From: Planctomycetota bacterium
GTDB lineage: Bacteria > Planctomycetota > Phycisphaerae > WQYP01
DNA length: 31,183 bases
Assembly: GCA_021809365.1 (NCBI GenBank)
Contig: JAKBAC010000025.1
Coordinates: 1 to 31,183 of the forward strand
Direction: 5' to 3'
The position numbers were made by a program, and so were the translations under genes. Below are positions 1 to 31,183 of this stretch, in pieces. The notes beneath the pieces were generated by a model. That model had not been told where the DNA came from, made no database searches, and saw only the letters and a list, made by a program, of their open reading frames with translations. Within the stretch, counting starts at the first letter, position 1, and each line of letters opens with the position of its first letter.

Positions 1-3000
1 AATAGAAGACGACGACATTGCTCTCAAACAAAATTCCGCCATTGACGATCAACCACGATTGAATATCCGGTGCAGCCGCATCATTTTTGGATCGGGTCAG
101 TTGCTGATCCAGGACAATCGAGCCATTATCCAATCGTCCCTGGCGATCCCGTTGGTCGATCAGATACAGGTGCATGACATGCGCGGATGTCTCGATAGGC
201 CCGCTGGCCATGGCGGCGATATCCGGCTCGCCTATTTCCGCGGCGGTCAACGGCGGACGCGTCTGGCTGACAAATTCCGCCTTCCAGGCGATCTTGCCGG
301 TGCGGGTGAAAATGGCCATGAGGTCTTGCGGCGTGAGCATCACCAGTGTATTGCCGTTCAGGGCTGTCCGCATCCAGGTATCTCCGTTGGCGGAAAGACC
401 GGCCGTCAGCGCCGGTTGGTTCCATCGCATGTTACCGCTTGAGAAATCCAGACAAGCCATACCGGTTGCCGTGGGGGTGATCAGTCCATCCACACTGAGG
501 CTGGCGGCGGTTGGGAAGGGATCATGCAATCCTGTCCGAATCCATACTGGCGCGGACATGCTGATGGCAGGGTCATACATGGCGGCACCGTGTTGGCCGC
601 ACAGAAAAATACGTCCGGCGGGATCGGTCTTGATCCAGAAAAAGCGGGCTTGCGCATTGAGGGGCAGCACGCCGACGATCTGACCGGTCCGCCGACTGAT
701 AAGTACCGCACGATCCATGGGCAGGTGCGTCACAACGGTGATATAGCGGGGCGTCTGCTTGATTAAGTAAACAGGCTGATGATGCCAGGGGATAACGGGG
801 TGTGCCCATCGGGGCCGGCCAGTGGCGGGATTATACAGCATCAGATCTCCCCGGCGGGCCACCACGAGGCCGCCCCGCACCAGTTTGATCAGGCTGTACG
901 TGATGGTGGTGCCGAGCGTATGGTTGATGAAAGTTTTACGCCACTGCGCGGTGATCTTCGGCGATACAACATGGGCGAGAAGTGTGCCATTTTGAATGAT
1001 CATTCCGTTACCCATTACAATGACATTCCCCCTCTGTATGGGCGGTGCGGTAACGGATGCGGGGGATTTGGTTTTCTCCGGGTGGACTTTGAATTTCCAC
1101 GCCAATTTGCCTGTGCGTGTATGCAGTGCCAGTACATGATTGCTGGTGGCCAGGATGGCCAGAGTCTTCCAATATCCGACCAGCATGGCGCGGCTTGTGT
1201 TCATTATCCGATAATGCCAGAGAGGTTTAATACTGGTGATGGGGTGGGCTGAGATCAGATAGTCGTTTTGGGATGCCTTTCCAACGAGAAAAAGATCATA
1301 CCGGTTATAGCGTGGGCTGTGTTCCAGCGGTTCAAGCAGATCTCCGGTGATGGCGGCGGAAACAATAAGGCGGCTTTCAGGTTTGGCGCGCAGTTGTGCG
1401 CGCTGATGCAAGCTGCCGGTTGGCGCGGTCTTCTGGATATAGGCGGCGTAGCGGCCAAACGTCCATGTTGTGCCGGCGGTCCATTGGTAATCAGCGAATC
1501 GTGCCGCCCCGCGTCGGGCCAGGACGAGGGCCTGGTTTCGATGGCGCAAATGCACGAGCACGGAACAGCGATGGGCCAGTTGCCACGCCTGCTCGGATGG
1601 TGTCGCGTTGCGGCCACTGTGGGCCCACAAGAGCATGTCATACGCCTTGGCCCAATGTCGCGTTTTGGAAAAGTGCAGGGCCAGCCTGCGGGCCGCGTTC
1701 AATGCGGCCTGGCTGTTGGGATACTCCAAAATAATCCGCTCAAGCGGGGCGGTAAGGTCAGTCTGGATGGCGTTGGTGAGCAATTGCCGGGCCTGTGTTT
1801 CCCAGGGGGCGTAGGCTTGCAAGCCGAATTTTCCAATAACGTGGGTTTGAATCATTTCGCGTGCGGCCATCGCGGATGCCAGCGTGACGCCCTGATAGGT
1901 TACCGGAGCGGATCGCAGATCGGGCCGGGCAAGAATCTCTTCAAGCAGTGTTATCGCCTTGGCGGCATGTGATTGATGAATATAACAGTTGGCCATGGTC
2001 ATGCGCCACCGCACCTGTTGGGCGGGGGTGCGGGCAATAATGCCGGCCTTTTGAAGATAGAACAAGGCCTTGGAATTTCCCGGTGTATGCTTCATCGCCG
2101 CATCCGCGAAGCTCATGCACACTTCAAATATCCGATCGGTTGCGGTGGTGGAAGTTGGCATCCGGCTGTTGGCCAGAGCGACGGCCCGGGTCAGCATGTT
2201 CCGCGCGAGTTTGTCATGGCCGGAACGAAACGCCACTTCGGACAATGTCAGATAGGTATCAGGTCGGTTCGGATGAGCCTTGATCTGGCCGTTGAGATAA
2301 GCCAGCGCATCGGCCCAGCGGGCGTACCCGGCGGTGAGATGATCATTGACGACGATCACTTCATGCGCGGTAACCAGTAAATTTCCGGATGGCTCGGAAA
2401 TTCCGGCCGGCCATCGGGCCAGGGTGTTGGTGTGACCATCGGCGGTATGCACGAGAAGCAGACCGGTATTCAGCGGCAGATAAACGTCATGTTGGGTAAG
2501 AAAGGGCCGGCCGGTGAGTTGACCGAACGTTCGGATGGTGGCACTGAACCAACTGGGCTTGCCGGTTTTAATGTTCACCGCCCAGAGTCGATTTCCCAGC
2601 AGAAGGATATTGCCATGGATCACGCCCAAAAGCATGTCCGCATGATGCAGCGAAGGTCCGGATAGTGACAAAAGTTTCGCACCCGTCCGACGATTGTAGA
2701 TGTGAAGCGTTGCCGCATCTTGCAGGCCGTTGTCCATGGTGATCACGCGCGATCCCGCCACCACGGGTGAATTGATTTGCCAGGGAAGCGTCCGTCGAGC
2801 GATGCCGTACTGCATGCCCGTCATTGCGGTGTAGGCCATTTTATTCAGGCGCAGCCATGCCACTTGTCCGGAATCGATATCAACGGCCATATCCGCGCCC
2901 AGGCCGGTGGAGATGTAGAGTGTTCTGTCCGCCATGGCCGGGATCATACTGACGGAATTAAACGGCGAGATGCCATAGGCCGGGCCGGCGATGGTGCATA

Positions 3001-4567
3001 AATAGCGGGTCCATTGCACTTGCCCGGTGGAAGCGCGCAGGCGTACGAGATTTAATTCGTTCATACCGGTACCCGGCTGGGTTGCCATCACCAGCAGAAA
3101 TACCGCACGACGGCCCGCGAGGGGAATGCACGTCGGCCAGATACTGCGGCCAAATTTACCCGGCAGAAGATTCTGACACGCCACTTTCCATTGTAGTTGG
3201 CCGGAGCGCTGATCCAGGCAGACAATTTCAGATTCACCGGAAGCCATGCCATACGGCCCGATGAATCCGATCTGTCCGTTGAATTGGCGGATGTTCGCCA
3301 TGGGACGGGTGACGATGGTATACACGCGATTGTTGGCCAGTGTGCAGGAATAATGATCCAAGTGGCTGATCAACGTGGAGGCGCTTCCCGTTGTACTGCC
3401 GGGAGGCAGGGGGTCGCGCGGATATTTCCACAGCGTATAACCGGAGTTAATATCGACCGCCTTGATCTGATCCAGCAGATTCAAATAAAGAATGCCGTTC
3501 CGACAGGTCGGAAATGAGAATTGCACATCGCCGGACAGTTTGCCGGTGACGGGATCCATCGTCAGGCCGAACGCGGGCAGGAATTGCCGCATCGTGTTCT
3601 GATATTGCATGAAGGCCGGTCCGCTGTTATGTCTGGCCGCAAAGGTGTGCAGCGGCTTGGTCCATAAGATCGCGGCGGGCAAGGTGCCACGGATGGCCAC
3701 TGCATTGCGCTGAAAAGTTCCCTGAAATGTTGCCCATGTTCCGGAATGCACGATGTGGTGAAAGGGGCTGGGCGTCTGCAGTGCCTGGCGGGCGTCGGCC
3801 AGAAGAGAACCCATCTTGCCCGCGATGACGCCCGTTGCGCGCGGCGCGGATGTGGAGAGTTGCTGGAGCAATTTACGGGCCTGGTCCCGCTGGCCGGCGA
3901 GCCATGCCGCGATTGCGGCATTGTGCAACAGCAGCGGGCGCTGCGCGATCAACGCGGGATGCGTCAACAGTTGTCGCCAGATGGCCGCCGCCCGGGCGAA
4001 TCCGCCGCGCTCAAATTCCCGTTCCGCCACATATTGGAGGCCGTCCGCGGCGGCGGAGGTGGCAAAATAGCGGCGGCATACTGAAGTAATGTGAGATAGC
4101 GAATGGGTCTGGCGGGCCTGTTGGATGGCCTGTTGGGCCTGTAATCCATAAATCTGATCATACAGGCCATGTTGCACCGCGTTCATTGATAACAGGCGCG
4201 ACCAGACATATTTTCGCACCGACATATATGTGCCGTTGGTTTGCCTGATAACATTGGCACTATATTTTTCGGCAATGTGCTGGAAGGTGCGTATGGCTTG
4301 CGTGAGATGTCCGCTGGTCATCAGCCGATCAGCGGTGCGCAGCATATTGCGCGCGCCGAAAGAATCATTGACCTGGATGTGGGATAATCCGCCGGAGGGC
4401 GTATTGGCGTGGGGCGGCACGGGGACGAGTCTCATTTGCAGTGATCGGGCAGCCGGCGGCGGAAGGGCGGCCTGGGCGCGCCACTGAATCAGGATCGCAG
4501 CGGCGATGATGAACATCGCCGCTGGTAGGATCGGATGGAATTTCCACATTTTGCCGATGCGTTTCAT
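1..4567 (-). CDS. Large secreted PQQ-like beta-propeller/TPR protein (C-terminus beyond the left edge)
   Basis: The minus frame from ATG 4567 stays open for 1522 codons to the window edge, so the stop is not seen. The start is supported by GGAG ten bases upstream. A basic N-terminus (MKRIGKMWKF) is followed by a hydrophobic stretch and a signal-peptidase-like AQA site near residue 33, so the protein should be exported. After an alpha-helical N-terminal third come PQQ-type blades of the form A-x-D-x-x-[ST]-G-x-x-x-W, for example VDINSGYTLWKY near residue 357, LDQRSGQLQW near 446 and VDIDSGQVAW near 561. Residues about 745-1045 are Ala-rich helical, TPR-like pairs. A second blade series follows (LHTRTGKLAWKF near 1153, IFTRTGKIAWKA near 1420). 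Such proteins are common in planctomycetes. Their role is unknown, and PQQ binding cannot be assumed. It starts 50 bp after mtnP. Confidence 0.85.
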   Translation of the reverse strand, partial: MKRIGKMWKFHPILPAAMFIIAAAILIQWRAQAALPPPAARSLQMRLVPVPPHANTPSGGLSHIQVNDSFGARNMLRTADRLMTSGHLTQAIRTFQHIAEKYSANVIRQTNGTYMSVRKYVWSRLLSMNAVQHGLYDQIYGLQAQQAIQQARQTHSLSHITSVCRRYFATSAAADGLQYVAEREFERGGFARAAAIWRQLLTHPALIAQRPLLLHNAAIAAWLAGQRDQARKLLQQLSTSAPRATGVIAGKMGSLLADARQALQTPSPFHHIVHSGTWATFQGTFQRNAVAIRGTLPAAILWTKPLHTFAARHNSGPAFMQYQNTMRQFLPAFGLTMDPVTGKLSGDVQFSFPTCRNGILYLNLLDQIKAVDINSGYTLWKYPRDPLPPGSTTGSASTLISHLDHYSCTLANNRVYTIVTRPMANIRQFNGQIGFIGPYGMASGESEIVCLDQRSGQLQWKVACQNLLPGKFGRSIWPTCIPLAGRRAVFLLVMATQPGTGMNELNLVRLRASTGQVQWTRYLCTIAGPAYGISPFNSVSMIPAMADRTLYISTGLGADMAVDIDSGQVAWLRLNKMAYTAMTGMQYGIARRTLPWQINSPVVAGSRVITMDNGLQDAATLHIYNRRTGAKLLSLSGPSLHHADMLLGVIHGNILLLGNRLWAVNIKTGKPSWFSATIRTFGQLTGRPFLTQHDVYLPLNTGLLLVHTADGHTNTLARWPAGISEPSGNLLVTAHEVIVVNDHLTAGYARWADALAYLNGQIKAHPNRPDTYLTLSEVAFRSGHDKLARNMLTRAVALANSRMPTSTTATDRIFEVCMSFADAAMKHTPGNSKALFYLQKAGIIARTPAQQVRWRMTMANCYIHQSHAAKAITLLEEILARPDLRSAPVTYQGVTLASAMAAREMIQTHVIGKFGLQAYAPWETQARQLLTNAIQTDLTAPLERIILEYPNSQAALNAARRLALHFSKTRHWAKAYDMLLWAHSGRNATPSEQAWQLAHRCSVLVHLRHRNQALVLARRGAARFADYQWTAGTTWTFGRYAAYIQKTAPTGSLHQRAQLRAKPESRLIVSAAITGDLLEPLEHSPRYNRYDLFLVGKASQNDYLISAHPITSIKPLWHYRIMNTSRAMLVGYWKTLAILATSNHVLALHTRTGKLAWKFKVHPEKTKSPASVTAPPIQRGNVIVMGNGMIIQNGTLLAHVVSPKITAQWRKTFINHTLGTTITYSLIKLVRGGLVVARRGDLMLYNPATGRPRWAHPVIPWHHQPVYLIKQTPRYITVVTHLPMDRAVLISRRTGQIVGVLPLNAQARFFWIKTDPAGRIFLCGQHGAAMYDPAISMSAPVWIRTGLHDPFPTAASLSVDGLITPTATGMACLDFSSGNMRWNQPALTAGLSANGDTWMRTALNGNTLVMLTPQDLMAIFTRTGKIAWKAEFVSQTRPPLTAAEIGEPDIAAMASGPIETSAHVMHLYLIDQRDRQGRLDNGSIVLDQQLTRSKNDAAAPDIQSWLIVNGGILFESNVVVFY

Positions 4568-4617
4568 ACGCCAGTAACTCCATGCAAGATTGGAAACTCC
4601 AAAGTGCGCCAGTGGTC

Positions 4618-5517
4618 TTATTTTTTGGCGGGAAAATATTTTCCCCAGATCGCGTCCAGCCGCGTCCGGACTTCCGGCTTGATTTTCGTCTTATCGGTAA
4701 AAATTGCCAATTCCAGCGCGCGGTGCGATGGAAAATCCTCATGGCGTGCGGCCCAAATCCGTTCCAGCGCGACCCGGATCAGGTGCAGCGCGTTTTCCGA
4801 GGTCAGTTGGAGGTGGCCGAGGATTTCGCGCATCAGTTCCATGGGTGCCTGCCCCTGCGGATGCGGTTTCCATACATCATAATCCGTCACCAGCGCGATG
4901 GACGCATAGCTGATTTCCGCTTCCCGCGCCAACTTGGCCTCCGGCAAAAGGGTCATGCCGATTAAATCGCCGCCCCAACTGCGATGCAGCCGCGATTCCG
5001 CCCGTGTGGAAAACGCCGGTCCCTCCATACATATATATGTCCCGCGTGGATGCACGGTAACACCCGGGGGCAGATCGGCGCGACTTTCGTAAACAATATG
5101 CCGCAGCTTTTCACAGATTGGTTCGGCAAAATCAATATGGGCGGCGACCTGGTCGAAAAATGTTCCGGCACGATGAAGGGTACGATCCACCGCCTGATCC
5201 ACCAGCACAAGTTCGCGGGGATGCACATTTTCATTCAGGCTGCCGACCGCACCGGATGCCAGGATCCAGCGGCATCCCAGCATTTTGAGGGCGTAGATGT
5301 TGGCGCGATAGGGCACCTGGGATGGATTCAAAATATGCCCGGCACCGTGCCGCGCCAGAATGGCCACGGGTATGCCCTTCCATTGAGCCAAAATCGGAGC
5401 GGAGGCCGGCGGGCCAAATGGTGTATCAATATCCACCGCATGACCATCGCCGGGCATCAGCAAATGCTGCCCCAGGCCCGACCCACCGATGATGCCGATG
5501 CGATCTGTTGTATCCAT
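4618..5517 (-). CDS. mtnP: S-methyl-5'-thioadenosine phosphorylase
   Basis: This 299-residue cytosolic enzyme splits 5'-methylthioadenosine with phosphate into adenine and 5-methylthioribose-1-phosphate, the first step of methionine salvage from polyamine synthesis by-products. Family motifs are intact: the N-terminal phosphate loop GIIGGSGLG (residues 8-16), RHGAGH (56-61), NIYALKMLGC, EGPAFSTRAES (165-175) and GMTLLPEAKLAREAEISYAS. TDYD at 211-214 carries the Asp that favours 6-aminopurines, arguing for MTA phosphorylase over an inosine/guanosine-type enzyme. I start at ATG 5517 because the family begins just before the GGSG loop. The frame is open upstream, but that extension covers a promoter-like and repeat-like leader. 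It lies 209 bp downstream of arsA, so it probably has its own promoter. Confidence 0.92.
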   Translation of the reverse strand: MDTTDRIGIIGGSGLGQHLLMPGDGHAVDIDTPFGPPASAPILAQWKGIPVAILARHGAGHILNPSQVPYRANIYALKMLGCRWILASGAVGSLNENVHPRELVLVDQAVDRTLHRAGTFFDQVAAHIDFAEPICEKLRHIVYESRADLPPGVTVHPRGTYICMEGPAFSTRAESRLHRSWGGDLIGMTLLPEAKLAREAEISYASIALVTDYDVWKPHPQGQAPMELMREILGHLQLTSENALHLIRVALERIWAARHEDFPSHRALELAIFTDKTKIKPEVRTRLDAIWGKYFPAKK

Positions 5518-5589
5518 GACGCCCAATTCCCGCGAAAGCTGAAAGGCACCCGTGGCCACGGCACACGCCGCAGGTAATCCGTTGCTGGA

Positions 5590-5599
5590 AGTATACCAT
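5590..5599 (-). promoter_or_regulatory. Candidate extended -10 promoter for mtnP
   Basis: On the minus strand TGGTATACT supplies an extended -10 (TG one base before TATACT). The -35 region 17 bases upstream is poor, which is tolerable for extended -10 promoters. Transcription would start about 65 bases before the chosen mtnP ATG. Confidence 0.4.
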
Positions 5600-5726
5600 A
5601 GCCCAGCGGGAACATTACCTCTACGAAACAAAGATACAACCGAATGAACCACAAGGTAAGGGATGGAATTCTCGCCGGCCCCTGCGGTAAGACCACCGAT
5701 TGCGCGGATAAAGTGGATGACGCGGA

Positions 5727-7571
5727 TCAATGGACAACTGTGCCAGAAGCTGCTTCCCAAGAATCTTTGCGCGCTGCAAAGAATTTACCGAGTTGTGGCA
5801 AAGGGGCCGGCACCGGTAGCAATTGCCGCAGCCCGTTTAGGCCCACGGGTTCCTGGGCCAGCCAGGGAATCACGGCCACGCGTTCGGTTCGTTTGGCAAC
5901 CATGGCCAGTTTATCAACTTCCGCATTGGCGCGGGCGACCAATAATGTGTCTCTGGGCCGGGCCGCCAGCAGACTGCTGTTAATGACCCATGCGAAAGGG
6001 GTAATACCGGCGCGATGCAGATCTTCCTGCAATTCACTGGCTTCAAGAATGGGAGTTGTTTCGGGCAATGCCACCAGAATCGTGCGGGTGTATTGGGGAT
6101 TCTGCAATTTCATCAGAGCGGTGTTGACCTGCATCTGTGCCTTCCCTGTTAAATTGCGCATCACATCCCTGTGATATGATCCGGTGGCATCCAGCAGCAA
6201 TAGAGAATGTCCCGTCGGAGCGGTATCAATAATCACGAATTTACCCTCCGCTTCATCAAGCCGTTGGGAAAATGCGTGGAACACCGCAACCTCTTCCGTG
6301 CATGGTGATCGCAAATCTTCCTCCAGTAACGCTTTCCCCTGGGCGTCAAGGTCTTTGCCGCGCAAAGCCATGACCATTTCGCGATATTGGGAGGTTTCCT
6401 TTTCCGGATCAATCCGGCTAAGAGTTAACTTCCCGCCTGAGTCATTTACCGTCTGTTCAATATGCGCGGCCGGATCGGTCGTGGTCAGATGAACCGAATG
6501 GCCCCGATCCGCCAGTGTCACGGCAATTGCCGCGGCAACGGTGGTTTTACCCACACCGCCTTTGCCCAAAACCAATACCGCTCCATGGCCGGCTGCTTCG
6601 ATTTGATCCACCAGTGTTGTCAGATTGCCGTACTCCGGCATTTCAACCAACATGCCTCCGGACGCCGCCGGCGCGGAATAGTTCAGCCCCGCAATCGCCC
6701 GCAACGCGGCTACGCCCACGAGATTGAAAGATCGCAGCGGAACCTCGGCCTGTGGCAACTTGCTGAGGTGTTGTGGCATCTTGGACAGCGCCTCGCGGCA
6801 CCGCTGATCCATCGCCACCGCGAGAGGATCAAGTATGTCCGTGGCGTGAAATACACCGTTGACGACCAAACGCTGGTTCGTCATGCCCAGTGATGCCAGA
6901 TCGCCACTGGTGCGGTCCGCTTCCGCCAGAGCCAGACGATCGGGCCGACTGACCAGTATCAGTGTCGTGTGGGCGGAGTCATGCAACGCGGCAACCGCCT
7001 CGGCGTATTGTCGTCGCTGCGATTGCAATGCCGAAACCGGGCCCATGCACGAAGCTCCATGTTTATTGCCATCAAAGAAATCCGTCCAGGCCGAAGGTAA
7101 ACTCAAAAGTCGCAAGGTATGACCGGTGGGGGCGGTATCGAATAGGATATGATCGAAATTCGTGGCGGTGGCCGGATCGGTCAACAGCCCCGTGAATTGA
7201 TCAAAAGCCGCAATTTCTGTGGTGCATGAACCGGAAAGTTCTTCGATCATGCTTTTAATGGCCTCTTCCGGCAGCACACCGCGCATGGGCGCAATGGCGC
7301 GCTGACGGTACGCTTCCGCGGCGGCCTGCGGACGGATATTAATGGCCGAAAGTCGGGCTACAGCGGCAATTGCGGTGGGCGAGGTCTCACCAATTTCGGT
7401 CTGAAAGACATGTTGCACATTGGAGGCCGGATCGGTACTGATCAGCAGCACCCGCCGGCCGCGATCCGCTAAAGCCACCGCGGTAGCGCATGCCAGCGAC
7501 GTTTTTCCAACGCCGCCTTTCCCGGTAAAAAACATATAACGCGTGGGTCTTGGAATCCATGGAAGTGACAT
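5727..7571 (-). CDS. arsA: Arsenite-stimulated ATPase ArsA (two-domain)
   Basis: This 614-residue cytosolic ATPase energises arsenite/antimonite extrusion through a membrane partner. It has the classic duplicated layout: P-loop GKGGVGKTS at residues 17-24, DTAPTGHT at 145-152, then a second P-loop GKGGVGKTT at 336-343 and a second DTAPTGHS. The three metalloid-binding cysteines of E. coli ArsA are present in matching contexts: SGSCTTEIAAFDQF (Cys116), GASCMGP (Cys175) and SPCTEEVAVF (Cys424), so it should be a true As(III) enzyme, not a Get3-like targeting factor. ATG 7571 is chosen because GAGGTG lies seven bases upstream and the P-loop then starts at the usual distance; an open upstream extension overlapping arsD was rejected. 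It follows arsD by 43 bp. No ArsB, Acr3, ArsC or ArsR gene is in the window. Confidence 0.95.
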   Translation of the reverse strand: MSLPWIPRPTRYMFFTGKGGVGKTSLACATAVALADRGRRVLLISTDPASNVQHVFQTEIGETSPTAIAAVARLSAINIRPQAAAEAYRQRAIAPMRGVLPEEAIKSMIEELSGSCTTEIAAFDQFTGLLTDPATATNFDHILFDTAPTGHTLRLLSLPSAWTDFFDGNKHGASCMGPVSALQSQRRQYAEAVAALHDSAHTTLILVSRPDRLALAEADRTSGDLASLGMTNQRLVVNGVFHATDILDPLAVAMDQRCREALSKMPQHLSKLPQAEVPLRSFNLVGVAALRAIAGLNYSAPAASGGMLVEMPEYGNLTTLVDQIEAAGHGAVLVLGKGGVGKTTVAAAIAVTLADRGHSVHLTTTDPAAHIEQTVNDSGGKLTLSRIDPEKETSQYREMVMALRGKDLDAQGKALLEEDLRSPCTEEVAVFHAFSQRLDEAEGKFVIIDTAPTGHSLLLLDATGSYHRDVMRNLTGKAQMQVNTALMKLQNPQYTRTILVALPETTPILEASELQEDLHRAGITPFAWVINSSLLAARPRDTLLVARANAEVDKLAMVAKRTERVAVIPWLAQEPVGLNGLRQLLPVPAPLPQLGKFFAARKDSWEAASGTVVH

Positions 7572-7614
7572 AAAACACCTCATCCATTCGGCTGCGTATC
7601 TGTAGCAGTGTGCA

Positions 7615-8250
7615 TCAGTTGCCACAACACGATGTTTTCTTCCTGGCCGTAGTTCCAATATTGACCGGCGGCGTGCTGGCGCAGCAACTGGATGGTACTT
7701 CCGATTGCCTGTCGCCGAGCCGGCCTTGCGTCAGTTTATTCAGATGTTCCGCCGCTTGGTCTTTTACCTGCTGGGCAATATGAACCACCGAGGCCATATC
7801 GTCCGCCGACACGCCGAGCTTGCGCAATGCCGCATGATGAAATTCAAAACACCATTCGCAATTGGCCGCAACCGCCGCAGCCAATGCCGCAAGCTCCCGC
7901 ATTGGTGCCGTCAGGCCGCCGCCGGTCGCGGGTTCAGATGGTGCCGTCAAGCCCGCCATGGCTGCTAATTCAACACGGGATGGATAATGGGCTTGGCTTA
8001 CCAACGTACCATTGGCCAGAATTGCGGGCAGTGCCGCTGTTCCGGCTTTCGTAAGCAGTTCGCGTATCACCGGCTGGTTTGCGAACTGCGTTGGCTGGTG
8101 TGCAAGATTATATCGTCGAACGTCCACACCCTGACTTTTGAGCCAGTCCAGGTCCGCCGAAAAATGCACCAGCTTGGGATCCACCTCCGGGCCGCAAACG
8201 CCGGTGGAACAGCACATCGCTGGATCAAAGACTTCAACAATCATTGCCAT
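7615..8250 (-). CDS. arsD: ArsD arsenic metallochaperone fused to an AhpD/carboxymuconolactone-decarboxylase-like domain
   Basis: A 211-residue protein. Residues 1-100 match ArsD, the chaperone that hands As(III) to ArsA: the FDPAMCCSTGVCG motif gives Cys13, Cys14 and Cys19, equivalent to the functional Cys12/13/18 of ArsD. Residues about 115-172 form a second module, with APMRELAALAAAVAANCEWCFEFH split across a helix and a CxxC...H core (Cys131, Cys134, His138) followed by HAALRKLGVS. This is the AhpD/CMD redox signature. The tail has two more vicinal cysteine pairs (189-190 and 208-209), like the extra pairs of long ArsD proteins. ATG 8250 has GGAGAA eight bases upstream; the longer open frame runs into the promoter. 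ArsD identity is firm. That the middle domain acts on ArsD or ArsA thiols is inference. Confidence 0.9.
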   Translation of the reverse strand: MAMIVEVFDPAMCCSTGVCGPEVDPKLVHFSADLDWLKSQGVDVRRYNLAHQPTQFANQPVIRELLTKAGTAALPAILANGTLVSQAHYPSRVELAAMAGLTAPSEPATGGGLTAPMRELAALAAAVAANCEWCFEFHHAALRKLGVSADDMASVVHIAQQVKDQAAEHLNKLTQGRLGDRQSEVPSSCCASTPPVNIGTTARKKTSCCGN

Positions 8251-8340
8251 AAAGATTCTCCTTGGCTTAACCGTCGCATCGGTACCAACGGCACCGGGCA
8301 CAACACACCGTGTCCAGCGCCTGACGTCATACATCGTTCA

Positions 8341-8369
8341 ACTATATACGCCTAAACATATTTAGTCAA
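8341..8369 (-). promoter_or_regulatory. Sigma-70-type promoter of arsDA with an operator-like palindrome
   Basis: On the minus strand TTGACT (8364-8369) and TATAGT (8341-8346) are separated by exactly 17 bases, giving a near-consensus promoter and an arsD leader of about 85 bases. The spacer contains the palindrome CTAAATATGTTTAG (8352-8365, five-base arms) and AT-rich ATAT words like those bound by ArsR/SmtB repressors. The repressor gene itself is not in the window. Confidence 0.7.
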
Positions 8370-8717
8370 GCGGGGCGGCGCGACGGGGGCTGGGCAGGCG
8401 TGGCAATAGATCCGGGCGTGGTGCCGGGACGCCCCATCCCCTCGCGCGATCTGAAATTTGAAATCTCAAAGCTCAAATTCCCCGCCCCATCCCCCTTTTA
8501 GCCGCGTGTGCTTGCACCGCGCGTAGTGCGCGGCAGTCGTCGGTGTTGAGATAGTAGACCGCAGGTGAGTCTGCTAGTTGTTCGTTGCTCGTTAAGCGTA
8601 GCGCCCTGTTGTTCGTTGTTCTCACGCCTGCTCTAATCGGGCCGCGGCCCGATTCGCTCTACTGTTCAACTCTCTACTGATCTCCGCTCTGCGGCGACAG
8701 CCGCCGCCGCGTTAACG
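8370..8717. repeat. Gene-free spacer made of interspersed short repeats
   Basis: No ORF here looks like a gene. Segment 8577-8623, read on the minus strand, is GAACAACGAACAACAGGGCG followed by a TTAACGAGCAACGAACAAC word, closely matching the plus strand at 17787-17880. Segment 8657-8703 on the minus strand carries CAGTAGAGAGTTGA and GCTGTCGCCGC words matching 18283-18315. Segment 8451-8480 has the GAAATTTGAAATCTCAAA type of word, which also appears near 13812-13826. These are parts of one repeat vocabulary, inverted relative to the large repeat block. Confidence 0.75.
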
Positions 8718-8753
8718 AAAAAAAGGGGCCACGCCGGATATCGGCGTGGCCCC
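8718..8753 (-). terminator. Intrinsic terminator of the MFS transporter gene
   Basis: A perfect 12-bp inverted repeat (GGGGCCACGCCG at 8725-8736 and its complement at 8742-8753) with a five-base loop is followed, on the minus strand, by seven T. It sits 33 bp past the stop of the transporter gene. Confidence 0.93.
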
Positions 8754-8786
8754 TGGCCCGTGCAGCTTGCTCCCCGTAAATACAGA

Positions 8787-10253
8787 TCAGGCCGAAGCGC
8801 CAAGAGGCGCTTTGAGCGATTCGCGCGTCAGTACGGGTTGCGCCGGTACCCAATCGGATTCGCGCCCGGCTTCTTCCAATGGTTTGCCGGCGGGTTCCTT
8901 CACGAAAAGCGCTGTCGCAATTACACCCAATACCGCCAAGCCGGCGGAAAGCAAGAGTGAACCGCGGAAACCCAGTGTGGCACCGATCACGGGAAACAGG
9001 AATACGCCGAGGAAGGCTCCGAATTTGCCAAGCCCGGCGGAAATGCCGTGACCGGTCGTGCGGAGGTTCACCGGATACAGCTCGGCGGCGAGAATGAACG
9101 TGGTCACGTTCGGGCCGAATTCGGTAAAGAAATAACTTATACCGAATATGATAATAAACGGCACGACCATTGTGCTTAACTGCGGCACCAGACCAATGAG
9201 GCCAAAGGTGACCGCCATCATTGCAAACCCGATAATCTGGATGAATTTACGCCCCAGCCTATCGCAGGTCATGAACGCCGCGACATATCCCGCAACGGCG
9301 AAGAGGCCGAATATCAGCACGTTCCAGGCTGTGCTGGTGAGAATGGTGGAATGTGGAGCGACCTGATTGATAATCTGCGGCATGCACACGGTATTGCCGT
9401 AATAGACATAATCCAGAAGGAACCAGCAGCCTGCCGTGCCGATGAGGGTCGGAATATATTTGGACAATGGCTCATTAACAACATTGTCACGGCCCGCGGC
9501 GGCCGTTGCAACGCCTTCGGAATATGCCGCCAATCCCGCGGCCGCCTCTTTGCCCTGCCCCTTGGCGCGGGCCAGCCAGCGTGGAGATTCGGGCATTGTG
9601 CGGCGCAGCAGAATCACGGCGGCAGCAGGGATTGCGCCAATACCCAAAAGGATGCGCCAGGTTAATTCATGATTGACACCCGCCGCCAGCATGGTCAGTG
9701 CAATCACCGGGCCGGCTAAAAAGCCCAAGGCCTGATTGGCAAATACCATGCCGACCATCTTGCCGCGATCTTTGCTGTTGGCATATTCACTCATAATTAC
9801 GGCGGAAAGTGGATAATCACCACCAATGCCAAAGCCCATGACCGTGCGCCAGATCAACATGGCGATAGGTCCGCCGGCAAAGGCGCTGCCAAGAGCGCCG
9901 ATAGCCATCAGGGCGGCTTCAATTCCATAAATCTTTTTGCGGCCAAATTTATCGGCGATGGTTCCAAAGAACAGCGCACCGAGAAAGGTTGCGAGCAGAG
10001 AAATGGAACCAATCAGTCCGATCAGAAACGCGAATTCGATTTTCTGGTGGGCTGTGGGATGATCTCCGTACATTTTGGCCATCCAGGGTCCGGCAAACAA
10101 GGCGATCGCGGTTCCGATAACCGCCAGATCATAGGCCGAGGTGAAAAATCCCATGCCCGCAGTAATAATGGCCCGTAAATGGAAGCCGCTGAATTTTACG
10201 TCATTCATCGCCTCCGCCACCTCTTGAGCGTGAAGTTCGTTGTTTACCGCCAT
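8787..10253 (-). CDS. MFS transporter of the phosphate:H+ symporter (PHS) type
   Basis: A 488-residue inner-membrane protein with about 12 hydrophobic segments. The N-terminal helix motif GFFTSAYDLAVIG, the helix 2-3 loop GTIADKFGRKKIYG, and GIGGDYPLSAVIMSEYAN followed by KDRGKMV are the PHS signature shared with Pho84/PHT1 carriers. CWFLLDYVYYGN and LYPVNLRTTGHGISAGLGKFGAFLG are further family matches. Phosphate (and by analogy arsenate) is therefore the likely substrate, but other organic or inorganic substrates occur in sugar-porter-like MFS proteins and specificity cannot be read here. ATG 10253 is chosen for GGAG eight bases upstream. It is its own unit: promoter-like elements upstream, a strong terminator downstream, then arsDA. 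Confidence 0.85.
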   Translation of the reverse strand: MAVNNELHAQEVAEAMNDVKFSGFHLRAIITAGMGFFTSAYDLAVIGTAIALFAGPWMAKMYGDHPTAHQKIEFAFLIGLIGSISLLATFLGALFFGTIADKFGRKKIYGIEAALMAIGALGSAFAGGPIAMLIWRTVMGFGIGGDYPLSAVIMSEYANSKDRGKMVGMVFANQALGFLAGPVIALTMLAAGVNHELTWRILLGIGAIPAAAVILLRRTMPESPRWLARAKGQGKEAAAGLAAYSEGVATAAAGRDNVVNEPLSKYIPTLIGTAGCWFLLDYVYYGNTVCMPQIINQVAPHSTILTSTAWNVLIFGLFAVAGYVAAFMTCDRLGRKFIQIIGFAMMAVTFGLIGLVPQLSTMVVPFIIIFGISYFFTEFGPNVTTFILAAELYPVNLRTTGHGISAGLGKFGAFLGVFLFPVIGATLGFRGSLLLSAGLAVLGVIATALFVKEPAGKPLEEAGRESDWVPAQPVLTRESLKAPLGASA

Positions 10254-10275
10254 GATGTCGTCTCCATGTATTTCT

Positions 10276-10300
10276 CGTCGGGTTGTGCCTCCACCCGACG
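10276..10300 (-). promoter_or_regulatory. Leader hairpin in the MFS transporter 5' UTR
   Basis: CGTCGGGT and ACCCGACG form a perfect eight-base stem around a nine-base loop that on the transcript contains GGAGG. It lies 22 bases before the ATG, just upstream of the GGAG used for initiation. A post-transcriptional role is possible but unproven. Confidence 0.45.
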
Positions 10301-10335
10301 CAGGTTTCAGCCAGCCAGACAATCCAGACCGGAGA

Positions 10336-10370
10336 TTTATACGATAGGCACTTTAGTATTGCGCTAAAGT
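10336..10370 (-). promoter_or_regulatory. Candidate promoter/operator of the MFS transporter
   Basis: Minus-strand TATAAA (10336-10341) could be a -10. At the -35 position lies a perfect seven-base inverted repeat, ACTTTAG and CTAAAGT separated by seven bases (10350-10370), which looks like an activator or repressor site. No good -35 hexamer is present, which would fit an activated promoter. Confidence 0.45.
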
Positions 10371-10477
10371 TGTGTGAAGATTTGATGAATGTTGTTCTAC
10401 GTGCCGAAAAGGCGACGATGTTCCGGAATATTGGGGCGATGGATTGGCCGCGCATTTTGGCTGCGGCGTGTCAGCAG

Positions 10478-13400
10478 TCAATGAAAATCCCGCGAAGCGC
10501 TTTGCAGGTCGTCGTTGGCGCGGGTGATGTTCCGCAAATTTTCCGCCCGCCGGACAATGACGTGGACGACGCCTTCCTGCCGCTGCAATTGGCCCCATAC
10601 CACCAGTGCGGTACTGTGGCGCAGGTCCATGCGATAGCGCTCGTAGATCCGGGGTTTGACAATCAGATTCACTGTGCCGGTTTCATCTTCCAGGGTGATA
10701 AATAAAATGCCGGATGCCGTGCCGGGCCTCTGCCGCACCAGCACAAGCCCCGCCACGGCCAATCGTGTTGCATCCGGATGGCGTACCGCATCAGTCAATT
10801 CACAGGCTGCCACGATACCGCGTTGATTCAGAATAGACCGCACAAATGACATCGGATGGGCTTTGAGCGACAACCCCACGCTCTGATAATCGCTGATCAC
10901 CTTGTGTGATTCCGCAATGATCGGCAGACCGGCCGGCGGTTCCACCGGAGTTAATTCATCCAGCAGGGGTAACGCTTCTGATTGTAATCGCCGAATGTGC
11001 CACAATGCCTGTTGCCGATCCAGGCCCAAGGAACCAAACGCATCCGCCCGCGCCAGAGATTTCAGATCGGATAGCGAACAGCGGCTCAAGCGGCGTAATG
11101 TGGAAATGGATTGCACCGGGCCATGGCGCGCGATGGCATCGCATATTAAATCCGCCCCGCTCGGATGCAGTCCCCGCACCATGCGCAATCCCAACCGCAG
11201 CGCCGGCCCACCAGCATCAAGCCGGTGGCTCGCCGGGAATATACTGTTCGCCGCCGGTTCCAGCGCGCAATCCCATTGTGATCGGTTGACATCCACCGGC
11301 AGCACACTGACACCGTGATTCCGCACATCGGAAATAATCTGCGCGGGCTGATAAAATCCCATGGGTTGACTGTTTAACAATGCCGCCGCGAATGCCGCCG
11401 GATGAAAGCATTTGAGCCACGCTGATACATATACCAGCAGCGCGAACGATGCGGCGTGCGACTCGGGGAAACCGTATTCACCAAACCCTTTCATTTGTTC
11501 AAAACATCGCTGCGCAAATTCCCGCGTATAACCGTTGGCCAGCATACCGGCGATAATTTTCTCGCCGAACGCGGCCAGTTGATTGCCCTTGCGCTTCCAC
11601 GCCGCCATGCTGCGCCGCAACGCATCGGCCTGCCCCGGCGAAAAGCCCGCCGCGACCATCGCCAGCCGCATCACCTGCTCCTGAAACAGCGGCACGCCCA
11701 GTGTGCGTTCCAGCACGCCCCGCACCGCCGCGGATGGAAAGTCCACCGATTCCTGTCCACAGCGTCGACGCAAATAAGGATGCACCATACCGCCTTGAAT
11801 CGGGCCGGGCCGCACCAGCGCCACTTCAATGACCAGATCGTAATAGCAGCGCGGCTTGAGCCGGGGCAGCATGGCCATCTGCGCACGGGATTCCACCTGA
11901 AATACCCCGATGGAATCCGCCCGGCAGAGCATGTCGTAAACCGCCGGGTCTTCCGCCGGCACGGCGGCGAACGTGGTGGTGGCCGCCGATGGATTGGTTT
12001 GTCGGTTCCAGTTATTGACCAGATCAATGGCTTTGCGAATGGCGGTCATCATTCCCAGCGCCAGAATATCAATTTTCAAAATTCCCATGGCATCCAGGTC
12101 ATCTTTATCCCATTGAATGACCGAGCGGCCCGGCATGGATGTGTTTTCGATGGGAACCAATTCACACAGCGCCTGCTCTGTAATGACGAAGCCTCCGACA
12201 TGCTGCGATAAATGGCGGGGAAAGCCGATTAATTCCCCCGCCAGTTCCAGCACCTGCGCGATGGTTGAATCCGATGGACTAAGCCCCAATTCACGCAGTT
12301 GCTTTTCCCGGATCATTCCCTTTTCCCACCAGTCGCCGCTTTTGGCCAGCTTATCAGCGCAATCCAGGGACAACCCCATGGCCTTGCTGACGTCTCTGAT
12401 CGCACTTTTACGGCGATATGAAATGATCTCCGCCGTAATCGCCGCGCGATCCCGGCCAAAACGTCGATAGATATATTGAATGACTTCCTCCCGGCGTTCA
12501 TGTTCAAAATCAATATCAATATCCGGCGGCTCACCGCGCTCTTTGCTGATAAACCGCTCCATCAGCAGATCAATGCGCTGCGGATCCACCGCCGTGATGC
12601 CCAGACAAAAACAAACCGCCGAGTTAGCCGCCGCTCCACGTCCCTGACATAAAATATGTCGTGCCACCGCGAATCGTACAATGTCATATACGGTAAGAAA
12701 ATAGGCGGGATAATTTAATTCTTCAATCAGGGCGAATTCATGTTCCAGCCGATGTTGCAGAAATTCCGGAATGCCATCCGGATAGCGTTGCGCGGCACCC
12801 TGCCTGGTCAGGTGAATCAGATATTGCATGGGGGTTTGGCCAGGAGGGCATATTTCATGCGGGTACTGATAAGCCAGATGATCCATGGAAAAGGTTTCAG
12901 TTCGCTCCGCGATCTGAAGAGACCGTTGAACAGCCCGCGGGTAATCCCGGAATAATCGGCGCATTTCCGCCGGGGATTTCAGGTGTCGTTCGGCATGGGC
13001 GATGCGATGAAGGCCCAGTTCATGAATGGTGCGGCCTGTACGGATACACGCCAGCACATCCTGCAGCCGCTGGCGTTGCGGGGTGTGATACAGCACATCA
13101 TTGACCGCCACCAGGGGAATATCCGTACGCGTGGACAGGTCGGAGAGTTGCATCAGACCATGCGCATCGTCGCGGCCATAACGCCGGGTCACCGCCAGTG
13201 AAAGCCGATCCTCATCAAATACTTCTTTCAATCGCCTCAACATGTGAATAAACGCATCATCGGGCCGGTTGGGTGGTAACGCCACCGCCAGAAGCCCGGT
13301 CTGATGAGCGAGTAAATTATCCAATGTGATGCGATAGCATCCTTTGGCGGCTTGTCTACGCCCCAGTGTAATGAGTCGGCATAATCCGCCATAAGAAGCA

Positions 13401-13738
13401 ACATCCGTGGGATACAACAGCAGACCGCATGTCACCGCCGATGTGGATGGCGCATTGGGTGTATCCATGCGGATATAGGTTCCAACAATCAGTTGTACGC
13501 CGGCCTGTTTGGCCGCGATATGCGCCCGCACCATGCCGGCCATCGTGGCTTCATCGGTTAATGCAATGGCATGATATTCCAATTCGGCGGCCCGCTGGAT
13601 CAGTTCCTCCGGATGGCTGGCCCCGTGCAGAAATGTGAAGTTGCTGGTGGTTTGCAGTTCCGCATATCCCGCCGCGGCATCGGATAACCGCCGATGTGTC
13701 ACCGTTGGCTTGTAACGTTTTTCGGGTTGCTCCGGCAT
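10478..13738 (-). CDS. dnaE2: Error-prone DNA polymerase DnaE2 (ImuC)
   Basis: A 1086-residue C-family polymerase alpha subunit, the catalytic partner of ImuB in mutagenic translesion synthesis. The N-terminal PHP domain begins with YAELQTTSNFTFLHGASHPE (25-44). The palm carries GRGAAANSAVC (367-376), PDIDIDF (405-411, catalytic Asp pair) and LKIDILALG (third Asp near 557). FPESHAASFALLVYVSAWLKCFHPAAF marks the C-terminal helix-hairpin-helix region, in two parts. The end has the OB fold typical of DnaE2, AVAGLVLVRQRPGTASG and FITLEDETGTVN. Length and the short C-terminus point to DnaE2, not replicative DnaE1. ATG 13738 starts 117 bp after imuB. The spacing suggests co-transcription, with no terminator between them. 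Confidence 0.95.
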   Translation of the reverse strand: MPEQPEKRYKPTVTHRRLSDAAAGYAELQTTSNFTFLHGASHPEELIQRAAELEYHAIALTDEATMAGMVRAHIAAKQAGVQLIVGTYIRMDTPNAPSTSAVTCGLLLYPTDVASYGGLCRLITLGRRQAAKGCYRITLDNLLAHQTGLLAVALPPNRPDDAFIHMLRRLKEVFDEDRLSLAVTRRYGRDDAHGLMQLSDLSTRTDIPLVAVNDVLYHTPQRQRLQDVLACIRTGRTIHELGLHRIAHAERHLKSPAEMRRLFRDYPRAVQRSLQIAERTETFSMDHLAYQYPHEICPPGQTPMQYLIHLTRQGAAQRYPDGIPEFLQHRLEHEFALIEELNYPAYFLTVYDIVRFAVARHILCQGRGAAANSAVCFCLGITAVDPQRIDLLMERFISKERGEPPDIDIDFEHERREEVIQYIYRRFGRDRAAITAEIISYRRKSAIRDVSKAMGLSLDCADKLAKSGDWWEKGMIREKQLRELGLSPSDSTIAQVLELAGELIGFPRHLSQHVGGFVITEQALCELVPIENTSMPGRSVIQWDKDDLDAMGILKIDILALGMMTAIRKAIDLVNNWNRQTNPSAATTTFAAVPAEDPAVYDMLCRADSIGVFQVESRAQMAMLPRLKPRCYYDLVIEVALVRPGPIQGGMVHPYLRRRCGQESVDFPSAAVRGVLERTLGVPLFQEQVMRLAMVAAGFSPGQADALRRSMAAWKRKGNQLAAFGEKIIAGMLANGYTREFAQRCFEQMKGFGEYGFPESHAASFALLVYVSAWLKCFHPAAFAAALLNSQPMGFYQPAQIISDVRNHGVSVLPVDVNRSQWDCALEPAANSIFPASHRLDAGGPALRLGLRMVRGLHPSGADLICDAIARHGPVQSISTLRRLSRCSLSDLKSLARADAFGSLGLDRQQALWHIRRLQSEALPLLDELTPVEPPAGLPIIAESHKVISDYQSVGLSLKAHPMSFVRSILNQRGIVAACELTDAVRHPDATRLAVAGLVLVRQRPGTASGILFITLEDETGTVNLIVKPRIYERYRMDLRHSTALVVWGQLQRQEGVVHVIVRRAENLRNITRANDDLQSASRDFH

Positions 13739-13855
13739 GACAATTCCAGTCTCAAGTCCATGATCTCTTGGCGCAAATTGGAAAATCTCAATTGTTCACA
13801 TTCATAATCCGCAATTTGAAATCTCAGATGTCCCAATCGCGGATTGATCATGTTG

Positions 13856-15418
13856 CTATACCCATAATCCGTGGAGCCACCAGTGTTCGGTTTTCAGCTC
13901 ATGAAATATCCACAGCCATTGGCCGGTCTGATCCAGCACGGCAAAGTAGTCCCGTGTGGCGGTGGGAATGCCCGTCCACCAGGCCGTGGTTAAGCGTTCC
14001 GGTCCGATCACGCGCCGGCAGGCATAAAATCGGCCATGCCATTGGATATGCTCTGGAATTTCATCGGTGGCACTGGTTATTACCTGCACCGGTTGGGGTG
14101 GGTTCAACAGCAAGGAGGGGCGTTGAGTGATGACAAATCCATCCAACGGGGTCATCCTCCCACCGCCATCTTCTTCCAGTATATTCATACAGATGGATTG
14201 CTCGGGAAGATGTGAACATCCTCCCGTGGCTGTGCGAATGCGCAGGGCCGGCAGACGTGTCCGCAAAATATCCAGCACGGGTGCCAGAGGGGCCATCGTA
14301 GAGTTGGATTGCCATCTGGTGCAGGCATCAGCATGCAATTGTTCCATTGGCAGAAAATGTGTTTTCATGGCGCGAAGGGTGAGAATTTCAATTCCACCGG
14401 TGAGCCGGAGTTGCTCCATCCGCGGCCTGATTGCGGCCCAGAGTCGATCTTCACGCCGTACCGCCTGCGCCAGCGGAATCATGATGGTGGATGCGCCGAT
14501 ATCCGCGCCTTCCAACTGCGCCGCCAGCAGTGTGGTACCCAAATGTCGTCGGGTCAGTTCCTGTGCCAATTGTCCGGTTAATGTGCGAGCTGCCGGCAGA
14601 ATGGCTTCCAGATTTTCCACCGGTCCATCCATTCGCCATTGTGCCGCCGGCGCGGTGGATAATGTGATCAATGGCGGCAATTCCATCCGTCGGCCCAGCA
14701 ATTGATCCAATCGCACCAGCAATTCCGCGGGAAACCGGACCGCCAGTTGATCCCGCGGAAGGGCCATCAACTCCGCCAGGCGCGTAATGCCCACTTCCCG
14801 CAGCATGGCCTGTATATCCGGGCTGATACGCAATTCGGCGGGCTGAAAATCCGTTATGGCCGCTGGAATAGCCGTGGGATCACATATTGTTGCGGGCGTT
14901 ACCGCATAGCGCGCTAGCGCGATGGCACTGCCGATCGTTGGCCCAATGGCTACGCGACATGTTAAACCATGGTGCCGCAATATACTCGGGATTCGCCGGG
15001 CCATTGCCAACGGGCCGCCATAAAGATGCTCCATCCCGCTGATATTTAATAGTAAAGAATCCGCACCAGGTTGTGGTTCATCGTCGGAAAATGGCTCCAC
15101 CACAGAGATCAGGGGAGAAAATTTTAACGCCCAGTGCGCTAATTTTTCCAGCAGTCGTCGGCTTTCCATGGGTTCAAACGGTGCCATCATCGCCCGTGGC
15201 AACAATGCCCGTGCTTCCGCCATGGCCATGCCCGGAAAGATGCCCCGCCGCCGACATGCGGCGCAACATCGTGCCACCACTTCCTGCCGCCCATGGGTCA
15301 TGACCAGCAGCAGTGGGGACGGCGTGATGGTGGAGAAAATGTCAGTCGTCCGGCGCTGTTTGAATTGCCGGGCCTGAATATCCCAGTTGGGCAGATAGAT
15401 ACATAAAAACAGATTCAT
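13856..15418 (-). CDS. imuB: ImuB, catalytically inactive Y-family polymerase-like mutasome subunit
   Basis: A 520-residue DNA polymerase Y-family protein that links DnaE2 to the beta clamp in the SOS mutasome. It opens with the ImuB form of the first Y-family motif (IYLPNWDIQARQF) instead of DxDxFF. LLLNISGMEHLYGGPLAMA (in the 120-145 region) replaces the usual palm motif, and the SIDE catalytic acids of active Y polymerases are missing. ITRLAELMALPRDQLAVRF is the thumb/helix-hairpin-helix motif seen in ImuB. The poorly conserved C-terminal third is as expected. It starts at ATG 15418 after a very short leader from the predicted promoter. The usual first gene of the cassette, imuA, is not next to it. 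Confidence 0.92.
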   Translation of the reverse strand: MNLFLCIYLPNWDIQARQFKQRRTTDIFSTITPSPLLLVMTHGRQEVVARCCAACRRRGIFPGMAMAEARALLPRAMMAPFEPMESRRLLEKLAHWALKFSPLISVVEPFSDDEPQPGADSLLLNISGMEHLYGGPLAMARRIPSILRHHGLTCRVAIGPTIGSAIALARYAVTPATICDPTAIPAAITDFQPAELRISPDIQAMLREVGITRLAELMALPRDQLAVRFPAELLVRLDQLLGRRMELPPLITLSTAPAAQWRMDGPVENLEAILPAARTLTGQLAQELTRRHLGTTLLAAQLEGADIGASTIMIPLAQAVRREDRLWAAIRPRMEQLRLTGGIEILTLRAMKTHFLPMEQLHADACTRWQSNSTMAPLAPVLDILRTRLPALRIRTATGGCSHLPEQSICMNILEEDGGGRMTPLDGFVITQRPSLLLNPPQPVQVITSATDEIPEHIQWHGRFYACRRVIGPERLTTAWWTGIPTATRDYFAVLDQTGQWLWIFHELKTEHWWLHGLWV

Positions 15419-15431
15419 CGCGCACCATAAA

Positions 15432-15475
15432 TTAGGTATTTGTTAGGTATACCATCATGGCGGTATTGGTGTCAA
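15432..15475 (-). promoter_or_regulatory. imuB promoter overlapped by a direct-repeat operator (candidate SOS box)
   Basis: On the minus strand TTGACA (15470-15475) is followed after 18 bases by TATACC (15446-15451). Overlapping and following the -10, the plus strand shows two identical TTAGGTAT units (15432-15439 and 15443-15450) with an 11-bp period. This is the period of the direct-repeat LexA box of alphaproteobacteria (GTTC-N7-GTTC). imuB/dnaE2 cassettes are normally LexA-controlled, so this is the natural candidate, but the sequence is not a known LexA consensus. Confidence 0.55.
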
Positions 15476-15551
15476 ATTTCCATGGCCGGTCCAAACAAGC
15501 TCGTGTTGATGTGGGCTATATGGAAGGGTCGCGGTTACCCCGGTGCGCTGC

Positions 15552-16667
15552 TCAAATAATAAGCTCCGCGTCGCCCTCCGGGCATTGCATGGATGATGCT
15601 TTGGCGCGTGCATTGTTTGCGTGATGAGGTTGACCGCTGAACCAGTTGCAAGAAGTGTGATAAATCCGGCGTGTTTCTCCGGTTCGGAGCAACAATCCGG
15701 TGGCGGCCAGCCATAGTCGCCGGTTCATAGGGCAGTCGGACAATAGGTGGTCATGGTATCCGAATTGCTGGAGATAAGGGGCCATTGTATGGTTAAGCGT
15801 CCATTTGTCGTCTTGGGAAAATTCAGTCCGCCAGTGTCCAATACGGCCAGAATCAAACGGGCGGGTGGCCAGTGATTTCCATGGTTCCTCCCATTTGGGC
15901 ACAACGTGAGTCGCAATGGAAGCGTCCACCTGGGCGGGTTCAAACCGCACATGGCAGAATTGGTCCAGCCGACTGACCTGCTCTTGCGGATGAGAAAGAA
16001 TGTCTTCGTATTTAACAAATAAAAAGCGATGCGGATATTCGCGGCGCATCCGCTGTGCGATTTGAATATATCGCCGCCAGGTAACGGCATGGAGGCGGGC
16101 TATACCGTGGCCGCGCCACGCCACTTTTAATATGGATGCGACGGCATCGCGGCCATCGCGCAGCACGAAAATCATTTTGGAATGGGGATACCACGTCAGT
16201 AATTTTTCCGCCTGCATGAGATGGCACGGCGTTTTTTCGCCTATTATTGATTTGCCCATGCGGTGCCGGTACGCGGTTAAGACCGCTTGAAAAACATCGC
16301 GTGGTACAAACGGGCGCTGCGTAATAAATGGGTAAACGTCATCGGGCTGAAGGGCCAGATCGCGCATTCTGGGTGTATTGAGGAGGCGTTCCACAAAGTT
16401 TGTGGAGGAGGATTGGCAAGGTTGGTCTTCAACGAGTTTCATTGCTTCAAAAAAATGGGTTTCCGGAGAAATAGTGATTGAACTGTGACGATCAAGAATG
16501 GCCGCGACCAAGGTGGTGCCGGAGCGTGGAAATCCGGTTATGAATATCGGGCTAAAGGGTACCGCGCCCGTGGCCACCGCACACTGCGTCAGTGGATGCA
16601 TCCAGAGGCATTGGGCCAGCACAAATAGGGTCCCGCACAACTGTCTAAAGTACTCAATAAGCATCAC
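15552..16667 (-). CDS. PAPS-dependent sulfotransferase family protein
   Basis: A protein of 371 residues that would move a sulfuryl group from PAPS to an unknown acceptor. The 5'-phosphosulfate loop is FITGFPRSGTTLVAAIL (about 42-58), and the 3'-phosphate site is FVLRDGRDAVASIL (about 167-180). SISPETHF-like and IIGEKTPCHL segments between them also fit the sulfotransferase_3 type common in planctomycetes. The start is either GTG 16667 or the next codon ATG 16664; AAGGA lies 8 or 11 bases upstream. The first 40 residues contain a hydrophobic stretch and a VATGA segment whose DNA resembles a repeat also found before mtnP, so the N-terminus may be longer than the functional domain. No substrate-defining neighbour is present. 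Confidence 0.85.
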   Translation of the reverse strand: MMLIEYFRQLCGTLFVLAQCLWMHPLTQCAVATGAVPFSPIFITGFPRSGTTLVAAILDRHSSITISPETHFFEAMKLVEDQPCQSSSTNFVERLLNTPRMRDLALQPDDVYPFITQRPFVPRDVFQAVLTAYRHRMGKSIIGEKTPCHLMQAEKLLTWYPHSKMIFVLRDGRDAVASILKVAWRGHGIARLHAVTWRRYIQIAQRMRREYPHRFLFVKYEDILSHPQEQVSRLDQFCHVRFEPAQVDASIATHVVPKWEEPWKSLATRPFDSGRIGHWRTEFSQDDKWTLNHTMAPYLQQFGYHDHLLSDCPMNRRLWLAATGLLLRTGETRRIYHTSCNWFSGQPHHANNARAKASSMQCPEGDAELII

Positions 16668-16705
16668 GATGCGATTCCTTTACGACGCATACACTCTTGC
16701 ATTCC

Positions 16706-16714
16706 ATTCTATCA
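16706..16714 (-). promoter_or_regulatory. Candidate extended -10 promoter of the sulfotransferase gene
   Basis: TGATAGAAT on the minus strand is an extended -10 (TGN plus TAGAAT, one mismatch to TATAAT), about 40 bases before the start codon. No convincing -35 is seen. Confidence 0.35.
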
Positions 16715-16797
16715 GAGCAATGCGGATGCCTCGCCTCGTGATGCATGCACACGATTCCGCTTTTGTCCGCACCGGCGCGCACACGGGTAGTGTGCGG

Positions 16798-16875
16798 TCA
16801 ACAAAACAGAAGGATCATAGCGATGGCTATCCAGACCTCAATAAGAGTAACCGCGCGTCGGATGATTGCTTTCAT
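16798..16875 (-). CDS. Possible 25-residue microprotein with a type IV prepilin-like signal
   Basis: ATG 16875 has AAGGA seven bases upstream, one of the better ribosome-binding sites in the window, and the frame closes with TGA after 25 codons. The peptide begins MKAIIRRA and continues VTLIEVWIAIAMILLF. This looks like the class III signal of prepilins and of planctomycete DUF1559 proteins: a short basic leader, a small residue at -1, Glu at +5 and a hydrophobic helix. No pilin body follows in this or the other frames. It may be a true small membrane peptide or the remnant of a pseudopilin gene cut by a stop. Confidence 0.35.
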   Translation of the reverse strand: MKAIIRRAVTLIEVWIAIAMILLFC

Positions 16876-17168
16876 GGCGAAATCCTTGCTGTTCCCAACG
16901 GAAATACATCCGTCTCAAGGTCTAACACGCACATGAGAATCGAATGTTACATGCTGTGACATTATTGGTACATGGTAAGCACTGTCGCTGCGGGTGACGA
17001 ACAACGGGGTAAACCGCAAAGAAGCACAAGAACGCAAAGGGGTGGCGACGACGACGGAATTAACCACAAAGACACGACGACACGAAGGGACGACGACGGT
17101 TGGCCACAGAGATCACAGAGGCCACAGAGGTTGAGGTGCAGACGACGGTATTTACCACAACGACACGC

Positions 17169-17200
17169 TTCAACGAAACGCTGCGCTTCAACGAGCAACG
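17169..17200 (+). repeat. Copy 1 of the AACGAAACGCTGCGC module
   Basis: TTCAACGAAACGCTGCGCTT continuing into CAACGAGCAACGA. Near-identical copies start at 17312 and about 17841 on this strand, and a diverged inverted copy lies at 8577-8623. Confidence 0.8.
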
Positions 17201-17311
17201 AGCAACGAACAACGGTGCGCGAAGGGGCGCGAGAGCGCAAAGGGATGACGACGACGACGGGTTTACCACAACGGCGTGAAGACACAAAGATACGACGATG
17301 GAACGACACGT

Positions 17312-17344
17312 TTCAACGAAACGCTGCGCTCAACGAGCAACGAA
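17312..17344 (+). repeat. Copy 2 of the AACGAAACGCTGCGC module
   Basis: It differs from copy 1 mainly by one missing T after GCTGCGC. It is followed by AACAGG, as in the 8.6-kb copy. Confidence 0.8.
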
Positions 17345-17449
17345 TAACAGGATTGAGCTGTCGCTGCGACGGCCAAGGTGCCCAAGATGCTCAAGTTCGG
17401 GGGCAAGATGCTCAAGTTAGGGGGGCAAGGTGCTCAAGTTGAGCATGTG

Positions 17450-17517
17450 GATGGGAGCGTTGATTTTAGCGGGTTTGGTTCAAGGTGCTCCAGATGCTCA
17501 AGATGTTTTAAAGGGGG
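17450..17517 (+). repeat. Long direct repeat, copy 1
   Basis: A module of about 68 bases beginning GATGGGAGCGTTGATTTTAG and ending AGATGTTTTAAAGGGGG. The copy 203 bp further on is about 90% identical. Confidence 0.85.
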
Positions 17518-17652
17518 TCGGTATTGAGCATTCAGGAGTCAGGAGATAGGAGGTGGACGAGGAGTTGGGAGTTAGGAGTTGGAAGACCTTGCGGATTTCA
17601 ACTTGCCCTAGATGCCCAAGTTAGGGGGCAACTTGCCCAAGTTGCGCAAGTT

Positions 17653-17720
17653 GATGGAAGCGTTGATTTTAGCGGGTTTGGTTCAAGGTGCCCTAGATGC
17701 CCAAGATGTTTTAAGGGGGG
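17653..17720 (+). repeat. Long direct repeat, copy 2
   Basis: It begins GATGGAAGCGTTGATTTTAG and ends AGATGTTTTAAGGGGGG. Differences from copy 1 are mostly C/T changes in GCTC/GCCC words. Both copies are embedded in AAGTTAGGGGGCAA-type words. Confidence 0.85.
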
Positions 17721-18045
17721 GGGCGGCTGCCGCCGAGAGCAGTGGAACAGGAGAAAGTTGAGCAGTAGAACACATACCGGCAGCGGGCAACGAACAACGA
17801 ACAACAGGGGGCGCGCGGAATGGGCGCGGGCTGTTGGCTACAACGAACAACGAAACGCTGCGCTTAACGAGCAACGAGTAACGAAACACTTGACACTCAA
17901 CGAGTAGCGAGCAACGCGCGCGGCTGTCGTTCAGGATTCTTTTCCGCGATCACTGTGGCGGCATGTTATTTACTTGTCAAACCCCGGCGGACCGGGATGC
18001 GGCACTTGTGCCGTGGAGAGGCTATAGGGGGCGGCGGGGGAGGGT

Positions 18046-18235
18046 AATGAGACATCAGGAGACAGGAGATAGGAGACAGGAGGCAGCCTCGTTTTCAGTG
18101 TTCAGTTTTCAGTTTTCAGTGTTCAGGAGACAGGAGATAGGAGATAGGAGACAGCCTCGTTTTCAGTGTTCAGTGTTCAGTGTTCAGTTTTCAGTGTTCA
18201 GGAGACAAGGAGTTAGGAGATAGGAGTTAGGAGAA
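18046..18235 (+). repeat. Tandem GACAGGAGATAGGAG / TTTTCAGTGTTCAG array
   Basis: A purine-rich GACAGGAGATAGGAG stretch, the linker GCAGCCTCG or ACAGCCTCG, and a TTTTCAGTGTTCAG stretch form a unit of roughly 75-95 bases, seen twice, then a third purine-rich stretch with GGAGTTAGGAGATAGGAG. Confidence 0.85.
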
Positions 18236-18409
18236 TAGCTGCAAGGAGAATTGCTGTCGGTTGCAGGGCGCGGAGCAGGCGAGCAGTAGAGAGTTGAGCT
18301 GTCGCTGCGGCGACGACGGCGGGTGTTATCTGGGAGGGCGGTTGTTTTCCGTCGCCGTTATTTTTTTGACTAATCACGTCCCCGTTGCGTTTCTTCGGCC
18401 AACGGTGCC

Positions 18410-21325
18410 TCACTGCTCGTCAATATCGTCGCTTAGCCCCAGCTCACGCAGGGCTGCCCGCGCTTCTTCCAGTCGCTGTTGAGAGACCCCGCCGTCCGGA
18501 TTAACCTCAACACTCACCGTCAACTTCAAACCGCCATCGGTAACGTGTCGGGAGAGAACCTTGGTATAGAAATTCATCCACTTCTGCGGCGGAACTTCGC
18601 CCGTCCAGTGAAACCCCATCTGCTTGGGTGCCGCCGCTTTCATCAGGGGCAACGCCCCCGCTTTGCTTACCGTAATCTCGGTCACAGCAACCAGATCGCC
18701 GACCTGCGCCTGCGCCGAAAAAATCCCCTCCAATGCTCCAGCGGTAAAGTTTCCCGCCGCCATTGCGCCTCCGCCGGCTGTCCAAATCACTGCCTCCTTC
18801 GCGACATCCATATTCCGGCCAAATTGATCCAGTCCCTGGACACGAAACAGCGCCTTTTGTCCCGGTTCAATGGCCGCACGAGGCGGCACGATAAGCAATT
18901 TCGCTAATCGCGGCGGCTCAATGTGCTTCTTGGCCTCTTCCGCCCGGATCACAAACATATCTTCGGATATTTCCACATCAGCGGCGGCCAATTCCTTCTC
19001 AAAAATAAACGGTTCATAATGGCCATCCGGCTTTCTACCCACATACGCCAGAATACCATCACGCACGCCGCGTGCGATGGTGTCCTTTATTGCGTCACCA
19101 TTCATTAACCGCGGCAACTGTGGGGACGCGAAAAACGCATCCCGCACAGCCTTGGTGCTCCACTGCTCCATCGCGGGCCAATTTCGCACCAGAAAGCTCG
19201 CGCTAATTTCCTTTTCAATATCTTCATACTCCCGCAGGCGGTTGATTATCACGCTAAGCAAATCCGGAGCCTGACTGGAGGTGATTAACCCCAAATCCAC
19301 GATCCGCAACTCGTTGGCCTTATCCAACAACAATACATTCTTGTAGCCGCGCCACACCGCCTCGAATAAATCCCGTTTCGAGCGCCGAATATGCTCGTCC
19401 AATTGACGCTGTTGGGCTTCATCCAGGCACGATACGTCTTGCTCTCTGATATCTTCCCACGCCAAGGCCTTGCGGGCTTCCTCGCGCAGCAACTGTGCTG
19501 ATTGCGCCACCGCCCAGATGACCGCACTTTTGAATGTCCGCGAAGATTTGCCATACTCCCGCGTCAGATCGGCGATCAACTGCCGCGTGGAATCGCCGTC
19601 GTCCAGAGTATGATCCAAACCCATAACAACCAACGTCAGCACCGGCCGATCCGGAATCTGGCCGCTTTTCTCCGGAAAATACACCCGTTCCGCACCGGCT
19701 CCTGCGGTGAAAACCTTTTGTATCTCTGTCCTGACACGCTCGTCAATCTGCGGCCCCTGAATGCTCGCCCGGCGATCGGAAAGGAGCTTATTAAGATTCG
19801 GTGACAGACTGAACCGATACCGGTTCTTATCAATAGACAGGTAATAACATGATTGCCCCAACGCCTCCAACACGGTTTCCACGTTCCCAATGTCCAGTTC
19901 CGGTTCACCCACCGCCAGTCTTATTTCCGGCACCGTGGCCTCGTGCCGCGCCATGCCGCCGTTGGATTCAAAGAAAATCGCCGTCGCCACCTTGGTATGC
20001 AACCGGGCTTTTTTAATTTCAACATCGGCCTCACGATCCAGCCGTTGCGCATGGGAATCCCGCTTCCCGCAGATATCCGTTGTCACAGCCCCTTCCAGTC
20101 GCGGCTCGCCAAGCTGCTCAAACATGGCCGTGCGAAACAACGATTCATCCAGCGGCGCTGTTCCTAATCCGATCAACGGGTCTTTATGGTCACCTTTGTA
20201 TCCATCCTGATACGCCCGCGATACCCACAACGCCAGCAGCCGCAACACCCCCCGCGTTTGCTGAAACCGGGGCAATGCCTGCCACTTGCGTTCAAATACC
20301 GACAACACCGTTGGATGAAATGGATACGCCGCCCTGAATGCTTCCCGCGCGTGATCCACCGGAAAATCCCCGATCTGGGTTTTATTGTCCAATATCCAAT
20401 CGACATATTGCGCGATGGTCTTCTCGGCCTCTTTGGTCATGCCGTCCCAATCAAATAAGCGTCGGCGAATAATTTCCGAGGCTTCCCCTTCACTGGACAT
20501 AATCACGGCCTTACCCAGCCGATCCAGCATTTTCTTGAAGCGGTCATAATCCGACTGGTCTTCCGCGCTCATTTCCAATTCCGAGGCCGGGATGGATGCG
20601 ACCAGTACTGTGTTATCCTGCCCGCGCACGGTCTCTGAAAGATTATGCAGAAAGTTGTAAAGCTGGCTGGCCAAACCGCTTTTCCGGTACCGGCTGACAA
20701 AATTCATCAGCTCATCCATGAGAATCAGACATGGTTTATCCGTGGGCAAGAGCCGCCGGATCACGTCGCCGGAGGGTGCGGTCAGCTTTTTATCATGCTC
20801 CGCCACGATGGCGAACGCCTCCGCGCCGCCAAGTTGCCAGGCAATTTCACCCCATGGCGTTTTACGCAATGGCGTGCCATCATTGCCACCACGCCCGGAT
20901 ATCGCATCAAATTCTGTGCCGACAAAAACCGCTGTCGCCGCCACCGGCACACCGCTTACCCCCGCTTTCGCCACAACGCTGTCCACACCCAACCACGCGG
21001 TTGCCTCCGGCCCGCCCCGCGCCAGATGATAAAGCAGCGTCAGCGCATGTGTTTTTCCACCGCCGAACTGCGTGGTCATATTAAACACCGCTGACGTTTC
21101 AGTCTTAATGCCCGAAAGCCGCCGCACCACTTGTGCCGCCAGATCAATGAGGTTTTTGGTCAGATAGGTGCGGCCAAAAAATCGCTGCGGGTTCTGATAA
21201 TCCGCCGGTGCCCGGCCATCGCGTACATGATCCAGATGTACCGCAAATTCCGAAGCATCCAGCGGCTTACCATCGCGCAGGTCTTCACGGGGAATAATGA
21301 CTTTGTACCAAGGTTGTAAGGCCAT
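18410..21325 (-). CDS. DUF499 family P-loop ATPase, anti-phage associated
   Basis: A 971-residue cytosolic ATPase. Walker A is QFGGGKTHALTLLYHLARGG (about 86-105, core GGGKTH) and Walker B is CLILMDELMNFVS (about 199-211). Both are in the form typical of DUF499 proteins, which also share the N-terminal start PWYKVIIPREDLRDG and the early FFGRTYLTKNL. DUF499 proteins occur next to DUF1156 methylases and large helicases in defence islands, and the same arrangement is seen here. The C-terminal 200 residues look like beta-rich binding modules (VPPRAAIEPGQKALFRVQG). ATG 21325 has GGAGA six to seven bases upstream. It is the last gene of the operon, 227 bp after the AlbA_2 gene, so it may also have its own promoter. 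Its substrate and role in immunity are unknown. Confidence 0.88.
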   Translation of the reverse strand: MALQPWYKVIIPREDLRDGKPLDASEFAVHLDHVRDGRAPADYQNPQRFFGRTYLTKNLIDLAAQVVRRLSGIKTETSAVFNMTTQFGGGKTHALTLLYHLARGGPEATAWLGVDSVVAKAGVSGVPVAATAVFVGTEFDAISGRGGNDGTPLRKTPWGEIAWQLGGAEAFAIVAEHDKKLTAPSGDVIRRLLPTDKPCLILMDELMNFVSRYRKSGLASQLYNFLHNLSETVRGQDNTVLVASIPASELEMSAEDQSDYDRFKKMLDRLGKAVIMSSEGEASEIIRRRLFDWDGMTKEAEKTIAQYVDWILDNKTQIGDFPVDHAREAFRAAYPFHPTVLSVFERKWQALPRFQQTRGVLRLLALWVSRAYQDGYKGDHKDPLIGLGTAPLDESLFRTAMFEQLGEPRLEGAVTTDICGKRDSHAQRLDREADVEIKKARLHTKVATAIFFESNGGMARHEATVPEIRLAVGEPELDIGNVETVLEALGQSCYYLSIDKNRYRFSLSPNLNKLLSDRRASIQGPQIDERVRTEIQKVFTAGAGAERVYFPEKSGQIPDRPVLTLVVMGLDHTLDDGDSTRQLIADLTREYGKSSRTFKSAVIWAVAQSAQLLREEARKALAWEDIREQDVSCLDEAQQRQLDEHIRRSKRDLFEAVWRGYKNVLLLDKANELRIVDLGLITSSQAPDLLSVIINRLREYEDIEKEISASFLVRNWPAMEQWSTKAVRDAFFASPQLPRLMNGDAIKDTIARGVRDGILAYVGRKPDGHYEPFIFEKELAAADVEISEDMFVIRAEEAKKHIEPPRLAKLLIVPPRAAIEPGQKALFRVQGLDQFGRNMDVAKEAVIWTAGGGAMAAGNFTAGALEGIFSAQAQVGDLVAVTEITVSKAGALPLMKAAAPKQMGFHWTGEVPPQKWMNFYTKVLSRHVTDGGLKLTVSVEVNPDGGVSQQRLEEARAALRELGLSDDIDEQ

Positions 21326-21347
21326 TTCAATCTCCAATAATCGCACG

Positions 21348-21399
21348 AAACGCACGGCGTGCGTTTTCGATTTCAGCCGTGCGTTTTATCCGTGCGTTT
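21348..21399. repeat. Iterated CGTGCGTTT motif before the DUF499 gene
   Basis: On the plus strand CGTGCGTTT occurs at 21358-21366, 21378-21386 and 21391-21399. An inverted AAACGCACG at 21348-21356 makes a 19-base perfect palindrome around one central base. It lies 23-75 bases before the DUF499 start. It could be an operator or one more short-repeat word. Confidence 0.6.
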
Positions 21400-21421
21400 C
21401 CACTTAGCGTGACGCATGCAA

Positions 21422-21447
21422 TGCACATAACCAGCACATAAGATTTA
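21422..21447. repeat. 26-bp direct repeat, copy 1
   Basis: Starts TGCACATAAC and ends AAGATTTA. Identical to the copy at 21530-21555, 108 bp away. Within it, on the minus strand, TTATGTGC occurs twice with an 11-bp period. Confidence 0.9.
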
Positions 21448-21529
21448 CCCCGAATTTCCTATTAAAATTCCGAAAACAATCAGTTTCCGGCAGTCGCTTT
21501 CCCAAAACCGTCGATTACCGACCCCATTT

Positions 21530-21555
21530 TGCACATAACCAGCACATAAGATTTA
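21530..21555. repeat. 26-bp direct repeat, copy 2
   Basis: Identical to 21422-21447. Its last three bases are the TAA stop codon of the AlbA_2 gene, so one copy touches coding sequence and the other lies in the spacer before DUF499. Confidence 0.9.
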
Positions 21556-23001
21556 GGCCCAAAAAGGAACGTATTTTGCATGCTTTCTTGACTTACTATC
21601 GGGATCCGCAAGTTTTATCAACCCTGCCTTTACCGTATCACGAATAATACGGGATGCCAAGGGATAGTCCTCCTCCGCGATATTAAATCTTTCTCGGAGC
21701 GTCGTGTTCGTCATGACCCTGTTCGACACAAACAGCAAACAACTGTGAAGATAGCAGGCCCGTTCTTTATCCCGTCCATCCATCCTCGAAAGAACGCGGT
21801 GGGCAAATAAGAGAACACGGGTGTGCGTGGTATCCGTGCGAACATCCGGCGCGGGCAACTGGAAGAACTCGATCTCGTGGACAACCTTGTCGAACCCGCT
21901 GCCTCGCTCTTCACAAATACCGAGGCGGCGCATCAGATCGGCCAATATCTCGTTGCGAGAACGAGGTGAATGGTCGAGAAACCTCAACGGATCGATCAAT
22001 GGCAGGCCGGGATTGCTAATTTCTATCCGGTCATCAAACAGCTCGATCATCGGCCCTGTCCCGGAAATGTTAAAATCCTGATGAATCATCGCGTTGGCGA
22101 CCAACTCACGAATGGCCCTTTCCGGATACATGCGTATCTCCCGCCGCAGAGACTGGCCCAGAACTTCATTGCGCGGAAATTGGTCGTTGATATAACCGAC
22201 CAAATCGGCAAATCCAGCCGCGTAACCCCTGGATTCGCTTTTTTCGTGCTCTGGCTCCACTCTGCCGCCGCCCCGATATCGGATGACGCGGAAAGCCTTC
22301 CGGCTTAGATCAGGAAACTCAGAGAGCTGTCTGGCGAACAGGATCGCGCCCAAATTGGTTATATCAAAAATATCGCCTCCCTTCGCCACGATCAACCGGT
22401 CCACCGCCAGTCGATCCAGAATCCCGGCCCGGTTCGTCGGAAGGGTTTGCCCCGCGAGCTCGAAAAACTTCGTGTAGTCGAGATGTGCCAGCGTGTCATC
22501 GCCCCTAACGTCGCCCATCGCAATTCCCATCTCAAAGCTTGCGCGGCGTAGCTTGTGCCAAAGTTCCCTCTCCTTTCCGGGGTAATCTTTCAGCTTCTTC
22601 TTGCAACTTCCGATACGGATCCACTCGGTTCCCCTGAAAGCAACGGGTGCGCTGATTGCGGGACGAATCAGCAGAAGAATCATCCGCCGTGCCTGATATT
22701 CGCACTCGCTGAACTTAAAATCGACGTGCGGTGAAAGGCAGCGGGCGAGCCAGTTCTCAAGTTCCTCGTTGCCCACTTTGGTTTCGCGTGGATTTACTGT
22801 TGTGCCCACCACTTCCTTGGTCACATCCTCCACCCCCCAAAGAATATATCCGGCTTCCTTGCCGTGCAGGGCTGCAGAATTCGAGATCGCCGAAATATAC
22901 TCTCCGATTTCATCCGGGGCGTCGTTGTTGCGCTTAAACTCTAACCACTCGGTTTCGGTTGGCAGACTCAGGAGCGAAGTTATGATTTGCTGCTCATTCA
23001 T
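21553..23001 (-). CDS. Schlafen AlbA_2 / GHKL-like ATP-binding protein (RecG-like C-terminus)
   Basis: A 482-residue protein. The N-terminal third is an AlbA_2 domain: TETEWLEFKRN (about 15-25), YISAISNSAALHGKEAGYILWGVED in two adjoining pieces, and the basic SCKKKLKDYPGKE. The middle and C-terminal part has the HATPase_c_4 signature YPERAIRELVANAMIHQDF, then GTGPMIELFDDRIEISNPG and LADLMRRLGICEERGSGFD. A winged-helix-like end follows. This architecture is often annotated as an ATP-binding or transcriptional-regulator protein and is frequent in defence islands. ATG 23001 overlaps the methylase stop in ATGA, so an upstream-extended start within the methylase is unlikely. It may be an accessory effector or regulator of the system; which one cannot be read. 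Confidence 0.85.
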   Translation of the reverse strand: MNEQQIITSLLSLPTETEWLEFKRNNDAPDEIGEYISAISNSAALHGKEAGYILWGVEDVTKEVVGTTVNPRETKVGNEELENWLARCLSPHVDFKFSECEYQARRMILLLIRPAISAPVAFRGTEWIRIGSCKKKLKDYPGKERELWHKLRRASFEMGIAMGDVRGDDTLAHLDYTKFFELAGQTLPTNRAGILDRLAVDRLIVAKGGDIFDITNLGAILFARQLSEFPDLSRKAFRVIRYRGGGRVEPEHEKSESRGYAAGFADLVGYINDQFPRNEVLGQSLRREIRMYPERAIRELVANAMIHQDFNISGTGPMIELFDDRIEISNPGLPLIDPLRFLDHSPRSRNEILADLMRRLGICEERGSGFDKVVHEIEFFQLPAPDVRTDTTHTRVLLFAHRVLSRMDGRDKERACYLHSCLLFVSNRVMTNTTLRERFNIAEEDYPLASRIIRDTVKAGLIKLADPDSKSRKHAKYVPFWA

Positions 23002-26000
23002 AGCCCCAACCCTTTCTTCCGCGCCAATACGCCGTCCACCCATCTTTTTTCATCAGTCCCCACAGGATAAAGCGCGGAGAGCGATTGGGCCAACTTCCAG
23101 AACTTACCGTCCCGCCCGGCCCCCTCTTCCACCAGAAATCGCTTCACCGCTTCGCCCCGCCCGGCGGCAAATAATATCATGCTCTGATGCACACGATCCA
23201 GCACGGTGTGGCCCAGCTTCGGCACACTTTTGTCACCCCAACCGCCATCTTCATTCTCCAGTTCATCAATGCCGGCAAACAAATTGGCCTGCCGGGCTTT
23301 CTTCCGGGCTTTCTGCGGCACCTGCCCCTCATCTTTGCCAAATAATATCCGCGTGCGCTCCGCCACGGCCAAAAGCCGCGCTTTATCCCCTTTCACCTCC
23401 ACCACATCCGCCATCTGCTCCAGATTCGCCCCCAATCCCTGCGCAATTTTCCGCGCGGCATCATATTCCAGCGTATAGCCGGTTTTATTCGCCCCCGCCT
23501 TGCCGGTGCTATCCTCGGCGTCGTCCTCAGCATCGCCTTCCCCATCACTGCGTTCCCCGTCAGGCTGATCGTTGTCCGTTGAGCGTTGTTCGTTGCCAAC
23601 ACCCATTGTCCAAAGCCATATCGCCGTGAGCCGCGCATCGGCTTCCAGCGCTCCCGCATCCGCCCCGCTGAATACCAGCCGCAGCGCCTCCTGTGCCACC
23701 GCCGCCCACACATGCTCCAGATATTCGCGCAGCGTTACCTTTTCCCCATTGGCTTTTTCCACGCGGCTATAGCGGGAGAAGATTTCCAGCGCCGGGCCGA
23801 GACATGCGAAAATAGCGTCCGCCCCCACCACGCCCTCCGCCTCCAGCCGCGGCATCCACTGGTGGATGCGTTGTGGCAGTTCCTGCAAAACCGTCCGCCA
23901 ATCACCAACGGCATCCGTGCGCACACTGCCATCACCATTTTCCCGTGGCCGGCAAACCAGATGCACGCTGCTGGCCAGCGCCGCGGAATCGCGTGCGCGC
24001 ATCCGCGCGGCCCGCTCCGTGTCGATAGGCCACGAACCGGTGATAATCCAACCCGCGTCAACCATGGCTTGTAATTGCGCCTCCCATCCACTGGTTGATT
24101 TATGGGCAAACACGACGATTCCAACACCATATGGATGAAGAATCCGCCGACCTTCGGCCATTGCCGCCGCCATGGTTTTTTCGAAATAGGCCTTATCCTT
24201 TCCCTTGATTTCATCGACGATGCACTCGTCAGCCTTCGGAACCAATTCACCGCTGAACCCATCCGCAAGCAATGCAGGCAGCGTACGTTTCAGCCAGACA
24301 TAAAAGAAATCCGAAAGATCGGCGTAAGGGACAGCATCATAATATGGCGGGTCCGTCACGAAGGCCGAAACGATGTCGTCGGGAAGCGGATGCTTTGCGG
24401 CACCGGCGATTTCGACGTGTGCAGTCGGCACTGACGAATCGGTGATGTGCTCGCAGACCCTGGCGACCCAGCTAACGGCACCGCCCCAATCTCCGCCGGA
24501 TCCCGCATTAATCTGTGGCTCGACGAAATCCCAGGCAATTGGGAGCGCCTGCCGTCCAAACGTGTGCGTAACAACCTCGATTGTCGAGGCCCACGCGACG
24601 AGGCTTGATGACTGGTCAGCCATTCGGGAAACCGCGCACGACAGCCCCGTTTGCACCGCCGCTGCCAATTCGATTCCATTCCCGTTTTTGAGTATCTCTC
24701 CCGCCTCGCGCACGAGCCGGCTCAGCGTGGTCAGCGCAAGGGCCTGACGGGGTGTAAATAAATCGCACCACTGTTCCATGCCATAAAGCTGCACACGAAA
24801 TCCGAGCGTCCCCTGCGGCGGCAAGGGTTCTTCCGGCACCAGCGAAAGCGGGCCGGTATGTTCTTTTCGCCGCTTTTCCAATTCCTTCGCCGCCGCCGCC
24901 GTGGCCCGCAAATCCCGCTCGTTGGGCAAACGGTAAAACCGCCCCTGCTGGTCTGCCCGTGTTGTCACCACCGCAAACAGCCGCGCATCGGCAGCCCCGC
25001 CCTTGCGGGCTTTCAACTGCACCCGCACCGATGCCACCGGCGTGGTGTAACCGCAGCACGGGCAGGTGGCCGAGCCGCGGGCCACCGTGCCCCCGCCAAC
25101 TTCTTTGTCGCTCCTGGGTTCGAAAATTTCAAATTCAAGGTGCGGCGGGTGCGCCGCTCCCTGGCGGTCGCGGGTTACGTCGATGGCGCTTTCCGCTTCC
25201 TGACGGTCGCGGCTCGGAATATCACAATTCGGATTGTCGCCATGAATTATTTTGTAACGTAAGGCACATTTTTTGTTGGCCTTTTTGGCCAGCCACAGTG
25301 ACCGCATCAGTGGAACCTCGGCACCGCAGTTCGGCCCTTCGCATTGAATCGTCCGCGCCCACAAATACGCGATGGGCGTTGCGCCATCGGGATCCTTGGG
25401 ATAATATTCAGAGAGTTCTTTTTCCGCCCGCTCTTTTATCCATTGCCCCCACTTCCGCACTTCATCGGCCAATTGCCGGCCATATTTGGGAATGTATTCC
25501 AACACCACCTTGTTCAGCAGCACCGCCACCGGATTGAGATCACTGGCAAACGCATCAGCCCCCACGCGCAGCGCCTCCAGCGGAATTGACCCGCCACCGG
25601 CAAACGGGTCCACCACCAGTGGCCGCGTACCCGGCGCTCCGCCCAAACTTTCATGTGCCGCCTGCGTGAGTGCCCGCGCGGTGGACAGAAAAATCTTTTG
25701 GGTAGATGCCTCCCAGGCCGCAAAATCCGCAATGAAGTCCAGCAGCAGCACGCGCAGCAGCTCCAGGTCCGTGGGTGTGGCCGGTGGCGGATCGCCGTTG
25801 CGGCGGGGTACTGGCAGCGTAACTAAATCCAGCGCGGTCTGGCGTTTGGCCAGTTCCCCATAGCGTTTCCATGATTCGGGATCACACGTTTCCGTGGCCT
25901 TGGAATCAGCCAGAACGGCCTTGGCAAATGCAACCATCGCATCCGCCGCCGCCCGGCGAAATGTCGGCGGACAAAGCGGATCAGCGGGATCAGGCCAAAG

Positions 26001-26168
26001 CGAAGCACAAATCACCGCCCGGCACGCGGCCAGCGGTCGCCGCGCCCACCAGATATGCAACGTGGAAATATGCCCATGCCGAATCGACTTCTCCCGCCGC
26101 GCTTGGGCCGAGATACGCTTAATGGGCAAATCCACTTCGATAAGGCGTTGGGGATAGGTGTTGGTCAT
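22998..26168 (-). CDS. DUF1156 DNA methylase, anti-phage associated
   Basis: A 1056-residue DNA methyltransferase. It opens with the DUF1156 motif (RLIEVDLPIKRIS at 8-20, then HISTLHIWWARRPLAACRA at 33-51). The SAM-binding site is VVDPFAGGGSIPLEALR (185-201), and the catalytic motif is FVTDPPYYDAVPY (603-615), indicating amino (N6-adenine or N4-cytosine) methylation. Cys276/281 and Cys369/371/372 (TARGSATCPCCGY-like) probably form a zinc ribbon. DUF1156 methylases pair with DUF499 ATPases and helicases in anti-phage loci, as here. ATG 26168 overlaps the preceding stop in ATGA. Two stretches look inserted: about 315-340 with two DRQ words and an acidic linker about 855-895 whose DNA contains the genome's AACGAACAACG repeat. 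Confidence 0.93.
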   Translation of the reverse strand: MTNTYPQRLIEVDLPIKRISAQARREKSIRHGHISTLHIWWARRPLAACRAVICASLWPDPADPLCPPTFRRAAADAMVAFAKAVLADSKATETCDPESWKRYGELAKRQTALDLVTLPVPRRNGDPPPATPTDLELLRVLLLDFIADFAAWEASTQKIFLSTARALTQAAHESLGGAPGTRPLVVDPFAGGGSIPLEALRVGADAFASDLNPVAVLLNKVVLEYIPKYGRQLADEVRKWGQWIKERAEKELSEYYPKDPDGATPIAYLWARTIQCEGPNCGAEVPLMRSLWLAKKANKKCALRYKIIHGDNPNCDIPSRDRQEAESAIDVTRDRQGAAHPPHLEFEIFEPRSDKEVGGGTVARGSATCPCCGYTTPVASVRVQLKARKGGAADARLFAVVTTRADQQGRFYRLPNERDLRATAAAAKELEKRRKEHTGPLSLVPEEPLPPQGTLGFRVQLYGMEQWCDLFTPRQALALTTLSRLVREAGEILKNGNGIELAAAVQTGLSCAVSRMADQSSSLVAWASTIEVVTHTFGRQALPIAWDFVEPQINAGSGGDWGGAVSWVARVCEHITDSSVPTAHVEIAGAAKHPLPDDIVSAFVTDPPYYDAVPYADLSDFFYVWLKRTLPALLADGFSGELVPKADECIVDEIKGKDKAYFEKTMAAAMAEGRRILHPYGVGIVVFAHKSTSGWEAQLQAMVDAGWIITGSWPIDTERAARMRARDSAALASSVHLVCRPRENGDGSVRTDAVGDWRTVLQELPQRIHQWMPRLEAEGVVGADAIFACLGPALEIFSRYSRVEKANGEKVTLREYLEHVWAAVAQEALRLVFSGADAGALEADARLTAIWLWTMGVGNEQRSTDNDQPDGERSDGEGDAEDDAEDSTGKAGANKTGYTLEYDAARKIAQGLGANLEQMADVVEVKGDKARLLAVAERTRILFGKDEGQVPQKARKKARQANLFAGIDELENEDGGWGDKSVPKLGHTVLDRVHQSMILFAAGRGEAVKRFLVEEGAGRDGKFWKLAQSLSALYPVGTDEKRWVDGVLARKKGLGL
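23566..23602 (-). repeat. AACGAACAACG repeat inside the methylase gene
   Basis: On the minus strand GGCAACGAACAACGCTCAAC continuing to GGACAACGATC matches the repeat words of the 17-kb block and the 8.6-kb spacer. In frame it encodes GNEQRSTDNDQ in a low-complexity acidic linker. Confidence 0.7.
25156..25216 (-). repeat. Paired CCGYCAGG-type repeat inside the methylase gene
   Basis: On the plus strand CTCCCTGGCGGTCGCGG and TTCCTGACGGTCGCGGCTCG occur within about 60 bases. They encode the two DRQ words (SRDRQEAES and TRDRQGAAH) between the two halves of the putative zinc ribbon. Confidence 0.55.
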
Positions 26169-27523
26169 TGTTTCACCACCACAACATTATCCACATCCGC
26201 TTTGAGCCACCCGGATTCGTTGAGCAGGATGTTCCTAAAATCTTCCTTTGTTTTTCTACCCCGCTCCACGAGATCCGCGAAGCGCAGTAAATCCAGCGTG
26301 CGGATCAGCAGTACCTTGTCTTGGACAGCCTTTTCGATGATCTCGGAATTTGGCGGCTGATCCTTGCCACCCAACGACTCTGCGGAACGGAAGGTATTGA
26401 CAATGGCGATGCCGGGAACCGTTGCCGACAGCCCAAGCCGCTCCCGATGGTCATCAACCTGATTGACCAGTTTCCGGTCAAAATTCCCGTTGATCCCCTT
26501 AATTTCGATTACCGCCAGAATCCTTCCATCCGCACCGCGCAGTGTTGCGTCCTCGACTTTCCTGGAATCATCAATGTCTAAGTTGAGGCCGAAAAAGTGA
26601 TCCATGATCTTCCCAATCGCTTCCACCAGCGGATCGGATTGCAAGCAAAGGGCGGCCTTGAAATCTTGGTAAGCCGAGACTTTTGTTTCGAGACTCTCAA
26701 ATTGCTTTCGGTGCCCTTCCGCTTCTACCTTCATGTCTTTTTCTCTGTTAAACGCAAACTCGGCAACCCACTCGGGAATCTCTCGTGAAACCCGTTTGCG
26801 ATAGGCGATGGCGGCGGCGACGGAGGCAGAGGCCATTTCAACTGCCTGTCGATGGGTCTGTGGGTGAGCACATGGAAGAAAAAATATCTTGTCAGAAAGG
26901 ACCAATCCAAAAACCGCTTTGCCGGTACCGCACACAACCGCAATGCGACTTGAATTTCCACGCGGCGGTGCCATGCCCACGTATCCTGCTCCGTATTTGT
27001 CTATGTATTCGCTGAATTCGGGAATAGCGCTTTGAAGCGCGGGATGCGGTTCCGAGTCGCTCCGCCAGGAGATGTCCAGTTTGGAAGTGACCCTCCTGAA
27101 AAGGTCGCTTGTCGTGCCGCCGCTCCAAAGGGCGGTAGGGTCAGGAAGAAATGGCAGCAAAAAAATAAACGGATGGCCTTGCCCGACCATCGTAAAGAAC
27201 TGGCGTTCACGCTGATCGAGATCGGCAGTATTTACACATTGCGAGACCCTTCCGACCGGCGAAGGAACCAATTCTTCAAATGCGCCGGCGAAAACGACAA
27301 CGCCGTCATAAGCCTGAAAGGCCACACCTGCTCCCATCGGCTCATTGTGCAGATCAAAACCATCCTCGGAATGAACACGTCGAGCTACATCACTATTGGC
27401 CCTCGGAAGTCCGTATGCAAGGAATTTCAATGGCCTGGCCTGCGGGGGTGCCGGCAGCGCCGGCACCGCCTGGTGAGCATCCGTGGTCCGTTGCGGCTTT
27501 CCTTGTTTCTGATTAAACATCAT
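26165..27523 (-). CDS. Putative PD-(D/E)XK nuclease-like protein (452 aa), unrecognised family
   Basis: I do not recognise the family. The C-terminal half carries a restriction-endonuclease-like signature: Asp325 in KVEDATLRG, a 14-residue hairpin-length gap, then VIEIKGING with Glu340 and Lys342, followed by LVNQVDDHRERLG. Near the end LLIRTLDLLRFADLVE resembles the last strand and helix of that fold. The N-terminal half has no recognised motif. The start is uncertain: ATG 27523 or 27520 lie just after AAGGTG, while an upstream ATG at 27634 would add an Arg-rich, non-conserved-looking stretch and overlap the previous gene by 17 bases. The stop overlaps the methylase ATG (ATGA). A role as a nuclease of the defence system is inference. 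Confidence 0.75.
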   Translation of the reverse strand: MMFNQKQGKPQRTTDAHQAVPALPAPPQARPLKFLAYGLPRANSDVARRVHSEDGFDLHNEPMGAGVAFQAYDGVVVFAGAFEELVPSPVGRVSQCVNTADLDQRERQFFTMVGQGHPFIFLLPFLPDPTALWSGGTTSDLFRRVTSKLDISWRSDSEPHPALQSAIPEFSEYIDKYGAGYVGMAPPRGNSSRIAVVCGTGKAVFGLVLSDKIFFLPCAHPQTHRQAVEMASASVAAAIAYRKRVSREIPEWVAEFAFNREKDMKVEAEGHRKQFESLETKVSAYQDFKAALCLQSDPLVEAIGKIMDHFFGLNLDIDDSRKVEDATLRGADGRILAVIEIKGINGNFDRKLVNQVDDHRERLGLSATVPGIAIVNTFRSAESLGGKDQPPNSEIIEKAVQDKVLLIRTLDLLRFADLVERGRKTKEDFRNILLNESGWLKADVDNVVVVKQ

Positions 27524-27617
27524 CACCTTACCGAAACAGCGCCGTACCAGAGTTGGCCGCCCGCCAACGCGGCCTGTGTGCCGCTCCCAGTACCCGCGCT
27601 CTGCCTTCGCAACCCGT

Positions 27618-28769
27618 TCACGCCGCACCTTCATCTTCCGGAAAAAGTGTGCCCTGCCGATTGTCGTTCCAGCTTTCGTCAATCTCGCCGCGCAGTGCCT
27701 CGATAACCTCCGCTTTTGTCGCGTCGTCCGCAAGCGTCACGACTATATCGCCTGGTGGGGCTGGCACATTGGTGGCGAGAGCCTCCGATTTTGCCATCCC
27801 GATTCTCTGACGGATCAGATCACGGGCATTTCTTCGCAGAAATTTCTTCTCCTCATTATTTTCCCAGCGCTCAAAATGCCCCAGAGTCGCGTGGCAGAGT
27901 GCCTCATCAACCCGCAGGTTAACGACGGCGGGTACTGTCGCCGGGCCGATCTGCATTACCACCCATGCCAGTATCCGGTTGCCAAAGAGTCGCTTTGCAG
28001 GCGCGTCAGAACTCGCGCCGCCACGCGGAATCCAGGGGATAATATACATGGGGCGGGGGTCGAAATTGGCGCCGGCGGTTTGCTGAACCCGCCACGATTG
28101 CGGTTTGGACGAGCCGGGAATCCAAGGAGGATGCGGTTGTTTCGTCTTAAGTTTCCGCGCCCGCATGACAATCCACCCGCCCTTAACCTCCAACGCGAAC
28201 GCCGCCAAACCGGCGGTTGCGAATCCGGATTTGTGAAGCCCTTCCTTGATAGACTCAACACCTCTGGTCTGATCGGCCCGGCCGTTGGACGGAAAGACGT
28301 AGGCGACCACCGCGTCCTTAACGCCTGTGGGTTTAAGTGCCAAGGCTCCGGAAAGCACACCAGGTTCATTAAGCAAAAGCCCTCCGGCCTGTCGCTGAGG
28401 CCGAAGGTGATCCACTGGTTGGCCGCTGCCATCACCAAAAAGAGACTTCTTGCATTCTACAACGGCAAATTCATCGGAATCGGTTTTCATGACGACATCC
28501 GGGCGCGGAGAGTCGCTCACTTCTACACCGCTTTTTCTTAATTTTTCGCGAAGCTCCAAGGGCAGCGGCAGTGATGGCTCGATTGCGTACAACTTAAAGC
28601 CCGCGTCCCAGAATATGGGTTTAACCATTATGGAGATCGAGGCTGTATTTGTATCCCGCTGTTTGGAAGTTTTGCGCGCCTTGCCGCGCGATGGAGGTGC
28701 CGGTTGAAGCATCCAGAGCACGAGATTGAGTTGGTAAAGTTCATCCCCGATCAATGTCTCGAAGTTCAT
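27618..28769 (-). CDS. Putative PD-(D/E)XK nuclease-like protein (383 aa), unrecognised family
   Basis: Not recognised by family. Residues 90-107 read PDVVMKTDSDEFAVVECK, with Asp91, Glu105 and Lys107 in the spacing and strand context of a PD-(D/E)XK active site. Before it, residues 50-85 could supply the first helix. Residues 190-215 (GGWIVMRARKLK) and 235-250 (DPRPMYIIPWIPRGG) are well-formed strands. The Lys/Arg-rich stretch at 28-38 may contact nucleic acid. ATG 28767-28769 overlaps the stop of the upstream gene as ATGA. The combination with the downstream D...ExK protein suggests two different nucleases or one nuclease and one structural homologue. No specific function can be named. Confidence 0.78.
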   Translation of the reverse strand: MNFETLIGDELYQLNLVLWMLQPAPPSRGKARKTSKQRDTNTASISIMVKPIFWDAGFKLYAIEPSLPLPLELREKLRKSGVEVSDSPRPDVVMKTDSDEFAVVECKKSLFGDGSGQPVDHLRPQRQAGGLLLNEPGVLSGALALKPTGVKDAVVAYVFPSNGRADQTRGVESIKEGLHKSGFATAGLAAFALEVKGGWIVMRARKLKTKQPHPPWIPGSSKPQSWRVQQTAGANFDPRPMYIIPWIPRGGASSDAPAKRLFGNRILAWVVMQIGPATVPAVVNLRVDEALCHATLGHFERWENNEEKKFLRRNARDLIRQRIGMAKSEALATNVPAPPGDIVVTLADDATKAEVIEALRGEIDESWNDNRQGTLFPEDEGAA

Positions 28770-30010
28770 TGGATCGCTCCCTCACCGTCAGCTGACCTGG
28801 TTGCGAGAAGGTCGTCATATCGCCGATCCCCGACCCAAACCTCCACCGCCGGATCAAGGTACTGCTGCACATTGGTCACCAGCCGGTTGATCGTGTTTCC
28901 GCAAGTACCTTCCGGGACGATAGCCACCAACTGCTTCTCGGTGATCTCCAGAAACAGGGGTTGCCAGATATGGCGGTCAACTGCGTAGACATGCACCTTT
29001 GTCTGTCCAAGCCACACCGGATCGCCCCATAATCCAAAGCGACTATGCATTCGGTTGAATGTGGCGTGAATAAACGTTTTAAACGTAGATTGGCTCAACG
29101 CCTCCTGGAAAACCAGATAGACCGGGGCACCGAGGAGTTCCCTTTTTTCTCCGGCGGTGGACATGCTGGTGCGCTCCAGGCTACCCCAGGCCGCCTTCTC
29201 CGTTAATTCGGTAGCCATTTTGTAGCGGCCAAGAACAAACTCCACATGTTGGCGGTGGTCCTTAAAGCTGTCGCTGCGGTTTGTCACCTTGCCGTTGAAA
29301 AAGAAATCATGGCCGCCGCGGCCCGTGGCCGGGAAGCGTAACTGCGCAATGGCGTTGAGCGGCTGGTAGAGACCACGCATCTTTGGAAGGATCTTTTCCA
29401 GAACGCTCAGCCGTTCAACAATCGTTGTTTTAGTGGATCGGCGCTCGACCACCGGTTGATCCCCGTCATCACGAATGCGTACGCTTGTATCCGAATCAGC
29501 CTGGCCGGATTCCAAGTCTCCGTATTCGCCGGATTCGTAGACATTGGCGTATTGGAATACCATGCGCCCATAACGGTGCTTAGGCGTATTGCCGAGGATA
29601 AATTTAAAAAGATCCGCGAACGCCCGCCCGCTGATCCACAGGCGATCCAGCATTGCATTTTGTTGGACTAAGTTCTTCACGAACCGGTCAGCAATGTACG
29701 AGTCTTCAAGGCTGTAGAAAACCGGGTAGCGCGGCAGCAGTTTCTCGACCAACCCGATTACCCGCTTCTCACGCTGGTCGAACGCCCGGAAAAGTGTTTC
29801 ATCTATCGCAGTGAGGGTTACGCCGACAGCGGCAAACAATCCATCAACCGAGGGCTCAGTCACATGAGCCGGAACTGTCTCCAACATATACGTCTTGAGC
29901 AGCGGACGGCCAGTCTTTTGATCGTTGGCGAGCTCATCCTGCCGCTCGGATGAATATCCATCCAAGGCCTGTATCGCCTCCTCGCGTGTTTTGACGTTAT
30001 CCAGCGTCAC
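28766..30010 (-). CDS. Unrecognised 414-residue protein of the defence operon
   Basis: No family or catalytic motif recognised. It starts at GTG 30010, supported by GGAG eight bases upstream. There is no signal peptide or membrane segment. The first 130 residues look helical and charged (EEAIQALDGYSSERQDELAND). A charged, probably disordered stretch about 160-190 (YESGEYGDLESGQADSD) separates this from a more globular half with LRFPATGRGGHDFFF, GAPVYLVFQEAL and FGLWGDPVWLGQTKVHVYAVDRHIW. The order, direction and ATGA coupling to the next gene show it belongs to the operon. It could be a sensor, adaptor or non-enzymatic subunit; nothing seen favours one. Confidence 0.8.
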   Translation of the reverse strand: MTLDNVKTREEAIQALDGYSSERQDELANDQKTGRPLLKTYMLETVPAHVTEPSVDGLFAAVGVTLTAIDETLFRAFDQREKRVIGLVEKLLPRYPVFYSLEDSYIADRFVKNLVQQNAMLDRLWISGRAFADLFKFILGNTPKHRYGRMVFQYANVYESGEYGDLESGQADSDTSVRIRDDGDQPVVERRSTKTTIVERLSVLEKILPKMRGLYQPLNAIAQLRFPATGRGGHDFFFNGKVTNRSDSFKDHRQHVEFVLGRYKMATELTEKAAWGSLERTSMSTAGEKRELLGAPVYLVFQEALSQSTFKTFIHATFNRMHSRFGLWGDPVWLGQTKVHVYAVDRHIWQPLFLEITEKQLVAIVPEGTCGNTINRLVTNVQQYLDPAVEVWVGDRRYDDLLATRSADGEGAIQ

Positions 30011-30183
30011 GAGCCTGACTCCAATGCAAAAAACGGCCTACAGGTTTCGCCAGCGGGGACCCCGCACTACTGGCCATTACCACCCGGTTTCCGCCGATGT
30101 ATTTTCTGGCCAACGGGCACGAGGACATTGTACAATAAATGGGCACACGGGCGAACATCCCATTGCCCGCCACTGCGGCCAAA
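30011..30183. other. Short spacer between the helicase-like gene and the rest of the operon
   Basis: 173 bases with no convincing gene. It contains the palindrome GCGGGGACCCCGC (30053-30065), no T-run that would make a terminator, and no strong promoter. Read-through transcription is likely. Confidence 0.5.
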
Positions 30184-31183
30184 TTATTTCCCCTCCGCCC
30201 CCAATATCGCCGCCGCCGGCGCGGAGTAATGCTCCACCGCCATGACTTCGCGCCAGCCTAACCGGGCTGGATCACGTATTACATGCACTTCCGGCTTGCT
30301 GCCGCAGTTATACACCACGTACAGCCAATAATCATGTTTCAGCCGCGCCGCGGTCTTGTATTCATTGCTGCTTAATGCTATCTCACCGATGCCGCTGCGG
30401 CCCTTCACTTCGATAAATCGCACTTCAACAGCTGTAGCGGCGTCCTCCGGATGGGGTTTACGCGAAATTAAATCAAATCCGCGATCCTGCGTTTCCACGC
30501 TTTCCACATTCCGGCCCTGCGCTTTTTCATAGGCCGTCACCGTTTCCACCGCGATGCGCTCAATATCATCATCCCGCACCATCGCCGCCATGCCGGGGTT
30601 CGCCCGTTCCGGGTGCGGCAGTACCCACGCCGCGCCAACAAATTGAATACCACCAATGGCACATTGATGTTCCTGATCCAGTTCCCGCAGGCGGTTTTCC
30701 AGACGGTGGTTCAGGTCTTCAATACGGTCAGCGGCCTGCTTGATATTTCCCGCCAGTTGCGGTGATTTATCCCCGTTTTGCTGCTGTTCCGATAGCCGGG
30801 CAAAGGTCAGGTTCTGCCGGTGTATAAGCTCATTGAGGCTGATGTTGACGTGCTGGCGCACAACCTCAATTTCCCTTTGTCGGCCAGCGACGGTCTCTTC
30901 CAGAAAGCCCTTGAGTTCGCGCTCCATCAGCGCCCGTTCGAGGTCCAACCGCGTTGGCAAACCGCTGCTCGAGGGTGCTTGTGTCCCTTCCGGTGCCGGT
31001 GATAAATCCAAAAAAACAGTGGGCTGCCTGATGGCAATGGTGCCCTGCGCATCGCTGTAGACCGCAAAAAGTCGCCGATGCAGTTGATTACCGCGTCCAT
31101 CCTTGATGGACGCGGAAAACACATCCAGTCGGTACGGTACCGAGTGATGCAAATCGTAAAAAACCGCCCCGCAAAACAGTTCA
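30184..31183 (-). CDS. C-terminal part of a large protein with a DUF3883-like domain, probably the SNF2-type helicase of the system
   Basis: The frame is open to the right edge; 332 codons plus the stop are in the window. The visible part is not a whole protein: an ATG is lacking at its apparent beginning (a TTG would be needed) and in-frame coding sequence continues upstream (ELFCGAVFYDL). A beta-rich segment with PTVFLDLSPAPEG is followed by a long coiled-coil-like helix pair (residues rich in E, R, L, Q) and a terminal DUF3883-like domain: DRGFDLISRK, then VRFIEVKGRSGIGEIALSSNEY and DYWLYVVYNC, which has a D...ExK restriction-nuclease-like pattern. DUF3883 tails are typical of large SNF2/HepA-type helicases in defence islands. 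The helicase motifs must lie outside the window, so the helicase call is inference. Confidence 0.75.
   Translation of the reverse strand, partial: ELFCGAVFYDLHHSVPYRLDVFSASIKDGRGNQLHRRLFAVYSDAQGTIAIRQPTVFLDLSPAPEGTQAPSSSGLPTRLDLERALMERELKGFLEETVAGRQREIEVVRQHVNISLNELIHRQNLTFARLSEQQQNGDKSPQLAGNIKQAADRIEDLNHRLENRLRELDQEHQCAIGGIQFVGAAWVLPHPERANPGMAAMVRDDDIERIAVETVTAYEKAQGRNVESVETQDRGFDLISRKPHPEDAATAVEVRFIEVKGRSGIGEIALSSNEYKTAARLKHDYWLYVVYNCGSKPEVHVIRDPARLGWREVMAVEHYSAPAAAILGAEGK

Follow-up and report, generated by a model that had tools for sequence, protein, structure and literature searches.

Gene content of the operon

The window, that is the whole stretch of 31,183 nucleotides of planctomycete DNA that was analysed, ends within an operon on the minus strand. 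The following genes were assigned in the order in which they are read.

30184..31182, minus strand: C-terminal part of an HmaA-type SNF2 helicase with a NOV_C/PD-(D/E)XK tail (PADLOC and Pfam; cut by the window end)
28766..30010, minus strand: gene of a 414-aa protein, cassette gene 1 (precomputed label PF25924; weak TBP/CENP-L-like predicted fold)
27618..28769, minus strand: gene of a 383-aa PD-(D/E)XK protein, cassette gene 2 (motif P90-D91...E105-C-K107...Q127)
26165..27523, minus strand: third inserted gene, GATase/ThuA/IFT52-like plus FokI-like by predicted fold (ORF open to 27733; ATGs at 27634, 27523 and 27520)
22998..26168, minus strand: HmaB-type DUF1156 adenine methyltransferase (PADLOC and Pfam)
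21553..23043, minus strand: SLFN_AlbA_2 plus HATPase_c_4 gene (probable start 23001)
18410..21355, minus strand: HmaC-type DUF499 ATPase (PADLOC and Pfam; ATG 21325 is the better-supported start, from the sister operon L003)

The core genes were assigned by profile searches. The helicase fragment, of which only the C-terminal part lies inside the window, matched HmaA in PADLOC (E 7e-23) and its tail matched NOV_C (DUF3883) in Pfam (E 6e-22). The tail residues D247 and E258-x-K260 (fragment numbering) were conserved in 3/3 aligned sequences. The Swi2/Snf2 core falls beyond the window; the L003 orthologue, whose tail is 88% identical, contains SNF2 and Helicase_C and matched HmaA with an E of 2e-191. 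The methylase matched HmaB (PDLC00661, E 1.4e-129 in PADLOC) and DUF1156 (E 3e-22 in Pfam), and the ATPase matched HmaC (PDLC00662, E 7e-119 in PADLOC) and DUF499 (E 6e-26 in Pfam). Both scored under the NCBIfam cut-offs for the antiphage DUF1156 and DUF499 equivalogs. The Hma-like core of DUF1156, DUF499 and DUF3883-tailed proteins, which a sequence-only reading had recognised, was borne out by these matches. Hma of PADLOC corresponds to the DUF499-centred Type-1 'BREX-Related' (BR) system in the accessible part of PMC12839542, and by its sequence the core is of this Hma/Type-1 BR kind.

A DUF3780 accessory had been expected from the sequence-only reading. According to the same part of PMC12839542, DUF3780 is a mark of Type-2 BR and not of Type-1 BR, and its absence here is expected because the core resembles Type-1 BR. 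Pfam gave no DUF3780 match at E<=1 among the 7 operon proteins within the window, and PADLOC and Pfam gave no match among them to PglZ, the Type-3 BR criterion. Promoter and terminator scans returned counts near those of shuffled sequence (6 versus a mean of 6.4 and 20 versus 16.3, respectively). The SLFN_AlbA_2/HATPase_c_4 gene (21553-23043) had gone unmentioned before.

The three inserted ORFs noted earlier were confirmed on the minus strand (28766-30010, 27618-28769 and 26165-27733), flanked by the helicase tail and the DUF1156 methylase. They had been described as all joined by ATGA overlaps. Such overlaps were found at 28766-28769, between the 414-aa and 383-aa genes, and at 26165-26168, between the third gene and the methylase, but not at the other two junctions: 173 bp lie between the helicase and the 414-aa gene, and a gap of about 94 bp separates the 383-aa gene from the third gene if the latter starts at 27523 or 27520. 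One of these two ATGs is most likely the start, since close homologs begin with 'M(M)FN/LN'.

All three inserted proteins were without a match in the Pfam, PADLOC and NCBIfam scans, and PDB sequence profiles gave no convincing match for any of the three families. The 383-aa and third proteins had no convincing PHROGs match either. Both had been read as different PD-(D/E)XK-like proteins; the motifs are conserved in both families, and a profile comparison of the two found no homology (probability 1%). With the PD-(D/E)XK tail of the helicase, the operon would thus encode three nuclease-like signatures, in agreement with the earlier count.

A cassette of the 414-aa and 383-aa genes

The 414-aa protein had been called an unrecognised orphan. 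It has 521 homologs at E<=1e-3 and matches phrog_22469 (E 6e-14), a PHROG whose function is not known, so that it is no orphan. The label PF25924 comes from a precomputed homolog list and is absent from the Pfam library used. Structure prediction suggested a tandem TBP/CENP-L-like fold with a weak match, and the model had no match at E<=1e-3 in a viral fold library.

In 7/8 loci examined, a gene of the 414-aa family overlaps a PD-(D/E)XK gene, one of these partners being weak; the eighth locus is a remnant. The motif P-D/E...E/D-x-K was present in 5/6 partners from other loci, and the sixth (L014) has a D...E-I-K run recognised by eye. By profiles, the window is the sole locus with Hma core genes and the pair stands without them in 6 others. 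The hosts include Euryarchaeota, Bacillota and Planctomycetota, and among the carriers are one plasmid each from Methanocaldococcus jannaschii and a haloarchaeon, plasmids of Bacillaceae and a planctomycete. When plasmids were searched with the 414-aa protein of the window, only Metabacillus and Lysinibacillus records were found. The two archaeal plasmids were reached through the Metabacillus protein, and the 414-aa family profile matches both directly. The 383-aa and third proteins of the window had no match among plasmids.

Two viral contigs carry the 414-aa family, the remnant L009 and the full locus L010, and a broader alignment gave the same two. No match was confirmed on viral contigs with a single 414-aa sequence or with the 383-aa family, nor was one found for the 414-aa protein in phage records. 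Genome searches in two phyla, run without a positive control, gave no match. The 383-aa family appears to evolve faster than its 414-aa partner, because tblastn searches of plasmids with the L013 and L018 partner genes return nothing but the query genes, whereas the 414-aa homologs of these two loci find each other. Taken together, the two genes behave as a cassette that also lives apart from Hma and are a candidate for an unnamed defence system.

The third protein combines two predicted folds

In the model of the third protein, the C-terminus matches FokI and has the PD-(D/E)XK cleavage-domain fold and site of a FokI-like nuclease. The residues D362, E377 and K379 were conserved in 35/35 aligned sequences. 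For the N-terminus, a GATase/ThuA/IFT52-like fold was predicted. Below residue 300 there is no invariant Cys or His among the 35 sequences; the Cys columns 235, 255 and 133 are conserved in 30, 29 and 28 of them, and the most conserved His column reaches 25. Carbamoyl phosphate synthetase, found in the best Foldseek rows (E 2e-4), was rejected for its poor whole-chain overlay (rmsd ~17). The fold names given here come from the matches listed, and further families may resemble the models as well.

The third gene adjoins Hma cores in several planctomycetes and stands alone elsewhere. Four of five distant relatives (26-29% identity) had no core genes in the stretch examined.

A sister operon carries other modules at the same junctions

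Core and third gene are both present in the sister operon L003, whose helicase tail and ATPase are 88-89% identical to those of the window. Its cargo differs at two internal junctions.

27597..30189, no strand: slot A, occupied by a ShosTA/PsyrTA-like pair in L003 instead (DNA similarity ends at 30190 and resumes at 27596)
21409..22986, no strand: slot B, occupied by a TIR-effector gene in L003 instead (the window has the Schlafen/HATPase gene there)

An extra AbiLi-like ATPase gene lies in L003 directly ahead of the ATPase start, at the point equivalent to 21326-21338 in the window. This slot replacement was observed in one sister pair, the window and L003.

The sequence-only reading had taken the insert for a coherent set of three genes that marks an undescribed subtype. 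On that view the three genes would encode subunits specific to one separate Hma subtype, whose complex combines modification with restriction by several nucleases. Their tight packing with two ATGA overlaps is in line with this, and the set recurs in close relatives, as judged by equal-sized contigs and neighbouring accessions: all three proteins have homologs on 344,468-bp contigs (P0004, P0124, P0134), and P0003 and P0129 have accessions close together and contigs of equal size. The co-occurrence with the core thus held for close relatives and, for the third gene, in several planctomycetes, but it mostly failed elsewhere. None of the 20 fetched planctomycete HmaB regions carried any of the three genes (the helicase side was missing or rearranged in several), the first two genes stand core-free in the 6 loci described above, and L003 retains core and third gene with a different slot A. 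We therefore gave up the coherent insert and regard a dedicated subtype as very unlikely.

Two further readings concern single parts of the insert. The cassette could be toxin-antitoxin-like or serve abortive infection, with the 383-aa nuclease turned against the host and held in check by the 414-aa protein. ShosTA and PsyrTA are toxin-antitoxin systems and a pair of their kind fills the same slot in L003, in L010 and L013 the region upstream of the pair contains PemK/MazF-like genes, and the faster evolution of the 383-aa family would fit. However, the 414-aa protein shows no known antitoxin fold, modules in the same slot need not have the same mechanism, and PD-(D/E)XK proteins are equally common in restriction, which makes this reading rather improbable. 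The third gene, for its part, might encode a sequence-specific restriction partner of HmaB that changes along with the target-recognition region of the methylase. It overlaps the methylase gene by ATGA, and between the window and L003 the third protein is 53% identical and two methylase stretches (residues ~300-360 and ~480-600) have diverged to 28-48%, whereas most other segments of the methylase are at 85-100% and two at 63-65%. Against this, the predicted fold of the third protein's N-terminus is not a DNA-recognition domain, distant relatives have no methylase alongside in 4/8 loci, and the comparison covers one operon pair, in which the diverged stretches are presumably the target-recognition region. 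We consider this partnership unlikely.

Proposed model

The reading we favour, and think probable, is an Hma/Type-1 BR operon whose two internal junctions are cargo slots for independent defence modules, with the autonomous cassette in slot A followed by the FokI-like gene. The DUF1156 methylase would mark self DNA, and the DUF499 ATPase and the helicase-NOV_C protein would form the primary restriction complex. The cassette, found on plasmids and other replicons elsewhere, would act as a module of its own: the 414-aa protein may bind DNA or a partner and so position or license the 383-aa nuclease. The third protein may be a ligand-gated back-up nuclease with its N-terminus as the sensor. The encoded putative nucleases would then act on invader DNA in layers.

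More tentatively, archaea and bacteria may possess in this pair an undescribed, autonomous defence system, with a DNA-binding protein of TBP/CENP-L-like fold guiding a fast-evolving PD-(D/E)XK nuclease. Hma/BR operons may in turn be exchange platforms that acquire such systems whole at two fixed positions inside the operon. We regard this wider proposal as quite possible. In the literature covered, no title or abstract start names the cassette, the third-protein architecture or nested modules; preprints and supplements lie largely outside this coverage and an earlier naming is possible.

An apparent operon subtype is thereby turned into two more general, testable statements. A small two-gene module, found on archaeal and Bacillaceae plasmids and in a planctomycete, is missing from the 2023 PADLOC library, and the fold of its first protein may be one met elsewhere in kinetochore and TATA-binding proteins. 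Hma/BR operons seem to keep a nearly identical core and to swap entire defence modules at fixed junctions inside the operon, and labelling their insides as core subunits would therefore mislead. The third protein would add a FokI-like nuclease domain behind an amidotransferase-like fold.

Comparison with known systems

The window shares with Hma/Type-1 BR the HmaA-HmaB-HmaC order, the PD-(D/E)XK helicase tail, the DUF1156 methylase and the DUF499 ATPase. The addition of nucleases within the locus, seen here also, is a trend already described for BR in the accessible part of PMC12839542. That part does not name the cassette or the amidotransferase-fold/FokI-like protein, and neither ShosTA nor amidotransferase occurs as a term in the main text. 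The domains of the slot B gene are those of the described Schlafen plus minimal histidine-kinase auxiliary of BREX/BR loci; the described auxiliary has a C-terminal wHTH, where the window gene has no confident Pfam match.

The ShosTA/PsyrTA-like pair of L003 is a two-gene module like the cassette whose slot it occupies, but consists of a phosphoribosyltransferase (Pfam score just below the cut-off) and a DprA-like protein and is unrelated to the 414/383-aa pair, neither protein of which matched these two components in Pfam or PADLOC. As for CENP-L/Iml3, CENP-N, RdgC and TBP, no PDB sequence matches the 414-aa family profile, the relation is tentative, and the family differs in its prokaryotic two-gene context. 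TOTE conflict systems, mentioned in the accessible part of PMC12458937, have TBP, TPR and OB components, of which the TBP-like fold alone was seen here, as a weak prediction for the 414-aa protein. FokI and R.BspD6I share the predicted fold and the D...D/E-x-K site with the C-terminal domain of the third protein; FokI has a winged-helix DNA-binding array at its N-terminus, and the third protein probably has the amidotransferase-like fold instead.

The core of the operon fits a Type-1 BREX-Related system

Every gene of the locus lies on the minus strand. In order of transcription, the genes are:

30184-31182, minus: helicase, C-terminal 332 residues with a NOV_C (DUF3883) tail, truncated by the window end
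28766-30010, minus: 414-aa gene, 173 bp after the helicase
27618-28769, minus: 383-aa gene (PD-(D/E)XK), ATGA overlap with the 414-aa gene
26165-27733, minus: third gene (amidotransferase-like fold and FokI-like nuclease domain), stop at 26165, ORF open to 27733
22998-26168, minus: DUF1156 methylase, ATGA overlap with the third gene
21553-23043 (as listed), minus: SLFN_AlbA_2/HATPase_c_4 gene
18410-21355, minus: DUF499 ATPase, last in transcription order

The sequence-only reading had joined all inserted genes by ATGA overlaps. This held for the 414/383-aa and third gene/methylase junctions, but not for the helicase/414-aa junction (173 bp) or the 383-aa/third gene junction. Close homologs of the third protein start at positions equal to the ATGs 27523/27520, which places the third gene about 94 bp past the 383-aa gene without ATGA coupling. 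From an in-frame ATG at 23001 the Schlafen/HATPase gene would overlap the methylase stop by ATGA, and the listed start at 23043 is therefore probably too early.

In PADLOC the helicase tail matched HmaA (E 7e-23, profile positions 849-1138 of 1176), the methylase HmaB (1.4e-129) and the ATPase HmaC (7e-119), which bears out the earlier assignment to an Hma-like core. The NCBIfam antiphage DUF1156 and DUF499 models also matched, but far under their curated cut-offs. According to the accessible parts of the two papers, the name Hma was introduced by PMC8565338 and corresponds to the DUF499-centred BREX-Related systems of PMC12839542, where Type-1 is marked by an active PD-(D/E)XK domain at the C-terminus of the helicase, and DUF3780 is added in Type-2 and PglZ in Type-3. 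The window helicase likewise has a C-terminal PD-(D/E)XK (NOV_C) tail, predicted to be active, with D247 and E258-x-K260 conserved in all three aligned helicases. Unlike Type-2 and Type-3, the operon showed neither DUF3780 nor PglZ among its proteins within the window (Pfam, PADLOC). Judged by its domains, the core fits Type-1 and is of a known kind; DUF3780, which had been expected here, marks Type-2.

The DUF499 gene is followed immediately, on its 3' side, by about 1.5 kb of intergenic mosaics of short repeats (16700-18300). A 97-nt unit occurs twice (17421-17517 and 17624-17720), and it has a 76-77% match upstream of a sister operon (L003 3781-3903). Rfam gave no match within the window. 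The remaining genes of the window, at 2-16667, include putative ArsA-like, ArsD-like, MFS transporter, DnaE2-like and ImuB-like genes; an IMS domain matched on the ImuB-like gene, and a sulfotransferase gene is present. The putative arsenic gene group and the ImuB/DnaE2 pair adjoin the defence operon.

Two junctions hold different genes in a sister operon

The sister operon L003, from another planctomycete, was 88% identical in the helicase tail, 89% in the ATPase, 81.5% in the methylase and 53% in the third protein. Methylase identity fell to 28-48% in the stretches of about 300-360 and 480-600, and two further 60-residue windows were at 63-65%. At the helicase/third-gene junction (slot A), where the window has the cassette of the 414-aa and 383-aa genes, L003 carries two others: one encodes a phosphoribosyltransferase-like protein, whose Pfam score falls just short of the cut-off, and the other DprA. 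In PADLOC this pair matched PsyrT (9e-8), PsyrA (1e-57) and ShosA (4e-42), the composition of ShosTA/PsyrTA. At the methylase/ATPase junction (slot B), a TIR-effector gene stands at the place of the Schlafen gene, followed by a copy of the leader that precedes the ATPase in the window, then an AbiLi/PDC-M38A ATPase gene and DUF499.

In window coordinates, DNA similarity to L003 stops sharply at 30190 and restarts at 27596 for slot A, and stops at 22987 and restarts at 21408 for slot B. For the AbiLi-like insert it breaks at 21339 and 21325. The five similar stretches had local scores of 98, 77, 92, 120 and 42; shuffling, applied to one of the five, reached at most 27. The AbiLi-like insert, just upstream of the DUF499 start, separates the ATPase from its conserved leader (L003 15503-15572 and 17015 on).

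The cassette is a gene pair found without the core

The 414-aa protein had 521 homologs (E<=1e-3), the best 120 of which all carry the precomputed label PF25924; for the 383-aa protein at least four close homologs were among the matches listed. A whole-genome search found the 414-aa family in 1 of 392 Planctomycetota genomes, and searches of two other phyla (247 and 245 genomes), run without a positive control, found it in none. Beyond the window, the family was met in seven loci for which flanking sequence was available: two IMG/VR contigs (L009, L010), plasmids of Metabacillus (L013), Lysinibacillus (L014), Methanocaldococcus jannaschii (L018) and Halobacterium (L019), and a planctomycete contig (L015/L023). 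The family profile matched all seven, from 1e-153 (L023) to 1e-19 (L014).

An overlapping same-strand gene follows in seven of the eight loci (the window and six others). In the viral contig L009 only a 145-aa remnant of the family is left, and it stands immediately ahead of a gene for a Type II methyltransferase (297-1403). With a 383-aa family profile (701 ORFs, 7 sources), the top match in each locus was exactly the overlapping partner, the weakest being L014 (E 0.15). Since four partners were members of this profile, leave-one-out runs are the fair test; they gave 1.5e-15 for the window, 1.6e-7 for L018, 1.1e-3 for L019, 0.02 for L014, and 6e-19, 3e-37 and 6e-47 for the remaining three. 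The partners have a P-D/E-V/I ... E/D-C-K ... Q motif in common; in L014 a D...E-I-K run was seen by eye only and was not placed by alignments. Ten cassette proteins from these loci had no confident PADLOC family.

Profiles of the helicase, methylase, ATPase and third gene recovered their targets in the window, L003 and L001, and had no match in the available stretches of L009, L010, L013, L014, L018/L025, L019 and L023. The pair therefore occurs without a nearby Hma core. Two of the loci have neighbouring genes that suggest defence. In L014 a PDC-S28 candidate defence helicase (6479-8995, E 3e-282) adjoins the cassette on the opposite strand. In L018 an OLD/AriA/GajA-like ATPase, an EVE-domain gene and a VapC-type toxin with antitoxin surround the cassette (1308-9985), a putative small defence island. 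In L010 (7348-8055) and L013 (11048-11764) the cassette has a PemK/MazF-like toxin gene on its upstream side; in L010 a transposase-like ORF, recognised by eye, separates the two.

The three inserted genes had been expected to co-occur with the core. With no more than two candidates scored in each genome, an HmaB-like match (E<=1e-30) was found in 49 of 382 Planctomycetota genomes. Twenty regions were examined, from 20 of these 49 genomes, taken from the top of the list with G003 left out. None of the 20 contained any of the three genes, so that, with the cassette at loci without the core, the expectation mostly failed. Helicase, methylase and ATPase stood in order in 13 regions (hand tally); the other seven were cut by contig ends, rearranged or without a detected core gene. 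At least one same-strand ORF (>=90 aa) lay between helicase and methylase in 9 of the 13. Among the scanned ORFs between helicase and methylase were OLD-type ATPases, some of them with TOPRIM, as well as Abi_C and SLFN-HATPase; the remaining scanned ORFs had no family.

L001 has the third gene and lacks the cassette. The third gene is tied closer to the core in planctomycetes, yet is solitary elsewhere too. Distant relatives of its product (28-29% identity) stand alone in Thermodesulfovibrionia (L004 9968-11266) and Gottesmanbacteria (L005 9962-11266), with no core genes in about 20 kb around them, and are possibly one-gene nuclease systems.

The 414-aa protein may have tandem TBP-like domains

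The AlphaFold2 model of the 414-aa protein (29 sequences) had a mean pLDDT of 81 and a pTM of 0.82. Foldseek found no PDB match at E<=1e-3, the best rows being CENP-L chains (2.5e-3) and RnlA. In VIA the first 270 residues scored 8.5 with CENP-L (rmsd 4.6, 194 aligned), 7.0 with Iml3, 6.3 with CENP-N and 6.2 with RdgC, and residues 276-404 scored 5-7 with TBP, AdoMetDC and spermine synthase. Best VIA values of 7-8 often arise without kinship, and a tandem TBP-like, possibly DNA-binding protein is therefore a lead from the model. TBPs occur in other conflict systems (TOTE), according to the accessible part of PMC12458937.

Interpretation and comparison with known systems

The locus is most simply explained as a core for modification and restriction with two junctions that accept complete, independent defence modules, slot A of the window holding an unnamed two-gene nuclease cassette. 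Going by folds and motifs, the methylase would mark self DNA, the ATPase and helicase-nuclease would do restriction, and the cassette and third protein would act as additional nucleases, each separately triggered. Against this account count the single sister pair, the weakness of the fold match and the one remnant locus that lacks the partner. Its strongest rival is a toxin-antitoxin-like role of the cassette, because a ShosTA-like pair occupies the same slot in L003.

Auxiliary nucleases inside BREX and BREX-Related loci, including proteins that combine Schlafen with a minimal histidine kinase, are already described in the accessible text of PMC12839542, so that extra nucleases per se are not new. 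The cassette and the amidotransferase-fold/FokI-like protein are unnamed in the family libraries scanned (including PADLOC and NCBIfam) and were not met in the accessible parts of the literature searched. In conclusion, the core is known and its nested auxiliaries follow a described trend; the cassette is the part of the locus most likely to be new.
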